DNA from: Planctomycetota bacterium
GTDB lineage: Bacteria; Planctomycetota; Phycisphaerae; Phycisphaerales; UBA5793
NCBI GenBank assembly: GCA_013112555.1
Contig: JABFGK010000002.1
Coordinates: 1,364,001 to 1,428,000 of the forward strand
DNA: 64,000 nucleotides
Direction of reading: 5' to 3'
Part shown: positions 1-64,000 of the stretch, piece after piece
How the letters are laid out: every line of letters begins with the position of its first letter
Numbering within the stretch: position 1 is the first letter of the stretch
Program-made: the position numbers and the translations under genes
Notes under the pieces: generated by a model
What the model saw: only the letters and a program-made list of their open reading frames with translations
The model's database searches: none
Told to the model about the DNA's origin: nothing

Positions 1-117
1 ACGGGCACGATACACTTGCAAGCCGAGTTTTTGGGCAAACGTCTGCATGTCAGCCTCGCTTTCCCATACCAGACTACCGACCGCATCTGTCACTCTCAAG
101 CGAAAAAGCAGCAAGTG
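1..117 (-). CDS. Possible 5' fragment of a gene running off the left edge
   Basis: On the minus strand a frame is open from position 117, just after a TAA, to the edge of the window. It reads like real protein, with segments such as LRVTDAVGSLVWESEA and MQTFAQKLGLQVYR. No ATG lies near the beginning of the frame; a TTG at 114-112 or a GTG a few codons further in are the possible starts. The fragment is about 38 residues and I do not recognise a family. It would run away from the Rnf operon on the same strand. It may also be a remnant, because the DNA beside it is AT-rich and looks non-coding. Confidence 0.25.
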
Positions 118-510
118 TTATCGGTCGACGACTGTGCTATACGAGGATACTGAGAGTGATTGTGATTGCGACGTGTTCTTGTGACCCAATATATTGTGTT
201 AGGCTTGCTGTGGATGTCTGTATATTGGTGGTAGGTGACAGAGAGAAAATAGTGTACTGAGGAGTATTCAGATATTATTCATTCAATAATAAGCACAAGT
301 TTTTTTGTGATTTGCGTCGATACCTAGTGATACGCGCGCTCTTCGCATCGCCAACCGCGCGATCTCCTTTAAAACGCGCAATAACTGCCAGCAAACAAGC
401 AATTTGCGATAGTGCCACACAAATACCAAACATATGTGGCTATGCGATGGGCGCGTCTTTCGTTGATTTCTGTGAGGCACTATACCGAGACTTCGAGTGC
501 TGACGACGGC
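118..510. other. AT-rich non-coding stretch downstream of rnfA
   Basis: About 390 bases with no convincing gene. The base composition is clearly more AT-rich than the flanking operon. It contains an imperfect palindrome (TTATTCATTCAATAATAA near 276-293) and several short TATA-like strings. Short open frames here have no recognisable protein character. It could hold the end of the Rnf transcript and a promoter for the leftward fragment, but I see no clear terminator. Confidence 0.5.
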
Positions 511-1098
511 TTACGCGGCACCACTGAACAGCCCGGCAAACCCCATGAAGGCCAGCGACAGCAGGCCGGCGATGATCATGTTCAATGCCGTCCCCTTGAT
601 GACGCCGGGGATGGTGGACAGTTCGAGTTCCTCACGCAGGCCGGCCATCAGCACCAGCGCCAGCGTGAAGCCGGAACCGGCACCGAGTGCAAAGGCGAGC
701 CCTTGAATCAGCGTGTATTCCTTGCTCGTCTGGAACAACGCCAACGCAAGGATGGCACAGTTCGTCGTGATCAGCGGCAGGAAGATTCCCAGTGCGCGGA
801 ACAGGGCCGGGCTCAGTTTCTTGATCACCATCTCAACAAACTGCACGGTGCTGGCAATCACCACGATAAACGAGATGACCTGCAGGTATGGGGCGTGCGG
901 CAGGATGAAGGCGTTGAGGAACGAGGCACAAAGCGACGTGATCACCATCACAAAAATCGTGGCCAGCCCGAGGCGGAACGCAGTGCTGATGCGGCTCGAC
1001 ACCCCCATGAACGGGCAAATGCCCAGGAAGTAACTGAGCGTGAAGTTGTTAATCAAGCACGCACCGACGAAGATCCAGATGAGGTCTCTCATAATCAT
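511..1098 (-). CDS. rnfA: Rnf electron transport complex subunit A
   Basis: RnfA is an integral membrane subunit of the ferredoxin:NAD+ oxidoreductase that couples electron transfer to Na+ or H+ movement. The protein is about 195 residues, the normal family length, and consists almost entirely of hydrophobic helices (about six). It starts with the family-typical LIWIFVGACLINNFTLSYF and FLGICPFMGVS, and carries a second Cys site in LPLITTNCAILA. RnfA and RnfE are inverted-topology homologues whose Cys pairs are known to bind an iron-sulfur cluster in the membrane. The ATG at 1098 overlaps the rnfE stop (ATGA); a second ATG lies two codons on at 1092. Last gene of the operon. Confidence 0.95.
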   Translation of the reverse strand: MIMRDLIWIFVGACLINNFTLSYFLGICPFMGVSSRISTAFRLGLATIFVMVITSLCASFLNAFILPHAPYLQVISFIVVIASTVQFVEMVIKKLSPALFRALGIFLPLITTNCAILALALFQTSKEYTLIQGLAFALGAGSGFTLALVLMAGLREELELSTIPGVIKGTALNMIIAGLLSLAFMGFAGLFSGAA

Positions 1099-1823
1099 GA
1101 TGCTGAACCGACCTCCCCTCCGGCGTTTGCTTCGCCATCGGCTCGATGGCGGCGCTTGGCCCGGGTCTGACCCGCCCAGTTGAAGACCAACAGGATCATG
1201 CCGAGCATCAGGAACCCACCCGGTGGCAGGATCATGATGACCCACGGTTGGAAGTTCGATCCCATGATCGGATACTTGAACAGCGTGCCGGACCCGAGAA
1301 TCTCGCGCGTGGCCCCAAGACACAGCAGGGCAAAGGCAAAGCCGATCGACATGCCGATCGCATCGGCCACCGCATACAGCGGCCGATTCCGACTTGCAAA
1401 CGCTTCCTGTCGCCCGAGGATGATGCAGTTAACAACGATCAGTGAGATAAACGCACCCAGGTCCTTATGGACGACGGGGAACGCAGCCTTGAGGGCCATG
1501 TCGGCCACCGTAACGAATGTCGCAATGATGATAATATAGGTACTGATGCGCACCTGCTTGGGAATGAAGGATCGCAGCAGTGAGACAAAGATGCTGGAAA
1601 ACACGAGGACGAAGGCAGTGGCTGCCCCCATTGCGACGGCATTGATGGCGCTGTTCGTCACGGCCAGCATCGGGCACATGCCCAGCACCTGGACGAATAC
1701 CGGGTTTTCCTTCCAGATTCCCTTCGCAAACTCACGGTACATCCGATCGGGATCGACGCTGCCGCCGCCGGCCTGTTGCTGGCTGCCCAACATGAGCGGG
1801 TTGGATGATCCTGAATCAGCCAT
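1095..1823 (-). CDS. rnfE: Rnf electron transport complex subunit E
   Basis: RnfE pairs with RnfA in the membrane core of the Rnf complex. It has about 242 residues and six predicted helices, with the conserved NPVFVQVLGMCPMLAVTNSA near the N-terminus and LIVVNCIILGRQEAFA in the middle, each with the Cys expected for the intramembrane Fe-S site. I start it at the ATG at 1823 (MADSGSSNP), which overlaps the rnfG stop by 8 bases; a longer open frame upstream lies inside rnfG and is low-complexity. The C-terminus ends in a charged, Ala/Gly-rich tail after the last helix. It overlaps rnfA by ATGA, so the two are almost certainly translationally coupled. Confidence 0.94.
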   Translation of the reverse strand: MADSGSSNPLMLGSQQQAGGGSVDPDRMYREFAKGIWKENPVFVQVLGMCPMLAVTNSAINAVAMGAATAFVLVFSSIFVSLLRSFIPKQVRISTYIIIIATFVTVADMALKAAFPVVHKDLGAFISLIVVNCIILGRQEAFASRNRPLYAVADAIGMSIGFAFALLCLGATREILGSGTLFKYPIMGSNFQPWVIMILPPGGFLMLGMILLVFNWAGQTRAKRRHRADGEANAGGEVGSAS

Positions 1824-2700
1824 TGTCCGGATCCTCCTCTCCCTCGGTGTCAGATTCAGCGTCCTCTGACGATTCCTCGGCCGGCGGTTGCTCGGCCTCT
1901 TGCTGCTGTTGCTGCTGCTCATCATCAATCACGATGAAGGCCGGTTCGTCGCCCGGCTTGGGCAGGCGTGGCAGCCAGTCGGCTGTGGACTTTTGGAGAA
2001 TCTTCACGACGGCTTTCGATGAGATCGTGGCCCCGGTGATGGCATCAACCTGGTTCTTTGCCGTGGGGTTGTCTTTCACCAACTCAATTGAGGGATCAAC
2101 GGTCAGGAACAGGAAGTTCTCCGCGAACTTCGGGTCCTTATAGATCTTGTCCCCGAGCCCGGGCGTCTCACGGCTTTCCAGGATCTCCATCCCGGTAATG
2201 TGACGTGGTTCGTCCGGCAATACAGCCCGCGGATTAAAGCCGTACAACAGTCGAATCGTGTCCTGGAAGCCGGCACCCGCTGCTTCAATGGCATAGCCGA
2301 TGAACTGTCTGTTCTCGTCGTAGGCACCGTAGATGACCAGGCCGGCCGGTGGCTCCTCCGAAGCCGATGATTCCTCGCCTGCCCCATCTGCTGATTTCTT
2401 GGGGGACCAGGCAACCAACTCCTCTTTATCTTCATCCCAGACCAGCGGCTGGAGTTGCGTTGAGTCGGGGACGACCTTGAAGACGGCTGCCTGCAGCGCT
2501 TCTGCGTTGTTCGCTTCGATGATCGGGAGCGTGATCTCATAGGCGGCTGCCAACAGCAATCCGGAGAGCATGGCTGCAATGGCCAGGGTGGCGACCAGCC
2601 GCACGCTGCTGACCTGTGAATCGACGGCACTGACGGTCAACTCGACCGACGTGGATTCGACGTCTGGTTGAGCGTCCGGCGGTGGGGTGTTGGTTGTCAT
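1816..2700 (-). CDS. rnfG: Rnf complex subunit G, covalent-FMN flavoprotein
   Basis: RnfG carries FMN bound covalently to a Thr on the outer face of the membrane. The protein has 294 residues: an N-terminal cytoplasmic tail, one membrane helix at about residues 33-55, then an FMN-binding domain. The flavinylation motif TGAT is at residues 222-225 (within VDAITGATISS), preceded by the typical ETPGLGDKI. Two additions are unusual: an acidic insert at about residues 88-118 and a low-complexity tail with a run of six or more Gln followed by an acidic stretch ending in DPDNG. The start overlaps the rnfD stop by ATGA. Confidence 0.93.
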   Translation of the reverse strand: MTTNTPPPDAQPDVESTSVELTVSAVDSQVSSVRLVATLAIAAMLSGLLLAAAYEITLPIIEANNAEALQAAVFKVVPDSTQLQPLVWDEDKEELVAWSPKKSADGAGEESSASEEPPAGLVIYGAYDENRQFIGYAIEAAGAGFQDTIRLLYGFNPRAVLPDEPRHITGMEILESRETPGLGDKIYKDPKFAENFLFLTVDPSIELVKDNPTAKNQVDAITGATISSKAVVKILQKSTADWLPRLPKPGDEPAFIVIDDEQQQQQQEAEQPPAEESSEDAESDTEGEEDPDNG

Positions 2701-3806
2701 GATGCCACCGCCTTTCCACCCTCAGTTCGGCCGAAGGCACGCGGCTGGCCGACGCGTTCGATCAGCGGGGTGGCTGCGTTCATCAGGAGGATGGCATACA
2801 TCACCCCTTCGGGCAGCCCACCCCAGTTTCGAATCAGGACGACGAGCAATCCGATCCCGATCCCGAACACGATGGTCCCGCGCGGGGCAATCGGTGAGGT
2901 CACCGGGTCGGTGGCCATGTACACGGCCCCGAACAGCAGCCCGCCCGACGTGAGCATGTGCAACGGGGTGGCAAACCGCTCTCCATTCAGCAGCCAGAGG
3001 ATGAGGCTGAAGATGCCGACGGTCGCCAGGATGGACAACGGGATGCGCCAGTCGAAGGTGCGGCGGATGGCCAGGATCAGGCCGCAGATGAGAATCAGGA
3101 TGGCACACGTCTCGCCGAGCGAGCCGGCGGTATTGCCCACCAGGAGATTGTTCAGTGACTCGGCCTGTCCTTCAAACTTGAACATGCCCAGCGGGGTCGC
3201 GGTCGTGATGGTATCGACGGGTGGCGGCGGTTGCATGAACGGCAGCGCGAAGTTGCTCGGCCGGATCGTCGAGAACTCGGCCACGGTGCCCTGGCTCGAC
3301 CAGGTGGTGATGGCCTGTGGGAAGGCAGCCTGCAGAAACGCTCGGCCGACAAGGGCCGGGTTGAACAGGTTCTGCCCGAGCCCGCCGAAGGCGAGTTTGC
3401 CCAGGCCGATGCCGGCAGCGCCCCCGAGAAACGCCATCCACATCGGAATTGCAGGCGGCAGACACAGGCCCATCAGAATCCCGGTCAGGACGGCCGAGCC
3501 GTCTTTCAGTGATCGTCCTCGCGGTTGCCCGCCGGGCGGCAGGATGAACTCGGTGAAGGCAGCCCCGGCAGTCGCTGCCAGGATGATGAGAATGGCACTG
3601 AGACCGAAAAAGTAGATCGCAGCCAGCACAACCGGGCCGAGTCCGAGGATCACATCGACCATCAACCGCGGGGTCGTGACGCCTTTGCGCAGAAACGGGC
3701 CGGCCTTCAGCAGCAGTTCCGGTGACGGCGGCGGGGAGCCACCTCCCGATGAGGACGGTGAGGAAACGGTCGGTCGAGATGGATCGTTTGGTGCGAGAGG
3801 CGGCAT
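2697..3806 (-). CDS. rnfD: Rnf complex subunit D, membrane flavoprotein
   Basis: RnfD is a multi-helix membrane subunit that, like RnfG, carries covalent FMN. The 369-residue product has a Pro/Ser-rich N-terminal extension of about 30 residues followed by around nine hydrophobic helices. The flavinylation motif is seen at DTITTATPLG (about residues 198-207 from this start), with the conserved GLGQNLFNPALVGRAFL upstream of it. I start at the ATG at 3806; an in-frame TTG at 3812 gives two more residues. It begins 87 bases after rnfC, the widest gap in the rnf part of the operon, and overlaps rnfG by four bases. Confidence 0.94.
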   Translation of the reverse strand: MPPLAPNDPSRPTVSSPSSSGGGSPPPSPELLLKAGPFLRKGVTTPRLMVDVILGLGPVVLAAIYFFGLSAILIILAATAGAAFTEFILPPGGQPRGRSLKDGSAVLTGILMGLCLPPAIPMWMAFLGGAAGIGLGKLAFGGLGQNLFNPALVGRAFLQAAFPQAITTWSSQGTVAEFSTIRPSNFALPFMQPPPPVDTITTATPLGMFKFEGQAESLNNLLVGNTAGSLGETCAILILICGLILAIRRTFDWRIPLSILATVGIFSLILWLLNGERFATPLHMLTSGGLLFGAVYMATDPVTSPIAPRGTIVFGIGIGLLVVLIRNWGGLPEGVMYAILLMNAATPLIERVGQPRAFGRTEGGKAVAS

Positions 3807-3893
3807 AGTCAATCTATGAGCAACGGATCCGCGCGGGATCAGTGGGGGGTTGGTTCGGTGTTCATCAACTAGCGTCCGGGCGCGCGACGCGTC

Positions 3894-5315
3894 CTACTTC
3901 TTCGTCTCGTTTCGTCGTTCCTTTGCCTGGCGTGCCCGAATGGCTGACTTGGCAGCACGGATCAAGTGCACGATGGGGATCCCGGAGGGGCAGGTAAATG
4001 TGCAGGCGCCGCACTCGACGCAATCCATGATGTGGACACCGTTGAGTTCATCAAGTCGGCCGACCCGAGCCAATCGAGCGAGTCGTGACGGATTGAGGAA
4101 GTTGCCGCATGCCTCAAGGCACCGCCCGCAGCGCACGCAGGCGTACTCCGATGAATGAACGACTTCCCGTTCGGTAAACGCGAGCAGCCCACTCGTGCCT
4201 TTGAGGACCGGCACGTCGAGCGAGGCCAGCGGTTGCCCCATCATCGGCCCGCCCATGATGACTTGGCGTGTATCCGTCCGCAGGCCGCAGTGTTGCAGCA
4301 CTTCGCGTACCGGGGTGCCGATCGGGACCAGCAGGTTCGCCGGGCGAATGACACCGGAGCCGGAGACCGTGAGCAAGCGCTCGATGACCGGTTGGGAGCG
4401 CAGGAAGTAATCACTGATGGCGGCCATGGACCCGACGTTGTTGACGACGATATTGAGATCCAGCGGCAGTTTGCCGGCCGGCACCTCCTCGCCGAACAAG
4501 GCCTTGATCAGCATCTTCTCAGCACCCTGCGGGTACTTCACTTTCAGCGGCATCACTGCCAGATCGAACGCAATCGGGCGGCCGGCCTGGGTCGCCTGAT
4601 CGCGATAACGGTCGCAGGCCTCTTCAAGCGCGACGATCGCATCGAGTTTGTTCAGTTCGACGCCGATGACCACCTGGTCGGCATTGAGTTTCGTGGCCAC
4701 CATGCAGGCACCTTGCACGACCGCATCCGGCTGCTCCACCATGAGCCGATGGTCGCAGGTGAGGTACGGTTCGCACTCACACCCATTGATGACGAGGCGT
4801 TCGCAGCGTTTCCCGTCCGGGAGTTTGTACTTCACGTGCGTCGGGAAGGCCGCCCCGCCCATGCCGACGAGTCCGGATTGCTGGACGCGCGCGATGAAGT
4901 CATCCGTTGAGAGGTCATACCAGTCCTTGAGTGTGCTGCCGGCCGGGCCGTGAATCGTCTGATCATCAAAGGGGTCGGCCTTGATTTCAATGGCCTGGAC
5001 CATCGAGCCGTTCGGGTGACGATGTGAGCCGACGTTGGCCACACGCCCGGCCACTGGGCTGTGCAGGGTCGGCGACACGAAGCCGCCCGGTTCTGCGATC
5101 ATCTGCCCGCGTGTGACCGATTGCCCGGCCGTGACGACGGCCCGACATGGTGCGCCGAGGTGTTGGGACAGCGGCAGGATATAACTCGACACGAACGGCA
5201 GGCGCTCGACTTCGAGATGCTCGGTGCGTTCCTTGTGTTCGTCCGGGTGGATGCCGTGTCGAAAACTCGCCGGCTGGATGACGACCCCGCCGCTGGTGAC
5301 TGCCGTTGTGGTCAT
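3894..5315 (-). CDS. rnfC: Rnf complex subunit C, NADH-site Fe-S protein
   Basis: RnfC is the peripheral subunit thought to exchange electrons with NAD(H). The 473 residues show a barrel-sandwich N-terminal region (HSPVAGRVANVG), the Nuo51-like nucleotide-binding stretch GLVGMGGAAFPTHVK at about 148-162, a SLBB-like region, and two [4Fe-4S] motifs near the C-terminus: CVRCGRCLEAC (about 393) and CVECGACTFTCP (about 432). The first motif has CGN in place of the usual CP. A basic tail (RQAKERRNETKK) closes the protein. Its ATG overlaps the stop of the large NifJ-like gene by ATGA, which ties that unusual gene into the rnf transcript. Confidence 0.95.
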   Translation of the reverse strand: MTTTAVTSGGVVIQPASFRHGIHPDEHKERTEHLEVERLPFVSSYILPLSQHLGAPCRAVVTAGQSVTRGQMIAEPGGFVSPTLHSPVAGRVANVGSHRHPNGSMVQAIEIKADPFDDQTIHGPAGSTLKDWYDLSTDDFIARVQQSGLVGMGGAAFPTHVKYKLPDGKRCERLVINGCECEPYLTCDHRLMVEQPDAVVQGACMVATKLNADQVVIGVELNKLDAIVALEEACDRYRDQATQAGRPIAFDLAVMPLKVKYPQGAEKMLIKALFGEEVPAGKLPLDLNIVVNNVGSMAAISDYFLRSQPVIERLLTVSGSGVIRPANLLVPIGTPVREVLQHCGLRTDTRQVIMGGPMMGQPLASLDVPVLKGTSGLLAFTEREVVHSSEYACVRCGRCLEACGNFLNPSRLARLARVGRLDELNGVHIMDCVECGACTFTCPSGIPIVHLIRAAKSAIRARQAKERRNETKK

Positions 5316-8300
5316 GATTCACGTCCCCCCTGCCCGTTGTTCGTGTCGGAACCGGAGGGAGTGTACCCGGCCATCTGGAGCAATCGCCCGGTGACCCGTT
5401 GGGCAGCATCGGCTTCAAAGCCGGCCTTCAAGTCGGCCAGTTTCTGCTCATACTCACGGCGCAGATCAGCGAGTTCCTGCTCGTGGGTCTGGGCGGTCTC
5501 CTGCTCGATCTGTCGCCGGACCTGCTCCGTAAACGGCGTGACGAAGCCGGCCAATTCCTGCAGCGTCTGCCAGAACTTCTGCTGCCGCCGCCCCTCGGCC
5601 ATCAATGTGGGCGACACAACCAGGCGCTCAGTAGGACCGGCAACGTAGGCAGTGCAATCAGCGGCCTGAGAGGCCGGGAGTGATAGATATTCATCGACCG
5701 CGGTCGGTGCTGTATCGCTCGATGCATTGAGTGGACGGAAGTGGTCGGCAAAGCGCGATTCGGTCACGGCCCAATGGATCGGGGTCAGTGCGTGGCCGTC
5801 CGGTGACTGTACCCACATCTCATGCGACTCCGGATTGGCCGTGATATCGAGGCGCGAACCGAACACACCGCTGCCTGCGGCCGGGTCGTAGGTGAACAGC
5901 GGGAAGGCCCGGGAATCGACGGCCAGTTGTGCCTGACGGAACAGGTCGGCAGCGTTGAAGCCGTGCCGCTCCGGGCTCGGTGCATGGATATGGACCAGTG
6001 CCGGGCCGTCATGGTCAAGCGATGCGAGGATGCTCTGCGCAAAGTGTGTCGGGTTGGCAATCGAGGCCTGGGTGACAAACGCCTCGCGCGATAACAAGGC
6101 CAGGAACGCAAGATCATCGCGCTGAACCATCGGGTACGGGCACATGGCATCGACCGCATGGCCGGCGGCATCTGCTTTCCCGCCGAGGTCGCTCAGGATG
6201 AAGACCTTGATCGGTCGGCCGGTCTCAAGCGCCCAGGCGATTTGTGAGAGTTCCCCGGTGCCGAGTCCGGAGCCGTTGCCGACCACGATCATCGGTGGGC
6301 ACAACGGCTTTTCTGTGTCCGTCAATTGTTCAAACGTGAGGCGCTTCAGGTTCTGCACCGCCTGCTTGCGCGCTGTCGCGGCCTTCGGGAGCGGGTCGGG
6401 GCCGTCGCCGGTGAGCATCGCTGCCCAGCATGAGCCGGATGCCGGCCAGCGTCTGATCGATCTGGCCTTCCAGCAGGCCGCGGGCGACATGACATGAATC
6501 AGCCCCGAAGTCAATCAGGACCGGGCAGGCAAACGGATTGAACGGGAAGGCGCCGCTTGCCTGGGACGTCGGGCCGGAGGCAATGGTCAGACCGACGCGG
6601 GCTCGTCCCAGGCCGTCGGGACCGGTGCCGATGCGCCACTCAAGATCAGCCAGGCCGCGGGCCGCTTCAACGAGCCGGTTCAAGGCAGCCCCGTCAACCG
6701 AGCCGGAGTGGACGGCCCCATCAACGCGCGATGCAAGGTCTGCGACGCTGAACTCATCACGTGCCAGCGAATCAAGCCCCTCTGCCAATGCATCGAGATC
6801 CGAGGTCGGCAAGGCATCGGCCAACTGCGTCCGGATTCGATCGGCCAGCGTCGATCGCAGTTGGTCGAGTGTGTGCAGTTGTTCCTGGAGTCGCGGCTGG
6901 AGGTGATACTCGCACAGGGCCAGCACGTGCCGCAGGGCGAGTTTGGCACCCGAGCCAGGCTCAGCCCCATCGCCGGCTGCCATGGCAAACTGGCAATGAC
7001 GCGATAACAGAATCGCAGCCAGCGACCCGACGGCAGCATGCTCGGTGACACGGGCGATCGTTGCGCCCGGCGGTATCGGGCAGTTTCTGCCACAGTGCCC
7101 AGAGTTTGCGAGCCCTGCTTAGACGCTCGGGCGTCTGCGGGACGACCTTCAGGCCGCGGCCCTTGCATGTGTTGGCAACCACTTCGGGGCACTTGCACGC
7201 ATCCGGATTCACAATCAGCGAGAACAACTCACCTGAGCCGCTCGTGATCTTTTCAGCATCGTCAAAAAACACCGGGGTACGGCAGACGACGATCGCGCCG
7301 ATTTGTGTGATCACCGAATCCAGTGCGGCCGTAAGTCGTTTCTGGCGGTCATCCTCGGGATCGGTGCCCTCGGTGACCTGGTCAAATGCGACGGTCAGCA
7401 GGCGGCCGAGTTCCGTCGGGGCCGGGTCGGCCGTGGTGGCCGACTTGACGATTCGGTTGACACGGGCTGCCAGTTTTCCGGCAATGGATGCGAGTGTGGT
7501 GGCGGCTGTGTCGCCGGCTTCACCGGCCAGACGAATCCCGGTATCAATGAGGCTGCGGGCCGAGGCGACCATCGGGACGACGGACCCATCAGGACAACTC
7601 GTCCACAGTGCGCCGTTGCCGTCACAGGTCGCCGGGTCGAACTCGAGGAATGTTGTACGGGCACCGCTGACATCGCGGAACATGGCCGTCAGTGGGGGGA
7701 TGGTTCCAGTGGCCAGATACGGATCGGCCGTCAGTTCGTCCGTCTCGCCGCGCAGTAACGGTTGACCGGCCTGTCCCCAGAAGCGGGCGACGCATTCCAC
7801 GCCGGCGTCAGGCCGGCTCAACTCGCCCACGATCGCCGGGACCGAGTGACCGCTGTCTGCATCGGTCGGCAGGGTCGTCGCTGCCGTGAGATCCGGGATG
7901 CCCGCCACCGATGTTGAATCCATCGCTGCAGCAAAGACAGCCAGACGTGCCTCGATGTCGGGCTCATCCAACCGTTCGTGGCTCAAGGATTCGCGTCGTG
8001 CAGCGCACGCCTTGTCCGGGGACAGCACAGCCTTGAATGATTCGTGTTCCGCCAGTGCTGCGGTGATCGCTGCCAGAGATGTTTCGAGAATCGTGGCTGC
8101 AGGGGGCGCTGCCTCCGATGTGCTTGGGCCGGCCGTCGCACGATACACGGTGATGTTCTTGGTGAGTAGCACCTGGGCAGTGGCTGCAGACAGGGGCGGC
8201 ATTGATGCTTCGGCTGCATCGTCCGTCACGAGAATGACGCGTGCCCCCTCCATCAACCGCTTCGTGATCTGTGGGGCATGCCACGGTGTCCCGGAACCGG

Positions 8301-10182
8301 CCGGGTGAATCACGACGGCACAATCGAGCGGCGTGTCATCGCCGGGATCAAACAGGGTACCGGCGCCGGACCCGGATGCCTTGCTGCCGTGCTGCTTGTC
8401 GGGCAGAATACTGACCGTGTCGACGCACTGTTGATCGAATCGCTGCCAGGACAAGCCGGGCCGACTGCGGATCAGTGCCGGCTGCAGGAGGTCGTGGAGC
8501 AACGCGCCGGCCTCGCCGGCAATCGGCTCGTACCGACTCCCAGCCGGCCGACAGACGGCCAGCGAAAACGTACCGGCCGGCCGCAGATCGACCACGTTCG
8601 GCGTGACGGTGCCGGCAGACGCTGCGCCTGTGTGTGCTGTGATCCCGATCGTGGAGAGATCGGTATCGGAACGCCGCCGCAGCGCATCATGCAGTGCCTG
8701 CCGCTTCGGGTACTTGCTCTGTTTCCGAATGAAGTCCAGGCCCAGATAGTGGGTCGAATCGGTGAGCGACTCTGGATTCTTGTTGGCTTGTTCAACCAAT
8801 GCGAACAGGTCGGCTGCCTGTATTGGCCGGCCCCCACAGCCGCAGGCAATCGCAGCCAGGTGTTGCTGACTGCGTGATGCATGGCCCGCATGCTTCTGAA
8901 TGGCCGTGCGGATTTCTCGAGTCAGCGGCAGATCACCATCCGCGAGCGTATTGGCAATGCGTTCGAGAACGAGGACGGTGGGCACTGCGTTCAGATGCTG
9001 GGCAATGAGCGCGCCCGGGAACGGTCGAAGTGTGCGAATCCCGAGGACGCCGACCTTGAGATTGCGGGTCCGAAGCAGCCAGTCTGATAGCGCACAGGCG
9101 GTATCAACAAGTGAGCCCTGAGCCACGAGTACGATCGAGGCATCGCGCAGTCGGTGGGTGTGTACCGGGTGATAGGATCGACCGGTGAACCGCTCGAACA
9201 GTTTGAAGGCATCGGTCAGGATCGGCTCAATCTGCTGGTCGGAGTACACCTGGCGGGCAGCGGACCCGAGGGCCCACAGGTCGCGATCCTGCAGGCTCCC
9301 CAGCATCATGGGGCGTTCGAGATCAAACCAGCGCGGGATGCGACGCCGTTGCTCGCCGAACAACATCTGTTGAGCCACGGTGGGCGATGTGATGTGATCG
9401 GCCGGCTGCCCGACGAAACGACGCAGCATCTGCTGGTCATCTGCCAGTTTCAGATCCTGCAGGGCAATGGCAGTCTGTTCGCCATCCATACCGACGATGA
9501 CGGGGCACAATGCCTGTTCAGCAACTCGGCGGGCAATCAGTGCGAAGTCGGCAGCCTCCTGAACCGTGTTTGCAAACAACTGGATGCAGTTGGCAACGGA
9601 TGCGGCTGCATGCCATGCTTCATGCCCGGATCCAATCGCACAGGCGTGCCCGGCTGCAGCGCGGCAGGCGAGGGAGACAACCATCGGCGCGTTGCGGCCG
9701 GCTGCCGTGGCCAGTGTGTCAAGCCCGCCGGCCATGAGGTCGGTCCCGGACAGAGCGCACGAAGCGCGCTGGCCCGAGAGACTCAGGCCCAGGGCTGCGC
9801 TGAGCGTGCCGCGCGGGTCGAGCGTTTCGATGTGAAGCAGTGGGTGATCAAACGCATTGGCGTTGGATCGCAGGCCTTGTTGTTTCGCAAACGCGCGGGC
9901 GCCGGCCGAAGCCGGGAACGAACACCCGAGCACGCCGTCGGTGCAGAGGCAGGCGTCGAGATAGGCGGTCGCCGACATGCCGTCGAGTGCTGCCGGATGG
10001 CCGGGACTCGGTTTGATCGTATCGAGTTCGTCCTGTGAAACGTCTGCGGCGGTCGAGGCGAGCCCGGGGGCTGCATAGTCGGTACCGTGTGCCGTATCGG
10101 CCGGACTCGACGAGTCAGACTGACGGCGGCGATGAATGAGGCGTTTCAGCAGGTTGGCTGATGCAGATGCGAAGCTACTCAA
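5312..10182 (-). CDS. Giant NifJ/PFOR-like protein embedded in the rnf operon (two frameshifts)
   Basis: Reading one continuous protein needs two single-base corrections, near 7060 and near 6427, each explained by one extra G in a GGG run. The corrected product is about 1,620 residues; ordinary NifJ is about 1,200. The N-terminal part looks like PFOR domain I (substrate/pyrimidine-binding fold), then a transketolase-C-like domain, a gamma-like region and a Cys-poor stretch. The C-terminal part resembles the thiamine domain VI: VGNGSGLGTGELSQIAWALE aligns with the GDGWAYDIGYGGLDH type motif, and FPLFTYDPA with the NifJ PLYRYDP segment. Key metal/thiamine positions appear changed (GDG to GNG, NTGGQ to DLGGK), and the usual two ferredoxin clusters are not evident. 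It ends in a coiled coil. The start is TTG at 10182, overlapping the rnfB stop; the first ATG is 68 codons later. The 4-base overlap with rnfC suggests a partner of Rnf rather than an independent enzyme. Confidence 0.75.
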
Positions 10183-11029
10183 TGTGCACCCCCGTCAAGG
10201 CCACGGGCAGATCCTCGTGCTCAAACTGGCCGTGCTCCACCCATTGGATGGCCCCGGTTGGGCAGCGGAAGGTGGCCTCTGGCAGAGCCGGTCCCCCGGC
10301 GGCATAATCGACAACGGGCAGGTTGTTGCGCATAGTGATCAATCCCGGGGCTGCATCCTGAGCACATCGCCCGCAGGCATCGCAGGTCACCTGACAGACG
10401 GCCCGTGCTGCATCCCCTTCCAGCGGGGCACGGCATTGAACGATGAGTTTGTGACTGACCGGCAGGCACTCGAACAGGTCACGAGGGCAGGCATCGACGC
10501 AGTCGCCGCAGGCCGTACATTTGTCAACATGCACGACCGGGAGCCGGTCATGATTCATGTGGATTGCATCAAACGTGCAGGCCGTCATACAGTCGGCCAG
10601 ACCGAGGCATCCCCAGGCACAGCCCTTGCCGCCGCCACCGACCAGATGGGCGGCCCGGCATGATGCGTACCCTTCGTATTCCGCAATCTGACGGGCCTGG
10701 CTGATCCCGCCGGCACAGTACAGACGGGCCACTTGCTTCTCCTGGGCCCCGGCATCGACGCCGAGAAACGCAGCGATCGACTCGATCGTATCGGGATCGG
10801 AAACGGTGCACTTGCTCGGGGCGTTGATCCCGCTGACCAGTGATTCGGCAAAGGCACGGCACCCGGCTTCGCCGCAGGCCCCGCAGTTCGAGCCGGGGAG
10901 ATTCTCCTCGACCAGGTCGAGACGCGGGTCTTCCTCCACATGCAGAAAACGATGGGCCACTGCCAGGCCGATTCCGAAGAACAGGCCAAGTCCCATCATG
11001 ATTCCAACTGCCGTCAACGTCGTCAGCAT
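10175..11029 (-). CDS. rnfB: Rnf complex subunit B, polyferredoxin
   Basis: RnfB accepts electrons from reduced ferredoxin. The 284-residue product has one N-terminal membrane helix, the Fe-S domain NLPGSNCGACGEAGCRAFAE (about residues 44-63), then ferredoxin-like motifs: CAWGCLGLADCMTAC and CTACGDCVDACP. A further motif, CDACGRCAQDAAP, lacks the fourth Cys expected in CxxxCP, and what should be the next motif keeps only its last Cys (FRCPTGAI). At least one C-terminal cluster is therefore degenerate. The ATG at 11029 (MLTTLTAVGI) fits the membrane helix; a TTG start at 11053 is possible. It follows the ferredoxin-tailed PFOR-like gene by 41 bases and its stop overlaps the start of the giant NifJ-like gene. 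Confidence 0.92.
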   Translation of the reverse strand: MLTTLTAVGIMMGLGLFFGIGLAVAHRFLHVEEDPRLDLVEENLPGSNCGACGEAGCRAFAESLVSGINAPSKCTVSDPDTIESIAAFLGVDAGAQEKQVARLYCAGGISQARQIAEYEGYASCRAAHLVGGGGKGCAWGCLGLADCMTACTFDAIHMNHDRLPVVHVDKCTACGDCVDACPRDLFECLPVSHKLIVQCRAPLEGDAARAVCQVTCDACGRCAQDAAPGLITMRNNLPVVDYAAGGPALPEATFRCPTGAIQWVEHGQFEHEDLPVALTGVHIE

Positions 11030-11070
11030 CTGACTGCTTCCGGGGTAAGGCAAAGCGGTAGGGGGGGTCC

Positions 11071-13791
11071 TCAGTTGAACGGTTTGGCCCGTTTGATCAA
11101 CTCATCCACATTCGGTTCATCCGGGTTCAAGGGCAGTCCGGGATGGATGCAGCGACTCGGGCACTTCTCGGCAGCCTTGACAATCTGTTCATAGGTCCCG
11201 GCCTTCGGGTCGCCGATCGTTGCCTGCTTCGAGGCGTTGTAGACGAACACCTGCGGGTTGATTCCCATGCAGTCGTTGCAGGTGGTACACAATGGGCTGT
11301 CGATCCAGGGTTCTTCAGAAAACGGCTCATCGTCCTCGACCACGTCTGCGGCCGCCGGCTCCGATGATTCGTCCGTATCCACTGCGGTGTTTTCATCAGT
11401 TTCCTCGGCAGGGCCGGCCGTCGGAATCGGCCGAGCCACCGGTGTCATGGCGCTCAGGGCCGAGACATCCGTATTCAACAGTGACTGCGCCAGGCGTTGC
11501 ATGACCTCCTCGGCGGCGGTGGACCGAGCCTGTTGTACGTCCTCGGCATGGGTCCGGGCCAGCGCTTCTCGCTCTGCTGCGAACTCCTGGGTCAAGCGAT
11601 CACGTTCAGCCGCCACGGCCTGATCGACGTATTCGCTGCGCGTACCGGCCATCTCTTGTAGGATGCGCCAGAAGCCGATCCGATCCCGGCAGGTAAACGC
11701 GAGTCGGCGACGCATCACGAGGCGGCACATGCGCCCGCTGCCGTCCACGGCCCAGAGATACGGCACATGGTCAATGGCATCCCGAACGCTCAACTTGAGG
11801 TAGTCATCCAGCGGGATGAACTCATTGCCTTCACACTCATCCGGCAGAATACGGAACAGGTCCCGATACCGGTCCTCCATCAGTGCATAATCTGCGAACG
11901 TGAAGGCGAGTCTCAACTCCTGCTCGCCCTGATCGGCAGTGCGGCAGGGCAGGTCATACAGCGGCCAGTCTTCGGTCGGCTGCGGGTTTTCCGATGCATC
12001 AAAGCGGTGGGCCCAGGATATGCCGCGAGCCGGGTCATACTGGAATAACGGGTGTGCCCGGGCTTCGATGGCTGCCGACCCATGCAGCCACGGACCGAGT
12101 GCCGGCGTGGCGCGGGTCGTGGACAGACAGGAACAGACCACGTGCAGCGAGGCCCGGGTCGATTCGAGCGTCCGCTCGATGCCGCTGATGAAGTGGTCCG
12201 GCCGGGCGGGGCTGGACTGCAGGATCAGCGATTCCCGATGACTGATGCCGCGATACCCGAGTTCGAAACGCCAGCCGGTCAGTTGATCCTGATCGGTCGG
12301 CAGGCCTGGATTCATGCCGGGGTGCACGATGACCATGGCGGCCACCGGCCGACCGGACAGTTGCAGCCTCGAAATCGAGAGCATGGCCTGGCCATCCAGA
12401 TGGTCCGCTGCTTCCACGGCGAGGATGCGCGGCAGGCTGATCAACTCCTCGCGCGAAAACGCTTCCCAGTCAAAGGCCTTGAGCAGGTGGTCGTGACGCG
12501 GCGACTCGTATGAATTATCAAGTTCGAGTTCTGCCAGCCGCATCGTGCCGAACAACTGAGCATGCTCGCCGGCAATGGTTTCATACAGGGTCGCGGCCTC
12601 ATCGCAGACGGCCGCATCGGCACCGATCAAGTGGCATGACACACCGGGCGTGTCCGTCTGGAACGCGAGCGCGTCAGGCGTCACCACATGGAGCACCGGC
12701 TGATCCGTCACCGCCAGGAACTGCTCAAACAGTACAATCGCCTCTTCAATGCGAATTCGTCGAACGGGGTCCATCGGCTGCGCACCGCGCGACGGGCCGA
12801 TGATTCGTGCCAGAGAGGCCGGATCAACGAATTCAGCGCCGGCATCGCCGACCATCGACATCATGTTCTTTTCGCGCTTCTCGACCGGATCCTTGGACAG
12901 TTCGATCAGCAGCAGATCCTTGAGTTGCGTTCGAAGCCGGGACACCTCGGCTCGCAGGTCGGCATAGCGCTGGGCAGCAATGCGGGATGCGACGTGGAGG
13001 TACAGGTGCACCGATGTGATTTCCGACAAGCCGAGCAGGCGGCCTTCTTCGGGAATCAGACCGAGCAGTTTCGCTGTATCCGCGTCCCAGTTCCCGGCAC
13101 TCGTCGGGCTGAGGTCGAGTGAGCCCCGGGTGGCCTCGATCGCTTGCCTCACCGTGTCGAGCGCGCCGACCGGCGACCCGTCCCCCGATTCGATCGTCCG
13201 GCAGATGGACTTCTCAATGCGCGGCAGATTGTCCTTCAGGACGCGCGCGGCCTCGGGATCAGCGGCAAAGGACTCCACCAGGCCCGGGAGCCACTCATGC
13301 AGGGGCATGGTGTGACAGGCGCCATCCCCGGTGTCCGTCGCGGAAGTCGGGGTAAGGTACAGCGGATAATCATGTCGCAAGCGGTCTGCATTACGAAACG
13401 GGTGCAGGAGTGCCGGGATCACGTCCGCGCCGGGCGCGGTTAACGTGTCCGGTGATCCTGGATCATCGCGGTGAAATCGGCGTGCAGCGCGCAGCGACTT
13501 GATGATGCGATCATCATCGTCGGTGACGGCACGCCCAAGCGTCGGCAGGAGCGGCAAGTCGAGGCTCGGGTCTGACACCACGTCATCGCTCGGTGCCTCA
13601 GCCTTTCCTTTCCGCTGTCGAGCCTTGTTCAGCCACCCATCGAGTGAGTCGTCACGAGGAGACATCGTGTCGCTCGGCTCGCCCGTTTTTTGGGATTCGC
13701 TCGAATCCACGGTCTCGGCACCCAACACCTCATCACCTCCGGATTCGTCGGTCACCTGGTGCGATGACGTACTGCCTGATTCTGTGTGCAT
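11071..13791 (-). CDS. PFOR-like protein with C-terminal ferredoxin domain, unknown function
   Basis: About 906 residues from the ATG at 13791 (MHTESGSTSS), 17 bases after korB; a longer frame would overlap korB. An acidic, disordered N-terminal region of about 80 residues is followed by a large region I do not recognise. From about residue 460 it resembles the C-terminal region of the giant NifJ-like neighbour: HPLFQYDPA matches FPLFTYDPA there, WRILQEMAG matches WQTLQELAG, and both continue into a Glu/Ala-rich coiled coil. The last 75 residues form a small ferredoxin domain with CTTCNDCMGINPQ and, later, CPSRCIHPG, enough for one [4Fe-4S] cluster. I see no thiamine-binding motif. The position between korB and rnfB suggests an electron carrier or adaptor between the oxidoreductase and Rnf; that role is inference. 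Confidence 0.75.
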   Translation of the reverse strand: MHTESGSTSSHQVTDESGGDEVLGAETVDSSESQKTGEPSDTMSPRDDSLDGWLNKARQRKGKAEAPSDDVVSDPSLDLPLLPTLGRAVTDDDDRIIKSLRAARRFHRDDPGSPDTLTAPGADVIPALLHPFRNADRLRHDYPLYLTPTSATDTGDGACHTMPLHEWLPGLVESFAADPEAARVLKDNLPRIEKSICRTIESGDGSPVGALDTVRQAIEATRGSLDLSPTSAGNWDADTAKLLGLIPEEGRLLGLSEITSVHLYLHVASRIAAQRYADLRAEVSRLRTQLKDLLLIELSKDPVEKREKNMMSMVGDAGAEFVDPASLARIIGPSRGAQPMDPVRRIRIEEAIVLFEQFLAVTDQPVLHVVTPDALAFQTDTPGVSCHLIGADAAVCDEAATLYETIAGEHAQLFGTMRLAELELDNSYESPRHDHLLKAFDWEAFSREELISLPRILAVEAADHLDGQAMLSISRLQLSGRPVAAMVIVHPGMNPGLPTDQDQLTGWRFELGYRGISHRESLILQSSPARPDHFISGIERTLESTRASLHVVCSCLSTTRATPALGPWLHGSAAIEARAHPLFQYDPARGISWAHRFDASENPQPTEDWPLYDLPCRTADQGEQELRLAFTFADYALMEDRYRDLFRILPDECEGNEFIPLDDYLKLSVRDAIDHVPYLWAVDGSGRMCRLVMRRRLAFTCRDRIGFWRILQEMAGTRSEYVDQAVAAERDRLTQEFAAEREALARTHAEDVQQARSTAAEEVMQRLAQSLLNTDVSALSAMTPVARPIPTAGPAEETDENTAVDTDESSEPAAADVVEDDEPFSEEPWIDSPLCTTCNDCMGINPQVFVYNASKQATIGDPKAGTYEQIVKAAEKCPSRCIHPGLPLNPDEPNVDELIKRAKPFN

Positions 13792-13808
13792 GGTGTGCTC
13801 ATCATCAT

Positions 13809-14762
13809 TCAGATGGCAAAGCGGTCCAGAGCGGCATTCATGCCTCTGATCTTCTCTTCCGCCGTCATCCCGAGTCCCTGGGTCATGTAGTCCTCGTAGC
13901 ACGGCCTCGTTTCGTCCTGGAACAGGAGGCCGATCGGGATCTTGTCCTTGCGACCGGCAATCGCCAGCGCCTCATTCAGGTCGGCCGGGTCATGTTCCAG
14001 TTTGTTCGGGTACATCCGTGCAACGGAGGGATCCAGCGTGATCCCGTCATCGTCCGTCAGCAGGAGGACCTGTGACGGGTCCTTCTGGGCTTCTTCGTAG
14101 ACATCGGCGGTGTATTGCGGGCACCGCTGGTGAATGTGGACGAAACTGAGGCCGCGGTGCTTGTAGGCTTTGAGCAGGGTCGCATGAAGGTGGACCGGAT
14201 TCCAATCCACGGTCTTGGCGACAAACGAGACGTTCGTGAATCCGAGCGTTGCCGTCGCCGGGTTCAGCGGTGGCAGCCAGGCACCGCGCGGGTGTGTATT
14301 CGTGACTGTTCCCGCACTCGTGGTCGGTGACGTCTGCTTCTTTGTCAGGCCGTACACGTTGTTGTCAAACAGCATGACGACCATGTTCATGTTGTACCGG
14401 ATGGCATGGATCCAGTGGCCGGCACCGATCGAGCAGCAATCGCCGTCGCCGGTGGCGACCCAAATCGTCAGGTCGGGCCGGCGTGCTTTGACACCGCAGG
14501 CCACCGGCAGGGCTCGCCCGTGCAGGCCGTGGAAGCCATAGGTATGCATGTAGTGCGGGAAACGGCTGGAGCAGCCGATGCCGGACACGCACACCGTCTT
14601 CTCCGGTGCGAGTTGTTCATCACGGCAGATTCGCTGAACCGCAGACAGCACCGCATGATCACCGCAGCCGGGGCACCAGCGAGCGACACCACCCTCGTAA
14701 TCCTCCAACGAGAAGTACCGAGGCAGGACGTCCAGCGACCAGTCTTTCTTGAGTCCAAACAT
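13809..14762 (-). CDS. korB: 2-oxoacid (2-oxoglutarate):ferredoxin oxidoreductase, beta subunit
   Basis: The beta subunit binds thiamine diphosphate and a [4Fe-4S] cluster and, with KorA, converts 2-oxoglutarate plus CoA to succinyl-CoA while reducing ferredoxin. The 317 residues show the N-terminal RWCPGCGDHAVL (Cys at about 30 and 33), the intact thiamine motif GDGDCCSIGAGHWIH, and FDNNVYGLTKKQTSPT. Unlike in the giant neighbour, these catalytic elements are complete. It lies five bases after korA. The family also contains pyruvate and other 2-oxoacid enzymes; the KorB assignment rests on overall resemblance and on the gamma-alpha fused partner. Confidence 0.9.
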   Translation of the reverse strand: MFGLKKDWSLDVLPRYFSLEDYEGGVARWCPGCGDHAVLSAVQRICRDEQLAPEKTVCVSGIGCSSRFPHYMHTYGFHGLHGRALPVACGVKARRPDLTIWVATGDGDCCSIGAGHWIHAIRYNMNMVVMLFDNNVYGLTKKQTSPTTSAGTVTNTHPRGAWLPPLNPATATLGFTNVSFVAKTVDWNPVHLHATLLKAYKHRGLSFVHIHQRCPQYTADVYEEAQKDPSQVLLLTDDDGITLDPSVARMYPNKLEHDPADLNEALAIAGRKDKIPIGLLFQDETRPCYEDYMTQGLGMTAEEKIRGMNAALDRFAI

Positions 14763-14767
14763 AGTGG

Positions 14768-16777
14768 TCAGGCCCCCTGTCCATCATTGGTGTTGGGTGC
14801 AGCCGCAGCGGGCGTCTTCGGCCGGCCGGTCTCGTCAGCCAGATCCATCCCCTGGAGTCGTTGCATCACGACGTCATATATCTGGCCGGGTCGGAGCGGC
14901 TGGCCGGAGTTCAAGGACCAGTAGTCGATGTCCCGACGCGTGCGCCCTCGCAGAATCAGCGCCAGTTGGGCCGGGCGCCCCGGTTGCGTCTCAGTCATCA
15001 GCCCGCCGGGCGGATCGCTGTAGTTCGCCTCGACCGTCAGGATCTTGTCAAAATGCTGGAAGATGGCACGGAGCCCAGGTTCCAGAGGCCAGAGGAAGCG
15101 AATATGGAGTGATGACACCTTGTGCCCCTGCTCACGGGCCCGGTCCACAGCCTCCTCGATGGCCCCGAGCGTCGACCCCCAGCCGACGACCAGCAGGTCA
15201 CCTTCTTCATCCCCGTGAATCTTCGGCGGCTTGAGCGTCGAGCGCAGCGCTGCGAGTTTCCGGCTACGCATCTCGCACCCGTCGATGTGTGCTTCGGGGT
15301 CGTATGCCACCTTGCTCTGTCGCGTATGTGACAAGCCCGTGAGGACGTATTCCCCACCCCGCTGCCCGGGTATCGGTCGCGGGCTGATCCCGGTTTCCGG
15401 ATCCCAGTCGTAGGGGGCCGTCCCCTCTTTCCACGGAGATTGGTCAATCGGTGGGGCGAGCCACTCTTCCTTCGGTTGCGGCCGTGGAATCGGCTGAACG
15501 CCGGTCGCAAGGGCCGCATCGGTCAGCAGAATCACCGGGGTCCGGAATGCTTCGGCAATCCGACGGGCAGTAATCACCAGATGGAAACACTCGTCAATCG
15601 TGGCCGCGGCAATAATCGGCTTCGGTGCATCGCCCGGCGCGCCGTACATGGCAGCCAGCAGGTCGGCCTGTTCCGGTTTGGTCGGCAGCCCGGTGGCCGG
15701 CCCGCCTCGTTGCACGTCAACAATCACCAGCGGAACTTCGCTCATCACGGCCAGCCCGATGAACTCGGTCTTCAGTGCCAGGCCTGGCCCGGAGGTGATC
15801 GTGCAGGTCGTCTTGCCGGCATACGAGCACCCGATGGCAAAGCCGATCGCTGCGATCTCGTCCTCGGCCTGGTGCACGATCCCGCCTACCTGGTCAAAAG
15901 CGCCGGCCAGATAGTGTGAGGCCGAGGTGGCCGGTGTGATCGGGTACATCGACACGACTTCAATACCGGAGGCCATGACACCCAGTCCGAGCGCCTGATT
16001 GCCGTTGAGCACGATCAGATCCTGCTTCGTCTCCATTGGCGGGACTTCGAAGCAGAAGTCGATATGTTTGCGGGCGAACTCGACGCCACCCTGAACCAGT
16101 TGCTGGTTCGTCTCGACGACCTTGGCCCCTTTGCGGGCAAAGAGATTGTGCACTTCCTCCATCGCCATGGACGGATCACGCTGGTAGATCTCGCACAGCA
16201 TCCCGACGATGAACATGTTCTTGCCGAGTCGGGGGTTGGCCGTGTATTCAAGGCAGGCCTCCTCGATCGCCAGTTCATGCACGATCAGGCCGCGCTCGCG
16301 GAACATGGCGACAGCCTCGGCATAGGCCTGTCGGATTTCCTCCGAGGGATCCTTGGCCCACTTGTTCTCCAGCAGGAGAATCGTTCCCTCCCGATAGGCC
16401 CCCTGCTCGAGGCGGCCGTAGAGCACCTGCTCGTTGAACGCCACGACCAGGTCGGCTTCGTCACCCATATTGGTAATCTTGGTCGAGCCGAGTCGGATCC
16501 GAATCCCGCTGGCACCGGCTCGTGATCGAGCCGGCGGCTTGATTTCTGCCGGGATGATCTCGACCGTCCAGGCCCCGTTGCCCATCTTGGCCGTCACGGT
16601 GCCGAACGTCACCCCTGCCTTCTGCGCCCCTTCACCTGCGTCGCTGACAATCTCGACGATGTGCTGTGACACTCGAGTCGCCTGGTGCCCGGCCTGTTTC
16701 GCGCTGTGATCAGGGACAACGTCCTGATCATCAACGCACGACACTCCTGCCTTCTCGGCCATGCCTACCGCTCCCAT
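14768..16777 (-). CDS. korA: 2-oxoacid (2-oxoglutarate):ferredoxin oxidoreductase, gamma-alpha fusion subunit
   Basis: Partner of KorB and first gene of the operon. The roughly 665-residue protein has an N-terminal gamma-type domain (about residues 38-245, with VEIVSDAGEGAQKAG) fused to the alpha subunit, marked by NGNQALGLGVMASG, the substrate motif YPITPATSAS (about 279-288), TITSGPGLALKTEF and VDVQRGGPATGLPTK. This gamma-alpha fusion is the common bacterial KorA layout. Two starts are possible: ATG at 16777, or ATG at 16762 (MAEKAG), which has a GGGAG ribosome-binding site 8 bases upstream and looks better. The divergent sirtuin gene starts 287 bases away, so the operon promoter should lie in 16778-17064. 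Confidence 0.92.
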   Translation of the reverse strand: MGAVGMAEKAGVSCVDDQDVVPDHSAKQAGHQATRVSQHIVEIVSDAGEGAQKAGVTFGTVTAKMGNGAWTVEIIPAEIKPPARSRAGASGIRIRLGSTKITNMGDEADLVVAFNEQVLYGRLEQGAYREGTILLLENKWAKDPSEEIRQAYAEAVAMFRERGLIVHELAIEEACLEYTANPRLGKNMFIVGMLCEIYQRDPSMAMEEVHNLFARKGAKVVETNQQLVQGGVEFARKHIDFCFEVPPMETKQDLIVLNGNQALGLGVMASGIEVVSMYPITPATSASHYLAGAFDQVGGIVHQAEDEIAAIGFAIGCSYAGKTTCTITSGPGLALKTEFIGLAVMSEVPLVIVDVQRGGPATGLPTKPEQADLLAAMYGAPGDAPKPIIAAATIDECFHLVITARRIAEAFRTPVILLTDAALATGVQPIPRPQPKEEWLAPPIDQSPWKEGTAPYDWDPETGISPRPIPGQRGGEYVLTGLSHTRQSKVAYDPEAHIDGCEMRSRKLAALRSTLKPPKIHGDEEGDLLVVGWGSTLGAIEEAVDRAREQGHKVSSLHIRFLWPLEPGLRAIFQHFDKILTVEANYSDPPGGLMTETQPGRPAQLALILRGRTRRDIDYWSLNSGQPLRPGQIYDVVMQRLQGMDLADETGRPKTPAAAAPNTNDGQGA

Positions 16778-17064
16778 GATCCTGTGACATCAATAGGGGG
16801 GATGCCGATCATCGATCGTGGCGGTGGTCGGCAGCCGCGCAACTCAACAAGATTACCTACCATCGGCTCCAATTCAATTGCAATGCCATCAAACGGAGCA
16901 GAACTTCGGATTGTCACCGTTCATTTGGTGGTAACACCGGAGCCGATCATACTCTGGAACGTCGCGCGGTTCGCTCAACGGTGGACGGCGACTGCCAGCG
17001 TGTGAATCTGGGTTGTCCGGATCCACCGATGGGACACTTAAAACCCCGCTATACTTGTCCGCTT
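16778..17064. promoter_or_regulatory. Divergent intergenic region between korA operon and sirtuin gene
   Basis: Contains the promoters of both divergent units. On the plus strand TATACT at 17050-17055 is a good -10 candidate for the sirtuin gene; it ends only 9 bases before the ATG, which would give an almost leaderless transcript. I find no convincing -35 for it, and no clear promoter for the minus-strand operon. Confidence 0.4.
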
Positions 17065-17832
17065 ATGGGTATTCAACTTGATCCCGAACTGGTCGATGCC
17101 ATCCGCGCTGCGGAGTCGGTCGTCGTCATGACCGGCGCCGGCATCTCTGCAGAGAGCGGTATCCCCACCTTCCGCGATGAACTGACCGGCATGTGGGAGA
17201 ACTACGACCCGGAGCAGTTGGCAACGCCGCAGGCATTTGAGCGCGACCCGGAAACCGTGAGCCGATGGTATGACCAGCGCCGGGCCAACATTGCCAAGTG
17301 TGAGCCGAATGCCGGCCACCAGGCACTGGCGACGCTGGAACGCTGGCAGACGAAGGACCGGGGCCGCCGCTTCACCCTCCTGACGCAGAACATCGACGGC
17401 CTGCACCGTCGGGCCGGCAGTGCCAACGTCGTTGAACTGCACGGCACCATTTGGCGCTGGCGGTGTACCAAGACGGGACGCGAACGCGAGTACCGGCACA
17501 TCCCGTTCCCGTCCTATCCACCGCTGTCTGAAGATGGGGGATTGCTCAGGCCGGCCGTCGTCTGGTTCGGGGAGATGCTGCCCGAGCGTGAGATGATGAC
17601 GGCCCAGCGTGAATGTGAATCGTGCGATGTGTATTTCTCGATCGGGACCAGCACCCAGGTGTTCCCAGCCGCCGGGCTGATTCAGTTGGCCCACGCCTCC
17701 GGTGCCAGGACGGTCGAGGTGAACCCGGAGACAACGCCGGTCTCGAATCTGGTGGACTGGTCGCTCCGAGGCCCGGCCGGCACGGTCCTGCCGGGGCTGG
17801 TTGAACGGGTCATGCCACCAACCGGAACGTAA
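17065..17832 (+). CDS. Sirtuin (Sir2/CobB family) NAD-dependent deacylase
   Basis: Sirtuins remove acyl groups from lysine using NAD+. The 255-residue protein has the NAD motif TGAGISAESGIPTFRD (residues 23-38), TQNIDGLHRRAG (107-118), the catalytic His in VVELHG (His126) and RPAVVWFGE (162-170). A YxxR motif (Tyr69, Arg72) matches the signature of class III sirtuins that prefer succinyl or malonyl groups. The zinc module is odd: where the family has two CxxC pairs, only Cys134 is visible between residues 126 and 170. I start at ATG 17065 because the sequence upstream has no sirtuin character and TATACT sits just before it. Confidence 0.9.
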   Translation: MGIQLDPELVDAIRAAESVVVMTGAGISAESGIPTFRDELTGMWENYDPEQLATPQAFERDPETVSRWYDQRRANIAKCEPNAGHQALATLERWQTKDRGRRFTLLTQNIDGLHRRAGSANVVELHGTIWRWRCTKTGREREYRHIPFPSYPPLSEDGGLLRPAVVWFGEMLPEREMMTAQRECESCDVYFSIGTSTQVFPAAGLIQLAHASGARTVEVNPETTPVSNLVDWSLRGPAGTVLPGLVERVMPPTGT

Positions 17833-17901
17833 CCCCCTCCCCCTCCCCCTCGTCCCCCGGCCCGGCCCGGCTCATCCCGGGGTTGATCGAACTCCTGTCA
17901 G

Positions 17902-17943
17902 CAAAAAAGAACATGTCCGAGAGCGTGTGAGGCTCCCGGACAT
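17902..17943 (-). terminator. Rho-independent terminator of the 18025-18708 gene
   Basis: Inverted repeat with arms ATGTCCG-a-GAGC (from 17913) and GCTC-c-CGGACAT (to 17943), one mismatch and a short loop. On the minus strand it is followed by GTTCTTTTTTGC (17902-17908 is an A run on the plus strand). It lies about 80 bases downstream of the secreted-protein gene stop. Confidence 0.7.
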
Positions 17944-18024
17944 ATTGCAGGAGATCCTGAATTGAACCCGTCTCACTGAGTGATTCAGAGTGGCGGGTGA
18001 TCGTTTCGGCTCAACCGCGCTGCC

Positions 18025-18708
18025 TTAGGCGCGGCGACGTCGGGTGCCGACCAGCAAGAGGCCGGCGGCTGCGAGCATGCCGGAGGCCGGCGACGGGACG
18101 ATGAACAACTGGTCCTGCACGCTGGCACTGGTCATGGCAGCCAGCTGCATCGTCTGGCCGGTTCCGTCAAGGCTGTCCAGCCAATCCTGGGCCGTGTCGA
18201 GGGCCGCGCCGCCGTTCCTTATACGGAAGTCGCCGTCATCGAGTGCCAACCCGTCGTCCATCACGATTTCCCAAACGGCTGCCTGGAAGGAATAGGCATC
18301 GTCATTATTGAACGAATCGGAGTAGTGACGCCCGAATAACTCGGCCATCAGGAGTGCTTTGGCATCGCCCATGCCGCTGCCGGGGATCGGTGCATCAGAC
18401 GGGTCGGCCACGATGAACTCATACTCATTGCCGTAGCCGATATTCTGTGTGACTTCGATGCAGAATGTAATGAACTCACCATCAGCGCCCGGGCCGGCGT
18501 AGTCGCCCCCAAGACGTGTCCAGTTGTAATACCCGGCCTTTGAATCGCTGTAGTTCGCCCCGCCGTCGACTGAATACTCGGCACCCTTGCCCGGCTCAAC
18601 ACTGTTGAAGCGTGCCTCGATGATGTCAGCATTCGCAGACTGACCGACCATAATCAACCCGGCAGCCGCCCCGGCCAACGACATGATGACTGTACTCTTG
18701 AGATGCAT
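18025..18708 (-). CDS. Secreted protein with PEP-CTERM-like sorting tail (paralogue 1)
   Basis: The 227 residues comprise an N-terminal signal peptide (cleaved near SANAD), a roughly 170-residue extracellular domain, and a C-terminal tail of PSPASGM, a hydrophobic helix and RRRR. That layout is the PEP-CTERM/exosortase design, although the PEP triplet is replaced by PSP. The body is closely similar to the gene at 19026-19721: both share IEARF(N/D)SV, YNWTRLGGDY or NWTRLGGDYD, AELFGRH and AVWEIV.DD. Such proteins are normally processed by exosortase and exported to the envelope or matrix. No exosortase gene is seen in this window. Confidence 0.75.
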   Translation of the reverse strand: MHLKSTVIMSLAGAAAGLIMVGQSANADIIEARFNSVEPGKGAEYSVDGGANYSDSKAGYYNWTRLGGDYAGPGADGEFITFCIEVTQNIGYGNEYEFIVADPSDAPIPGSGMGDAKALLMAELFGRHYSDSFNNDDAYSFQAAVWEIVMDDGLALDDGDFRIRNGGAALDTAQDWLDSLDGTGQTMQLAAMTSASVQDQLFIVPSPASGMLAAAGLLLVGTRRRRA

Positions 18709-19025
18709 CGAATATAACTCCTTGTTGTTGTTCTGATCTCACTTACTGACCCACGAAACACGCGGAACGTCACTGCACGACAGCAGACATCGAAGCGCAC
18801 CGACGGCGTCATCCGAAACCCGCGCCCGAGTCGTCATACAACCGACACCCGGAATCGGCCGTCACGATGCGGCCGGCGGACCCGGCTGAATGCCGGCAGT
18901 CTGCTGTGAGGGGTAGTTGCAAGTATGCGCCTGTGTCGGTCGTGTGCAATGCACGGGTTGTATTGTCAGCATCACCTGGACCGGTGGTACCGGTTAGGGA
19001 ATCTGGGTAACTTCCGGCCAACTCA
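18709..19025. other. Intergenic region between the two PEP-CTERM-like paralogues
   Basis: About 315 bases with no gene. It should hold the promoter and leader of the 18025-18708 gene; AAGGAGT-like sequence (RC of ACTCCTT at 18717-18723) lies about ten bases before its ATG. Short GC-rich inverted repeats occur around 18885-18900. Nothing else is recognisable. Confidence 0.4.
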
Positions 19026-19721
19026 TTACGGGAACTTCCGCTTTCTTGTCCGTCCTGCCAGCAGCCACATACCCACACCGGCCAGCATGCCGGAGGCCGG
19101 GGTCGGGATCATGAACACCTGATCCTGACGACTGTTGCTTCCCATGACGGCCAGATCTGCCGTCGGCCCGGTCCCGTCAATCGAGGCCAGCCACAGGTTC
19201 GCCCAATCCTGGGCGCTGCCGGCATCACGAATGCGGAAGTCGCCGTCTGCCAGATCGAGGTCGTCGTCATTGACGATTTCCCAGACGGCCAACTGGAACC
19301 CTGCGGCCTCGTCCTGCCCGAACCCGGACGACCAGTGACGCCCGAATAACTCTGCCAACCGATCGGCACGGTCATCGCCCATGCCCGATGTCGGCCAGGG
19401 TGCCTCGGTCGGCTCGATTACATTGAACTCATACTCTGCCCCGTAACTGACGTGCTGGACGAGATCAACGCAGTAGGTTACATACTGCCCTTCGGCCCCG
19501 CCTCCATCGTAATCGCCGCCCAGCCGGGTCCAGTTGAAGTTGCCGGCGACCGTCGTCTGATAAGAGTGGCCGTCATTCGTACTGAACTCGATGTTCCGCC
19601 CGGGGCTGACGCTGTCAAAGCGTGCCTCAATAAGGTCTGCCTGTGCCGATGCGGCACTGATCCCCACGATGGCAGTGGCTGCCAGACTGAGTGATGCTGA
19701 TGTCGTTCGATTATTCTTCAT
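19026..19721 (-). CDS. Secreted protein with PEP-CTERM-like sorting tail (paralogue 2)
   Basis: I start at ATG 19721, which follows a strong GGGGGAG ribosome-binding site by 7 bases; a longer open frame upstream has no protein character. The 231 residues have a signal peptide (ending about ASAQAD), a domain homologous throughout to the neighbour at 18025-18708, and a C-terminal PTPASGM, hydrophobic helix and RTRKRK tail. The two genes are same-strand tandem duplicates. The domain ends in a WEIV plus DGDFRIR segment seen in many planctomycete PEP-CTERM proteins; its function is unknown. Confidence 0.75.
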   Translation of the reverse strand: MKNNRTTSASLSLAATAIVGISAASAQADLIEARFDSVSPGRNIEFSTNDGHSYQTTVAGNFNWTRLGGDYDGGGAEGQYVTYCVDLVQHVSYGAEYEFNVIEPTEAPWPTSGMGDDRADRLAELFGRHWSSGFGQDEAAGFQLAVWEIVNDDDLDLADGDFRIRDAGSAQDWANLWLASIDGTGPTADLAVMGSNSRQDQVFMIPTPASGMLAGVGMWLLAGRTRKRKFP

Positions 19722-20033
19722 TCGTTTTCTCCCCCTGCACGCCCACGCCGGGACGATGACAGACACGCTGAATGCGGGATGACCGCTTTGTGTGTGTACT
19801 GCGAGTGATGTCCCTGTTATGAGACAGGCGCCCCTTCGTTGGCCCCGTCCGGAGAACCGGCTTCTCCGACGGTGCGGGAACAGCACTGCCTCGTCAACCC
19901 ATACGAGTTGACAATTCAGCCGGCTTCGGAGCAAGCGCAGAACAACCGCCCGGCAACTTCGCAAAACGGTTGTAAGGAATGTGGTTTATGACACCGTGGG
20001 TGTGACCGGGCTGCAAGGCCGGTCACCGGTGAA
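19722..20033. promoter_or_regulatory. Leader/promoter region of paralogue 2 and downstream of lysS
   Basis: About 310 bases without a gene. On the minus strand an imperfect hairpin at 19845-19872 (CCGTcCGGAGAA, loop, TTCTCCGACGG) lies about 125 bases before the paralogue 2 start, and a GTCAAC/GTTGAC inverted repeat lies further upstream (about 19900-19920); either could be regulatory. A second hairpin near lysS (GTGACCGG 20002-20009 with CCGGTCAC 20019-20026) may end the lysS transcript, although it lacks a T run. No riboswitch class is recognised. Confidence 0.35.
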
Positions 20034-21560
20034 TCAGGTTTCCGGACGCATGAACGGGAACGGGATGACGTCGCGGATGGTTCGACTGCCGGTCATCAGC
20101 ATGATGATGCGATCCACGCCGAGTCCCAACCCGCCGGCCGGCGGCATACCGACCCGCAGTGCATTGAGGAAGTCCTCATCGAAGGTCCGGTAGGTCTGTT
20201 CCTCCTGGTCGGCCCCCTTGAGTTGCTGGCGGAACTTGGCTTCCTGAACGGCCGGGTCATTGAGTTCCGTATACGCCGTGCCGAGTTCCATGCCGTGAAC
20301 CATCAACTCCCAGCGATCGCACAACGCCGGATTGTCCGGCTTCGGTCGCGTCAACGGCGAGATGGCCGACGGGTAATCCATCACGAAGGTCGGCTGGATC
20401 AACTGCTCTTCTACCGTTGCCTCCCAGACCTGGTTCACCAGGAGCCAGTCGTCCAGCGTGGCAGCGTTCGTCATGCCCAGTTCCGTGGCTCGCTGGCGCA
20501 CACGATCGAAGTCCGTCATTGCAAATCCGTTCGCCTCTTCAAACAGGTCGCCATAGGTCACCTGACGGAAGGGCTCCGCATAGTTCAGAGGCTGGCCGTC
20601 GAACTCGATGATCCCGCTGTCCGGTGCCATCGCCAGCGCCAGGTGTCGCAACATCGACTCGGTCAGCTCGAGCATCGTCAAGTAGTTGCCGAACGCTTCA
20701 TACACTTCGATTGCAGTGAACTCGGGGTTATGCGAACGGTCGACGCCCTCGTTGCGGAAGTTGCGCCCGATTTCATACACCCGATTCATCCCGCCGACGA
20801 GCAGTCGCTTCAGGAACAACTCGGGCGCAATGCGCAGTGACAGATCAAGATCGAGCGCATTCATATGCGTCAGAAACGGGCGTGCTGCTGCCCCGCCGGC
20901 CTGGGTCTGGAGAATCGGCGTTTCAACTTCGAGGAACCCGCGCTCGTTCATAAAGGAGCGCATCATACTGATCAACCGGCTCCGCGCTGCCAGCGTGGCA
21001 CACACCTCGGGATTGACATACATGTCAACATAACGACGCCGATAGCGCAGTTCGGCATCCTGCAACCCCTTGAACTTCTCCGGTGGCAGTGCCAGTGTCT
21101 TGCATGCGATATTAACATCGGACGCCCAGACTGTAATCTCCCCGGTACGAGTCTTCATCACCGGGCCCTCAACCACGAGCAGATCCCCGAGGTCAGCCAG
21201 CCGTGCGATCTCAAACCCGGTATCCGTCTGCACGTCCTTCCGGGAGGCGGCGATCTGAATGTCACCGGTCATATCGCGGAGTTGAAGCCACTGGAGTTTG
21301 CCATTATCACGATGCAGCATCACCCGGCCGGCGATCTGGACGACCGCCCGGTCATCACCCTCTGCATCCTCGACATACTTCGCCCGTGCCTCGGCAATCG
21401 GCTCCAACCCATCAACCCGCTGCCCATATGGATTGACCCCGAGTTCGTCGCGCATCTGCTCGAGCTTGGCGAGTCGATCGGCCAGCAGTTGCGATTCGTA
21501 GCCGGGATCCTGCGTCGGATCGGTCGGGCTTTCGGTCTGATTGTTCGTTTCGGATGTCAT
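20034..21560 (-). CDS. lysS: Lysyl-tRNA synthetase, class II
   Basis: Charges tRNA-Lys with lysine in the cytoplasm. About 508 residues, normal for the family. The N-terminal OB-fold anticodon domain (VVQIAGRVMLHRDNGKLQW) is followed by the class II catalytic core: motif 1 around ARSRLISMMRSFMNERGFLEVETP, motif 2 with FRNEGVDRSHNPEFT, and motif 3 with GLGVDRIIMLMTG. I prefer the ATG at 21560 (MTSETNN), which has AGAGAGGG upstream; an in-frame ATG at 21584 would add eight residues. The matching tRNA-Lys(UUU) is also in this window, at 50999. Confidence 0.96.
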   Translation of the reverse strand: MTSETNNQTESPTDPTQDPGYESQLLADRLAKLEQMRDELGVNPYGQRVDGLEPIAEARAKYVEDAEGDDRAVVQIAGRVMLHRDNGKLQWLQLRDMTGDIQIAASRKDVQTDTGFEIARLADLGDLLVVEGPVMKTRTGEITVWASDVNIACKTLALPPEKFKGLQDAELRYRRRYVDMYVNPEVCATLAARSRLISMMRSFMNERGFLEVETPILQTQAGGAAARPFLTHMNALDLDLSLRIAPELFLKRLLVGGMNRVYEIGRNFRNEGVDRSHNPEFTAIEVYEAFGNYLTMLELTESMLRHLALAMAPDSGIIEFDGQPLNYAEPFRQVTYGDLFEEANGFAMTDFDRVRQRATELGMTNAATLDDWLLVNQVWEATVEEQLIQPTFVMDYPSAISPLTRPKPDNPALCDRWELMVHGMELGTAYTELNDPAVQEAKFRQQLKGADQEEQTYRTFDEDFLNALRVGMPPAGGLGLGVDRIIMLMTGSRTIRDVIPFPFMRPET

Positions 21561-21664
21561 ATTGGGACCCATCCCTCTCTTCATATCCGGTGCGTGATTG
21601 GCTCGCCTCGCACGGGCTCAATCCGATGGTGCTTTGTCGCTCGTTGTGTTGGAAACCGCACAGT

Positions 21665-22969
21665 TTACGCAGGTGAATCGGCGGCGTTGCGAGAATTAGC
21701 GGAGGAGCCGATTTCATCCAACAAAGTCTGGACGCCCTGCTCGAGTTCGGCCGTCAGTTTGGCCGGCGTCTGTTTCTTCTTCGGCCCATCACCCGAGCGA
21801 TCTGCATTCACCTCGATCGGCTCGCCGAACGAAACGATGACCCGCCGGGCAGCCCGGATCGAAGCCGTTTTGACGCCCAGGACATCCTCTTCAAACTTGT
21901 CCAGCGTCTCAGCCAGCCGCTCAATGGTCGGCTTCTCCGTCACATAGTCTCCCGGGTAACTGAAGGCCTGCACGACCAGGAACACATCATCCAGGTCGCG
22001 CGCGATCGCTTCCCGCTCGACAGCCAGCGCCTCCGGTTCGAGGGCAGCCGTGCCATCCTCCGGGTGCTCGATTGCGTTGAGCCGTTCCAGGGAGGCCTGT
22101 CTGACTGCCTTGACGCGCTCCGGGATCGTCGCTCGGGCTTTGGCGGCCTGCTCGTCTGCAGCCTCATCCTTCGGTCCCAACCCGTAGCGCGATTCCAACT
22201 GGCGCAAAATGGAATCAGCCAGATGCTCGATACGCGGCGGCAGCGGGCCGGTGGACGACGAACCGAGGTACTCGATCTCCTTGAGTGAGAGGATGCCCTC
22301 CGCAAAGCGGTAGATGCGGGTCGCCAGATCACAGTCCCGACGCGGCCTCCAGAGTATCTTTTCCTCCAGCTGATCCATCACATGCAGCAGTGCCGGCATC
22401 GGGTCTTCAACATACTGATACTTGATCCCGCAGGGCACGCACACAATCGGGCGGTCGGCCTTCCGTGACGCCGTAATCGCAATGGCTGCGGCCCCTTCAC
22501 GGAACGGGGTGACCCGATCGTTCTGGTGGTAGACCTCGCCCTCGGGAAACACGACCAGCGGGAATGCCTTGTCCTGCAGAATCTCGATCGCTGTCCGAAA
22601 TGCCTGCCGATCCGCCCCCTCACGATCAATGGAAAAGCAGCCGTGGACGCGCAAGGACCAGCGCCCGATCACCCCTTGCGCGGCAAACACCTGCCAGGCA
22701 CTCATGAAGTAGAACGGCCAGCGCAACTGATCCGCAGCCTCGTACATGGCATAGGCATCGGCATGACCCGGGTGATTCGGCGTGATCATGACACCGCGGC
22801 CCTCATGGACAACGGTCGCCAGCCGATCGAGATGACGCACCTCGATTTCAGCAACCCGCTGCTCGTTCCATTGCTTGCGCAGACGGATCGGGCGCAGCAG
22901 TTTCACCCAGAAGGGGCTGAGCCTGGCCTCCCATCGCCCCGGCCTCGGGCTAAGCGGGTATCGATTCAT
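21665..22969 (-). CDS. PlsC-like 1-acylglycerol-phosphate acyltransferase family protein
   Basis: A membrane-associated acyltransferase of the PlsC/LPLAT fold. The 434-residue protein has the catalytic HxxxxD box in NHPGHADAYA (about residues 60-70) and the substrate motif FPEGEVYHQND (about 140-150). It is longer than typical PlsC (about 250): the C-terminal 200 residues form a charged, helical extension that ends near the stop. The enzyme could transfer acyl chains to lysophosphatidate or to another lipid; the substrate is not deducible. The stop of the Bax-inhibitor-like gene lies 26 bases upstream, so the two may be co-transcribed. Confidence 0.85.
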   Translation of the reverse strand: MNRYPLSPRPGRWEARLSPFWVKLLRPIRLRKQWNEQRVAEIEVRHLDRLATVVHEGRGVMITPNHPGHADAYAMYEAADQLRWPFYFMSAWQVFAAQGVIGRWSLRVHGCFSIDREGADRQAFRTAIEILQDKAFPLVVFPEGEVYHQNDRVTPFREGAAAIAITASRKADRPIVCVPCGIKYQYVEDPMPALLHVMDQLEEKILWRPRRDCDLATRIYRFAEGILSLKEIEYLGSSSTGPLPPRIEHLADSILRQLESRYGLGPKDEAADEQAAKARATIPERVKAVRQASLERLNAIEHPEDGTAALEPEALAVEREAIARDLDDVFLVVQAFSYPGDYVTEKPTIERLAETLDKFEEDVLGVKTASIRAARRVIVSFGEPIEVNADRSGDGPKKKQTPAKLTAELEQGVQTLLDEIGSSANSRNAADSPA

Positions 22970-22995
22970 CGTGTTGCATCATTCTTCGGCACGAT

Positions 22996-23799
22996 CTAGT
23001 CGCTGCCGCGAATCTTGGAAAGCAATCGCAGGATTTCGATGTAGAGCCAGACGAGCGTGATCATCAGGCCGAACGCAGCGTACCACTCCATGTATCTCGG
23101 CGCCCCACGTTTGGCACCTTCCTCGATGAAGTCGAAGTCGAGCACGAGATTCAGTGCGGCAATGATGCATACGACGACGCTGAATCCGATGCCGATCGGG
23201 CCACCCGAGTGGATGTATGGCAAGTGGACCCCGAACATGCCCATGATGAACGAGGTGAGATACAGCAGCCCGATCCCGCCGGTCGCGGCAAAGACGCCGA
23301 GTTTGAAGTTCTCCGTTGCTTTGATGAGGCGGCTGATATAAGCCAGCAGCAAGGCAATGGCGACACAGAAGGTCAAGCCCACTGCTTGCAGGGCGATCCC
23401 GGGATACCGCGCCTCGAACATCGCCGACAGCCCGCCGAGGAACAGCCCCTCGAGCCCGGCATAGAGCGGGGCTGTGAACATCGCCCACTTCTTATTGCCG
23501 AAGATCGTGATGAGCGCCATCACCAGACCGCCAATCAGCCCGCCGATCATCCATGGCATCATGGCTTTGAAGCCGGCTGCCGGCTCGGTGTACTGCATGA
23601 ACTTGTTCCAGGTGAACCCGGCAGCGAAAAACGCGATGGCCAGCAGGATGAGTGTCTTATGGGCGGTCCCGTAGATTGTCATGGCCCGGTAGGCCGGGGG
23701 TGCCTGAGCCTCGCCGCCACCAGCCTGGTTGGCTGCCAGATATCCCTCCAGGTTTTCAAAAGTGCCTGCATTCAAAGCAGGGTTGGCTGTCCGCATCAT
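22996..23799 (-). CDS. Bax inhibitor-1/YccA family membrane protein
   Basis: A multi-pass membrane protein of the BI-1 superfamily, whose members act as pH-sensitive calcium leak channels or regulate membrane proteolysis in other bacteria. The 267 residues start with the family-typical MRTANPALN; I chose the ATG at 23799 because AAGGAGA lies 9-14 bases upstream. Seven hydrophobic segments follow, with ARYPGIALQAVGLTF, NLVLDFDFIEEG and YMEWYAAFGLMITLVWLYIE near the end, all typical of the family. Function in this organism is unknown. Confidence 0.88.
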   Translation of the reverse strand: MMRTANPALNAGTFENLEGYLAANQAGGGEAQAPPAYRAMTIYGTAHKTLILLAIAFFAAGFTWNKFMQYTEPAAGFKAMMPWMIGGLIGGLVMALITIFGNKKWAMFTAPLYAGLEGLFLGGLSAMFEARYPGIALQAVGLTFCVAIALLLAYISRLIKATENFKLGVFAATGGIGLLYLTSFIMGMFGVHLPYIHSGGPIGIGFSVVVCIIAALNLVLDFDFIEEGAKRGAPRYMEWYAAFGLMITLVWLYIEILRLLSKIRGSD

Positions 23800-23946
23800 G
23801 TCTGAGGTCTCCTTGAGATCCACACAGCGAGCCGGTGTGGCGAATCGGTCCCTGAATCGGCCTGATGATGCTATACCGAGGTTCCCGTCGGAAGGTTCGA
23901 TTGACCGACGCCGACGGGGGGGTGCGGTCCCCGATTGCCCGTCTGA

Positions 23947-24513
23947 TCAGTCCACGTGATCCTCGATCAGGTGCGCGAGTCCTTTGTCAGCCTGGAGTTT
24001 CCGGAGGGCTTCGATCACGTTCCGAGGCACGATCGTGTGGAGGTGATCCACACTGCCGCCGAGTGCTGCAATCTGTTTGATCAGATTCGAACTCGTGTAG
24101 GCGTACTCCTGGCTCGTCATGATGAAGACGGTTTCGAGGTCGGCCACCGTCCGGTTCGTCATGGCGAGTTGGCACTCGTAGGCCAGATCGGTGATATTCC
24201 GGATGCCGCGCAGGATGACTCGGGCGTTCTTGGCTCGGGCAAAGTCGACGGTCAGGCCGTCATAGGTCTCGACGCTGACGGACCCGCCGTCGGGCTGGCC
24301 GGCCACCATCTCGTCAACGAGTTCCGTGACCATGCACTTGCGCTCCGCCAGCCCGAAGACCTCGCGTTTCCCGATGTTGCGGCCGATGGCAATGATGAGG
24401 TCATCGAAAATGACCCGGCCTCGTTTGATCACGTCGAGGTGGCCGAGCGTGATGGGATCAAACGATCCGGTGTAAATGGCACGATGGTTTGGTCGGGTGG
24501 TAGTGGTGGTCAT
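23947..24513 (-). CDS. coaD: Phosphopantetheine adenylyltransferase
   Basis: Catalyses the fourth step of coenzyme A synthesis, joining 4'-phosphopantetheine and ATP to dephospho-CoA. The 188-residue product has the nucleotidyltransferase motif YTGSFDPITLGHLDVI near the N-terminus, RGIRNITDLAYE in the middle and EYAYTSSNLIKQIAALGG as the second signature. ATG at 24513 is the likely start; the frame also opens at a TTG at 24534. No clear ribosome-binding site precedes it. CoA is a substrate of the Kor enzymes, but nothing links the genes transcriptionally. Confidence 0.95.
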   Translation of the reverse strand: MTTTTTRPNHRAIYTGSFDPITLGHLDVIKRGRVIFDDLIIAIGRNIGKREVFGLAERKCMVTELVDEMVAGQPDGGSVSVETYDGLTVDFARAKNARVILRGIRNITDLAYECQLAMTNRTVADLETVFIMTSQEYAYTSSNLIKQIAALGGSVDHLHTIVPRNVIEALRKLQADKGLAHLIEDHVD

Positions 24514-24749
24514 GGGGGGAAGGATAGCCCGCAAAACAGGAAACCGGGTGGATCAGCATGCACATCCAGCCCTGGGCCGGACTCATGCCTAGTCTGTTGG
24601 CCAAATGGCCACCGTCCCATAACTCAGGTGTATGGCATGATAGCAGATTCTCGACAGTATTTGCCTATATGACCCCCTTTGAATAGCATTGGTAGCCGAA
24701 TTGCGCAGAAAAAACGCACAAACCGGCATCAGAAGCCGAAGAGTACAGT

Positions 24750-26057
24750 ATGCTCCTCCAATTCCGCATCAAGAACGTCCTGTCCTATCGCGATGAGACC
24801 GTGCTGAACATGGTTGCGGGCTCTCGTGCGAAGATGTCTGATGAGGAGGCTGCGCGGAATACGCACCGGGTTGAACTGGCAGGCTCAAAGCCGATCCGTG
24901 TCTTGAAGAGTGCGGTGCTGTTTGGTGCGAACGCGTCCGGCAAAAGCAATGTGATTTCGGCTTTCAAGCGAATGCGTGACTTAGTGGTTGATAGCGCCAC
25001 TCGCATTGAGCCAAATGAGAAACTTCCCATTGTCCCATTCCTGTTAGACAGTGAGACTCCACACACCCCAAGTGAGTTTGAGGTTCAGGTGGTTATTGAT
25101 GGGGTGCGATATCAATACGGTTTCATGGCGGACCGCGATGCGATACTGGCTGAGTGGCTGTACGCCTGGCCGAAGGGGAGTAGGCAACTGTGGTTTGAGC
25201 GGTTTGTCAACTCAGTTGACCCTGATGAATGGAAGTATGGCGCGCTTGTGCCAGACTCATCGTCGTTGAAGGAGATCTCGAAGAAGACAAGAGAGAATGT
25301 CCTCTTCCTTGCGGCGGCAGCTCAGTGGAATCACGAGCACTTGGGAAGAGTGTGGTCGTGGTTCGATCAATCTCTGCCGTTGAAGGCTCTAAACTCAGGT
25401 CCTGGATTGGATCAGCAAATTGCGCTTCGCCTTGTCGATGATATTGAGTTTCGCAATTTCGTAATTGGCTGTCTCCAAAAGGCAGACTGCGGAATACTGG
25501 AGATCATGGCCGAGAAACTCCCCGTCGATGAGGCGAGATTCCAATTTCCTCCGGACATGCCGACCGAGTTGAAGCGCAAGTTTCTGCAGTCCCTTACCGA
25601 TCAGGGATTGGTTGACGTGCAGATACGGCATACGGCTGCAAACGAGCAGGGATATGCTGATCTCGATTTTGGGCAGGAATCTGATGGAACGAAGAAACTA
25701 CTCATACTTCTTGGCACATGGTACGACGTGGTTTTATGCGGGAGAGTTATGCTCGTTGATGAGTTGAGCGCCAGCATGCATCCACTCCTGACTCGCATGC
25801 TGATTTCCATGTTTCACGGCGAACTTAGCACGCAATCCGGATCGCAGATCATACTCACCACGCACGACACGACACTGCTCGATCAGGAGTTGTTCGGGCG
25901 AGATCAAATCTGGTTCACCGAGAAAGACAGCAGTGGTGCCACATCGCTTGTCTCGCTCTATGATTACAGACCAAGAAAGAATGAGGCACTGCAACGCGGA
26001 TACCTGTCGGGGCGTTATGGCGGGATTCCAATACTGGAAGGATTTGATCCCGCATGA
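24750..26057 (+). CDS. RloA-like AAA ATPase, probable defence-module ATPase
   Basis: The 435-residue protein is an OLD/AAA15-type SMC-like ATPase. It has FRIKNVLSYRDE at the N-terminus, Walker A GANASGKS at residues 59-66, a signature-like SDGTKKLL region, Walker B VMLVDELSASMHP, and the switch His in ILTTHDTTLLDQEL. Family members pair with RloB, Toprim or other effector proteins in phage-defence modules. It overlaps the following rloB-like gene by ATGA. Codon use and base composition (more A/T in third positions) differ from the housekeeping genes on either side, which fits horizontal acquisition. Start is ATG 24750 with a GAAGAG site upstream. The ATPase itself looks intact. Confidence 0.85.
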   Translation: MLLQFRIKNVLSYRDETVLNMVAGSRAKMSDEEAARNTHRVELAGSKPIRVLKSAVLFGANASGKSNVISAFKRMRDLVVDSATRIEPNEKLPIVPFLLDSETPHTPSEFEVQVVIDGVRYQYGFMADRDAILAEWLYAWPKGSRQLWFERFVNSVDPDEWKYGALVPDSSSLKEISKKTRENVLFLAAAAQWNHEHLGRVWSWFDQSLPLKALNSGPGLDQQIALRLVDDIEFRNFVIGCLQKADCGILEIMAEKLPVDEARFQFPPDMPTELKRKFLQSLTDQGLVDVQIRHTAANEQGYADLDFGQESDGTKKLLILLGTWYDVVLCGRVMLVDELSASMHPLLTRMLISMFHGELSTQSGSQIILTTHDTTLLDQELFGRDQIWFTEKDSSGATSLVSLYDYRPRKNEALQRGYLSGRYGGIPILEGFDPA

Positions 26058-26470
26058 GCCCAAAGGGCGCCCAGAGCAGTCGCATACGCGACAGCAATAA
26101 GGCACGCGCACAACATGCCTTGACACGCAAGGCTGGCAAGAAACCTGCTAGGCCGGTCATACTCATTGTCTGTGAAGGAAGAAAAACAGAGCCAATGTAT
26201 TTTGGTACATTGAGAAGGCAGTTGGGGCTACCGTCGCGTCAAATCAGAGTACGCTCGTGTAAAGGGCAGACGGATCCATTGCAGGTCGTGCTACTCGCTC
26301 ATAGGGAACAACACAACGCAGAATCCAGTGCCACGCAGGCATCGTATGACGAAATCTGGTGCGTGTTTGATGTGGAGCAGCCGGAGCAATCTCCTCATTT
26401 GCCGTCCGCCATAGAGCGGGCGGCAAGTCATCGGTACCAGTTAGCCATATCAAACCCCTGGTTTGAATAG
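26054..26470 (+). pseudogene. RloB-like gene, 5' part (interrupted by an insertion sequence)
   Basis: RloB-like proteins are the usual partners of RloA ATPases. The 138 codons left show a basic N-terminus, then VILIVCEGRKTEPMYF and IWCVFDVEQP, the Toprim-like Glu and acidic-pair positions of the family, and AISNPWFE where the family has a conserved NP.FE.W..LHF segment. The frame stops at TAG 26468-26470, exactly where the insertion sequence begins. The missing half continues after the element at 27974 in the right frame, so removal of the element and one target copy would restore a protein of about 231 residues. Confidence 0.85.
26463..26469. repeat. Target-site duplication, left copy (TTGAATA)
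   Basis: TTGAATA directly left of the insertion sequence, matched by TTGAATA at 27972-27978 directly right of it. Joining at one copy restores the reading NPWFEYWLILHF in the rloB-like gene. Confidence 0.85.
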
Positions 26471-27971
26471 TCGCCCCTGAATAATTCGATTTGATCGGTG
26501 AATCCAGGTTGAAAGTGGCTTCGGGATGTGGCATACTTTGCAGGATATTGTAGGGATACGTTCCGAAACCTTGCAAATTCGGAGTCACGGATGAAGCCCC
26601 AAGCCCAGCCTGATGATGAGCTGTTCCTGTTCCAATCTCATTTCGATCAACTGCTCAATCCGACCCATCCGCTGATCAAGTTATCGAAGCAGGTCGACTG
26701 GGATCACTTCGATCAATCGTTCGGCGAGTTCTTCTGTGAGTCGGTGGGTGCCCCGGCCAAGGCCACGCGTTTGATGGTCGGCCTGATCTACCTCAAACAC
26801 GCGTTCAACGAATCGGACGAGTCGGTCGTCGAGCGCTGGGTGGAGAACCCGTACTGGCAGTATTTCTGCGGATACACGCACTTGCAGCACGAGTGTCCGA
26901 TTCATCCCACGACGATGACCAAATGGCGAAATCGTGTGGGTGAAGCGAAACTTAATGAGTTGTTGAAACAGACCATCGAGGTGGCGGTGAAACACCATCG
27001 ATTGAGCGAACGTGAGTTGACCCATGTGAACGTGGACACGACGGTGCAGGAAAAGAACATCACGCACCCGACCGACTCGAAGCTGTTGTACCGGTCGATC
27101 TGAAGCTGGTTCGGGCCGCCAAGGGACGCGATATCGTGCTGCGCCAGTCGTATGTTCGAGTGGGCAAACGGGCTGCGGTAAAGGCCGGTCGATACGCGCA
27201 CGCGAAGCAGTTCAAGCGAATGCGTCGGTCGTTGCGTCAACTCCGGACGTACGTGGGGCGTTTGGTCCGTGACATCGAACGCAAAGCACCGCCATCGAGC
27301 CGAGATGAAGAGTTGTCGATGTTGCTGGGACGGTGTCAACGGTTGATCGATCAACGACCGAGCGACTCGAACAAGTTATATTCGCTGCACGAGCCGGAGG
27401 TGTGCTGCATCAGCAAGGGCAAGCGCACAGGCGCTATGAGTTTGGTCAGAAGGTGGCCTTGGCGACGACGAATCGAGGGAACTGGTTCGTGGCGGCCATG
27501 TTGTGCGAAGGGAACCCGTACGATGGTCATACGCTGAATGCGACCTTATGTCGTGTCGAATCAAACACTGGCGTTGCGCTGACTGATGCGTATGTTGACA
27601 AGGGATATCGGGGTCACGATTACGAAGGCGAGGCGGCGGTACACATTGCCGGCCGTGGAAGCAAGCGGGCGACGCGAGTTCAACGGAAGCGTCGCAAGCG
27701 ACGCAGTGCGATCGAACCGAAGATTGGGCACGCGAAATCGGAGAGTCGTCTGGGACGTTGCTACCTCAAGGGCCTGGCCGGGGATGCAATCAACGTGGTG
27801 CTGGCGGCGGCGGGAGCGAACTTCCGCAAGCTGCTTCGGCTCTTGCGATGCGCACGTGGCGTCGAACAGACGTTCCAGCTCAACTTCGCCTGGCTCTGGC
27901 ACCTATTGCGTTGGCCAAACCATCACCCGCGGTTCAAAATCGCCTGATCGGCGGTGTTTTTCAGGGTCGAC
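26470..27971 (+). mobile_element. IS5-type insertion sequence (about 1.5 kb) inside the rloB-like gene
   Basis: A complete element bounded by terminal inverted repeats. The left end reads GTCGCCCCTGAATAA from 26470; the right end, on the other strand from 27971, reads GTCGACCCTGAAAAA. Outside both ends is the 7-bp duplication TTGAATA. It carries one transposase gene in the direction of rloB, broken by two frameshifts. The transposase resembles IS5-family proteins of the IS1478 type. Near-perfect target repeats and good inverted repeats suggest a fairly recent insertion. Confidence 0.88.
26591..27947 (+). pseudogene. IS5-family DDE transposase (two frameshifts)
   Basis: The start ATG 26591 follows GGAG by about 6 bases. 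The first frame runs to 27103 and contains LMVGLIYLKHAFNESDE, VERWVENPYWQYFCG and the first catalytic Asp in HVNVDTTVQ. Homology then moves to a second frame (DLKLVRAAKGRD.., QSYVRVGKRAAVKAGRYAHA) near 27095, and to a third near 27420 (YEFGQKVALATTNRGNWFV, second Asp in DAYVDKGYRG, catalytic Glu in AIEPKIGHAKSE). Each shift is what a one-base deletion would give. All DDE residues are present, so the gene decayed recently, needs recoding, or contains sequence errors. Confidence 0.85.
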
Positions 27972-28258
27972 TTGAATACTGGTTGATACTGCACTTCGTC
28001 AGGCATGCTTCGGGCTTTATTGCTTCCAGTGCAGCAGAAGACAAGTTGAGAGAATCAGTCCCGGAGTACTCGAAAGGGTATGACATCATACATGATTCAC
28101 TGGAGTCTGATTGGCAGGATCGGATTACTCAGGCGGTCAGTTGGGAGAGAGATGTCAGACGTACCCAGCACTTGGGCAGCAATGACGTCACGCAATGCAA
28201 CCCGAGCAGTGATGTCGCCCGTCTCGTTGAGCAGCTGCTGAATCTAAGCAAGCAGTAG
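27972..28258 (+). pseudogene. RloB-like gene, 3' part
   Basis: Begins at the right target copy (TTGAATA 27972-27978) and reads EYWLILHFVRHASGF on to a stop at 28256-28258, about 94 codons. EYWLILHF is the second half of the conserved RloB segment whose first half (NPWFE) ends the left fragment. The rest is a charged, helical C-terminus ending in LLNLSKQ. It has no start signal of its own and is probably not translated now. Confidence 0.82.
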
Positions 28259-28279
28259 AGCCTGCCACCCCACCGCTCG

Positions 28280-28327
28280 GCGCACGACAACGGGCGCGCC
28301 TCGGAGTTTCCCCCAAGCCCCGCGCCC
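28280..28327. repeat. 48-bp direct repeat, copy 1
   Basis: Identical over 48 bases to 30648-30695. It begins GCGCACGACAACGGGCGCGC and ends AAGCCCCGCGCCC. Internal arms GGGCGC (from 28292) and GCGCCC (to 28327) can form a hairpin. The two copies flank the beta-helix gene. Confidence 0.85.
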
Positions 28328-28409
28328 ACCCATCACTGCCAGCTCGATCCACCGCTGCCACTCTCGTGGTTTCTCGCTGGTTGCTTGGGCAAGCATCGAT
28401 ATGCAACGA

Positions 28410-30347
28410 TCACGGCATGACCCGCGTTGCCACGACGTTGGTGGCCACGCCCTGCTGAACCCCCTGAAACCAGATGTCTGTGACTTGGCTGACCTTGATG
28501 AGATCGCGAGATCCCGTGACGGCGCCATTGGCATCACTCATGAGTGGGCCGAGCGCCAGTTTCGGGTTGCGCAGGTTCACATGGACGTCGAGCGCCTTGA
28601 TATAGGTGTCGCCGGAGCCTGCGATGCTGTACAGCAACCAGAATTGCTCGTTCGGAGTCACGTTCAGGCCGGTGAGTTCCAGTGGCTTCCACCCGAACAG
28701 CGGCATTGGCATGATGGTCAGTGCATTGGCGCTGTGGTCCTGTACCTCGTATGGGCCGATGTCGACAATCGGGGCTGTGCCGTATCCGATGTCGGGCTTG
28801 CCGTTATCATCAAAGAACCGTGGAGCACCGTCACAGTCGACGTCATAGCGCATCGCCGCATTTAGCCCAGCATCAATACACGGAGAGGCGGGCATCAGGT
28901 GATAGTCATCGTTGGCAGCATCGGCGAACATTGGGCTGGCTTCGAAATTGCCGCCTCCTCCATACCCGCCATAGACGTCACAGTAGGTCAGTTCAGCACC
29001 ATAAGAATAGTTATAGATTTCGTTTGGTACATTCTTCCAGAGAATCGAGTTCGTCACGGGCAGCCGGCGCCCATTGCCATTCTGATAGATAGCGCCTCCG
29101 GATGTGTCAGCGACATTGTGTACGAAAGCACAGTTCAGCACTGGTGCATCCGATGCGTAGCAGTAGAGCGCGCCACCCTCCAAGGCACAGTTGCGACCGA
29201 ACACTGAGTTGGTGATGTCAGCGCCAGTGAGTCGAGAGACCCACTCCAACATGATCGCTCCACCGGAAAACGCCCTGTTGTCAATAAACACACATTGTCG
29301 GATAGATGAGGTATTCTCGCGGAGGTAGGCGGCCCCGCCGCCGCTGGCAGAGTTGCCGTAGAAGACGCAGTGGGTCGTTTCAGCAACTGAGTCTCTGTAG
29401 TAGTAAACTGCCCCGCCAAGGTCGTCAGCACGATTGTAGGTAAATACACAGTTTGCTACAGACAGACTGGTTGGAATACCGTCGATTTGAATTGCGCCCC
29501 CGCTGACGCGAGCCAGATTATTACGAAATGTGCAATTCGTGATATCTACGGTGCCAATTGAGAGTTTGATTCCACCGCCGTACTCTGCAACGTTGCCGGC
29601 AATCAATGTGTCGTTGATGAACGCGTCCGACCGCCTGAAGTATGCCCCCCCGCCGCTATCATGGGATGATTTGTTGTCGGCGATCGTGCATGATTCGATG
29701 ATTGCGGTACTGGAGGTGCTCCAGAGCCCTGCGCCACTAACGTTGCTTTCATTGTATTGAATTGAACACTCGAACATATACAATGTGGAAGAGTCCGTGC
29801 AGTAAACGCCCGCACCGCCGCTGAAGTAGGTGCGATTGCGCTCAATTACGCAGTCTTCCAGTGTAAGAGTAGGAGCCTCGCTCGCGTAGATACCGCCCCC
29901 ATAGCCTGCTGTGTTTGCGGTAAGGCGGCAATGGCGCACCGTAGGCCCGCTGTCCCAACAGAAAAGACCACCGCCGTATCGATGCCGTGTTCCGCGGTCA
30001 AATCGGCCCTTGCCACGGGTGATGGTGAACCCCTCAAGGATGGTATCAGCCGTTTCGCCATTCATACACTTCACAGCCGATGTATCCTCGGCACGCGCAT
30101 CGATCGTGGTAACTTCCGCGCCGTCGGACGAATGGAGGTACACAGCCTTGCCGTAGAAGTTGATCGCTTCGTTATAGGTGCCGGGGCTGACGATGATCTC
30201 ATCACCGTCTATGGCAGCATCGATCGCCTGCTGGATCGTGGGATAGTCAGCCGGGACATGGATCACGGCGGCGATGGAGGAAGAAGCGCAGGACAAGCAG
30301 GTGGCGGCCAGGGCAATACACGTCACACAGAATCTATGGCGGGTCAT
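28410..30347 (-). CDS. Secreted right-handed beta-helix repeat protein
   Basis: The 645-residue protein starts at ATG 30347 with AGAGGAG upstream. After a signal peptide (cleaved near SSIAA) comes VIHVPADYPTIQQAIDAA.DGDEIIVSPGTY, the hallmark start of pectate-lyase-like helices. About 15 irregular repeats follow, each with GGG or SGGA then a Cys and Asn-rich strand (for example NCTFRNNLARVSGGAIQ), similar to polymorphic-membrane-protein and Planctomycetes CSLREA-type repeats. The last 105 residues form a separate domain (WLLYSIAGSGDTYI, LDVHVNL..PKL, IWFQG) found again at the end of the subtilase at 39072-40817. No catalytic site is evident; it may bind or cleave polysaccharide at the cell surface. 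Confidence 0.85.
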   Translation of the reverse strand: MTRHRFCVTCIALAATCLSCASSSIAAVIHVPADYPTIQQAIDAAIDGDEIIVSPGTYNEAINFYGKAVYLHSSDGAEVTTIDARAEDTSAVKCMNGETADTILEGFTITRGKGRFDRGTRHRYGGGLFCWDSGPTVRHCRLTANTAGYGGGIYASEAPTLTLEDCVIERNRTYFSGGAGVYCTDSSTLYMFECSIQYNESNVSGAGLWSTSSTAIIESCTIADNKSSHDSGGGAYFRRSDAFINDTLIAGNVAEYGGGIKLSIGTVDITNCTFRNNLARVSGGAIQIDGIPTSLSVANCVFTYNRADDLGGAVYYYRDSVAETTHCVFYGNSASGGGAAYLRENTSSIRQCVFIDNRAFSGGAIMLEWVSRLTGADITNSVFGRNCALEGGALYCYASDAPVLNCAFVHNVADTSGGAIYQNGNGRRLPVTNSILWKNVPNEIYNYSYGAELTYCDVYGGYGGGGNFEASPMFADAANDDYHLMPASPCIDAGLNAAMRYDVDCDGAPRFFDDNGKPDIGYGTAPIVDIGPYEVQDHSANALTIMPMPLFGWKPLELTGLNVTPNEQFWLLYSIAGSGDTYIKALDVHVNLRNPKLALGPLMSDANGAVTGSRDLIKVSQVTDIWFQGVQQGVATNVVATRVMP

Positions 30348-31216
30348 CAAAACTGCTCCTCTCGGGAGTTTTTGGTAGAGCAGAGCAGGCTACCCATGCA
30401 CCCTTGTTCCCCAGTTGCCGATTCGACGCTGATAACCCGCCTGCGTCGATTGGATAGAGGGCCATATCGAATAATGCCTGCTTCTGCCGGTTTATGCTTG
30501 TTGTTGGTATTGTATATCAATTCCAGCAGATATGTTGCTGAATTATGAGCAATTGTCAGATAGGGATTGACGGCTGATGGTGCGCTCGGGATGGGAGCGC
30601 GTGTCAGAATCGCATGGGGGGCTTGCCGGTCCTTATGCGAACAAGGCGCGCACGACAACGGGCGCGCCTCGGAGTTTCCCCCAAGCCCCGCGCCCGTTGT
30701 GTTACACTATCCACGCTTCCGCGCCCACGACGTACCTGCCGTCGGGTGAGCCAGCCGATCGCTCCACCGTTCCCGGCCGCCCTCCTTCCAGAGGCCCTAC
30801 CGGTCGGGAGCGAACAAGACTCCCCCTGTGCACCCGCACGTCGCCCGCTCAGCGTTCACCAGCCCAGCCCTGCCCCTACCAGGCAGCCTGCTGAACTGTG
30901 GTTGTCAATAGCCCCGATCGGGGGAGGCGTTCCGATGCGGGGCCACTCCAGGGACCACGTCCAACCACACACAGTCTCCAATACCTTCTGCCATACCGCA
31001 AGCCCGGCACTCAGATCACCACCGGATCGCAACCGTCTGCGCGGCCCCGGCAATCTGTGCCGTCTAGGCCGGCACGCAGCACCCCACCCAATGCCCGATA
31101 TTGTTGGACTTGCCGTACTTTGTCTGTGTCTGGGCGGGTAGTATCACACCGCTCCTACCGCATCAGAACGCCCGAAGCATCAATCCGGCCCCCACCGACA
31201 CAGGAGGGACATATCA
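30348..31216. other. Long intergenic region with direct repeat
   Basis: About 870 bases between divergent genes. It holds the upstream region of the beta-helix gene, copy 2 of the 48-bp direct repeat (30648-30695), and the leader of the esterase gene with AGGAGG at 31201-31206. Open frames in this stretch are Pro/Arg-rich readings with no homology I recognise. A possible -10 (TAGTAT at about 31139) lies upstream of the esterase gene. Confidence 0.5.
30648..30695. repeat. 48-bp direct repeat, copy 2
   Basis: Second copy of the repeat at 28280-28327, same orientation, identical over 48 bases. It lies 300 bases upstream of the beta-helix gene start. Confidence 0.85.
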
Positions 31217-34200
31217 ATGATTACCAATAGACGACGCCTGCCGCTGCAACTGGCCTGCTTCATGCCGGCTGCCCTGATATGTGCGGCTGTGACTGCCCCG
31301 TTATCGGCCGACGTCACGCTCCCATCAGTTCTCAGTGACGGCATGGTGCTCCAGCAACAACGGGATGCCGTCCCCATCTGGGGCCGGGCGTCCGCCGGCG
31401 AGCAAATCCAAATCACGGCCGACTGGCTGACCGAACCGGTGACAACCACGGCCGATGCGCGAGGCCGATGGTCTGCCGACATCTCGACACCGGATGCAGA
31501 CATGGGCTCGCATCAGGTCCGTATTGTCGGCAATAACACACTCGTCCTCTCTGACGTCCTGATCGGCGAGGTCTGGATCTGCTCCGGCCAATCGAACATG
31601 GAATGGCCGATGCGAGCCTGCGGCGAGGACGCAGAAATCGGGGTGGCCGACTACCCGCAGATCCGCCTGTTCAATGTCCAAAACACAGTCTCCGCGCACG
31701 AGCGGGATGATTGCACGGGGCAGTGGCTTGCCTGCAACTCCGAATCGCTTCCCGACTTCAGCGGCGTCGCCTACTTCTTCGGCAGTCGGTTGTTCAGCCG
31801 GCTCCGGGTTCCCATCGGCCTGATCCAGGCAGACTGGGGCGGAACCCGCGTCGAGGCCTGGATGAGCGAAGATGCACTGTCAGCGTATGAGCAATACAAG
31901 GACAGTCTCGATATTCTCCGTGACTCGCGCGACCCGCTGAAGCGAGGCAGCCTGGTTGAGAATCGTCGCGAGCAGTGGTGGACCAATATCGACCGGGTCG
32001 CCTCGATGCCCGGCAACTGGACGACCGTTGCCTATGACGATTCGGAATGGAAGTCGCATTCACTGCCAGGGTCATGGGCCGGCGACGGGTTGGATAACCA
32101 CGATGGTATCCTCTACTACCGCAAGACGATCAAGTTGAGTTCCTCATTAGCCGGCCGCCGGGCGACGCTGACACTGGGACCGATCGACGACTATGACGAT
32201 GCGTGGGTCAACGGCAAGCATGTCGCAGCAACGCATGAGGCGGGCAAGTGGTCCGTGCCGCGCGAGTATGACATCATGGAAGACATCCTGGTTGAGGGCG
32301 ACAACGTGATCTGCGTTCGCGTGCTCGACACTGGTGGGCTGGGCGGGTTTGGGGGTGAGGCCGGGCAGATGCAACTGAAGTTCAAGGCACGGCAGGGAGA
32401 ATCACAGCCCCCAGCGTCCTTGTCCCTGGCCGGTGCCTGGAAGTGGCACCTCGGGCCGACGATGAGCCAACTGCCTGCCATGCCCGAGTCCACCGGCATG
32501 GGGCCGAACACGGTCACCGCTTTGTTCAACGGCATGATCTCGCCGATCGAACCCTACGGCATTCGCGGGGCCATCTGGTACCAGGGCGAATCGAATCGTG
32601 GCAACGCAGCCGAGTATCACGACCTGTTTTCAGCCATGATTCGAAACTGGCGTGATCGCTGGGGCCAGGGTGACTTCCCGTTCTACTTCGTCCAGATTGC
32701 CCCCTTCATGTACGGCGGCGATCGTGGCCAAACGGCACTGCTGCGCGAGAGCCAGCGATTGACGATGAGCACTGTCGATAACACCGGCATGGTTGTCACC
32801 ACTGACATCGGCAACCCAGCCGACATCCACCCGCGCAACAAGCGCGAGGTCGGGCGTCGACTGTCATTGTGGGCACTGTCACAGACCTATGGAATTGACG
32901 AGGTCGTCCCCTCCGGGCCGTTGTACAAGAGCATGACCTTTGAGGAACATCGAGCCCGCATCACATTTGATTACGCCGCCGACCGCCTCGTGAGGAAGGG
33001 CAATGATCACGGGCTGACGCACTTCCTGATTGCCGGGGCAGACAAGCAGTTCCGCAGTGCCCGTGCCGTTGTCGATCCAGCGAACCCCGATTCGATCCTT
33101 GTTTGGAATGATCGGATTACCGAACCGGTTGCGGTGCGCTTTGCCTGGACGGCATCACCGTTGCCGAACTTCTTCAACTCCGTGGGGCTGCCTGCCTCCC
33201 CATTCCGAACCGACGACTGGAATGAACCGCTGCCGCGCATCCTCAATGATGAACAGATGAGTACCCTCCGTGATGATGATCCAGCCTTTGGGCCACTCTT
33301 CAACGGGACCGACCTTGACGGCTGGCACAATGTGAACTGTGCCCCGAGTACCTGGTCCGTCCGCGCCGACGAAAACGGTGACCCGCTGATCGCCTGTACC
33401 GGGATCCCCACCGGCCTCCTTCGTACCGATCGACAGTACGAGAACTTCGTTCTCGAACTCGAGTGGCGGCATCTGCAGCCGGGCGGGAATGCCGGCTTGT
33501 TTGTCTGGAGCGATGCGCTGACTGCCAAAGGTCAGCCGTTCTCACGCAGCGTCGAAGTACAGGTCATGGATGGGGCCGAAGGTGCCTGGTTTACGAGCGA
33601 CGGTGACATCTTCCCCATTCACGGCGCGACGATGACGCCCATTACTCGTCGAGGCAGAGGGAGTTCCCGTGCGTTCCCAAGTCAGCATCGTGCCAACCCA
33701 TCACCGATGTGGAATCACTACCGCGTGATCTGCAACAACGGCAATATCTCACTGGCCGTCAACGGCCTGGTCGTAACAAAGGGCAAGGAAGCGAGCCCGC
33801 GTAAAGGCTACATCTGTCTCGAGGCAGAGGGTTCGCCGGTCGAGTTTCGCAATATCCGAATCAAGGAAATGCCGCCGGCTGATCCCCCGTTGGCGGCAAA
33901 CCAGGTGGCCGCGCCTGACATGGGATTCGTTCCCATGTACACCGGCGTCGACTTCAGCGGCTGGAAGTACGGCCCGGAGCATGAAGGCCACTGGCGCGCA
34001 ACGAACTGGACCGTCACGTTCGACGGCCAGGGGGCCGACCTGTGGACCGAGAAGGAGTACACAGACTTCGTTATGATCTGCGATTGGCGCTGGACCGGCG
34101 AGCCGAAGGACAATGCCCTGCCGGTCATTCTGCCGTCCGGGGAAAACAAGATGGATGAGAACGGGCAGCAGGTGACACAGGTCGTTCCCGAAGCGGGCGA

Positions 34201-34534
34201 CAGCGGAATCTATCTGCGCGGCAACAGCAAGAGTCAGGTCAATATCTGGTGCTGGCCCATCGGGTCCGGCGAGGTATACGGCTACCGAACCGACGGCAGC
34301 ATGTCCGCTGAAGTCAAAGCCGGCGTCACCCCATCCGAGCCGGCCGATGCACCGATCGGGCAATGGAACCGGTTCATTATCAAGATGGTCGGCGATCGCC
34401 TGACGGTCGTACTCAACGGCAAGACGGTTCTTGAGAACGCGCAGTTGCCCGGTGTGCCGGAAAGCGGCCCGATCGCTTTGCAGCACCACGGCGGGGCACT
34501 GCAGTTTGCCAATCTGTATATCAAGGAACTGTGA
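31217..34534 (+). CDS. Sialate O-acetylesterase fused to two DUF1080 (3-keto-disaccharide hydrolase-like) domains
   Basis: The 1,105-residue secreted protein starts at ATG 31217 after AGGAGG. It has a signal peptide (about residues 1-31), then an SGNH esterase of the sialate O-acetylesterase family: nucleophile Ser in SGQSNMEWPM (124-129), GAIWYQGESN in the middle, and the Asp-His pair in DIHPRNKREVG. A jelly-roll insert (about 230-400) contains GILYYRKTIKL. From about residue 690 come two copies of the DUF1080/laminin-like fold: FGPLFNGTDLDGWHN...GGNAGLFVWS and FVPMYTGVDFSGWKYG...GDSGIYLRG. The likely role is removal of acetyl groups from, and cleavage of, complex glycans outside the cell. 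The fusion saves co-export of separate enzymes; the substrate is unknown. Confidence 0.9.
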   Translation: MITNRRRLPLQLACFMPAALICAAVTAPLSADVTLPSVLSDGMVLQQQRDAVPIWGRASAGEQIQITADWLTEPVTTTADARGRWSADISTPDADMGSHQVRIVGNNTLVLSDVLIGEVWICSGQSNMEWPMRACGEDAEIGVADYPQIRLFNVQNTVSAHERDDCTGQWLACNSESLPDFSGVAYFFGSRLFSRLRVPIGLIQADWGGTRVEAWMSEDALSAYEQYKDSLDILRDSRDPLKRGSLVENRREQWWTNIDRVASMPGNWTTVAYDDSEWKSHSLPGSWAGDGLDNHDGILYYRKTIKLSSSLAGRRATLTLGPIDDYDDAWVNGKHVAATHEAGKWSVPREYDIMEDILVEGDNVICVRVLDTGGLGGFGGEAGQMQLKFKARQGESQPPASLSLAGAWKWHLGPTMSQLPAMPESTGMGPNTVTALFNGMISPIEPYGIRGAIWYQGESNRGNAAEYHDLFSAMIRNWRDRWGQGDFPFYFVQIAPFMYGGDRGQTALLRESQRLTMSTVDNTGMVVTTDIGNPADIHPRNKREVGRRLSLWALSQTYGIDEVVPSGPLYKSMTFEEHRARITFDYAADRLVRKGNDHGLTHFLIAGADKQFRSARAVVDPANPDSILVWNDRITEPVAVRFAWTASPLPNFFNSVGLPASPFRTDDWNEPLPRILNDEQMSTLRDDDPAFGPLFNGTDLDGWHNVNCAPSTWSVRADENGDPLIACTGIPTGLLRTDRQYENFVLELEWRHLQPGGNAGLFVWSDALTAKGQPFSRSVEVQVMDGAEGAWFTSDGDIFPIHGATMTPITRRGRGSSRAFPSQHRANPSPMWNHYRVICNNGNISLAVNGLVVTKGKEASPRKGYICLEAEGSPVEFRNIRIKEMPPADPPLAANQVAAPDMGFVPMYTGVDFSGWKYGPEHEGHWRATNWTVTFDGQGADLWTEKEYTDFVMICDWRWTGEPKDNALPVILPSGENKMDENGQQVTQVVPEAGDSGIYLRGNSKSQVNIWCWPIGSGEVYGYRTDGSMSAEVKAGVTPSEPADAPIGQWNRFIIKMVGDRLTVVLNGKTVLENAQLPGVPESGPIALQHHGGALQFANLYIKEL

Positions 34535-34610
34535 GCAGGGGGTACAGCCAATGGGAACTCACTTCGACCGCGTTCCCTTATGCTCGGTCACATGACAGAT
34601 GACCTCACGC

Positions 34611-34734
34611 GTCATTCCCGCGCAGGCGGGAATCCAGTGAGACGTGATTCGTGTGGCTGACTGGCACAGGCACACCGGACAGATTGAGCGATCTGCCAGA
34701 ATCCCCCTGGATGCCGGCCTTCGCCGGCATGACG
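34611..34734. repeat. Pair of REP-like palindromes (BIME-like)
   Basis: Two inverted palindromes about 70 bases apart: GTCATTCCCGCGCAGGCGGG at 34611 and GGATGCCGGCCTTCGCCGGC ending near 34728, facing each other. The spacer ends CAGAATCCCCCTGGATGCC, which recurs exactly near 63974. No gene lies in 34535-34777. Confidence 0.75.
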
Positions 34735-34777
34735 AAAACACTGGGCACGCGACAGCGCTTCCCTCCCTCGCGAGCAC

Positions 34778-35233
34778 TCACTGCACTTCGTCAGTTCCCT
34801 GCTCGATCTGAGACGGCATGTCGATATTCAGGCCGGTGTACCGCTGCACATACACGGTGACAGTGCAAGACAGGGTGGCATCGAGATTGCGAACGGTCAC
34901 GAGTGTGCCGTCGGTCACGGTGCGCCCGACCGATCCCTGGATCAGTCTGCGTGTAATGGCCGGTTCATCACGCTGCTCGAAGACCACCTGCACCTCGGCC
35001 GGCCCCTGGTTCCGGACCTGGACAAACGGGGCGCTGCCGTTGACGAATACCGATCCCTCCATGCCGGGCCGAAGGACGAACCCGCTCGATGCCTGACCGC
35101 CGGTGCAGGCCTGCAATCCGGCCACTGCCACCAGCATGGCCAGATACATCGTCAGCCGGCGTTTCTTCTGCCCCGAAGTCGTCACGGGAGGACGTCGTGA
35201 TGCGGGAAGTCCTGGTTTGTGTCGAGATGTCAT
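34778..35233 (-). CDS. Putative lipoprotein, unknown function
   Basis: About 151 residues from ATG 35233, which has AGGAG 12 bases upstream. A basic N-terminal stretch (GQKKRRL) precedes a hydrophobic segment (MYLAMLVAVAGLQAC) ending in a lipobox-like LQAC, so the mature protein may be a lipid-anchored envelope protein of about 105 residues. The mature part is beta-rich (PFVQVRNQGPAEVQVVFEQ, TVRNLDATLSCTVTVYVQRY). An internal ATG at 35149 would give a shorter signal. No family recognised. Confidence 0.55.
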   Translation of the reverse strand: MTSRHKPGLPASRRPPVTTSGQKKRRLTMYLAMLVAVAGLQACTGGQASSGFVLRPGMEGSVFVNGSAPFVQVRNQGPAEVQVVFEQRDEPAITRRLIQGSVGRTVTDGTLVTVRNLDATLSCTVTVYVQRYTGLNIDMPSQIEQGTDEVQ

Positions 35234-35427
35234 GGGATCGGTCTCCTGTGCTGATTTCGTCAATTTGCACCATCCTGGGACCGATTAAAGCCTGCTGTGA
35301 CCAAACCGGCAGCGTGCCGCAGCAGGAAACTCAATTTCGGCTATGTGCATCATTTTATCTACAGCCCTATACTTCTCAGGCACAATGAGGCACTCGCAGG
35401 GGCTCAAACGCAGAGGGGCGGACCATC

Positions 35428-36120
35428 ATGGGACCATCAAATGCCACGGGAGCGGGACCGAATGGGGGCGGTGGGGGATCGGTACGACAGCAGTTCGTGT
35501 CGCTGACAGGCGTGCCTGGTGCTGTCGGTGAGAAGACCGGCGAAGAAAACCTGGCGACTGCCTGCCTGCGCCGCGAGCACCTGCTCATCGCTCAGGTTCT
35601 GGACTGCTTTGAGCACGTCCTGAGACAGGCCCGAGGGAAGCGTCGGGTGGTCAAGGAGGAGTTTGCCCCCTTCATCGAGTTCTTTGCTGAGTACCTCGAC
35701 GGGTGTCACCGCGAAAAAGAGGAACAGTGCCTGTTTCGATGCCTGGTCGATTCATTCGGTTATTCTGAGGAGAACGGCCCGATTCAGAAACTCGTGTACG
35801 AGCACGAGGCCGGGCGACGCCGGGTCTCCATCATGGCTACCCACCTGGACGATGCAGCTGCCGGCCAACGACACGCCGTGCGCCTCTTTCTCGAACAGGC
35901 GCGGGCCTTTCGTGACATTCTGCGCGGCCACGTCAGTGCGGAGAACCAGGGCCTGTTTGAGGCGGTCGATCAACAGATCCACCCCGGCCATCCCGAATTC
36001 GAGCGGCTGCAACGATCCTACGAGCAAACGGACCAGGAGCCGGACAATCAGACCTCACTGTCGCGCGGGCAGGCGCTGGGCAGGCAAATCCTGGAACAGT
36101 TTGCATCCAATGTGAAGTGA
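35428..36120 (+). CDS. Hemerythrin/HHE cation-binding domain protein
   Basis: The 230-residue protein has a Gly-rich N-terminal tail and then a four-helix HHE domain with the expected metal ligands: RREHLLIAQVL, GCHREKEEQCLF, YEHEAGRRRV and LRGHVSAENQGLF. Such proteins bind a di-iron site and sense or bind oxygen or NO, or store iron. ATG 35428 follows GAGGGGCGG. TATACT at 35368-35373 is a possible -10. A polar tail follows the domain. No partner gene is obvious. Confidence 0.85.
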   Translation: MGPSNATGAGPNGGGGGSVRQQFVSLTGVPGAVGEKTGEENLATACLRREHLLIAQVLDCFEHVLRQARGKRRVVKEEFAPFIEFFAEYLDGCHREKEEQCLFRCLVDSFGYSEENGPIQKLVYEHEAGRRRVSIMATHLDDAAAGQRHAVRLFLEQARAFRDILRGHVSAENQGLFEAVDQQIHPGHPEFERLQRSYEQTDQEPDNQTSLSRGQALGRQILEQFASNVK

Positions 36121-36161
36121 ACGCTGCGTGATGCCGCCTGATTCATCAGTAACAACAGAAA

Positions 36162-36201
36162 AAGCGTCACCACCGGCTGTGCGCTGCCGATCGTGACGCT
36201 T
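36162..36201. terminator. Hairpin terminator between convergent genes
   Basis: Arms AAGCGTCAC (36162-36170) and GTGACGCTT (36193-36201), nine perfect pairs. On the minus strand it is followed by TTTTTCTG, so it best serves the thioredoxin-like gene; it also lies 40 bases after the hemerythrin stop. Confidence 0.65.
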
Positions 36202-36257
36202 CGTTATCAATCGGGATTCTTAGCGATCAATACGCATCGCAGTGGCGAGCGCCGTAT

Positions 36258-37142
36258 CTAGTTTCCGCCGCCGCCGCCCCCTCCACGACGCCCACCTCCC
36301 TGACCGAACCCGCGCCCTTGTCCCTGTCCATCGCGGCCGGTTTGGTACTTCACGCCGCAGCCGTAGGGTCGCGTGGTGGTCACACTGACCTTCTTGTCGG
36401 CCTTCAGTTCCTCAATCGCCTGCTCGACGTAGTTCACAAGTTCCTTGTCACGATTGCTGACGCGTCCAAGCGGGGCATTGTCGATGGCACCCATGTATCG
36501 GAGTACGCCCTTCGTATCGATGACGTACATATGCGGGGTTGTCCGGGCCTTGTACAGCCGCCCGACGTCGCCGGATTCGTCAAGCAGAATGGGGTACTCA
36601 ATGCCGTAGGTCTTGCGGTAGTCGATGTTGCGGTCGAGCCCGGAGCCTTGCTGGCCGGGACCGCCCGAGTTGATCGCCAACCAGACCACGTCCTTCTTCT
36701 TGTCTTTGGTGTACTCATTGCCGGCCGTGTCGAGCGGGCCGTCTTCATGCTGCTTCTTCACATACGGGCATTGCGGGTTGTACCACTCGAGGACGACGTA
36801 CTTGCCCTTGTATTCGCTGAGCGTGTGCTCTTTGCCGTCAATATCCGTAAGCGTGAAGTCGGGGGCCGGCTTGTCGATCGTCGCAAACTTGACGGCGTCC
36901 TTGTCGTTCCCGTCCTCATCCGTCTCGGCCTTATCCGTGGCCTTGTCCTTGTCCTTGCCATTGTCCTCCTGGTCCTTCTGCTTGGCTTTGTCCTTTTCCT
37001 TTTTCTCCTGCGCATACGCGCTGGAGCCGGTCGCGACCGTGGTCGTAAAGACCGCTGCCGCGATCGCGATGACGCCTGCCAGGGCCATCAGCCTCGATGC
37101 AGCGTCATTCGTTTTGTGTCCGTGTCCATGTCGATGAGCCAT
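36258..37142 (-). CDS. Exported thioredoxin/peroxiredoxin-fold protein
   Basis: From ATG 37142 (AGGAGAT upstream), 294 residues. A His-rich N-terminus and signal peptide (about residues 19-45, cleaved near AYAQ) lead to a very charged linker of Lys/Asp/Glu repeats (about 47-83), then a TlpA/AhpC-type thioredoxin fold: APDFTLTDIDGKEHTLSEYKGK, EWYNPQCPYVKKQ with one active-site Cys, and TTPHMYVIDTKGVLRYMGA. A CxxC pair is absent, which points to a peroxiredoxin-like or structural role. A GCGVKY motif lies near the end, followed by a Gly/Arg-rich tail of about 25 residues. Probably periplasmic. Confidence 0.8.
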   Translation of the reverse strand: MAHRHGHGHKTNDAASRLMALAGVIAIAAAVFTTTVATGSSAYAQEKKEKDKAKQKDQEDNGKDKDKATDKAETDEDGNDKDAVKFATIDKPAPDFTLTDIDGKEHTLSEYKGKYVVLEWYNPQCPYVKKQHEDGPLDTAGNEYTKDKKKDVVWLAINSGGPGQQGSGLDRNIDYRKTYGIEYPILLDESGDVGRLYKARTTPHMYVIDTKGVLRYMGAIDNAPLGRVSNRDKELVNYVEQAIEELKADKKVSVTTTRPYGCGVKYQTGRDGQGQGRGFGQGGGRRGGGGGGGN

Positions 37143-37389
37143 CCCGGTATCTCCTGTCTGATGTCGCACCCGACCTCATATCGGCCTGCTGGGTCTTTCT
37201 TACTCGATTAATGACACACTTCGGGTCTCGATCATACCATCCATCGTCAAAAGCGGTTCTCCCAAATTCTCGGTCACTCGGTGGTCCTACGCAGTTGTCC
37301 TGTGAAAAGTTCGTTCGCGGCCCCTCTATGGCTATTGCGGATGTTCCGGTCGCCAGGGAGTCCGATCCACGGGCGGATGGAGATCAGGT

Positions 37390-37938
37390 ATGTGTATCAA
37401 CGATGCGTCATCAGGAAACAGGCACCTTCTTGTGGTTTCTGACAGGAAGCCTCCATCGAGTTGTGCCCGGGTATGGAATCTCGTTATGCTCGCGGCATTG
37501 ACAGCCTCCCTGCTCATCGGGGCCGGCTGCGGGAGCGAGGTGAAGGTGACTGACGATGATCTGGTCATCATCAACGCCACCGATCTGGATGCGATCATCC
37601 TGGCCAATACGAAAACCACGAAGCGCAAGAAGCAGACCTGTCTCATTGACAGTCGGATTGCGCAGCGGTTTGCAGCCGGCCATATTGCCGGGGCCGTCAA
37701 CTTGATTTCACGCGATGTTCGGGCTGAAGATCCTCGGTTCTCCGAGTACAAGACGTTGGTCATCTACGGGCAGGACTGGATGGACTCCTCGCCGATGATC
37801 GTGAGCAAACGACTGCTCGCCCTGCGATACGAGGATGTCAGAACCTATCGAGGCGGCGTCGTGGACTGGCAGGCGACCGGGCACGTGCTCATTCCGTCAC
37901 CCACCCCGTCAGACGAAACCGGGCAGGCCGGCCCCTGA
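37390..37938 (+). CDS. Rhodanese-like domain lipoprotein, active-site Cys absent
   Basis: Up to 182 residues. The hydrophobic stretch MLAALTASLLIGAGC (ATG 37486) ends in a lipobox, so the shorter start or an intermediate GTG may be right; ATG 37390 is the longest. The rhodanese fold is visible: TCLIDSRIAQRFAAGHIAGAVNL and LRYEDVRTYRGGVVDWQATGH. In the active-site loop, where a catalytic Cys is expected after the beta-strand, the sequence is VIYGQDWMDSS, with no Cys. Probably a non-catalytic, membrane-anchored member. It overlaps the next gene at TGATG. Confidence 0.7.
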   Translation: MCINDASSGNRHLLVVSDRKPPSSCARVWNLVMLAALTASLLIGAGCGSEVKVTDDDLVIINATDLDAIILANTKTTKRKKQTCLIDSRIAQRFAAGHIAGAVNLISRDVRAEDPRFSEYKTLVIYGQDWMDSSPMIVSKRLLALRYEDVRTYRGGVVDWQATGHVLIPSPTPSDETGQAGP

Positions 37939-38930
37939 TGCCCTGCATCCGGGCGTATCGAACCTTGTTTCTGATGTTTCTCGTACTCGACGCAGCCGTC
38001 CTGCCGTTGGCTGTCCTCACGGGATCGCCGCAGGATGGGTCTTCATCACAGGTTCGGCCGAAGGCAGCGCTCAGGATGGCCCTGGCTCGGCTGCGGACCG
38101 AGGCCGAGACGTTTCGTGAGACGGCACGACTCACGCGGGATCAGGCCGACTTCGCAGCAGACTACGAGTATGCAGACCGCGTCGATCGGTCGGCCCTGTG
38201 TGCCGAAGTGATTCAGCCTCAATCCGGGACCGAGCGCGAGTCGGACCCGTCCGTCGACGGCTACATCCGCTGGCAACTGCTGTCGTTCACCCCCGATTGG
38301 TCGGCCCTGACGGATAATCAGTTCCGCAAATTTGTCGAGCACATGCCGGGCCTCGTGCCCCACCCGGCCGGACATCCGGACGTACACGACGAACTGGAGC
38401 AACTCGCAGCAGTCTCAGCCCGGGATCCCGATGCTCGTCAGCAACTCCAGCAGCGCTGGGAGTCGATCAAGACACGGATTCACGATGCGGAACTGTTGAA
38501 TCACCCGTCGATCCGCTTCCGGCAGAGCGTGATTGAGCAGTATGTGAAACCGGATCGGCCGGGGTATCCCGACCCGCCATCGGGCGATGCGCAAGCCGGT
38601 CGCTACCGGGCGATCGTGCTCATGCTGCACGATCTTGAAGACCGGATAGAGGCCGGGTGGGACACTCGCTGGATCAAGACGCAGATCACGAACACACTCA
38701 AAGCCTGCAAACTCGATCCCGAGTTGAGCCGCGAACGTCGACTGGAACTGATTCGCATGGTGGAGCAGTTGGCAGACCGGCCGGCGACGAAGTCAGTCAG
38801 GTGTGTTACGTTCTACGCCGAGCAATCGGATCGCGAGCCGGACATCGGCTACAGCACATTCCAGGTCCGACGCACGACGGACGCAGCCAAGTGGATTGCC
38901 TACCTCAACGGGCACGACCCCACGAAGTGA
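37938..38930 (+). CDS. Conserved-looking protein of unknown function, probably exported
   Basis: The 330 residues have one N-terminal hydrophobic segment (about 8-30) that could be a signal or anchor. The rest is mostly charged helix with no motif I recognise; segments such as RIHDAELLNHPSIRFRQSV and YRAIVLMLHDLEDRIEAGWD look structured. Start ATG 37938 overlaps the stop of the rhodanese-like gene (TGATG), so the two are probably made together. Confidence 0.65.
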   Translation: MPCIRAYRTLFLMFLVLDAAVLPLAVLTGSPQDGSSSQVRPKAALRMALARLRTEAETFRETARLTRDQADFAADYEYADRVDRSALCAEVIQPQSGTERESDPSVDGYIRWQLLSFTPDWSALTDNQFRKFVEHMPGLVPHPAGHPDVHDELEQLAAVSARDPDARQQLQQRWESIKTRIHDAELLNHPSIRFRQSVIEQYVKPDRPGYPDPPSGDAQAGRYRAIVLMLHDLEDRIEAGWDTRWIKTQITNTLKACKLDPELSRERRLELIRMVEQLADRPATKSVRCVTFYAEQSDREPDIGYSTFQVRRTTDAAKWIAYLNGHDPTK

Positions 38931-39071
38931 TGGCCGCCACAGTCTCTCAGCCGGTCGTCTACCGGGATTTTTTGGCAGCCCTCGCGGTTTTTGTGTTTCG
39001 CCCATGTCATCAGGTTGTACACTTGGTGGACGCTCCAACTCAGACCGGGATTTACCTCAGGAGGGATATTG

Positions 39072-40817
39072 ATGAGACTCCGTACTTTTACATATGTCGC
39101 TGCATTATCGGCGCTGACGCTGGCCGGCATTGCCGGTGCTGCTGACGGCCGGGATGGGTTCCTCGAACCACGACAGGAGTTCATCAAGGTCGAGCGCGTG
39201 GTTCAACCGGACTACCCGCATCGGCTTACGGTGAAGTTTCGTGATGCCGTCCTGGCTCGGGCAACCGACCTCGGCGCGGTGACCAGTGTGTCGGCTGCTG
39301 ACCTGACGCACATTCAGATGCTTGCTGCACGGCACGGCATCACGTTCCGTCAGTTGATCAACCTGCCGGATGAGACGCTGATTTACCTGGAGCAACGGGC
39401 CGAGGCACACAGCGGAATCGCCCAGCCTGACTTGGCAGGCATGATGATCGTGGATGGGCCGGCCGACGTCGACCTGCAGCAGGTGGCCGACGATCTGCAC
39501 GCCTCTGCCCTGACCGAATGGGTGTACTTCCAGGAACTGCTGCCGCCTCCTCCTTGCGATGACATTACACCGGACACCCCGCTGTACTACCCGGCACAGC
39601 AGGGGTATCACGGCCCGAACCCGGGATTGAATATGACCGCTGCCTGGGGCATGGGCAGTACGCGCGGGGCCGGGATCCGGGTGGCCGACTGCGAGTATGA
39701 CTATAACGAGAATCATGAGGACCTGTGCAATATCACCGATGAACCCGGCCAGACGCCGGGTGGCCTGTGGGAGGATCACGGGACCGCGGTGCAGGGAGAA
39801 CTCGTCAGCCTCGATAACGGCTACGGCTGCACCGGCCTGGTTCCCGATGCCGAGTCATGGTTCTTCTCCGAGTACACGGTTGAGGAAGGCTCACGACGCG
39901 TCACAGCCATCACGAATGCCATCGCCACGATGGGGATCGGTGATGTTGTATTGTTGGAAATGCAGACATTCGGTGGGGGCGGGGGCTATGTGCCGGCCGA
40001 ATTCGACCCCGCCGTCTGGACCGTGTGCAGGAACGGGACCGATGCCGGCGTCATCGTCGTCGCAGCAGCCGGCAACGGGGATCAGAATCTCGACGCCGCA
40101 GCGTACAACGAGTACATGAGTCGCGGCGACAGCGGGGCCATCATCGTCGGGGCAGGCACGTCGAACACGAACCACGACAAACTGAGTTTCAGCACCTACG
40201 GCAGCCGAGTAAACGTACAGGGGTGGGGGGGGCAGGTGTTCACGCTGGCTTATGGCGACTATGCCCGGCACGGCAATGATTACAATCAGGAATACACCGC
40301 AGCATTCAGCGGTACGAGTTCGGCATCGCCGTTTGTTACCTCATGTTGCATTGCCCTGCAGAGTCTGGCCGTTGAACAACTCGGTCGCCGGCTCGACCCG
40401 TACGAACTGCGCGACATCCTGATTACCACCGGCATCCCACAAGGCTCCGGCGGGCACATCGGGCCGTTCCCAGACATGGAAGCCGCAGCCTCGACCATCC
40501 TGGCAGACCGCATGACGCTCGTGGTCGGTGATCTGGTTGGTGGGCGTGACGGGGACTTCGATGTGTCGGGCGCGACGCCGAATACAAGCCACTATCTGGT
40601 CTACAGCCTCCGGGGAACCGGCAGCACCTATGTTGCGCAACTCGATGTGACGCTCGGTCTGGCAAGCCCGAAACTGGGTGCTGATGGGACGTCCGACGGG
40701 ACGGGCAATGTGCACTGGACGCTCGGCGTACCCAACGCTGCCAGCGGTCGAACCATCTGGTTCCAGAGCGCCGAATATGGCCGCACGAGCAATGTGGTGG
40801 AGACGGCCGTGAAGTAA
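39072..40817 (+). CDS. Secreted subtilisin-like serine protease (S8) with C-terminal accessory domain
   Basis: ATG 39072 follows AGGAGG by 9 bases. The 581 residues comprise a signal peptide (cleaved near AGAAD), a propeptide-like region to about residue 180, and an S8 catalytic domain: Asp in GIRVADCEYDYN, His in WEDHGTAVQGELVS, oxyanion Asn in VAAAGNGDQN, and Ser in FSGTSSASPFVTS. The triad is complete, so it should be active. The last 100 residues (YLVYSLRGTGSTYVAQLDV, PKLGADGTSDGTGNV, IWFQSAEYGRTSNVVET) match the end of the beta-helix protein at 28410-30347. A TACACT near 39018 may be the -10. Confidence 0.9.
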   Translation: MRLRTFTYVAALSALTLAGIAGAADGRDGFLEPRQEFIKVERVVQPDYPHRLTVKFRDAVLARATDLGAVTSVSAADLTHIQMLAARHGITFRQLINLPDETLIYLEQRAEAHSGIAQPDLAGMMIVDGPADVDLQQVADDLHASALTEWVYFQELLPPPPCDDITPDTPLYYPAQQGYHGPNPGLNMTAAWGMGSTRGAGIRVADCEYDYNENHEDLCNITDEPGQTPGGLWEDHGTAVQGELVSLDNGYGCTGLVPDAESWFFSEYTVEEGSRRVTAITNAIATMGIGDVVLLEMQTFGGGGGYVPAEFDPAVWTVCRNGTDAGVIVVAAAGNGDQNLDAAAYNEYMSRGDSGAIIVGAGTSNTNHDKLSFSTYGSRVNVQGWGGQVFTLAYGDYARHGNDYNQEYTAAFSGTSSASPFVTSCCIALQSLAVEQLGRRLDPYELRDILITTGIPQGSGGHIGPFPDMEAAASTILADRMTLVVGDLVGGRDGDFDVSGATPNTSHYLVYSLRGTGSTYVAQLDVTLGLASPKLGADGTSDGTGNVHWTLGVPNAASGRTIWFQSAEYGRTSNVVETAVK

Positions 40818-41144
40818 GAGTTGTTGGGGCCGGTGGGGCACCGACGAGCCGCGCACGTAAGTAAGCGGGCATTGGCTTAACGCGGATCGAGCATATCAAC
40901 CTGACCAACAAAACGGCCCATGCAGGGTTCACTGTGATGATTGCCGGCCACCATGCCGAATGACGTCTCCCTGGATTCCCGCCTGCGCGGGAATGACGAA
41001 AGGGAGGCAGCGAACACTGCCCCAGGTAAGGAGACGGCGCGACGCCCAAGCCCTCGACAGGGGGCTCACAAAGCCGCCACCGGTGGTGGCGGTGGTGGCG
41101 CACGGAAGAGCCAATCAGCAGATTGGTGATCCTCCCCTGCAGAC
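40818..41144. repeat. Intergenic repeats: GACGAGCCGCGCAC element and REP-like palindrome
   Basis: CGACGAGCCGCGCACGTAAG from 40852 (followed by TAAGCGGGC) is a diverged copy of units found near 60456, 60500 and 63549. At 40971-40998 CTGGATTCCCGCCTGCGCGG plus GAATGACG is a REP-like palindrome like those at 34.6, 60.5 and 63.5 kb. No gene is seen in this 327-base gap. Confidence 0.7.
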
Positions 41145-41477
41145 TCACATCATCGGCAACACCACTTGCACGACGATGTACAACCCGACGGCCATCGCCA
41201 CCATGGCGGCCATGATCTGCGCGATCATCTTGAGGACCTGGGCCCAGTAGTGATTCAGCGTCGGCAGTCGGATCGCTTTGTACACGACCGAAATCCCAAC
41301 CACCAGCGGCAACATCAGGAACCACCACCAGCGGCCTGAGCCGATCGGGTCAAGAAACGGGCGGTACGAACTCCCGGCTGCCACAGCAACCGTCGGCATA
41401 GCCAGTATCAAAACGGCCCCGACCACAGCGGTCAGACGTCTCGCTCGATGCAGATTCGGTCCGTGCCGGTGTTTCAT
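41145..41477 (-). CDS. Small membrane protein, unknown function
   Basis: 110 residues: a basic N-terminus, a signal-like helix (about 14-34), a helix at about 48-66 (WWWFLMLPLVVGISVVYKA) and a third at about 83-108 (MAAMVAMAVGLYIVVQVVL). ATG 41477 overlaps the stop of the upstream gene by ATGA, so the pair is translationally coupled. No family is recognised from sequence alone; small membrane proteins of this layout accompany DUF6677-like genes in planctomycetes, but I cannot confirm that here. Confidence 0.7.
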   Translation of the reverse strand: MKHRHGPNLHRARRLTAVVGAVLILAMPTVAVAAGSSYRPFLDPIGSGRWWWFLMLPLVVGISVVYKAIRLPTLNHYWAQVLKMIAQIMAAMVAMAVGLYIVVQVVLPMM

Positions 41478-42013
41478 GCTTTCGACTCCTCCCGCAGAAT
41501 CCGCTTTCCTTCAGCCGAGGCCCGGTCGATCGGCTTTCGTGCCGGGGCCAGGTACATCACATCGAACAACGCCACCAGATTCAGCATCCCGGCAATGGTC
41601 GTGTACAGCGTGCCGACTTCGTTGATGTGTGAGAACGAGGGTGTGAGCGTCGTCTGTGCCGACCCGGCATCCCCTGGGGTGTCCCCATGCCCGGGCGGGA
41701 GATCCGTTTCGGGAGGAATGGCCGGCGGCTCGTGGCCGGCAGATCGCCAGTATTGAATAATGGGCGTGGCCGGCCCGCTCAGGCACTGGCCGTAGAACCA
41801 CCAGCGTGCATTTTTGGAGTCGATCACATACAGTCCGCCGATGAGCAAACCGAGAACGTAGATGGACAGGACCCCAACCGCGATCAGAACGCCTCGACGA
41901 CGGTAGCCCAGCGACCAATGGCCCAGACCCGGGAGCAGCCAGCCGAGAATCGGGGCCCCCAGGTTGATCCGGTGCTGCCGGGAGGATGAGGACGGTGGTG
42001 TATCAGCGTGCAC
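41474..42013 (-). CDS. Multi-pass membrane protein, DUF6677-like
   Basis: 179 residues starting at GTG 42013, which has AAGGAGA 9 bases upstream. The N-terminal PILGWLLPGLGHWSLGYRRRGVLIA recalls the TM2/DUF6677-type two-helix domain; a helix follows (about 38-62) and the last membrane segment is near YTTIAGMLNLVALFDVMYLAP. A Pro/Gly-rich loop (about 95-120) separates them. It is coupled to the 41145 gene. Function unknown. Confidence 0.7.
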   Translation of the reverse strand: MHADTPPSSSSRQHRINLGAPILGWLLPGLGHWSLGYRRRGVLIAVGVLSIYVLGLLIGGLYVIDSKNARWWFYGQCLSGPATPIIQYWRSAGHEPPAIPPETDLPPGHGDTPGDAGSAQTTLTPSFSHINEVGTLYTTIAGMLNLVALFDVMYLAPARKPIDRASAEGKRILREESKA

Positions 42014-42322
42014 AAGCAGGTCTCCTTCGACGACCGCTGACGGTCTGTGGTGGCTTCATCGGCCGCCGGCTGGGAGGCTCATCAATCGGGCCCGGTGGTC
42101 CACGTTGCCATGCTCGTAAGAAAGATGGCATGGCCCGTTGACCACACGGCCGTGGGTTGTAGTGTACCCGCGCATTTGGGCGGGGTAATGTAGGCAAGAC
42201 CCGAGTCGGCTGGAACGAGCCCAGATGGGGCCGGCTGACGAGGGCGACGGAGGGTGTCCCGGCGATCACGGTGATCGTGCGGGTACGTTGAGAAATGGCA
42301 AACATCGTGCGAGGGTGTCACC
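42014..42322. other. Intergenic region between divergent genes
   Basis: About 310 bases with no gene. It must contain the promoters of the membrane-protein pair (minus) and the Asp-rich protein (plus). I see no strong promoter motif or inverted repeat. Confidence 0.35.
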
Positions 42323-42862
42323 ATGTTCGCATCCGTGTTTGAAACGCCGGCAGCACGTACCGAGATGCTGACCGGATTGCTGCCGGGCCCACCTGCCCGG
42401 ACGACGCAGGCTCACGGAGTTCCGCATCGTGGCCTGCTCACGGGCTCGGCAATGCCGGGGCCAATCGGGTCCATCGATGCCTCCCGGGAGTCGGTGCTCG
42501 ATAGCATGCGCACTGCCGGTCGCTTCGAGTTGCTCGAGCCGGTGTCCGACCGAAAGGACGACGACGACGACGAGGAGGCGGAGGAAGACGAGCCGTTCGG
42601 CGACGACGAAGAGGAAGGCGACGATGTTGAGGTCGAGATCGACTACGACGACGATCTGGATGCCGATTATGACGACGATGCCGATGATGACGATGACGCC
42701 GACGAGGTTGGGGATGACGATGATGACGATGACGACTTCTGGGATGACGATGACGAAGATGATGATGATGACGATGAGGACGATGACTTCGAGGATGAAC
42801 TCGAAGACGATGAAGACGTGTTTGACGATGACTACTTCACCGACAACGAGGAAGACTATTGA
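42323..42862 (+). CDS. Asp/Glu-rich highly acidic protein
   Basis: 179 residues from ATG 42323. The first 75 residues are ordinary and carry no motif I know; from about residue 77 to the end the protein is almost entirely Asp and Glu with Tyr, Phe and Trp spaced through it (for example FWDDDDEDDDDDD). The net charge is extremely negative. Such tails occur in proteins that bind cations or basic partners such as ribosomal proteins or DNA-binding proteins. The opposite strand reads as an equally long Val/Ile-rich frame, but that is a by-product of GAC/GAT codons. Confidence 0.65.
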   Translation: MFASVFETPAARTEMLTGLLPGPPARTTQAHGVPHRGLLTGSAMPGPIGSIDASRESVLDSMRTAGRFELLEPVSDRKDDDDDEEAEEDEPFGDDEEEGDDVEVEIDYDDDLDADYDDDADDDDDADEVGDDDDDDDDFWDDDDEDDDDDDEDDDFEDELEDDEDVFDDDYFTDNEEDY

Positions 42863-42957
42863 CCTGAAGTGAGCCCGTTCATCTGCCGACATTTCTCAAC
42901 AGCGAACCCAGGATGAATCTGAGACATCGCTGAGAAGACGATGCACGGGGGGCAGGC

Positions 42958-43491
42958 ATGGGACATCGACCGGGAACACAAAAGCGATTGACGACGGGCA
43001 CACATCCGTCTTGTGACGATTCAGGCACGGATGAACCGCACGAGAACCCGGACACGCCCGATATCTCTGAGGAAACCTCCGGGACGATCGCCGATCGGCG
43101 CGTCGTACCGGATCGACGCTGGTCAAGTTACACGAAAACGACGAGCGGCCTCGAACGACGACGCGGCCCCGGCCGGCGGCGCAGTGACAACGTCCGATCC
43201 GCCGAAGAAGGCGAGATGACGACCGAGCAGTTTCTGTTCCTGATGGCCATCAATGCCTTCAAGAGTGCCAACGGAAAAACCTTTCCGACCTGGACCGACG
43301 TGCTCGAGATCGTCAGACGTCTTGGGTATCGCAAAGTTCAGCCATCGGAGATTCAGTTGCGAAATGCTGAGGATTGGCTCGAACCGCCGGATGCGCCGGC
43401 ACGATCCGGGGCAGTCGGTTCCGGAGAGATCAGCCGCGAAGATCCCGACTGGCAACTCGATTCCGACGATGCCGATAAGCATGCCGCCTGA
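42958..43491 (+). CDS. Hypothetical protein with Arg-rich RR motifs
   Basis: 177 residues from ATG 42958. The middle has ADRRVVPDRRW and LERRRGPGRRRSD, repeated double-Arg motifs reminiscent of short DRR/GRR-containing proteins of planctomycetes, then a compact helical part (EQFLFLMAINAFKSANGKTF, WTDVLEIVRRLGYRKV, LRNAEDWLEP) that could be a small DNA- or protein-binding domain. The acidic C-terminus ends DADKHAA. It lies 95 bases after the Asp-rich gene; whether this basic protein pairs with that acidic one is only a guess. Confidence 0.6.
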   Translation: MGHRPGTQKRLTTGTHPSCDDSGTDEPHENPDTPDISEETSGTIADRRVVPDRRWSSYTKTTSGLERRRGPGRRRSDNVRSAEEGEMTTEQFLFLMAINAFKSANGKTFPTWTDVLEIVRRLGYRKVQPSEIQLRNAEDWLEPPDAPARSGAVGSGEISREDPDWQLDSDDADKHAA

Positions 43492-43781
43492 CCACCGGAG
43501 AGCCGTCCCTGGCTGGCCGGTGGCGATCACTTGATACTCGGCTACTGTCGCTGCACATCAGACGACACCAGCACCCAGCCTCAGGCCTGCGAGGGGTGAG
43601 CGGCCGGCCGCCTGTGTGTGCGTCCGTGCACCCCGGCGACTGTGATGAGCCACACCCCTGCGAGCCAGTCAGATAATCCTCAGCCTCAGAATCTCATTCG
43701 TTGGGATCGGCTGCTTTGGGCCGGTTTTGTTCTCCCGTCCCGTTCGATCCGCTCTGCTCAGATCAGGGCATACACTTGCGT
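43492..43781. promoter_or_regulatory. Intergenic region with possible SDR promoter
   Basis: No gene. TACACT at 43771-43776 lies only five bases before the ATG at 43782, similar to TATACT before the sirtuin gene, and would give an essentially leaderless message. No ribosome-binding site precedes that ATG, which agrees. The -35 is not evident. Confidence 0.35.
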
Positions 43782-44579
43782 ATGCAGCAACAGCAGCAGC
43801 AGCAGACATCCCAGCCCTTGCGAGTCCTCATTACCGGAGCCAGCAGCGGCATTGGCCGTGGGCTGGCCCAGTGGTATGCGCACCGTGGTCACACGGTCGG
43901 CGCGCTGGCTCGTCGGCAGGATCTGCTCGAGGAGTTGGCAGCCGCGCATTCCAACGTCGTTCCCTTGATCGCCGATGTGTGTGACGCCGAGCAGACCGAA
44001 CAGGCCGTCAGCCGATTCGCACTCGAAGCAGGCGGCCTGGACGTGGCCTATGCCAACGCCGGCGTCGGCCAGCGCACCCGTGAAGAAGGATGGGATGCCG
44101 ATCGGGCCGAGTTGATTGCCCAGGTCAACGTCGTGGGGGCTACCAACACAATCTGCGCAGCCACCTCGATCATGCTTGAGCAGGGCCGAGGCCATCTCGT
44201 CGGGATCTCCAGCCTGGCCGGGCATTGCCCGTTGCCCGATGCCGCGGCCTATGGCGCCAGCAAGGCCTGGCTCGTGTTCTATCTCAGATCACTTGCCATG
44301 GACCTCGGGCCGTGCGGGATTCGATGCACCGTCGTCATGCCCGGATATGTGAGTACGCAGATGGTCGATGGGACCGGTGTCGAACTGCTCACGCCACAGG
44401 CCCGGCGGGCAGCGGACCGAATTGCCCAGGGCGTGGCACGCGGTCAGGAGACGATTCGCTTCCCCCGTCGCGTGTCACTGCTGACCCGATTGGCCGGGCT
44501 GACTCCTGCATCACTCAGAGCCTCCATGCAGCGCCGCCGGCTGCACAAGCGGGCGACCTCGAGATCGCAGGGCCGGTAA
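43782..44579 (+). CDS. Short-chain dehydrogenase/reductase
   Basis: A classical SDR of about 265 residues from ATG 43782. It starts with a run of seven Gln (CAG repeats), then the cofactor motif VLITGASSGIGRGLAQWYA, NAG in VAYANAGVG, the catalytic Ser in ISSLAG and the YxxxK in AYGASKAWL. The Arg-rich loop ALARRQDLLEE after beta-2 suggests NADP(H). The C-terminus is basic and probably peripheral to membranes (RRRLHKRATSRSQGR). Substrate unknown. A longer upstream frame has no SDR character. Confidence 0.88.
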   Translation: MQQQQQQQTSQPLRVLITGASSGIGRGLAQWYAHRGHTVGALARRQDLLEELAAAHSNVVPLIADVCDAEQTEQAVSRFALEAGGLDVAYANAGVGQRTREEGWDADRAELIAQVNVVGATNTICAATSIMLEQGRGHLVGISSLAGHCPLPDAAAYGASKAWLVFYLRSLAMDLGPCGIRCTVVMPGYVSTQMVDGTGVELLTPQARRAADRIAQGVARGQETIRFPRRVSLLTRLAGLTPASLRASMQRRRLHKRATSRSQGR

Positions 44580-44685
44580 TCCCCCCCTTGCCCAGCCAAT
44601 GCCCATAACCGCACCGCTCGCAGTCGGACTGGGACGTTTGCCCCACATCTTTCCAGCAAGATGGCCTGCCTCTGGGCATCTCTTC

Positions 44686-44713
44686 TTATCGTGGCCGTTT
44701 CATTCCACGATAA
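44686..44713. promoter_or_regulatory. Perfect inverted repeat before the histidine kinase gene
   Basis: TTATCGTGG (44686-44694) and CCACGATAA (44705-44713), nine perfect pairs with a 10-base loop. No T run follows, so it may be an operator or the end of the SDR message. Just downstream, TTGACA at 44723-44728 resembles a -35 box, and ACATGT occurs twice with a 4-base gap. Confidence 0.4.
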
Positions 44714-44767
44714 ACATCTGGATTGACATGTTTCGACATGTGACTCAGTCCGGTCGCGAAGCCCCAT

Positions 44768-47143
44768 ATGAAACTGCATACAAAAATCCTGATCCTGTCG
44801 TTGCTGGCTACGAGCGTGCTGACGCTCGTGTCGCTTGGCATTGCCTGGCGTGTACTCGGGAACGGCTTTGATAGCCTGGAACGGGCGTCATTCCGACAGA
44901 CGGCCGACCATCTCACAGAGGAGTTGGCCGATATCACCGGCTCAATGAACTCCAAGTGCCTCGACTGGGCCAACTGGGATGACACGTATGACTATGCCCA
45001 GCGACCCAACACGGAATACGAACACGACAACCTGACGGCCCATTCACTGCAGAACCTGGAAGTGCATCACATCATCATTCAGGATCAGAGCGGCCGAATT
45101 GTCAACAGTGTCAGTTGTGAATCAGATGAGGCGAATGACACTCCGGTTCCGACACCCGAGCCCGTCGCGGCATTGTGTTCGCGGCCCGAGCCGTGTCTGG
45201 TCCCGCTGGCGGAGGGTGCCCAGCGCCTGGGGATGGTGGTCCTGTCAGACGGCCGCTTCATGCTCTTTGTGTCACATCCGATCCTGACCAGTAAACAAGC
45301 GGGCCCCAGCCACGGCACCATCACCTTTGCCCGCTATGTGGATCGCCGGACCCTGGAGTGCTTCCGCCAGGCGCTGGGCCAGCGCGTGACCTTTACGGCC
45401 GTCCGCGATCTGCCGGCCCCGATCGAAAATGAATGGATCGCACAATCGCTCTCGGCATTTCGGTCCGGATCCTCTGATCCCGTTGTGAACCTGGTTGACG
45501 ACTCCTGTGCAATTTTGTACATGGTGATCCCTGGATATGCCGGGCAGCCGGAAGTGGTGGCCCGAATTGTGCATGAGCGGCCCGTTCATGCCCAGTGGCA
45601 CGCGAGTATCCGGTACGTCCTCACGAGCGTGATCCTGGTGAGTGCCTGCATCTGGCTGCTGTTTACTGGTTTTCTGAATCTGCTCGTGACGCGACGAATT
45701 CACTCGATGAGAAGTTCGATTGAACGGATCCTGCACGGCAGCGACCTGTCAACACGCGTGCCCGTGTCGGGAACGGATGAGATCTCTGCACTGAGCAGCG
45801 AGTTCAACCGGATGCTCGGCCGCCTGGAACGATCACATGCAGCCATCATCAGTGCACGCAATCAGGCAAGCCGGGCCGAACGAGCCAAAGTCGAGTTTCT
45901 TGCCAACATGAGCCATGAGATCCGCACGCCCATGACGGCCATCCTCGGCTATACAGACATGCTGCTTGATCCCTCATCAAACCGGGAGGAATCACTCGAG
46001 CACCTGCAGACGATTCGCCGTAACAGTGAACACCTGCTCGGCATCATCAATGACGTGCTTGATCTCACCAAGATCGAAACCGATGGCATGGAAGTTGAAA
46101 TGACGCCGGTGTGCCTGTGGCAGATCATTGGCGAAGTTGTGGCCACGACGCGGGTCCGGGCTGCGGAGAAGGGCATCAGCATCGACGTCGAGTACGTCTT
46201 CCCGCTGCCGCAGCAGATTGACAGCGATCCGCTGCGCCTCCGCCAAATCCTCCAGAACCTGATTGGCAACGCCGTCAAGTTCACCGAGAGCGGCGGGGTT
46301 CGTGTCATTGTACGATGTGATCCGGAGCCCACCCGGGAACGTCTGATCCGAATCGAAGTCGCAGACACAGGCATCGGCATGCCACAAGAGGAACTGACCA
46401 CGCTGTTTCAGCCGTTTACCCAGGCCGATACCTCGACCACCCGACGCTTTGGGGGAACCGGGCTCGGGTTGGCCGTCTGCAGGCGGCTGGTAACACTGTT
46501 GGGCGGCGAGATCACCGTCGAGAGTCAGCCCGGCGAAGGAACGTCCTTTGTCTTCACGATTGACCCAGGCGACCTGACTGGCATTCCGACCGTGGACGAT
46601 CTGCGTGAGATCGGGTCGGCGCAGAGTGTCGAGGACGACTCCGGCCAGGCCGAGACTTGTGATGATGATGCAGAAACAGAGGTTGCCCCAGCGACGAACG
46701 ACTCCGCACCGCCCGCATCTGAGCAACCTCAGATTCGCATTCTGCTGGCTGAGGACGGGCCCGACAACCAGCGACTCATCGCCTTTGTCCTCCGCAAGGC
46801 CGGCTTTGATGTGTCCCTCGCAGAAAACGGTGCCCAGGCGTACGAGATGGCTCTGGCAGCCGAGGCAGACAGCAGTCCCTATGACCTCATCCTGATGGAT
46901 ATGCAAATGCCGATCCTTGATGGGTACTGTGCGACCAGCAAACTGAGGCGACATGGGTATGCCGGCCCGATTATCGCGCTGACCGCCCATGCCATGTCGG
47001 GGGACCGAGAGCGGTGCATCACGGCCGGCTGCACCGACTACGCCACCAAACCGATCAACCGCGAGCAGTTGATCCAGCGGGTACGCGATGCCGTCTCCCA
47101 CGACGCTCCGGTCGGCTCCACCTCACACAGCAAATCACCGTAA
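44768..47143 (+). CDS. Hybrid sensor histidine kinase with CHASE4-like domain
   Basis: The 791-residue membrane kinase has an N-terminal helix (about 8-30), an extracytoplasmic CHASE4-like sensor marked by WANWDDTYDYAQRPNTEYEH, a second helix (about 280-300), a HAMP linker (SGTDEISALSSEFNRML), a HisKA domain with the phospho-acceptor His in NMSHEIRTPM, an HATPase_c domain (NLIGNAVKFTESG, ADTGIGMP, FGGTGLGLAVCRRL) and a C-terminal receiver (ILLAEDGPDNQRL, phospho-Asp in LILMDMQMPILDG, TKPIN). All key residues are present. The signal is unknown. No separate response regulator is adjacent. Confidence 0.93.
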   Translation: MKLHTKILILSLLATSVLTLVSLGIAWRVLGNGFDSLERASFRQTADHLTEELADITGSMNSKCLDWANWDDTYDYAQRPNTEYEHDNLTAHSLQNLEVHHIIIQDQSGRIVNSVSCESDEANDTPVPTPEPVAALCSRPEPCLVPLAEGAQRLGMVVLSDGRFMLFVSHPILTSKQAGPSHGTITFARYVDRRTLECFRQALGQRVTFTAVRDLPAPIENEWIAQSLSAFRSGSSDPVVNLVDDSCAILYMVIPGYAGQPEVVARIVHERPVHAQWHASIRYVLTSVILVSACIWLLFTGFLNLLVTRRIHSMRSSIERILHGSDLSTRVPVSGTDEISALSSEFNRMLGRLERSHAAIISARNQASRAERAKVEFLANMSHEIRTPMTAILGYTDMLLDPSSNREESLEHLQTIRRNSEHLLGIINDVLDLTKIETDGMEVEMTPVCLWQIIGEVVATTRVRAAEKGISIDVEYVFPLPQQIDSDPLRLRQILQNLIGNAVKFTESGGVRVIVRCDPEPTRERLIRIEVADTGIGMPQEELTTLFQPFTQADTSTTRRFGGTGLGLAVCRRLVTLLGGEITVESQPGEGTSFVFTIDPGDLTGIPTVDDLREIGSAQSVEDDSGQAETCDDDAETEVAPATNDSAPPASEQPQIRILLAEDGPDNQRLIAFVLRKAGFDVSLAENGAQAYEMALAAEADSSPYDLILMDMQMPILDGYCATSKLRRHGYAGPIIALTAHAMSGDRERCITAGCTDYATKPINREQLIQRVRDAVSHDAPVGSTSHSKSP

Positions 47144-47166
47144 TCCACTCCGGCTGGAAGCCCCGC

Positions 47167-49471
<2,305 letters not shown>

Positions 49472-49951
49472 TCGAAAAGACCTCTCACTGATGAAACTCC
49501 AGTGTCAGTTACGACACACATCTCACACGTGCTGCAGGCAGAGTGTGTCTGCATGCATCAGTGGCGCGTTCCGGTGCATGGGTGTGCGATGCGCGCACCC
49601 TGTGCCCCTCAGCTGTCCAGTAGTCCCTGGAGTTCCGAATAGTCAACGGGTTGTGGAAGCGGACAAGTCAAACGCACCTGGCCCGCGCCACATGGTCAGA
49701 AGAAGTCACCGGGCGGGCTCGTCGCGAGTTGCAACAAGGAAGGCGCCGACATGTGAATCCGACAAGGCGTGAGCGATATGTCCTATTGATCGGCACCCAA
49801 GCCGTTTGGCTTCAATGTCATGCCACAGGAAGAGGCAAAAACAAAACCGGCTAAATTGGTCACTTTTTGCAAAACAATGGAAGGCCGATTGCCGTGTTTC
49901 CATTGTGCCAAGGAATGCGGGCCACGACGACAAAACTTACACAAAAGGTGG
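49472..49951. other. Intergenic region downstream of the pseudopilin gene
   Basis: About 480 bases without a convincing gene. It should hold the HDOD promoter at its left end (minus strand). The right end carries the pseudopilin terminator. Several frames are open but none has recognisable protein character. Confidence 0.45.
49874..49906 (-). terminator. Terminator of the pseudopilin gene
   Basis: Arms ACAATGGAA (49874-49882) and TTCCATTGT (49898-49906), nine perfect pairs. On the minus strand the stem is followed by TTTTGCAAAAAG. It is 45 bases after the pseudopilin stop. Confidence 0.6.
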
Positions 49952-50695
49952 TTATGGGCGCACATCCGGCCAGTCATGAACCGGCCAGAACGTATAGTCC
50001 GACGTCCGCATACCGTCCTCCGGATTGAGGTCGATGGATGTCGTGATGTGCCCATCGACAAACGCCAGATTCACCCGCACCTTGTTGAAGTGCCAGCGCT
50101 GACGCCGATCATTCCCGTCCTGGTAATTGTAAATCGGCATGTCGCCAAGTACCCAGGTCTTTGACGGTTGAGTGATGTACGGCATCTTGCCACCGCCCGG
50201 AGGGATCAGCGTCCAGGAAGCATCGCCATCCAGATCATGGTCATTGAGCGTGTAACTGGTTCCCACGGCATCGTACATATTCTCGATGGCCAGCCACGGG
50301 TCCTGTTGTCCCGTGTCGGACGGATCGGCAAACACCGGCATCAGATCGTCCGGGCGCGGCCGAGTCTGTCGCAGATAGCGGTTCAGCGGGCGAACGTCAG
50401 CCCCGACCGTGAGATCCACGAAGTCATCGATCTTGAGCCACCCTGCCTTGCCGCCGAACCGGGCCCCGATTCCCGAACCGTCCTGTGGCAGAGTGTCCGG
50501 GAAGTCACTCAGGTACATCGTCAGCGCGACTGAGAGTTGGTGCAGGTTGCCGCCGCACTCACTCAACCGGGCGGCCTCTCTGGCATGCCGAAGTGCCGGC
50601 AGCAGGATCCCGATCAAGAGCGAGATGATCGACACGACCACCAGGAGTTCGATCAGCGTGAACCCGCGCGGGCCAAGCCAGGGGTCGCACCGCAT
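49952..50695 (-). CDS. Type II secretion-like pseudopilin (prepilin-type N-terminal domain)
   Basis: From ATG 50695 the protein has an 11-residue leader ending PRG, then [24 protein letters not shown], the prepilin peptidase site and hydrophobic helix. The total is about 247 residues. The body has [17 protein letters not shown] and, near the end, [12 protein letters not shown], the H-X9-DG-type feature very common in planctomycete pseudopilins. Longer starts at ATG 50752 or GTG 50764 would give an unusual leader. These proteins occur in many copies per planctomycete genome and probably form surface fibres or take part in secretion. Confidence 0.88.
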
Positions 50696-50998
50696 CTTCA
50701 GCGTGGGTGTCGAGGGGACGAAAACGCACGGGCGATCAGAATGACACACCATAAGCCGCTGCACTCCAAGACACTGTCAATCGAAAGGCGATCTGCTCAT
50801 TATTCACCTTGCGTGGCCGGTCGTGCCTGCTTGATGGGAAAACAACGACTCTTTTCTCTGATTTCCGCGCCGAAAAAGGACTCATCATCCGAGACGGCCG
50901 GCCTACCATGCGACGTCACGGCACCGGGCCGGGTTTGGGCCCATATTGCCTGACTGCTTTGATCCCGGAGGAGCACTCTCCTACGCTTCTCGATTACC

Positions 50999-51071
50999 GA
51001 TCGCGTAGCTCAGTCGGTAGAGCAACGGACTTTTAATCCGGTGGTCCTGGGTTCGAGTCCCAGCGCGATCA
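50999..51071 (+). tRNA. tRNA-Lys (anticodon UUU)
   Basis: 73 bases fold as a full cloverleaf: acceptor GATCGCG paired with CGCGATC, D arm GCTC/GAGC, anticodon loop CTTTTAA with TTT at 51032-51034, and T arm CTGGG-TTCGAGT-CCCAG. The discriminator is A; CCA is not encoded. The top pair of the anticodon stem is A-G, a minor irregularity. It lies about 120 bases before the SNF2 gene. Confidence 0.95.
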
Positions 51072-51194
51072 TTGCAGGGTGGCGGGCGTGTGCCGGCGGG
51101 TTCAGTGATGACTGCGAGGGCGGGACAAGACCATGGCAGTGAATACGAATCGCGATGCGGGTGGCGGGTCGGCAGGATGTGTGGTGGACGGCCC

Positions 51195-54100
51195 ATGATT
51201 GTGCTCCATGCCAATTGGACCGGCGGTCGGCTCATACTCTGGGCAGAGTCTTCAAAAGCCTGGGAGCAACGGGTCACCGGCGATGGGGGGGGCGGCCCGG
51301 GCAGCGACGGCGTCCCGCCTCGTGACGATCCGCGCACACATGGCTTTGCAGCCGACCCACAATCCATCCGCGCGCTCCCGGCCGTCCAACGCGCCGTCAT
51401 CACCGATGAGGCTGTGTGTGTAGATCGGACCATGCGGATTCGCTGGCCGGTCCATGGCGAGACCGAGGTACCCAGCCCGCAGTTGGCCCGCATGCTCTCG
51501 ATCGACGAGACCGACCCGGCCCAATGCGCGCTGGGTGAATTGCTCGTCCCGGGCGTGTCAGTGGCACCCGAACGGGTACCGGCCGTCTTGCTGGCGATTG
51601 ATCTGGCCCCGGAGCACGATCGACGCGCCGTGACGATCGCCCCTTCACTTCGCTATTGGATTGCCGTCACGAGGCTGGTCAGCGAACTCCTGGCCGACCA
51701 GCGGTTTGTTCCGGCCGTCTCACGCGATCAGGACGGCGGGCTGGCAGCACACTGGCGCCTGTGGATGCACCGCGAGCAGGATATGGAGCGCATCCGACAC
51801 TTGTGTCGTCTCATGCCTCTGTCGGCTCGCTGTGTCGTTGATCGCCACACCCATCACCCCTGGCTCATCCTCTGCGACTTTCTGACCGTGACGACGGACG
51901 TTCTTGTCCGTTCGATCATGTGCCGGCACAGTCTCGCCGAGGCCGTCAGCGGTTGGGATGCTCAGACTGACCCGCACGTTGCCTGGCTGAGCAGCCTGCT
52001 TGATCTCGAAGCCCTCATCCACTCGTCGGACCACGATCGATCGCGTGAACTCATGAAGGGTGTTCGCGGGTGGACGGACCGGCTCGTACTCGATGGCCGA
52101 CGTACCCAGGCCATGCGGCTGCTGCTGGTTCTTGAGGAACCGCCGGACAGTTCGACGTTGGAGGAGTTTAACGAACCTGACGATGCGACCCGCTGGCCCA
52201 TCCGCTTCTACCTCCAGGCCGTTGACGACCCGACGTTCATCGTCGACGCGACTCGGCTCTGGGGTCTGGCCCATGATGTGCGCACGATTGCCGGGCGAAT
52301 CATTGATGATCCCCAGGATCTGCTGCTCAAGGAACTGACACGGGCCTCACAGTTGTTTGCCCCGCTCGAGTCGGCCCTTGATGAGCCGGCCCCGACCCAT
52401 GTCGAACTGACGACGGACCAAGCCTACACCCTGCTCCGTGAGTCGCGCAAGTTGCTGGAGGAGTCAGGCATTGCCGTCAAGGCCCCGACCTGGTGGGACA
52501 CCCCCCAGACCAGCCTGGCCGTGCGGCTTGCGCATCGACTCCGAGGAGATCAGCCAAGAGGATTGGTTCAAACCGGATACGCCCGGCGAGCGGCCTCGAT
52601 TCGGGCTTGATGCCCTCGTGCGCGTGTCGTGGCGGGTGGCGCTGGGAGAGCATCTGCTGACTGATGATGAACTGCGCAAACTCTCCTCGCTGAACGGCCC
52701 GCTGGTGCGTGTGCAGGGTCGCTGGGTTGAACTCCGGAGCCGGGACATTCAGCAGGTACTGGAGGCTGCGTCGGCCGGGCCGGGCGAAGTCGGCGAGTCG
52801 AACGATGACCAGATGCCGTTGCGCGACGCCCTGCAACTGGCCTACTCGGACCGGCTCAATGCAGCCGGCCTCCCGGTGCTGGGCATGGAGGCCAGCGGGT
52901 GGGCAGCCTGGCTGTGCGGCAGTGGGGGGGAAAACGACCTGGGCAAGAGCGCATCCATGCCGATGCTCGAGCAGCCGGAGTGCTTTCGCGGTGAACTTCG
53001 GCCCTATCAACTCAGCGGCCTGAGTTGGCTCGCATTTCTCGACCGGGCCGGGTTCGGCGCCTGCCTTGCCGATGACATGGGGTTGGGAAAGACGATCCAG
53101 TTAATTGCGCTGCTGCAGTGGGAACGCCAACGCGCCCCCGGTGCCACGCTCGGGCCGACACTCCTGATCGTCCCGATGTCGGTCGTCGGAAACTGGGTGC
53201 GGGAAATCCGACGCTTTGCGCCCGAACTCGAGGTACTCGTTCATCACGGGGTGGAGCGATTGCGCGGCGACACACTGATCGAGCAGGCCGCACAGCATGA
53301 CGTGGTGGTCACCACGTTCGCGTTGGCGTATCGCGATCGCGAAGACCTCATGTCCATCCGCTGGCACCGCATCGGTCTGGATGAAGCACAGAATATTAAG
53401 AACCCGACTGCGAAACAGTCAGAGGCCGTCCGTGCATTTGTTTCGCCACGCCGCGTGGCCCTGACCGGTACCCCGGTGGAGAATCGACTCGGCGAGTTGT
53501 GGTCGATCATGGACTTTTGTAATCCGAGGTTCCTCGGGTCGCCGGCCGAGTTTCGACGACGCTTTGCCATCCCCGTCGAGCGATATCGCGACCCCGGTCG
53601 GACCGAGGCGCTGCGCGGGTTGATCCGGCCGTTTGTCCTGCGGCGCGTGAAGTCGGACCCGAACGTCATTGCCGACCTTCCTGATAAACTCGAATATAAG
53701 GTGTATTGCAATCTCGCCGCCGAGCAGGCCCGCTGGTATGAACACGTGGTCTCGCAGATGCTCGAGGAGTCCGAACGCTACAGCGGCATGAAGCGGCGTG
53801 GGATGGTGCTCGCCTCACTGACGCGGCTGAAGCAGATCTGCAATCACCCGGCCAACTACCTGAAACATGTGGCCGACTCAGACCCGGCAGCCGGATCGGC
53901 GGCCGCGAGTCGGTCCGGCAAGTCGGCACGCTTGATCGAAATGCTCGATGAAGTGCTGGCCGAGGGCGATGCGGCGCTCGTCTTTACCCAGTATCGAACT
54001 ATGGGCCATCTGCTGTCGACCATGATCCGGCACGATCTTGATGTCGAACCCATATTCCTGCATGGCGGTACACCGGCCGGCAAGCGACAGCAGATGATTG

Positions 54101-54534
54101 ACCGATTCCAGGAACGCGACGGCTCGGTCCCCATCTTCATTCTCTCATTGAAGGCCGGCGGATTCGGGCTCAACCTGACGGCAGCCAATCACGTGTTTCA
54201 TTATGATCGCTGGTGGAACCCGGCCGTCGAACGACAGGCTACCGACCGGGCCTTCCGCATCGGTCAGACCCGAACCGTCCAGGTTCATAAGTATATTTGC
54301 TCCGGCACGCTCGAGGAGCGAATCGATCAGATGATCGAAAGTAAGATCGAACTGGCTGAAAACGTGGTTGGGAGCGGCGAGCAATGGCTGACTGATCTGA
54401 GTACCGATCAACTGCGCCGGATCGTCGAGTTGCGGCATGATGAGATTGCTGATGAGCCGGAGGAGGAAGACCCGGCCGACGATGTCCTGACCGTTCGTGC
54501 TTCGGCCGGTGCCGGGATCGGAGGAGGATCATGA
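51195..54534 (+). CDS. SNF2 family helicase/ATPase (one frameshift near 52530)
   Basis: From ATG 51195 (MIVLHANW, typical of the family) the product has about 1,110 residues if one extra base near 52525-52535 is removed; the corrected junction reads AVRLRIDSEE. The N-terminal half is the SNF2-associated bacterial domain (SWQ/FGLDALVRVSWRVALG...). The C-terminal half is a two-lobed helicase: LADDMGLGKTIQL (motif I), DEAQNIKNP (II), LTGTPVENRL (III), and in lobe 2 ILSLKAGGFGLNLTAANHVFHYDRWWNPAVE and QATDRAFRIGQTRTV (VI). The two pieces are open in frames 0 and +1. It overlaps the SWIM gene by ATGA, the common partnership for this class, which acts in chromosome or RNA remodelling. Confidence 0.85.
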
Positions 54535-55581
54535 CGACCTCATCGCTCCCACCGTCCGAGCCTCAGCAACCAACCGGTGCCCCTGGTCCCGGTGCCTTTG
54601 GCTCGCGTCAACAGCAGCAGCAACAGCAGCAGAATCGACCCAGAGAGCCGAAGCGCGTGCGGAACGGCGTCCGTCTCGATATCGAAGAGATCCCACCGGG
54701 CACGACGGAGCGTTCAGCAGCCTGGATTCGCCTGTTCAGCGCTGAAGTCGAGCCACACATCATTGAACAGGGCATGGAGTACGCCCGCAAAGGCCAGACG
54801 ATCTCGCTCACTCTGGTACCGGGGCACGTGCGTGCACGGATACAGGGCACGCACACGAGACCGTATTCAGTGGAACTGGCGTTCCCGCTGATGTCGGACG
54901 ATGTCTGGAATCGGCTGATTTCCGTGCTGGCCGAGCAATCGCGGCTGATCGCACAGATTTTGAGCGGCCGGTTGCCGAGTCGGGTCGATCGCCTTGTGCA
55001 GACATTCGGCACGCCGTTGATGCCGGAGCCGCATTGATCAGATAGAGCGGTCGTGCACGTGCCGCGAGGTACGAGTATTTCCCACCTCAGCACCAGCGCC
55101 GCCTGACCGGCCTGCGCCGATCTGCAAGCACATGATTGCGGTAGCGCTTCTCGTCGCACAGGAACTGGAGCGGAATCCCCTGGTTGCCTGTACGCTGCGC
55201 GGGATGGAGGGGGCGCATCTGGTCGAACGGTTGCGGCTGCATCGGTCGACGGCCCTGACCGGCGCGCGGGTAGAGAGTGTGCCACCGCTGGATCCACCGG
55301 AGGCGCATGAAGCCGTCGAGCCGTTGGAAGCGCATCTCGAAGACTTCTGGGCGCTGTCAGACGAGATTGATACGTTGGCGAATCAGCCGGAGCGGCCGGC
55401 CGTTGCGCACACGTTATTAAGACGGCTCGGCCCATCGCCGATGTCAAACCAGAGTAAGTTCCCGATCGCAGGCCTGCTGGCCACCTGTTATGACCTCGTC
55501 ACCGAGCACATTCTCGAAATGCAGCAGGAGGCAATGGGAGCGGAAGAGGAAGAAGAGGGGGAAGAAGGAGAAGTGGAGTAG
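54531..55581 (+). CDS. SWIM zinc-finger protein, partner of SNF2 (one frameshift near 55035)
   Basis: Frame 1 from ATG 54531 (GGAGGA upstream) gives a Pro/Gln-rich start with a run of eight Gln, then a family body (EQGMEYARKGQTISL, RARIQGTHTRPYSVEL, WNRLISVLAEQSRLI). It meets a stop at 55037, but the next frame continues the family: SCTCREVRV...ICKHMIAVALLVAQELE, the SWIM zinc motif CxC...CxH, and LLRRLGPSP, GLLATCYDLVTEHIL. Removing one base near 55035 joins them as one protein of about 349 residues. The C-terminus is very Glu-rich. It probably brings nucleic-acid or protein binding to the SNF2 ATPase. Confidence 0.8.
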
Positions 55582-55652
55582 GGGCAGCCGCGTAGGTCAG
55601 GACGCCAGTCCTGACACCACGAACTGCTGCATGACAAAAGGAGGATGCACCG

Positions 55653-56819
55653 ATGTTACATAGCCGCATCGCACTCTGTATTGTGACTCTCTGCCTGCTT
55701 GCTCCCACAGTTGCCCTCCCACAGGACACGCAACCTGCTGTGCCGACCTCCCAGCCGGCAACGCTGGAGCGTATCGTCATTGCGCCTGATGGAACGTCAT
55801 TTATCACCGAGCCGTCCGGTACGCCGTTTGTTGCCTGGGGCGTCAACTACGACCACGACTACGACGGCCTATTGCTGGAAGACTACTGGGTCGAACACTG
55901 GGATACGGTCGTCGAGGACTTTCACGAGATCAAGGCGCTGGGTGCCAACGTCGTTCGCATTCACCTGCAGGTCAGTGCCTTCATGAACGGGCCGGACAAG
56001 CCGAATGAAGCCTCGTTGGCACAACTGGCGAAACTGGTGACGCTGGCCGAGGACGTCGGTCTGTATCTCGATCTCACCGGACTCGGGTGTTATCACAAGC
56101 AGGCCGTGCCGGCCTGGTACGTCGAACTGAGCGAGGCCGATCGATGGAAAACCCAGGCTGCCTTCTGGGAAGCAGTGGCCGAGGTCGGTGCCGAGAGCCC
56201 GGCCATCTTCTTTTATGACTTAATGAACGAGCCGATCCTGCCGGGTGGCGACAAGGTGGAAACCGATTGGCTCGGCGGCGCGTTTGCAGGCAAGTACTTC
56301 GTCCAGCGCATTTCGCTCGACCTGGCAGGCCGCACGCGCGAGCAGGTGGCAAAAGCCTGGGTCGATACACTGGTTGCCGCGATTCGCAAGCATGACGAGC
56401 AACACCTCATTACCGTCGGTGTCATTCCCTGGGCCCACGTCTGGCCGACCGCCAAGCCGTTGTTTTATTCGCCTGAGGTCGGGGAGAATCTCGATTTCGT
56501 GAGTGTGCACTTCTATCCGAAGAAGGGCGAGGTGGAAAAGGCACTGGTAGCGTTGAAGGTGTATGACATCGGCAAGCCGCTCGTGATCGAAGAGATGTTC
56601 CCGCTGTCATGCGGGGCAGATGAATTGTTAACATTCATTGATTCTTCGCGATCCTACGTGGACGGCTATATCAGTTTCTATTGGGGCTGGACAGCCGAGG
56701 AATATAGGAACAAGGAAGGCGCGACGATCGGTGATGCGATTGTGGCCGAGTGGCTCGGCACGTTTGAGGCAAAGGGGCGCGAAGTGGTGACTCATACCGG
56801 TCAGGCAGCCAAGCCGTAG
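55653..56819 (+). CDS. Secreted glycoside hydrolase, GH5-like (cellulase superfamily)
   Basis: ATG 55653 follows AAAGGAGG. The 388-residue protein has a signal peptide (cleaved near ALPQD), then a (beta/alpha)8 glycosidase: WGVNYDHDY, ALGANVVRIHLQVSAF, the acid/base Glu in FFYDLMNEP, SVHFYPKKGE, and the nucleophile Glu in PLVIEEMFPLS. FYWGW lines the last strand. It probably acts on beta-linked glycans outside the cytoplasm; the substrate and exact subfamily are not clear. Confidence 0.85.
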   Translation: MLHSRIALCIVTLCLLAPTVALPQDTQPAVPTSQPATLERIVIAPDGTSFITEPSGTPFVAWGVNYDHDYDGLLLEDYWVEHWDTVVEDFHEIKALGANVVRIHLQVSAFMNGPDKPNEASLAQLAKLVTLAEDVGLYLDLTGLGCYHKQAVPAWYVELSEADRWKTQAAFWEAVAEVGAESPAIFFYDLMNEPILPGGDKVETDWLGGAFAGKYFVQRISLDLAGRTREQVAKAWVDTLVAAIRKHDEQHLITVGVIPWAHVWPTAKPLFYSPEVGENLDFVSVHFYPKKGEVEKALVALKVYDIGKPLVIEEMFPLSCGADELLTFIDSSRSYVDGYISFYWGWTAEEYRNKEGATIGDAIVAEWLGTFEAKGREVVTHTGQAAKP

Positions 56820-57001
56820 GGTGGGATAAGTGACGCTTTGGGAGCGCATCCCACCGGCAAGCAGTGACGCACCGAATTGAGGTACACCGGACAGGGCCCG
56901 CGATGATCCGTGAGCATGCAAGAGGCAGTAGGATTTGAATCCTACTGCCGAAGTGCAGCACCGTGTGTCTCATACACAACGCCCAACCACTATCACTGTC
57001 C

Positions 57002-57907
57002 TCATGGCAGCCGGTGCAACTTCGCGGCAATCACGATCGGGGGATCGCCGGAAAAACCATTCACAACGCCGACGGCCGTCATCTGGTCCGGGACCAGCGG
57101 CAGATTCACGTGAATCGAGCGCGTCTGGATGTATGGCACACCAAACTCAAGCGGCTTCGTCGTACCCATCATCGTCGGGCCGATGACATCCCGAATCTCG
57201 GCATCGGTCAACTTGCCGTCCATGCGCAAGAGCACGCGCGCGTTGCTCTCGTCGATATCTGCCCCGATATAGACCAGCAGTTCCAATCCATCTTCTGCCG
57301 GCGTCACGGTGGGGTCATATCCGGCTGACTGGTCACCCACGATCGGTTGCCAGTCATATACATACGACTGACTGGTGGTACTCGTTATAGTGGCCGGCGC
57401 GCGCCGCATCACGGACTGATGAATCTCAATGAACGACTCGACCGGCTGAACCGGCTCTCCGAGCGTCGGGGCAGCCTGGTCTTCAGGCACGTTGTAGCAG
57501 GCAAGCGTGAGTTCAAATCGCTCGCTATACAGATTGTGGACTTTTTCTATCTGCGCGTTCAGGAGATTGATATCCTCGGCGGTCCCGTTCATGTAGAACA
57601 CGCCATCCAAGAGCATTTCATAGTCCAGGTGGCGGTATACACCGGTGGCCATCAGGCGGTTGATGAGATTCCCAGTGACATCGGTAACATTGCAGACATC
57701 ATCGAGCATTGTTGCCAGGTCGCGCATGTCGTAGATCACCAGATACTCCGGCGGCGGCGGGTCTTCGTCGCTCCAATCGGGGAGATTCGATGAGTCCGCC
57801 GGCATCTGCGAGGCGTCGGTCCAATCCAACGGTGGGTCATTGAGCATCACGCTTGATGCCAACCCTGCGGTCAATGCAGTGATCGTGCTGATGAATGGGA
57901 TGAACAT
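57002..57907 (-). CDS. Secreted protein of unknown function, in sigma-factor operon
   Basis: 301 residues from ATG 57907 (AAAGGA upstream). A short signal-like segment (about 1-20) precedes a Pro/Asp-rich spacer and a mixed alpha/beta body: YLVIYDMRDLATMLDD, LMATGVYRHLDYEMLLDGVF, LELLVYIGADIDESNARVLL. The first of these resembles the DUF-type ring or secretin-like strands of planctomycete secretion proteins, but I cannot assign a family. It follows the anti-sigma gene by 36 bases, so it is probably a target or output of that system. Confidence 0.65.
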   Translation of the reverse strand: MFIPFISTITALTAGLASSVMLNDPPLDWTDASQMPADSSNLPDWSDEDPPPPEYLVIYDMRDLATMLDDVCNVTDVTGNLINRLMATGVYRHLDYEMLLDGVFYMNGTAEDINLLNAQIEKVHNLYSERFELTLACYNVPEDQAAPTLGEPVQPVESFIEIHQSVMRRAPATITSTTSQSYVYDWQPIVGDQSAGYDPTVTPAEDGLELLVYIGADIDESNARVLLRMDGKLTDAEIRDVIGPTMMGTTKPLEFGVPYIQTRSIHVNLPLVPDQMTAVGVVNGFSGDPPIVIAAKLHRLP

Positions 57908-57943
57908 AGGATTAAAGTCCTTTCATTCGGTCATCTGATTTGG

Positions 57944-58996
57944 TCATGCTTCGGCTGATCGAGGCGTCAGCGTGGGCGGGGCAAAGCCGGTCGTCTCCTC
58001 GGGCTGTGGCTGCTGTGGTCGTTGCTGCTGCTGTTGCTGTGTCCAAGTTGCCAACAGCGATGCCAGCCCGTAACTGTTAATCCACTTGCGGTACTCAGTG
58101 GGCTCGGATGCATCCAGATCGGCGACGATGGCTCCTACCTGCTCGGATAACGTCGCGTTCCCGCTGGAGGCAAGTGTGCGCAGGCGATCGAACACGACCG
58201 GGCGCAGGCTGACATCAGCCGCCCACAGCCGGCAGGCCTCCACCTGCTGCGGTTGACTCATGCGATTCAAGACGATCTCAGCCGTCATCGACGATCGCAG
58301 TGCCAACCCGATCTCGCGGTACACCCGTTCGACGGCCTGGGTCGTGTTGGCATCCTCAATCTGCCTGAGAACCGGCTCGACATCTCCGCGCGCCAGTGCC
58401 GTGGCAAGCCGAGGCTGGCCGACCGTGCTCTCATCCCGAGTTTCACTCGTGGCAGCGGGACGCAGGTGCCGGGCAGCCGTGCCGTTTGCAGTGCGTTCCT
58501 TGCTGCGCGGGCGTTTATACGGCACGACCATCACGACGCCGGCACCTTCGGTCCCATCCGCAATGAAGGGCACAGGCGGTGTGTCGGTGGTCCGAGCCGT
58601 TCTCGTGCCATTGACCTCCGATGAATCAGTTGTTGTGCCGGGTTGCGATTTGTACGTCAGGACAACGGCCGTCACCGTCACGATAATGGACAGCAGAGCC
58701 GCAACAGCAATCATCGATCCCCAGGGTGAACGGATATCAAACGGGATCGGCCAACGCCGATCGTGCATATCGTCCTCAGCGGTCTCTTCCGTTAACAACG
58801 AGTCGCGCACGACTGCATCGGCCTTGACGATCCGGGCAAGCCGGCAGCGGAGATCAGGATCGTGCCGCAGCGCTTCGGCGAGTTCGCGCTCACGATCCGA
58901 ATCGAGTTGGCCGTCGTGATACAGTTCGAGATCGAGATCGGGCCATGGGTGGTGGCCGTCATCAGTCAATCGTGTTTTTGCGGTATCGAGCATCAT
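57944..58996 (-). CDS. Anti-sigma factor-like membrane protein
   Basis: 350 residues with a start overlapping the sigma gene (ATGA). The cytoplasmic part (about 1-85) has the anti-sigma fold signature DLELYHDGQLDSDRERELAE and DPDLRCRLARIV; the zinc HxxxCxxC motif is absent. One membrane helix (about 93-115) leads to an extracytoplasmic region of about 230 residues, including a helical part (TQAVERVYREIGLALRSS) and a Gln-rich stretch TQQQQQQRPQQPQ. It should hold the neighbouring sigma factor until an envelope signal arrives. Confidence 0.8.
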   Translation of the reverse strand: MMLDTAKTRLTDDGHHPWPDLDLELYHDGQLDSDRERELAEALRHDPDLRCRLARIVKADAVVRDSLLTEETAEDDMHDRRWPIPFDIRSPWGSMIAVAALLSIIVTVTAVVLTYKSQPGTTTDSSEVNGTRTARTTDTPPVPFIADGTEGAGVVMVVPYKRPRSKERTANGTAARHLRPAATSETRDESTVGQPRLATALARGDVEPVLRQIEDANTTQAVERVYREIGLALRSSMTAEIVLNRMSQPQQVEACRLWAADVSLRPVVFDRLRTLASSGNATLSEQVGAIVADLDASEPTEYRKWINSYGLASLLATWTQQQQQQRPQQPQPEETTGFAPPTLTPRSAEA

Positions 58997-59529
58997 TGTT
59001 GTATCAAGTCCCCCAGTATGGTGCGGAGTCGTTTGCGCGCCAGGTGCAGACTCGACCGCACACTGTCCTCGCTCGTCTCCAGAATGTCGGCAATGTGGGC
59101 ATAGTCCATGTCCTCGATCAACCGAAGTACGACAACCGCTCGTTGCATCGGCGGCAGTGCCGAGACAGCCCGTCGAACCTGCCGCGCGGTCTCGCGTTGG
59201 GCTGACGACCCGGAGGGGTCATCGGCAGCGCGTTGCCGGGCCCCGTGTGAAGCCGCCGTCGGGTGCCTGGCGATCGCCGCGAGTCGTGCCAGTCGCCGTT
59301 TGAGTGACCGTTGGCGATCCAGCCACAACCGTGTCAGTGTCTGCCGCGCATAGCCGACGTGATCGGCCTTGCCCGCTTGTCGAGCCAGCAGCCGTGCCAG
59401 TGTCTGCTGGGCCAGGTCGTCGGCCTCGGCTGCGTTGCCCGACAAGGCCAGGGCATACCGGGCGCAACATCCCTGCCAACCGGCCCCAGTCGGGGTCGGT
59501 AACGCCGGTTCCGGGGCCGGCAGACTCAT
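58993..59529 (-). CDS. ECF-type RNA polymerase sigma factor
   Basis: 178 residues. Region 2 is short but recognisable (ARYALALSGNAAEADDLAQQ, GYARQTLTRLWLDRQRS), and region 4 is clear: VSALPPMQRAVVVLRLIEDMDYAHIADILETSEDSVRSSLHLARKRL is the helix-turn-helix that reads the -35 element. It overlaps the anti-sigma gene by four bases. It probably controls envelope genes, including its own operon. Confidence 0.87.
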   Translation of the reverse strand: MSLPAPEPALPTPTGAGWQGCCARYALALSGNAAEADDLAQQTLARLLARQAGKADHVGYARQTLTRLWLDRQRSLKRRLARLAAIARHPTAASHGARQRAADDPSGSSAQRETARQVRRAVSALPPMQRAVVVLRLIEDMDYAHIADILETSEDSVRSSLHLARKRLRTILGDLIQQ

Positions 59530-59780
59530 GGGGTGGCCGCGGTGTACTCATTGCACTCATCATTGGGCCGATTCAGTGTGCCGGGGTGGGCTGGGCACAA
59601 TCGGGTGGGCTCTGGTGCGGTCGTCGACAGCGCCGTTGTCCCTCTCACACTACCAACAGACGCTCCGGAGCCGTCTTTGTGAAGTGTGAATACGGGATAT
59701 TGGGCCAAAAAAACAGCCGACACGGGCCACGAATGGCGACCCATGCCGGCAGGTGTACCTGATCGGAATCGTCAGCAGAC

Positions 59781-60353
59781 TCAATCCCCGTGCTTGTCTC
59801 GGAGCCGGGCACTGGTCCGCAAGAGCAGCTGAACCCGCTCAAACTCGTTGAGCCAGTCCTGCAACGTGCCGGCCAGTTCGTCCTTCGGCACGGGGGCACC
59901 GGGGATCGTGCAATGGGCCCCGAGTTGCCGTTGGGCGATCGCCCGGTAGCGCGTCAGGGTGCGGTCACCATAAATCGAGACGACCTCGTTATCCTCAGCG
60001 GCAAAGATGACCACCGGGACCCGCATCCCGGCATTGATCTTGAGTTCCTCGGCCAGATCCTGGTGCGTATCCCGATCGAGCCAGACGAGGCTGATCGTGT
60101 CGGCGTTCCCCTCAGCGATCCGTTGCAGCAAGGGCCCCTGCTGCACACAATCGCCGCACCAGATGCCGGAGATACAGATCACCCGCATCTCACGGACGAA
60201 ACTGCCGACCAGTTTCTGTTGGTCGTCAGTCAGTGCCACGGACTCATGGATCTGCTGCCAGGCAGCCTTTTGATCGGCATTGCCGGTTTCCAGATACTGC
60301 TCATAGGTCAGGCCGGCATCAAACTTCTGTTGGAATACCTGTGTGCTCAGCAT
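59781..60353 (-). CDS. Thioredoxin-like protein with WCGDC active site
   Basis: 190 residues from ATG 60353, no signal peptide, so cytoplasmic. The active site reads SGIWCGDCVQQGPLLQRIAE, a CxxC with Asp in place of the usual Pro. The fold continues with LVWLDRDTHQDLAEELKINAG and MRVPVVIFAAEDNEVV, including the cis-Pro. This resembles the small thioredoxin-like family (DUF-type, often annotated thioredoxin family protein) seen in many bacteria. It has no obvious operon partner. Confidence 0.85.
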   Translation of the reverse strand: MLSTQVFQQKFDAGLTYEQYLETGNADQKAAWQQIHESVALTDDQQKLVGSFVREMRVICISGIWCGDCVQQGPLLQRIAEGNADTISLVWLDRDTHQDLAEELKINAGMRVPVVIFAAEDNEVVSIYGDRTLTRYRAIAQRQLGAHCTIPGAPVPKDELAGTLQDWLNEFERVQLLLRTSARLRDKHGD

Positions 60354-60444
60354 GTGTGTGTATCACTTTCGCAACATGTGCCTCGGTTCGAGTGATGGAT
60401 GTGAGCAATGATACGGCAGGTATGGGATGCAGGTTCGCTCTGGA

Positions 60445-60564
60445 CTGAATTGATCGACGAGCCGCGCATGTCAGTAAGCGGGTTCTGCCTGAATTGATCG
60501 ACGAGCCGCGCACGTCAGTAAGCGGGTTCTGCCGTCATGCCCGCGCAAGCGGGCATCCATGGGA
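60445..60564. repeat. 44-bp tandem repeat (two copies) plus REP-like palindrome
   Basis: Copies at 60445 and 60489 read CTGAATTGATCGACGAGCCG then CGCAYGTCAGTAAGCGGGTT, differing at one base. A REP-like palindrome (GTCATGCCCGCGCAAGCGGG) follows at 60533-60564. The core GACGAGCCGCGCA.GT recurs at 40852 and 63549. Confidence 0.8.
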
Positions 60565-60643
60565 TTCACAAAGAACGACCAACCGGCTTGGGCACTCTTT
60601 GCTGGTCAGTATCCGGAATGACGAAGAAATGAGGTCCCCTCGC

Positions 60644-63400
60644 TCACGGTCGGGGCTCGTCGGAGTCTAACCTTCGCTTCAACTTCCTCAGCAGGTCAAA
60701 CGCCTGTACTGGGGTCAGATCATCCAGCGGCGCAGACTCAAGGTCATCCAGAACAGGATGCCGGACATACTCGGTGAACAGCGACAACTGCCCACTGGCC
60801 GAGATCGGGGGTTGCGAACCCGTGGCTGACTCGGGGATGGCTGAGGCATCGACATCAGCCCCCGCTGCCGACTGCACCTCAAGTGATTCAAGCAACTCAT
60901 TGGCCCGCCGAATCGCTGCCGTGGGCAAGCCGGCAATCTTGGCGACGTGAATCCCGTAACTCTTGTCCGTCCGTCCCGGCAGAATGCGATACACAAAGAT
61001 AATCTGGTCGTCCCACTCGCGCACCGTCACATGCAGATTGCACACATGCGGCAACCGATCGGCAATCGCAGTCAGTTCATGGTAATGCGTCGCAAACAAT
61101 GATCTGCACCCAATCTCAGCCAGTTGCTCGGCAATCGCCCAGGCCAGTGACAGGCCGTCGAGCGTTGACGTGCCACGCCCGATCTCATCAAGAATCACGA
61201 GACTGTGCGCTGTGGCGTGATGCAGAATGTTGGCTGTCTCAGTCATCTCGACCATGAAGGTCGAGCGGCCGGCATGAAGTTCATCACTCGCCCCGATCCG
61301 CGTGAAGATGCGATCGGTCAGGCCGATGGTGGCCGAGTCGGCTGGGATGTAACTTCCGGTATGGGCCAGCAAGGTCAGCAATGCCACCTGCCTGATATAC
61401 GTGCTCTTGCCGGCCATGTTGGGGCCTGTGATCAGTGCCAGCGAAGCCGGGGTGTCATCGGTCCCGTTCCCGCTCCCTGCCAGCGCACTGTCGTTCGGCA
61501 CGAACGGGTCGCTCAGCACAATATCAAGCACCGGGTGACGCCCACCCACGATATGAATCACCGGCTCGGCAACGATCTCCGGGCAGACATACTTTCGCCG
61601 CACGGCATGCTCAGCAAAGCAGGACAACACATCGAGTTCAGCAACCGTGGCTGCAAACGTGTTCAATGATTCAATATGCTCAGCAGCAGCCCGGCACAGT
61701 TGGGCAAACAGTTCCTGTTCGCGCTCAATCGCTCGCTGCTCGGCGTTGAGGATCTTTGATTCAAACTCCTTCAATGGTGGCGTGATATAGCGCTCAGCGT
61801 TTTTGAGCGTCTGCTTGCGGGAAAAGCCGTCCGGCACCCGATCGGTGTGCGCGTGGGTCACTTCGATGTAATACCCGAAAACCTTGTTATACCCCACCTT
61901 CAGCGACGGGATGCCCGTCTCCTTCACAAGCGTCTGCTGATAGGTGGCCAGCCAGGTTCCGGCATCGGTCTGAAGGGTCCGTGCCTCATCGAGTTTTGCA
62001 TCCACCCCATCCCGGATCAGGCCCCCTTCACGCATATGGGCCGGCGGGCGCTCAACGCACATCGTCGTAATCTGCTCGGCCAGTGCCGACAATGTCATCT
62101 GCACTTCGTTCAATGCCGCCCATGATGTATCAAAGGCAGGCCGGGATTCGAGGAGTGTGACAAGATCGTTGATCAGTGATGTCGATTTGCCAAGTGCCAC
62201 CAGGTCGCGCGGGTAGGCTCGACCAAGTGCCAGTCGGCCGGCAATACGAGCCACATCCTGTACACTGCCGGCCAGCGAATTGAAATGATCAGCCAGATCA
62301 CGATCTTCAACAAACGCCCCGACGGCCCGCTGCCGAGTGCGAATCTGTTGGAGATCACGCAGCGGGAAACACAGCCAATTGCGCAGCAACCGCTTGCCCA
62401 TCGGGGTGCGGCAGCCCTGCATGACGCCGAGCAATGAGCCGGCCGTCGTGCCCGAATGGAATGTCCGTTCAATTTCCAGACTGCGCAGACTGGTGGCATC
62501 AAGCGTCATCCACTCGCCGGTCGACCGGCGGTGCGGCGGGCGGATGTGATGGAATAACCGCTGGGCGCTGTCGCTGCTGTGGCCCGATTGCGTCTCTGTT
62601 AAGTATCGGATCAGGGCACCGGCAGCCCCGACGGCCGGCTCTTCCTGGTCATCGAGTCCGAACCCTGCCAATGTCTTCACGCCGTAGTGGGCAGTGAGTG
62701 CTTCGAGTGATTCGGCATGTCGAAAGTGCCAGGATGCCCGCCCGGTCAGTGCGGTGCACGATGCAGCCTCGGCCAGCGCCTTGACTCGGTCCGGCGCCTC
62801 GCCGGTGGCAGTATCGGCATACAGCAGTTCATCAATCCCGAAGCGGGCGGCTTCGCCGGCCAGTGCATCCAGCGACGGGGCATCGACGAGTTCGAAGGTG
62901 CCGGTGGACAGTTCGGCCACGGCCAGGCAGCCGCCGGAGTTGTCGCCGACGTCGGTAAACAGGACGGCGGCAATGTGGTTCGTCTGCGCATCATCGAGCA
63001 GCGTGTCATCGACGAGCGTGCCGGGTGTGACGACGCGTGTGACGGCCCGATCGACCACACCTTTCGCCTCGCGCGGGTCCTGCACCTGGTCGGCCACTGC
63101 CACCCGGTAGCCCTGCTCGATCATCTTGCGCAAATACGGCTCGACCGAGTGGTACGGCACGCCGGCCATCGGCACGCCCTTGGTCCGTTCGGTCAGCGTG
63201 ATCCCGAGTACCTTGTGGCACAGCAGGGCATCCTCGTAGAACATCTCGTAAAAGTCGCCCATGCGGAAAAACAGGACGCATTCCGGGTGCTGCTTTTTGA
63301 ATGCCACATATTGCCGCATCGCCGGCGTCAGCGATGACGATGAGGAGGACGAGGCTGATGAATCGGACGTTCGGGTTTTTTTGCTGGAAGTCGTACCCAT
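60644..63400 (-). CDS. mutS: DNA mismatch repair protein MutS
   Basis: MutS binds mismatches and recruits the repair machinery. About 918 residues from ATG 63400; a GTG at 63421 would add seven. The N-terminal tail is Ser-rich (SSASSSSSSS), followed by the mismatch-binding FFRMGDFYEMFYEDA (Phe-x-Glu), the connector and lever domains, and the ATPase: GPNMAGKSTYIRQVALL (Walker A), DEIGRGTSTLDGL (Walker B) and ATHYHEL. Clamp and C-terminal regions are complete. No mutL is seen in the window. Confidence 0.97.
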   Translation of the reverse strand: MGTTSSKKTRTSDSSASSSSSSSLTPAMRQYVAFKKQHPECVLFFRMGDFYEMFYEDALLCHKVLGITLTERTKGVPMAGVPYHSVEPYLRKMIEQGYRVAVADQVQDPREAKGVVDRAVTRVVTPGTLVDDTLLDDAQTNHIAAVLFTDVGDNSGGCLAVAELSTGTFELVDAPSLDALAGEAARFGIDELLYADTATGEAPDRVKALAEAASCTALTGRASWHFRHAESLEALTAHYGVKTLAGFGLDDQEEPAVGAAGALIRYLTETQSGHSSDSAQRLFHHIRPPHRRSTGEWMTLDATSLRSLEIERTFHSGTTAGSLLGVMQGCRTPMGKRLLRNWLCFPLRDLQQIRTRQRAVGAFVEDRDLADHFNSLAGSVQDVARIAGRLALGRAYPRDLVALGKSTSLINDLVTLLESRPAFDTSWAALNEVQMTLSALAEQITTMCVERPPAHMREGGLIRDGVDAKLDEARTLQTDAGTWLATYQQTLVKETGIPSLKVGYNKVFGYYIEVTHAHTDRVPDGFSRKQTLKNAERYITPPLKEFESKILNAEQRAIEREQELFAQLCRAAAEHIESLNTFAATVAELDVLSCFAEHAVRRKYVCPEIVAEPVIHIVGGRHPVLDIVLSDPFVPNDSALAGSGNGTDDTPASLALITGPNMAGKSTYIRQVALLTLLAHTGSYIPADSATIGLTDRIFTRIGASDELHAGRSTFMVEMTETANILHHATAHSLVILDEIGRGTSTLDGLSLAWAIAEQLAEIGCRSLFATHYHELTAIADRLPHVCNLHVTVREWDDQIIFVYRILPGRTDKSYGIHVAKIAGLPTAAIRRANELLESLEVQSAAGADVDASAIPESATGSQPPISASGQLSLFTEYVRHPVLDDLESAPLDDLTPVQAFDLLRKLKRRLDSDEPRP

Positions 63401-64000
63401 GAGGAAGGGCAATGATACCACGTTCCATCAGCCCCGGGTGAATACGCTCGGGGAATTCCGCTGCCAGCCGTGACACGCTTGAGTTGGCGGCCTGCCTCCC
63501 GTCGTCATTCCTGCGAACGCAGGAATCCAGGGAGGCGTGATTCGACCCGACGAGCCGCGCACGTGCGGGAGTACGCGGGCACCCATCCACTACTCTCCGC
63601 CCGCCAGGGCGCACGAACGTAGCCCGGGGCTTCAGCCCCGGGTGGTGATGCCCTATCGTGCTCTTCCCGCCCGCCAGGGCACGAACGCAGCCCGGGGCTT
63701 CAGCCCCGGGTGGTGATGCCCCATCGTGCTCTTCCCGCCCGCCAGGGCGGACGAACGTAGCCCGGGGCTTCAGCCCCGGGAGGTGATGCCCTATCGTGCT
63801 CTTCCCGCCCGTCAGGGCGGACGAACTGTTGACTGTGTGTGTGCATACCCACCACGGGCAGACGCGTGCCCCTGCACCCGGACCGAACCTGTCTGCCGGT
63901 GGGGTTCGCTGTGCTCGCCCCACCCTACAGACTTCATTCGATATTCCTGGGGAAGCAGGAATCCAGATGCTGCAGAATCCCCCTGGATGCCCGCGTGCGC
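63401..64000. repeat. Repeat-rich intergenic tail: 68-70-bp tandem array and REP-like palindromes
   Basis: From about 63597 to 63826 three full and one partial copies of a 68-70-bp unit (CCGCCCGCCAGGGCG..., CCCGGGGCTTCAGCCCCGGG, GTGATGCCCTATCGTGCTCTT) lie head to tail; each contains the perfect hairpin CCCGGGGCT-TC-AGCCCCGGG. REP-like palindromes lie at 63504-63530 and 63942-63965, a GACGAGCCGCGCACGT element at about 63549, and the right edge (63974 onward) repeats the CAGAATCCCCCTGGATGCC spacer seen at 34.7 kb. No gene. Confidence 0.8.

Follow-up and report, generated by a model that had tools for sequence, protein, structure and literature searches.

Between positions 16777 and 511 of the window (the whole stretch of 64,000 nucleotides of Planctomycetota DNA that was analysed), the minus strand carries the gene order korA-korB-F-rnfB-P-rnfC-D-G-E-A, in which F and P are derivatives of pyruvate:ferredoxin oxidoreductase (PFOR), and we consider it probable, judging from sequence and gene order, that this operon encodes a 2-oxoglutarate-to-Rnf electron module with F and P as a pseudo-PFOR bridge. 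The current view of Rnf is that of an outlet serving soluble ferredoxin. If our reading is true, a step of the TCA cycle is hard-wired to Rnf in at least nine phyla. This would add a site of energy coupling to those known and account for the use of low-potential 2-oxoacid oxidoreductases without reliance on the free ferredoxin pool. The arrangement, recurring in at least nine phyla, would be an apparently unrecognised electron bridge. It also shows plainly how an enzyme has become a pair of pseudo-enzyme subunits, its intact ancestral form persisting in other genomes.

The initial annotation had described korAB, rnfB-C-D-G-E-A and two large proteins in one minus-strand run, and all of these were found at the place and on the strand described. 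The large proteins between korB and rnfB (F, 11071-13902) and between rnfB and rnfC (a 1,073-aa ORF at 6961-10182 with POR_N and PFOR_II) are real, but the second does not end at 6961 as had been thought, the match of its homologues running on to 5312. The features of the operon are the following.

14768-16777, minus strand: korA (TIGR03710, 512 bits, cut-off 482.75; POR_N, POR and PFOR_II).
13809-14762, minus strand: korB, encoding the beta subunit; TPP motif and [4Fe-4S] cysteines intact (motifs WCPGCG, GIGC, GDGD and RCP).
11071-13791, minus strand: F, pseudo-PFOR with a C-terminal ferredoxin tail (Fer4_13; homologues; AF2 model; Foldseek PFOR matches).
11323-11634, minus strand: predicted coiled-coil helix and disordered linker of F, preceding the ferredoxin domain (AF2 model, residues 720-823).
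11137-11289, minus strand: single [4Fe-4S] motif of the F tail, CTTCNDC...CP (four cysteines in 79 of 79 homologues).
10175-11053, minus strand: rnfB (TIGR01944 over cut-off; PF04060).
5312-10182, minus strand: P, second pseudo-PFOR, one ancestral gene in three frames (shown by tblastn; queries L085, L087 and L090, each homologue a single ORF).
6961-10182, minus strand: first frame of P, degenerate PFOR domains I-V (POR_N, PFOR_II; tblastn match to 7066).
6330-6983, minus strand: second frame of P, start of degenerate domain VI, proximal cluster cysteines lost (7079-6372 being 56% identical to P of L085).
5312-6514, minus strand: third frame of P, a PorB-like, degenerate domain VI followed by a coiled coil at the C-terminus (6352-5318 being 52% identical to P of L085; NCBIfam PorB matches).
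7594-7626, minus strand: first domain-V [4Fe-4S] motif of P, reduced to its outer cysteines.
7165-7197, minus strand: second domain-V [4Fe-4S] motif of P, reduced by loss of the inner cysteines.
3894-5315, minus strand: rnfC (TIGR01945, 488 bits).
2697-3812, minus strand: rnfD (TIGR01946).
1816-2700, minus strand: rnfG (FMN_bind; TIGR01947 slightly below cut-off).
1095-1928, minus strand: rnfE (TIGR01948 over cut-off; true start probably internal).
511-1323, minus strand: rnfA (TIGR01943, 225.6 bits, cut-off 229.3; true start probably internal).

The genes had also been said to overlap mostly by 4-8 bases, which holds for rnfB/P (8), P/rnfC (4) and rnfD/rnfG (4), whereas korA/korB (5 bases), korB/F (17), F/rnfB (17) and rnfC/rnfD (81) are separated by gaps; the long overlaps of rnfG, rnfE and rnfA vary with the start codon chosen. 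F comprises about 906 aa from its natural ATG at 13791, the open frame reaching 13902, and its annotation is sparse, i.e., Pfam detects the ferredoxin tail only and NCBIfam gives no match. P spans approximately 1,600 codons and three ORFs of the window, down to 5312, and is split in this assembly by two one-base frame breaks; tblastn with its homologues, which are single ORFs of 1,230-1,600 aa, shows that the similarity continues, with a change of frame each time, into ORFs 6330-6983 and 5312-6514. Programmed frameshifting was dismissed, as the relatives need no shift, and the 400-aa ORF 5312-6514 was rejected as an independent coiled-coil protein, the relatives showing it to be the PorB-like C-terminal end of P.

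Homologues were collected by a contig search with an alignment of the window F and its relatives (the same search with the single window F protein gave no matches). The 80 F homologues come from at least nine phyla, including planctomycetes, sulfur-oxidising gammaproteobacteria and symbionts, Bacteroidota, Myxococcota and others, which rules out a confinement to planctomycetes. Tabulating their neighbours, a check proposed in the initial annotation, gave a strongly positive result: of 71 testable loci, 70 have korB upstream of F and 63 have rnfB downstream; P is present in 54 of 62 and rnfC in 42 of 46. The order korA-korB-F-rnfB-P-rnfCDGEA is conserved in at least nine phyla, and since it is the same in tens of genomes, chance is excluded; this is a conserved system and not an oddity. 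Most loci without rnfB have an rnfB-P pair or an rnf-PFOR operon elsewhere in the genome. Four genomes hold korAB-F and rnfB-P at different loci, so F and P do not always share one operon; where they part, F goes with korAB and P with rnfB. One genome (L182) has P without rnfB within the 18 kb examined.

Sequence, key residues and predicted fold identify F and P as PFOR derivatives (the P fold was modelled from homologue L131 in place of the window P), and the model of F predicts a tethered ferredoxin. In the tree, F and P are sister paralogues adjoining catalytically intact PFORs of other rnf operons, which carry the same ferredoxin tail; this shows the two, by their sequences, to be of common descent. 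The distance correlation between the F and P trees (0.93) is the top value of all gene pairs, and we dropped it as evidence of contact because the other pairs, at 0.85-0.91, are only slightly below.

Of the residues that make a PFOR catalytic (E64 and GDG...NT for TPP binding, and the proximal cysteines), GDG...NT is missing from the window F and P and from all P homologues, and the proximal [4Fe-4S] cysteines of domain VI are gone from all P sequences and from the window F; the loss of catalytic motifs extends to every F and P. Domain profile searches recognised no cofactor site or other active site in either body. Judged by these residues, both proteins are catalytically dead as PFOR. What F retains is the tail, its most conserved part, with the CxxCxxC...C ligands of a single-cluster ferredoxin (Fer4_13, 31.1 bits, cut-off 24.5). 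Most P of other phyla keep the two domain-V [4Fe-4S] motifs; they are lost in the Planctomycetota, being cut to about two cysteines each in the window's branch (only the outer ones in the window), and the clusters are likewise lost in two Bacteroidota, P itself being kept. Values of dN/dS between 0.05 and 0.23 rule out general pseudogene decay and show purifying selection.

The six Rnf proteins (RnfA, B, C, D, E and G) are encoded in one cluster, each with its family domain, RnfA and RnfG falling slightly under NCBIfam cut-offs yet matching over their full length. KorA is the alpha subunit of a 2-oxoacid:ferredoxin oxidoreductase (OAFO family) with the gamma domain fused N-terminally and, given the TPP motif and [4Fe-4S] cysteines of KorB, the window KorAB is, by its residues, catalytically intact. 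In eight gammaproteobacterial relatives the operon also contains sucC and sucD, which points to 2-oxoglutarate as the KorAB substrate. The window itself contains no direct indication of the substrate, and 2-oxoglutarate is a putative one for the window species. No OGDH E1 was found in the window's genome or in four Phycisphaerales relatives. A full OGDH E1 is present in 15 of 23 module genomes; thus KorAB does not always replace OGDH, and the module is not simply the 2-oxoglutarate enzyme of the TCA cycle.

We postulate that F and P hand electrons from KorAB to Rnf, or the reverse, within a physical complex, the path of electrons being as follows. F and P would stem from duplication of a PFOR sited in an rnf operon, and would then have retained the PFOR shape but lost both the proximal cluster and the site for thiamine diphosphate. 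KorAB would convert 2-oxoglutarate to succinyl-CoA, or the reverse; the body of F, its partner, would dock on it, and the mobile one-cluster ferredoxin tail tethered to F would accept its electrons. P would be the Rnf-side partner adjoining RnfB, and in most lineages its two domain-V [4Fe-4S] clusters would carry electrons onward from F to RnfB. As the domain-V motifs have been reduced in the window's branch of the Planctomycetota, P cannot be a two-cluster wire there; it would be mainly a docking body, the F tail itself feeding RnfB. Rnf would then reduce NAD+ and pump ions or, alternatively, use the ion-motive force to push electrons back to KorAB. A dedicated electron module with adaptor subunits, as the initial annotation put it, would agree with both gene linkage and sequence. 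More tentatively, KorAB-F-P-Rnf could be one stable membrane-bound redox-driven ion pump working directly on 2-oxoglutarate and NAD+ (or in reverse) without soluble ferredoxin, the dead PFOR pair being its electron bridge.

The module could instead run mainly in reverse, Rnf driving electrons from NADH with the ion-motive force through P and F to KorAB for the reductive carboxylation of succinyl-CoA. Many carriers are sulfur-oxidising gammaproteobacteria and symbionts, OGDH is kept for the oxidative step in the 15 genomes mentioned, and in tubeworm symbionts Rnf has been proposed as an aid to the rTCA cycle (PMC6315080); against this, the missing OGDH E1 in the window's genome and its four relatives fits oxidative use there, and electron direction is not readable from sequence. 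We hold a mainly reverse operation to be possible but on the doubtful side. It has the bridge mechanism in common with the reading that we prefer.

F and P could also be structural or regulatory scaffolds only, tethering or gating KorAB at Rnf while soluble ferredoxins carry the electrons; the large bodies lacking a recognised cofactor site and the persistence of P after loss of its domain-V clusters speak for this, but the invariant cysteines of the F tail and the two complete motifs in most P make it unlikely. It is rather improbable, too, that in this genome P has turned into a decaying pseudogene as the module disappears: the two frame breaks and the fewer Fe-S cysteines of this lineage would suit such decay, but across the breaks all three pieces remain 43-56% identical to L085, the genes for F, KorAB and Rnf are whole here, relatives with likewise reduced cysteines have an unbroken P, and assembly indels would account equally well for the breaks. 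F and P, neither of which has a known structure or activity, might form a separate oxidoreductase for another substrate, placed here through shared regulation with korAB and rnf; with no TPP site, proximal cluster or other recognised active site, and with F so strictly tied to korB and P to rnfB, we regard this as very improbable.

A literature search, most subscription journals being beyond its reach, found no description of the module, nor of a 2-oxoglutarate-oxidising, ion-pumping KorAB-F-P-Rnf assembly as an enzyme class. In the Riftia symbiont a "PFOR-like" gene is co-regulated with korAB, the two falling in expression together (PMC11636981); it may be homologous to F or P, and a connection with rnf is not suggested in that paper. 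The window KorA and KorB belong to the family of the two-subunit enzymes of S. tokodaii (5B46) and M. marinus (6N2N); the KorAB enzymes described so far are taken to work with soluble ferredoxins that are separate proteins, and we found no F- or P-like partners described for them. With the Rnf complexes RnfABCDGE of C. tetanomorphum, A. woodii and A. vinelandii (RNF1, with RnfH) the window shares all six subunits and their family domains. RnfB of the Rnf complex bears a flexible ferredoxin domain, and the sole extra subunit named in a review is RnfH, which has no cofactor (PMC12174285); PFOR-derived subunits are absent from every known Rnf, in contrast to the window operon. Domain order and predicted fold are common to F, P and the PFORs of D. 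africanus (1B0P/7PLM) and M. thermoacetica (6CIN), as are the two domain-V [4Fe-4S] motifs in most P, whereas F and P are two non-identical paralogues without TPP site and proximal cluster, F being shortened at its N-terminus and extended by the ferredoxin tail. This analysis also found giant tailed PFORs within rnf operons, in other Planctomycetota and in one genome of the Opitutales (L044-L061, L184), which lie between rnfB and rnfC like P, have the same ferredoxin tail and, in the Planctomycetota loci with flanking sequence, follow korAB as in the window, but differ from F and P in being one protein, not two, with intact catalytic residues.

On the minus strand of the window, from 16777 to 511, the genes follow the order korA, korB, F, rnfB, P, rnfC, D, G, E and A, where F is a PFOR-derived protein with a ferredoxin tail and P a second PFOR-derived protein. 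KorA scores above the curated cut-off for the alpha subunit of 2-oxoacid:acceptor oxidoreductase, KorB retains both the TPP motif and the [4Fe-4S] cysteines, and the expected family domains are present in the Rnf subunits. The initial annotation had read this run as a dedicated 2-oxoacid-to-Rnf electron module with two adaptor proteins, and both the observation and its main idea hold. A divergent gene for a Sir2-family protein (16981-17832, plus strand) lies immediately upstream of korA. The 1073-aa ORF at 6961-10182, previously taken for the second large protein, does belong to P, but it is only a part of it: P of a homologous locus (L085) is a single ORF of 1541 aa and matches the window across three successive frames (43% down to 7066, 56% at 7079-6372 and 52% at 6352-5318), thus two more ORFs make up the remainder, and two one-base frame breaks interrupt P in the window's assembly.

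13791 (ATG) to 11071, minus strand: F
6330-6983, minus strand: ORF, part of the remainder of P (L085 match)
5312-6514, minus strand: ORF, part of the remainder of P (L085 match)

In a deltaproteobacterial genome, a 2,431-aa ORF (L183 6408-13703) includes a P-like protein and is possibly a fusion, or else a long chance frame extension.

P matches POR_N and PFOR_II as well as solved PFORs (E 1e-14), which identifies it, by sequence, as a PFOR relative. For F, no match was obtained in the NCBIfam search and only the ferredoxin domain in the Pfam search; the C-terminal half of giant PFORs aligns with it. PFOR chains were the best PDB matches of the AlphaFold2 models of both the window's F (mean pLDDT 79.9; E 2e-6) and a 1143-aa P homologue (76.9; E 1e-31), though global TM-scores were low and we therefore claim only domain-level similarity. 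In the model, F ends with a coiled-coil helix that leads through a low-confidence linker to the ferredoxin domain with CxxCxxC...CP. When aligned with canonical PFORs, every P sequence proves to lack the GDG...NT thiamine-diphosphate motif as well as the proximal cluster cysteines; the two domain-V CxxCxxCxxxC motifs are kept in most (inner cysteines in 42-44 of 53), and are down to the outer cysteines or fewer in Planctomycetota, including the window, and two Bacteroidota. F has lost the catalytic residues, and the four cysteines of its tail are present in 79/79 homologues. Both are thus pseudo-enzymes, and given dN/dS of 0.05-0.23 between close genome pairs, both are maintained proteins. As domain-V cysteines appear to have been lost in separate lineages (L157 and L153 of Bacteroidota, and all Planctomycetota) while P was retained, the sequences suggest that P also has a cluster-independent role.

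Scanning GTDB genomes with an F profile yielded 430 relatives, of which the best 80, examined here, came from Phycisphaerales and other Planctomycetota, Gammaproteobacteria, Bacteroidota, Acidobacteriota, Myxococcota, SAR324, Krumholzibacteria, Gemmatimonadetes, Eisenbacteria and Opitutales. The order korA-korB-F-rnfB-P-rnfCDGEA recurs across these loci. Tabulating neighbors, as the initial annotation had proposed, placed korB upstream of F in 70 of the 71 loci with enough flank (67 counted automatically, plus three where overlong ORFs masked korB), and rnfB (63/71), P (54/62) and rnfC (42/46) downstream, again where flank sufficed. Among the exceptions, four have the rnfB-P pair at another place in the same genome, so F stays linked to korAB and P to rnfB, a pattern expected if F partners KorAB and P partners Rnf. 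Two further ones (Opitutales, Pirellulaceae) have an intact-type PFOR within an rnf operon elsewhere in the genome. A Thiomargarita genome (L182) has P without rnfB in the 18 kb examined, and no P was seen in one small MAG. In a phylum-wide sample, rnfC exceeded the cut-off in 103 of 392 genomes and the module occurred in only a minority, hence Rnf systems do not always include it. Immediately upstream of korA, at about positions 1.5-7 kb of the locus, ten loci of gammaproteobacteria (L093, L099, L100, L102, L103, L107, L109, L121, L125, L131) carry a small gene, a FAD_binding_2 protein and a NuoF-like protein, the last found in fifteen loci in all.

In eight gammaproteobacterial loci, sucC and sucD (succinyl-CoA ligase) are part of the operon, placed after P and before rnfC; this suggests 2-oxoglutarate/succinyl-CoA as the KorAB couple. 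OGDH E1 was not recognized in the window's genome or in those of L085, L086, L087, L090, L096, L100, L109 and L154; OGDH is present in 15 of 23 module carriers, and therefore the module is not simply an OGDH replacement. The complex, electron path and direction that we infer are as follows: electrons would pass from the KorB cluster to the F tail cluster, through the domain-V clusters of P where present, to RnfB, and on through the remaining Rnf to NAD+, or the whole path would run in reverse. RnfB itself is a precedent for a tethered ferredoxin domain that operates in this manner (PMC12174285). The same 2025 Rnf review, silent on 2-oxoglutarate and supercomplexes, knows one extra subunit, the cofactor-less RnfH of A. 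vinelandii, whereas the window's operon has the pseudo-PFORs F and P. Symbiont papers report a dimeric korAB near TCA genes (PMC6315080) and co-regulation of korAB with a 'PFOR-like' gene (PMC11636981); the latter may represent the module, unrecognized there. No description of it was found in the largely open-access literature searched. We consider the module a broadly conserved new Rnf variant with pseudo-PFOR bridge subunits and the putative mechanism outlined here.

In other Planctomycetota, a single, catalytically intact PFOR (~1,680 aa) that shares the ferredoxin tail of F occupies the position of P between rnfB and rnfC, and korAB lies upstream. In a quick tree of the domain-VI region, with long branches, F (support 100) and P (86) form clades that are sisters (95) and stand beside the intact PFORs (93). 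In the simplest history, an rnf-linked PFOR would have been duplicated and both copies would then have lost catalysis. The Opitutales genome, whose rnf operon includes an intact PFOR-ferredoxin (L184, G404:C27, 1305-11496) and which has korAB-F at a separate site (L164 6581-11950), is a possible intermediate. The window's genome also encodes a second PFOR-like protein (~1,619 aa; G000:C1, L062 10436-15295), which is catalytically intact, is not rnf-linked and has relatives recurring within the phylum. Two ~1,480-aa PFOR-like proteins (L058 109-4527, L060 5534-9982) are close to the rnf-linked ones, without a ferredoxin tail and not adjoining rnf; their domain-V and proximal cluster motifs are intact, and L058 has GDV instead of GDG.

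Follow-up and report, generated by a model that had tools for sequence, protein, structure and literature searches.

Two large proteins, here called P and D, are encoded in an operon that also carries korA, korB and all genes of the Rnf complex. As judged from their sequences, both are catalytically dead, and they are paralogues that descend from T, a fusion of pyruvate:ferredoxin oxidoreductase (PFOR) with a ferredoxin. On balance, we consider it probable that P and D together are a dead, split PFOR that has been reused as an electron adaptor between KorAB and Rnf.

The window, that is, the whole stretch of DNA that was analysed, comprises 64,000 nt of assembly GCA_013112555.1 (contig JABFGK010000002.1, 1,364,001–1,428,000; two contigs in the assembly, estimated completeness 92%), and positions are counted from its start. 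On its minus strand, from 16777 down to 511, the genes follow one another in the order korA-korB-P-rnfB-D-rnfCDGEA (Table 1). The gap between korB and P measures 17 bases, as does the gap between P and the mechanical start of rnfB. The plus strand of 11071–13791 is interrupted by 13 stops. No ferredoxin-like delta subunit is encoded for the KorAB of this operon, and P is no delta subunit of the KorD type, a small two-cluster Fer4 protein: it contains one Fer4_13 domain in a chain of 906 residues. A sirtuin-like gene (16981–17832, plus strand) adjoins the operon divergently, and two adjacent genes at 18025–18708 and 19026–19964 (minus strand) encode exported paralogues whose C-terminus is PEP-CTERM-like.

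Table 1. Features of the operon and of protein P, in window positions
Feature	Position	Strand	Description and evidence
korA	14768..16777	minus	2-oxoacid:acceptor oxidoreductase, fused gamma-alpha subunit; TIGR03710, E 1.5e-153, above cut-off
korB	13809..14762	minus	Beta subunit, TPP motif and cluster cysteines intact; TPP_enzyme_C, PFO_beta_C
P (P0001)	11071..13791	minus	906 aa, ATG start; C-terminal half of a split, predicted dead PFOR plus ferredoxin tail; ORF, homology, structure
P residues 80–245	13057..13554	minus	Remnant of PFOR domain V, both cluster loops deleted; alignment, hhalign
P residues 395–700	11692..12609	minus	PFOR domain VI (TPP-binding fold) without TPP motif; hhalign
P residues 580–588, HPLFQYDPA	12028..12054	minus	Aligns with YPLFRYDPDAG / FPLFTYDPA of T and D
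P residues 718–773	11473..11640	minus	Coiled coil / long helix; AlphaFold2, alignment
P residues 825–906	11074..11319	minus	Ferredoxin tail, predicted single [4Fe-4S]; Pfam Fer4_13, D. africanus ferredoxin I, cysteines in 80/80
rnfB	10175..11053	minus	Rnf electron-input subunit; FeS domain, rnfB models
D, first segment	6961..10182	minus	POR_N and PFOR_II, domain III not detected; one-frame orthologue in genome G008
D, middle segment	6330..6983	minus	After the first apparent frameshift; tblastn with orthologues
D, last segment	5312..6514	minus	After the second apparent frameshift; predicted dead domain VI, coiled coil, without ferredoxin tail
rnfC	3894..5315	minus	TIGR01945, E 2e-146
rnfD	2697..3812	minus	TIGR01946, E 7e-94
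rnfG	1816..2700	minus	TIGR01947, E 4e-25, slightly under the curated cut-off
rnfE	1095..1928	minus	Homology and position; mechanical start, probably too long
rnfA	511..1323	minus	Homology and position; mechanical start, probably too long

In the window, D is spread over three overlapping frames, with apparent frameshifts near 7.05 kb and 6.4 kb. Could P and D simply be decaying, functionless leftovers of a PFOR? The two frameshifts would fit such a view, which was already disfavoured and which we barely credit: one-frame orthologues with 30–56% identity exist across phyla, the flanks of the frameshifts are conserved like the remainder of D, and P is open over its full length in most loci. D occupies one frame in most relatives, and the one-frame D of genome G008 matches the three pieces of the window at 43, 56 and 52% (tblastn). 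The frameshifts are likelier to be assembly errors than real.

The first-pass annotation had assigned to the protein at 11071–13791 a PFOR-like segment, a coiled coil and a C-terminal ferredoxin domain, and each of these was recovered. The HPLFQYDPA segment corresponds in the alignment to the end of PFOR domain VI, residues 720–773 form one long helix in the AlphaFold2 model, and Fer4_13 of Pfam matches residues 830–883 (E 3.7e-7, 31.2 bits against a cut-off of 24.5). Both the segment and the coiled coil align with counterparts in the giant neighbour D, as had been proposed. Nothing besides Fer4_13 exceeded the cut-off in the Pfam search of P, which places domains I–III (POR_N, PFOR_II, POR) outside its chain, and a search of NCBIfam gave no match. 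Alongside this match, the tail displays the CxxCxxC...CP cysteines of a single-cluster ferredoxin: C835, C838, C841 and C877 are invariant across 57 aligned relatives of P, C881 is nearly invariant, and a few residues outside the tail are also invariant. We thus predict a single [4Fe-4S] ferredoxin domain, in agreement with the earlier proposal. The tail matches ferredoxin I of D. africanus (1FXR, 1DAX; Fer4_13) at 3e-6 in sequence and at a target TM of 0.79 in structure. Both have the form of a single [4Fe-4S] domain with the four cysteines in register, but ferredoxin I is a free protein of 64 aa and the tail the C-terminal domain of a much longer chain.

The relationship of P with PFOR is visible only via structure or intermediate sequences; when the PDB was searched with the sequence profile of P, ferredoxin was the sole match. 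The AlphaFold2 model of P, built on 57 sequences, reached a mean pLDDT of 84.7 and a pTM of 0.75 (a run on 6 sequences scored only 61.6). With this model, Foldseek retrieved 23 PDB structures at E <= 0.001, all of them chains of PFOR or oxalate oxidoreductase; the TM-scores, normalised on the whole chain, are low, so only part of the fold is matched. Profile comparison of residues 395–700 (hhalign) gave 1e-64 for T, 5e-39 for D and 3e-13 for a stand-alone PFOR, while 20 column-shuffled copies scored 0.13–0.87 against D. The domain V region, residues 80–400, yielded weaker matches (T, 1.4e-7; D, 8e-8), and tblastn aligned P directly with D at E 5.7e-15, with 29% identity over residues 507–772. 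P and D had been suspected to be partial paralogues, a claim that a lack of profile similarity between the two would have undone; the similarity found is significant and bears the claim out. The description of P as lacking the thiamine core stands for domains I and II and for every TPP-binding motif. It does not hold for the fold, since P retains a degenerate TPP domain of the PFOR type, detected by both hhalign and Foldseek.

From what kind of protein did this pair arise? Elsewhere in Planctomycetota, the rnf-linked relatives are mostly arranged as korA-korB-K-rnfB-T-rnfCDGEA. T, a protein of ~1640–1700 aa, is a complete PFOR by motifs (POR_N, PFOR_II, POR, two domain-V clusters, TPP domain) and ends in a coiled coil followed by a Fer4_13 tail homologous to that of P. 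The tails of P and T are 43–57% identical and aligned to their last residues (hhalign 5e-38). The rnfB–rnfC slot is likewise filled by T in Thiocystis violacea (L183) and an unclassified bacterium (L185). In a tree of the shared domain (71 sequences), the P clade, the D clade and the sisterhood of P and D each received a bootstrap value of 100, and the pair is placed among T; both are long branches, so that long-branch attraction could inflate their sisterhood. Given the homologous tail of T and the joint position of P and D among the T proteins, the tail appears to be ancestral and to have been lost in D. The first-pass annotation had supposed the opposite, with one of the two proteins gaining the tail. 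Such a gain in P after the P/D split would account for a tail-less D in the same operon, but with the tail of T already in the rnf slot, homologous and in register, and with P and D branching together among T, we regard it as extremely improbable. The idea that the two proteins diverged inside one operon is also too local, as the P/D pair is common to several phyla. Nor did the first-pass annotation take in the surrounding korAB and rnf genes, the dead state of both proteins or the clusters retained by D in other lineages.

The simplest history would be a duplication of T, after which P lost the front half and the active site, and D lost the active site and the tail. D sits in the rnfB–rnfC slot of T, and P has its tail; T is complete by motifs, whereas P and D would be its dead, divided descendants. 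Compared with PFOR/NifJ (TIGR02176; 6CIN, 1B0P), T has the same domain order, D retains domains I, II and VI, and P shares the domain VI fold and the C-terminal segment but is devoid of domains I–III, the TPP motif and the domain-V clusters. P further differs from PFOR by its coiled coil and an added Fer4_13 tail; no such tail is present in the stand-alone PFOR of 1619 aa that the window's own genome also encodes (G000:C1:760436–765295). An apparently working PFOR, T, inside an Rnf operon was observed at L055, L060–L071, L183 and L185, and Thiosymbion encodes a T-like PFOR of 1706 aa (L184:5175–10295) with the TPP motif present and no ferredoxin tail detected. The slot between korB and rnfB in T operons is occupied by K, a strongly diverged protein of ~335 aa (L061:10709–11707, L070:4450–5517 and others). 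K was considered as an orthologue of P and rejected: its profile similarity to P is faint (94%, 1e-7), yet P and T are far closer (1e-105), and K is too diverged to be placed.

The loss of catalytic residues is consistent across the pair. The TPP motif GDG...YSNTGGQ is present in 16 of 19 T sequences (some T are fragments), but in none of 49 D and none of 80 P, and the domain I pocket motifs, YPITP and GEHA, are absent from all 51 D. KorB carries its TPP motif in 62 of 65 loci, and within the set a complete 2-oxoacid site is found in KorAB alone. Of the 51 D, 42 have the full four cysteines of one domain-V cluster and 43 those of the other; the D proteins that have lost most of them are those of the window's clade (Phycisphaerae) and close relatives. 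Both domain-V cluster loops are missing in P, and its four tail cysteines are present in 80/80 sequences (the best 80 of 560 relatives). Taken together, the motif losses in P and D, the kept cluster cysteines and the intact KorB suggest that selection retained the electron-carrying parts and let catalysis go.

Two other explanations bear on this pattern. P and D might be structural or assembly factors for Rnf or KorAB that carry no electrons, the tail cluster serving as a stability or sensing element; the dead active sites of both proteins, and the loss of the domain-V clusters from D in Phycisphaerae, would agree with this. We judge it unlikely, as the tail cysteines in every P examined, and nearly all eight D cysteines outside Phycisphaerae, are kept far more strictly than the protein remainder. 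Might P or D instead catalyse another reaction in an altered TPP fold, and so represent new chemistry rather than an adaptor? The fold is intact in the AlphaFold2 model and the structure matches, and a few residues of P outside the tail are invariant; however, the TPP-motif region is variable within P and within D and contains no new conserved motif in replacement, which makes this reading highly improbable.

How widely is P distributed? A single-sequence scan of genome contigs with P gave no match, and no P was found in sampled genomes of the window's own family. The same-family absence suggested that P is an isolated oddity, a notion overturned by a wider, alignment-based scan of 84,980 species genomes: it identified 560 relatives, the best 80 of which are all P-type. 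The genome scan was seeded with two short tail patterns; tail-less proteins were therefore found only through their context. Carriers among these best 80 of 560 include Phycisphaerales and other Planctomycetota, Woeseiaceae, Saprospiraceae, 'Deltaproteobacteria', Eisenbacteria and many sulfur-oxidising Gammaproteobacteria, the latter represented by Thiodiazotropha, Thiosymbion, Thiomargarita, Thioploca, Thiocystis violacea DSM 208, tubeworm symbionts and Sedimenticola. Genomes with the ten-gene set are found in sulfur-oxidising Gammaproteobacteria, Saprospiraceae, 'Deltaproteobacteria' and Phycisphaerae, and most relatives with enough flanking sequence, from several phyla, display the order korA-korB-P-rnfB-D-rnfCDGEA. 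Of 68 testable loci, 54 have KorB as the immediate upstream neighbour of P (median gap 22 bases), and 53 have RnfB as its immediate downstream neighbour (median gap 13 bases). In many Gammaproteobacteria, a NuoF-like gene and an FAD_binding_2 flavoprotein are found upstream of korA (L081:2471–6056, L117:2289–5198), joined in L081 by a Fer2/Fer4 protein; these genes perhaps encode an NAD-linked flavoprotein complex.

In genomes in which the genes are dispersed, D keeps to rnf and P is often found with korAB. In Thiocystis violacea and Thiosymbion, D is still located between rnfB and rnfC, with P elsewhere; in Thiomargarita, D lies beside rnfB at a contig end, and P is located elsewhere, directly after korB. 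These placements point to an association of P with KorAB and of D with Rnf. Both D-type and T-type rnf clusters occur in Thiocystis violacea, which also has P. In genome G761 (L137, L185), P accompanies KorAB and a T-type rnf cluster, and no D was detected.

Is P then a dedicated ferredoxin subunit of KorAB only, replacing the KorD of four-subunit enzymes and serving several acceptors, with D a separate Rnf accessory and no KorAB-Rnf supercomplex? Its company with KorAB where it is apart from rnf, as in Thiomargarita, the lack of a ferredoxin-like delta subunit in this KorAB and the presence of P in G761, with no detected D, all point that way. We hold this to be rather doubtful: P and D are sister paralogues, their branching matches broadly, and D is still found in every genome with a detached P except G761. 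The same exception, together with the 14 of 68 loci in which P is not directly downstream of KorB, counts against our preferred view of P and D as an adaptor.

That adaptor view starts from the homology of the proteins and their descent, the dead sites, the conserved cluster cysteines, the intact KorAB motifs, the gene order and the rnf slot of D; from these we infer a physical complex of P, D, KorAB and Rnf, its substrate, and the path and direction of the electrons. KorAB, the operon's working enzyme, would oxidise a 2-oxoacid, probably 2-oxoglutarate. The ferredoxin tail of P would receive electrons from the KorB cluster, a transfer that in most lineages may run via the two clusters kept in D. 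From the tethered tail the electrons would enter RnfB and drive the Rnf ion pump with reduction of NAD+, or the flow would run in reverse. P, whose gene follows korB, would dock to KorAB, and D, whose gene separates rnfB from rnfC, would dock to Rnf; the two probably pair like the halves of a PFOR. D of the window's clade is without most domain-V cysteines, so D cannot serve as an electron wire in general. The electrons may flow either towards NAD+, with ion pumping, or in reverse, for reductive carboxylation. The window's own genome yielded no SucA over the threshold, which renders a ferredoxin-linked 2-oxoglutarate step plausible; SucA is present in other carriers of the set. This genome also has a second KorA-like gene (G000:C1:235670–237490), so the KorAB of the operon is not the sole one.

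Known enzymes of the KorAB kind use free ferredoxin. KorA and KorB of this operon are of that kind; the difference here is a tethered ferredoxin encoded beside them. All six genes of Rnf (RnfABCDGE; structures from A. woodii, A. vinelandii and C. tetanomorphum) are present in the window, but D interrupts the operon between rnfB and rnfC, and korA-korB-P stand in front of it. In the A. woodii Rnf structure, RnfB is the docking and entry site of ferredoxin (PMC11889175), and the extra cytoplasmic subunit of A. vinelandii RNF1 is a different one (PMC12174285). A study of a Riftia tubeworm symbiont reports that a 'PFOR-like' gene and dimeric korAB drop together in expression under limiting sulfide; the label is that of the study, and the gene may or may not be D or P (PMC11636981). 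According to another report, dimeric korAB adjoins TCA genes in a tubeworm symbiont (PMC6315080). Our literature search, which covered the main texts of open-licence papers, found no description of P or D; a prior description is possible.

We tentatively put forward the broader idea that KorAB, P, D and Rnf may together constitute a single membrane-bound 2-oxoglutarate:NAD+ oxidoreductase equipped with a tethered ferredoxin of its own. In such an assembly, the dead, split PFOR would be the wire and dock that directly couple an enzyme of the TCA cycle (or reverse TCA cycle) to an ion pump, across Planctomycetota, sulfur-oxidising Gammaproteobacteria and symbionts. With P, D and T all present in Thiocystis violacea DSM 208, the adaptor idea can be tested in a named strain. 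The pair offers a clear case in which an enzyme's active site appears to have been lost and its electron-transfer parts retained. Rnf is thought to meet free ferredoxin; if the proposal is true, some Rnf pumps would be hard-wired to one enzyme, which bears on the ferredoxin-linked 2-oxoglutarate step and its direction in Thiodiazotropha, tubeworm symbionts, giant sulfur bacteria and Planctomycetota.

Follow-up and report, generated by a model that had tools for sequence, protein, structure and literature searches.

Within the window, the 64,000-nucleotide stretch of a planctomycete genome of the order Phycisphaerales that was analysed as a whole, we have identified two genes for secreted-type proteins that share a C-terminal tail domain. 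The first is an ORF of 646 aa on the minus strand (28410..30350) whose product is a right-handed beta helix protein (PF13229, E 5.7e-22; 78.5 bits against a cut-off of 25.9). Its final 103 residues form a tail domain of type A (28413..28721, minus strand), adjoined upstream by a choice-of-anchor Q domain (NF041518) at 28740..28907 on the same strand; the latter scored 24.0 bits (E 3.4e-5), below the cut-off of 25, in the search of the window proteins and 27.4 bits (E 1.5e-5), above it, in the genome search, where it lies at G000:C2:1392740-1392907. The second is a subtilase of 608 aa on the plus strand (38991..40817), for which the ATG at 39072 is the likelier start, as it precedes a signal-peptide-like stretch, MRLRTFTYVAALSALTLAGIAGA. 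The subtilase carries a peptidase S8 domain at 39702..40430 on the plus strand (G000:C2:1403702-1404430; PF00082, E 1.8e-17, 64 bits against a cut-off of 21.8) with the stretches VADCEYD, EDHGTAV and SGTSSASP in its translation, which we take to be the catalytic Asp, His and Ser stretches of this family, and its final 101 residues (40512..40814, plus strand) were assigned to the type A tail by pairwise score, single-sequence search and profile.

The tails of these two proteins, about 101 residues long and 34% identical, are homologous. Local alignment of the final 108 residues of both proteins gave a BLOSUM62 score of 144, while 2000 shuffles gave a mean of 26.8 (sd 4.9) and a maximum of 54, and the motifs YSxxGxGxTYxxxLDV, PKL, IWFQ and SNVV/TNVV named in the preliminary description are present in the tails. 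The non-tail parts scored 45, which is the level of shuffled sequences (200 shuffles, mean 43.4, sd 6.0), so the likeness is confined to the tails. Moreover, the subtilase tail used as a single query against the whole genome returned 89 matches, among them the beta-helix tail (G000:C2:1392419-1392700) at E 1.0e-11; profile A1 finds the same tail at E 5.9e-30, with this copy itself being part of the alignment behind the profile. Thus the preliminary description was right in the position of both ORFs, in the match of their ends, in the dissimilarity of everything else and in its expectation that a search would connect the two regions.

The domain is found at no fewer than 185 places in the source genome, which correspond to 182 distinct ORFs once three fragments (C2:1178669, C2:876462 and C1:1971056) are removed. 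It ends at most 21 residues from the stop in 178 of these, the remaining four being non-terminal, and none of the 178 has a second separate copy. An internal tail was observed in three proteins, with 120, 215 and 334 residues downstream of the domain, which indicates that a free C-terminus is no strict requirement, and two ORFs of relatives (L175 and L179) bear a tandem pair. Hence the domain is not always C-terminal, although it is so in nearly every ORF. Tailed genes are also clustered along the genome, with 45 neighbour pairs less than 3 kb apart against a random mean of 23.7 (sd 4.2, maximum 39 in 2000 draws).

The carriers are diverse and, judging by their family names, would be mostly extracellular. 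Among the 182 ORFs scanned, the families displayed (25 of 59) include DUF3466 with 33 ORFs (HAF/DUF3466 proteins), S8 with 14, beta-helix with 8, M14 and M28 with 4 each and M12-type peptidases with 2, in addition to FG-GAP, BNR, CHRD and PQQ proteins. By a crude rule, a hydrophobic N-terminal stretch precedes the rest of the protein in 175 of the 182, a count that is biased upward since the rule also chooses the start codon with the best stretch, and that is therefore supportive only. Of the 9 NF041518 matches of this genome, 7, including that of the window's beta-helix protein, are choice-of-anchor Q domains directly upstream of the tail; conversely, 3 of the 17 subtilase matches listed for the genome (C1:710727, C1:1279587 and C1:2536612) have no tail. 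BLAST groups the carriers into 71 clusters, of which 52 are singletons (single linkage at E<1e-5, by which remote homology between carriers is possibly missed). For 108 of the 178 terminal tails the closest relative is a tail borne by a carrier from a different cluster, and such pairs reach 83% identity. This supports the earlier proposal of a mobile accessory domain as far as mobility is concerned, yet "accessory" understates a tail that well over 100 ORFs bear.

An AlphaFold model of the subtilase tail, built with alignment A5, has a mean pLDDT of 97.6, a pTM of 0.87 and nine strands, and terminates in a beta strand followed by two residues. The model has the form of an Ig-like two-sheet beta-sandwich. 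Its best structural neighbours are neocarzinostatin (Z 9.6, 2.8 A over 90 residues), the C-terminal domain of Nir2 (Z 9.6, 2.3 A over 86) and KIR2DS2 (Z 8.7, 2.3 A over 80). Since Z values of 7-8 are common among unrelated models and Foldseek gave no match to the model at E<=0.001, the predicted likeness is to be read at the level of the fold only. Sequence searches of Pfam, NCBIfam and PDB with the tails gave nothing convincing; weak matches involved one or two members (MG4 0.027, Ig_7 0.033, cittilin 0.0038), and type B tails reached E 0.34-1.5 against PDB sequences. Two positions of type B are almost always cysteine (99% and 100% of 74 copies). A single conserved binding end of the sandwich was looked for and rejected: by a sequence-only count, loops and strands of type A are about equally conserved (1.5-2.0 against 1.8 bits), and in type B the two cysteine loops are the sole outliers (2.9 and 2.6 bits against 1.7). 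The tails are thus members of an extensive domain family that has as yet no name and no Pfam or NCBIfam model, and we found no description of it in the titles and abstract beginnings of the open-licence papers listed, which is no proof of novelty.

Within the order, the tail is a feature of one family. All six genomes searched from the source family (f1) have at least 50 to 108 tail matches at E<=1e-10, these being lower bounds because at most the best 150 candidates were scored in each genome, whereas none of 25 order-mates from the other families (f2-f6) has any at this threshold; 14 order-mates gave no match at E<=1e-3 either, with at most the best 16 candidates scored in each. Among the matches listed, a second tail-rich family, f62, belongs to another class, and low numbers of the tail turn up here and there among planctomycete families (33 of 294 sampled genomes, at most the best 16 candidates scored in each). 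The abundance of the GC-type dockerin (NF041540) is the mirror image of that of the tail, and the two are nearly exclusive: the six f1 genomes have 0, 0, 0, 0, 2 and 0 dockerins, f2 genomes 52 to at least 136 (the best 136 candidates were scored per genome, and three f2 genomes reached that number), f3 genomes 0-71 and f4-f6 genomes 0-4. For PEP-CTERM the complementarity is rougher. Its counts are high in most f5 and f6 genomes (E<=1, at most the best 150 candidates scored), but 7 of 14 control genomes also match at E<=1, 2 of them above the cut-off, and noise therefore accounts for part of the low counts; PEP-CTERM also occurs alongside dockerins in f2 and f3, which means that the tags are not strictly exclusive. 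Exosortase was found in all 31 genomes, those of f1 included.

The same pattern is seen when comparable cargo is followed through the order. We read the ends of 29 of 30 S8 loci (L292, which has an internal stop, was omitted). All six f1 subtilases read end in the tail; in f2, four of six end in a GC-type dockerin and two in no recognised tag; in f3 the end is dockerin-like in three of five, with no recognised tag in two, and the single f4 subtilase is dockerin-like; PEP-CTERM closes three of four in f5 and two of seven in f6, the others (one and five, respectively) having no recognised tag. When ten sister-family ends were tested with profiles, eight scored above the cut-off of NF041540 or TIGR02595 and two dockerin-like ends below; NF041540 matched all five dockerin-type ends, three above its cut-off and L293 and L278 below. 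Choice-of-anchor Q proteins were read at all 30 loci, four of which (L216, L220, L230 and L233) extend past the stretch. The tail follows in 7 of 11 in f1, four ending without it, and a dockerin in 6 of 7 in f2, five of these six above the profile cut-off and one by eye; NF041540 matched 6 of the 7 choice-of-anchor Q ends tested, 5 above cut-off. Four f3 ends (L219, L221, L212 and L232) look dockerin-like by eye, L219 reaching 28.2 bits against 29 with NF041540 and L221 giving no match; outside f1 and f2, L229 is PEP-CTERM-like by eye and L211, L226 and L237 fit no tag. Ends assigned by eye only were those of L227, L283, L286 and L294 (dockerin) and L303 (PEP-CTERM). As for HAF proteins, 18 of 30 loci were read: the tail is present at all 12 from f1, and at the six outside f1 we found PEP-CTERM by profile (L253), a PEP-CTERM-like and a dockerin-like end by eye (L255 and L257) and one end of no clear type (L258), L254 and L256 extending past the stretch. 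Most likely, then, the tail fills a slot that is often held by the GC-type dockerin or PEP-CTERM on comparable cargo of order-mates. The presence of these tags in its place on subtilases and choice-of-anchor Q proteins lends comparative support to the earlier suggestion of surface retention or sorting.

The tail itself is distinct from both tags, as neither TIGR02595 nor NF041540 matched the window proteins or the tails. PEP-CTERM (TIGR02595, PF09721) resembles it as a C-terminal tag common to unrelated proteins, found on sister-family subtilases and one HAF protein; however, a PEP-CTERM tag is short and combines its motif with a transmembrane helix and a basic end, an architecture given in passages of an earlier report (PMC3237569), while the tail would be a folded domain of about 100 residues. 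The GC-type dockerin is likewise a C-terminal "anchor" of the same order, behind the choice-of-anchor Q domain and on subtilases, yet it is unrelated, having two EF-hand-like D-x-D-G repeats and a Gly-Cys end (by eye) instead of an Ig-like sandwich. Choice-of-anchor Q is the neighbour of the tail and not the tail; its name implies varied anchors, of which the tail would be one more.

We consider it likely that the tail serves localisation as a folded C-terminal domain, comparable to a sorting tag and acting in export and/or surface retention, which probably helps to decide the final location of exported proteins. The carrier would exit the cytoplasm via a Sec-type signal peptide, as the hydrophobic N-termini suggest, and the tail would fold by itself in the periplasm into the nine-stranded Ig-like sandwich predicted with high confidence, type B probably being locked by one disulfide between the two loops that hold the near-invariant cysteines. 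The folded tail may then be recognised by an envelope component that all carriers share and whose gene lies apart from theirs, and this component may take them across the outer membrane and/or keep them at the surface. Of 663 ORFs beside carriers, 188 are tailed and 475 untailed, and 8 places is the most at which any family of the latter recurs: this is reached by a cluster of 8 ABC-ATPase ORFs; another 8 ORFs, of an unnamed family (for example L103, C1:1189744-1191250), occur at 6 places, and the next clusters, with 3-6 members, are of kinase, sigma-factor, response-regulator or insertion-element type, a few being of no clear type. The lack of a widely recurring neighbour is consistent with a single component that serves all carriers and is encoded at another locus; we found no receptor, translocon or processing enzyme for the tail.

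Two mechanisms are compatible with a localisation domain, and their chances overlap. It is quite possible, if short of probable, that the tail has a passive part, as a module for retention or substrate binding that is kept on the mature protein and binds a surface polymer or protein, with export by another route. The Ig-like fold, with adhesive and sugar-binding proteins among the listed structural neighbours, the probable disulfide of type B, the internal copies in some carriers and the tandem copies in relatives would suit such a module. Nevertheless, it has no need of the near-strict, single-copy terminal placement, the PEP-CTERM and GC-type dockerin in the same place point to a sorting slot (though the dockerin may itself bind), and no conserved exposed patch emerged from the sequence-only conservation count.

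Somewhat doubtful is the second mechanism, in which the tail is a CTD export signal for a system of the type IX kind: it would be recognised in the periplasm in folded form and pass through an outer-membrane channel, perhaps to be cleaved off and exchanged for an anchor. Type IX CTDs have a beta-sandwich fold; their structures are absent among the structural matches listed for the tail model, which excludes nothing. According to passages of a review of type IX secretion (PMC10202324), CTDs are C-terminal domains of up to about 100 residues, present on many unrelated Sec-exported proteins and in very many copies per genome; one genome has 230 potential effectors with such a domain, and a CTD is described that is both necessary and sufficient. 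The tail resembles them in its large and varied set of exported carriers, and the scattering of these carriers without a frequent neighbour gene agrees with such a signal. However, the profiles of CTD type A (TIGR04183/PF18962) and CTD type B (TIGR04131/PF13585) gave no match at E<=1 to either window protein, and when 52 tails of type A and 20 of type B were searched against Pfam and NCBIfam, no CTD model came up at E<=0.1. The phylum differs as well, CTD proteins being confined to Bacteroidota in the same passages (PMC10202324). SprA (TIGR04189) was found in none of the 31 genomes, which says little because it was likewise silent in all 14 control genomes.

That the tail has no role in localisation, being a plain structural cap with an Ig-like fold that domain shuffling has spread among extracellular proteins, seems improbable to us. 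Ig-like folds are common, and the three internal copies and the low-copy presence in scattered families agree with a neutral cap, but the expansion throughout one family, with complementary scarcity of dockerins and with other tags on comparable cargo, would not be expected of it. A role as C-terminal propeptide or as intramolecular chaperone for secreted proteases, suggested by the tailed S8, M14, M28 and M12-type peptidases, was rejected as very improbable because peptidases are only about 24 of the 182 carriers by the families displayed, and the others range far beyond them, from HAF/DUF3466 to PQQ proteins.

If the tail is indeed a localisation domain, the different C-terminal tags on comparable sister-family cargo would mean several tags for one slot within one order. 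Since one unmodelled domain is found on more than 100 ORFs, mostly with export-type N-termini, a few profiles would list many surface or secreted proteins. Moreover, the contrast of the tail-rich f1 and f62 with f2-f6 lends itself to phylogenetic profiling for the missing machinery, an approach used earlier for exosortase and rhombosortase, as parts of the literature describe (PMC3237569). Perhaps, although we regard it as rather unlikely, f1 and f62 run an unrecognised outer-membrane secretion and surface-sorting system with an Ig-like C-terminal signal and a translocon of its own. If this is true, type IX secretion would have a counterpart outside Bacteroidota, and the tail system would have taken over cargo that relatives sort by PEP-CTERM/exosortase or by GC-type dockerins.

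The preliminary description had reported a C-terminal domain shared by a beta-helix protein (window 28410–30350, minus strand) and a subtilase (38991–40817, plus strand), and both ORFs lie at these coordinates. Their last 101–103 or so residues (the "tail") are alike end to end, with an alignment score of 144 against at most 54 for 2000 shuffles of one tail; nothing else in the two proteins is alike, the remaining parts scoring like shuffles. Neither window tail is matched by a Pfam or NCBIfam model. In the beta-helix protein, a choice-of-anchor Q domain immediately precedes the tail, at 24.0 bits (just below cut-off) in one search and 27.4 bits (above it) in another. Adjoining this gene, pieces of a transposase-like gene were recognized by eye in two frames (26528–27103 and 27333–27947), and the start of this protein was found again at three places near tailed genes (locus L098). 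The window also holds a 179-aa ORF with very long Asp and Glu runs (42323–42862, plus strand). A large 1105-aa ORF (31217–34534, plus strand) has a signal-like N-terminus, judged by eye, and lacks the tail, thus some exported proteins here are untailed.

The own genome (G000; 4.55 Mb, two contigs, with the window at C2:1364001–1428000) yielded 89 places at E ≤ 1e-3 with the subtilase tail as sole query. Two kinds of tail were distinguished: type A, to which both window tails belong, and the cysteine-bearing type B. A type A profile (52 tails) matched at least 149 places among the best 150 of 236 candidates scored, a type B profile (20 tails) at least 150 among the best 150 of 269, and the united searches at least 185; hhalign showed the two types to be homologous (probability 99.6, E 8.7e-25). 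The preliminary description was right in its observation and in the direction of its interpretation but understated the extent. ORFs were read from the DNA around the matches, giving 182 distinct ORFs once three fragments were removed. A stop codon follows within 21 residues of the tail match in 178, none of which has a second separate copy; one of the other four has its tail interrupted by a frame change, and the remaining three have an internal domain, with 120, 215 and 334 residues behind it (L044, C1:1732032; L138, C2:349982; L108, C1:1725548). C-terminal placement holds for 178 of 182 own ORFs and for all six loci read in a family of another class, f62 (L200–L205), whereas the three internal copies count against an obligatory terminal position. 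The N-terminal parts of L044 and L138 resemble each other. Broken tails occur at L084 (C2:1178790 and 1178669) and L079 (C2:876462), one split by a frame change and one a fragment with an internal stop codon. In relatives, two ORFs end in two tandem tails (L175:6542–7153, minus strand; L179:2323–2934, plus strand), the former with a subtilase-like serine stretch upstream.

Pfam assigned to the 182 ORFs DUF3466 (33), subtilase (14), beta-helix (8), M14 (4), M28 (4) and M12-type (2) domains, besides FG-GAP repeats, BNR, CHRD, PQQ and others, and NCBIfam assigned HAF repeats (38) and choice-of-anchor Q (7), J (3) and B (1). A hydrophobic N-terminal stretch was found in 175 of 182 by a crude and favourable rule. 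When the 178 carriers were clustered by BLAST without their tails, 71 clusters resulted, of which 52 are singletons. As the closest tail belongs to a carrier of another cluster in 108 of 178 cases (tail identity up to 83%), the domain has moved between carriers, as had been proposed, unless BLAST misses remote carrier homology.

Within the own family (f1), the six genomes searched have at least 108, 99, 77, 71, 82 and 50 matches at E ≤ 1e-10, and the 25 order-mates searched, which represent five other families, have no such match. In a phylum sample, with the best 16 or fewer candidates scored per genome, matches at E ≤ 1e-3 occur in 33 of 294 genomes: six f62 genomes with at least 16 matches each and the others with 1–15; 14 order-mates scored likewise have none. 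A strict DNA pattern found 31 stretches in a genome collection, all confirmed by profile and all from four MAGs: Phycisphaerales bacterium UBA5793 (placed in Phycisphaerales), Planctomycetota KLAP200, and isolates PLA1 (titled Vicinamibacteraceae) and PLA5 (titled planctomycete).

Comparable proteins of the sister families (f2–f6) often carry other C-terminal tags. Subtilase loci, picked by S8 score irrespective of their ends, terminate in the tail in f1 (6/6), a GC-type dockerin in f2 (4/6), a dockerin-like end in f3 (3/5) and f4 (1/1), and PEP-CTERM in f5 (3/4) and f6 (2/7); the remaining ends of f2, f3, f5 and f6 have no recognized tag. When ten ends (nine subtilase, one HAF) were tested by profile, PEP-CTERM ends exceeded their own cut-off in 5/5 and dockerin ends in 3/5. 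Choice-of-anchor Q is followed by the tail at 7 of 11 f1 loci (clearly in four, weakly in three with E between 1e-7 and 1e-6) and by a GC-type dockerin in 6 of 7 f2 proteins (five above cut-off, one by eye). HAF proteins bear the tail at all 12 f1 loci read, and one f5 HAF protein bears PEP-CTERM. HAF-repeat proteins are greatly expanded in the own genome and its relatives (73–109 repeat matches per genome in G000–G004, 19 in G005, the sixth f1 genome, against 0–9 in order-mates), and those read there have type B tails.

Per-genome counts agree with this exchange of tags at the locus level. GC-type dockerins number 0–2 in f1, 52 to at least 136 in f2, 0–71 in f3 and 0–4 elsewhere. PEP-CTERM at E ≤ 1, a threshold that also matches 7 of 14 control genomes (two above cut-off), gives 6–22 in f1, 18–39 in f2, 5–48 in f3, 34 in f4 and 37 to at least 150 in ten of twelve f5/f6 genomes. 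The exceptions, G017 (f5; 2) and G030 (f6; 12), have neither the tail nor GC-type dockerins and may use yet another tag. Exosortase was found in all 31 genomes, f1 included. A like exchange among homologous proteins, S8/S53 proteases included, is described in the GlyGly-CTERM study (PMC3237569).

AlphaFold, given 38 sequences (two from the window and 36 from named relatives), modelled the tail with nine strands (mean pLDDT 97.6, pTM 0.87). Structurally it comes closest to Ig-like folds, the top neighbours being neocarzinostatin (Z 9.6), the Nir2 C-terminal domain (Z 9.6) and KIR2DS2 (Z 8.7). Since Foldseek returned nothing at E ≤ 0.001 with this model, the predicted tail is Ig-like at fold level only. 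Types A and B share conserved residues at Gly65, Pro74, Gln85, Asp62 and Ser93-Asn94. The type B cysteines (window numbering 44 and 90; 99% and 100% of 74 copies) lie in two loops and likely form a disulfide.

The type IX secretion system offers the closest working model (PMC10202324); however, 52 type A and 20 type B tails match no T9SS-CTD profile of Pfam or NCBIfam. A search for SprA found it in 0 of 31 genomes, and likewise in 0 of 14 control genomes. The main rival is that the tail attaches passively to a surface polymer. The tail is most likely a C-terminal localization domain, one that no model in the libraries searched represents. No gene family recurs beside tailed genes at more than eight places, which fits a single shared component. 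Eight untailed ORFs of one family adjoin tailed genes at six places (e.g. L103, C1:1189744–1191250). In the localization reading, the carrier would be exported by Sec, the tail is predicted to fold in the periplasm, and one shared envelope component would recognize the folded tail, after which the carrier would be passed to the surface or retained there.
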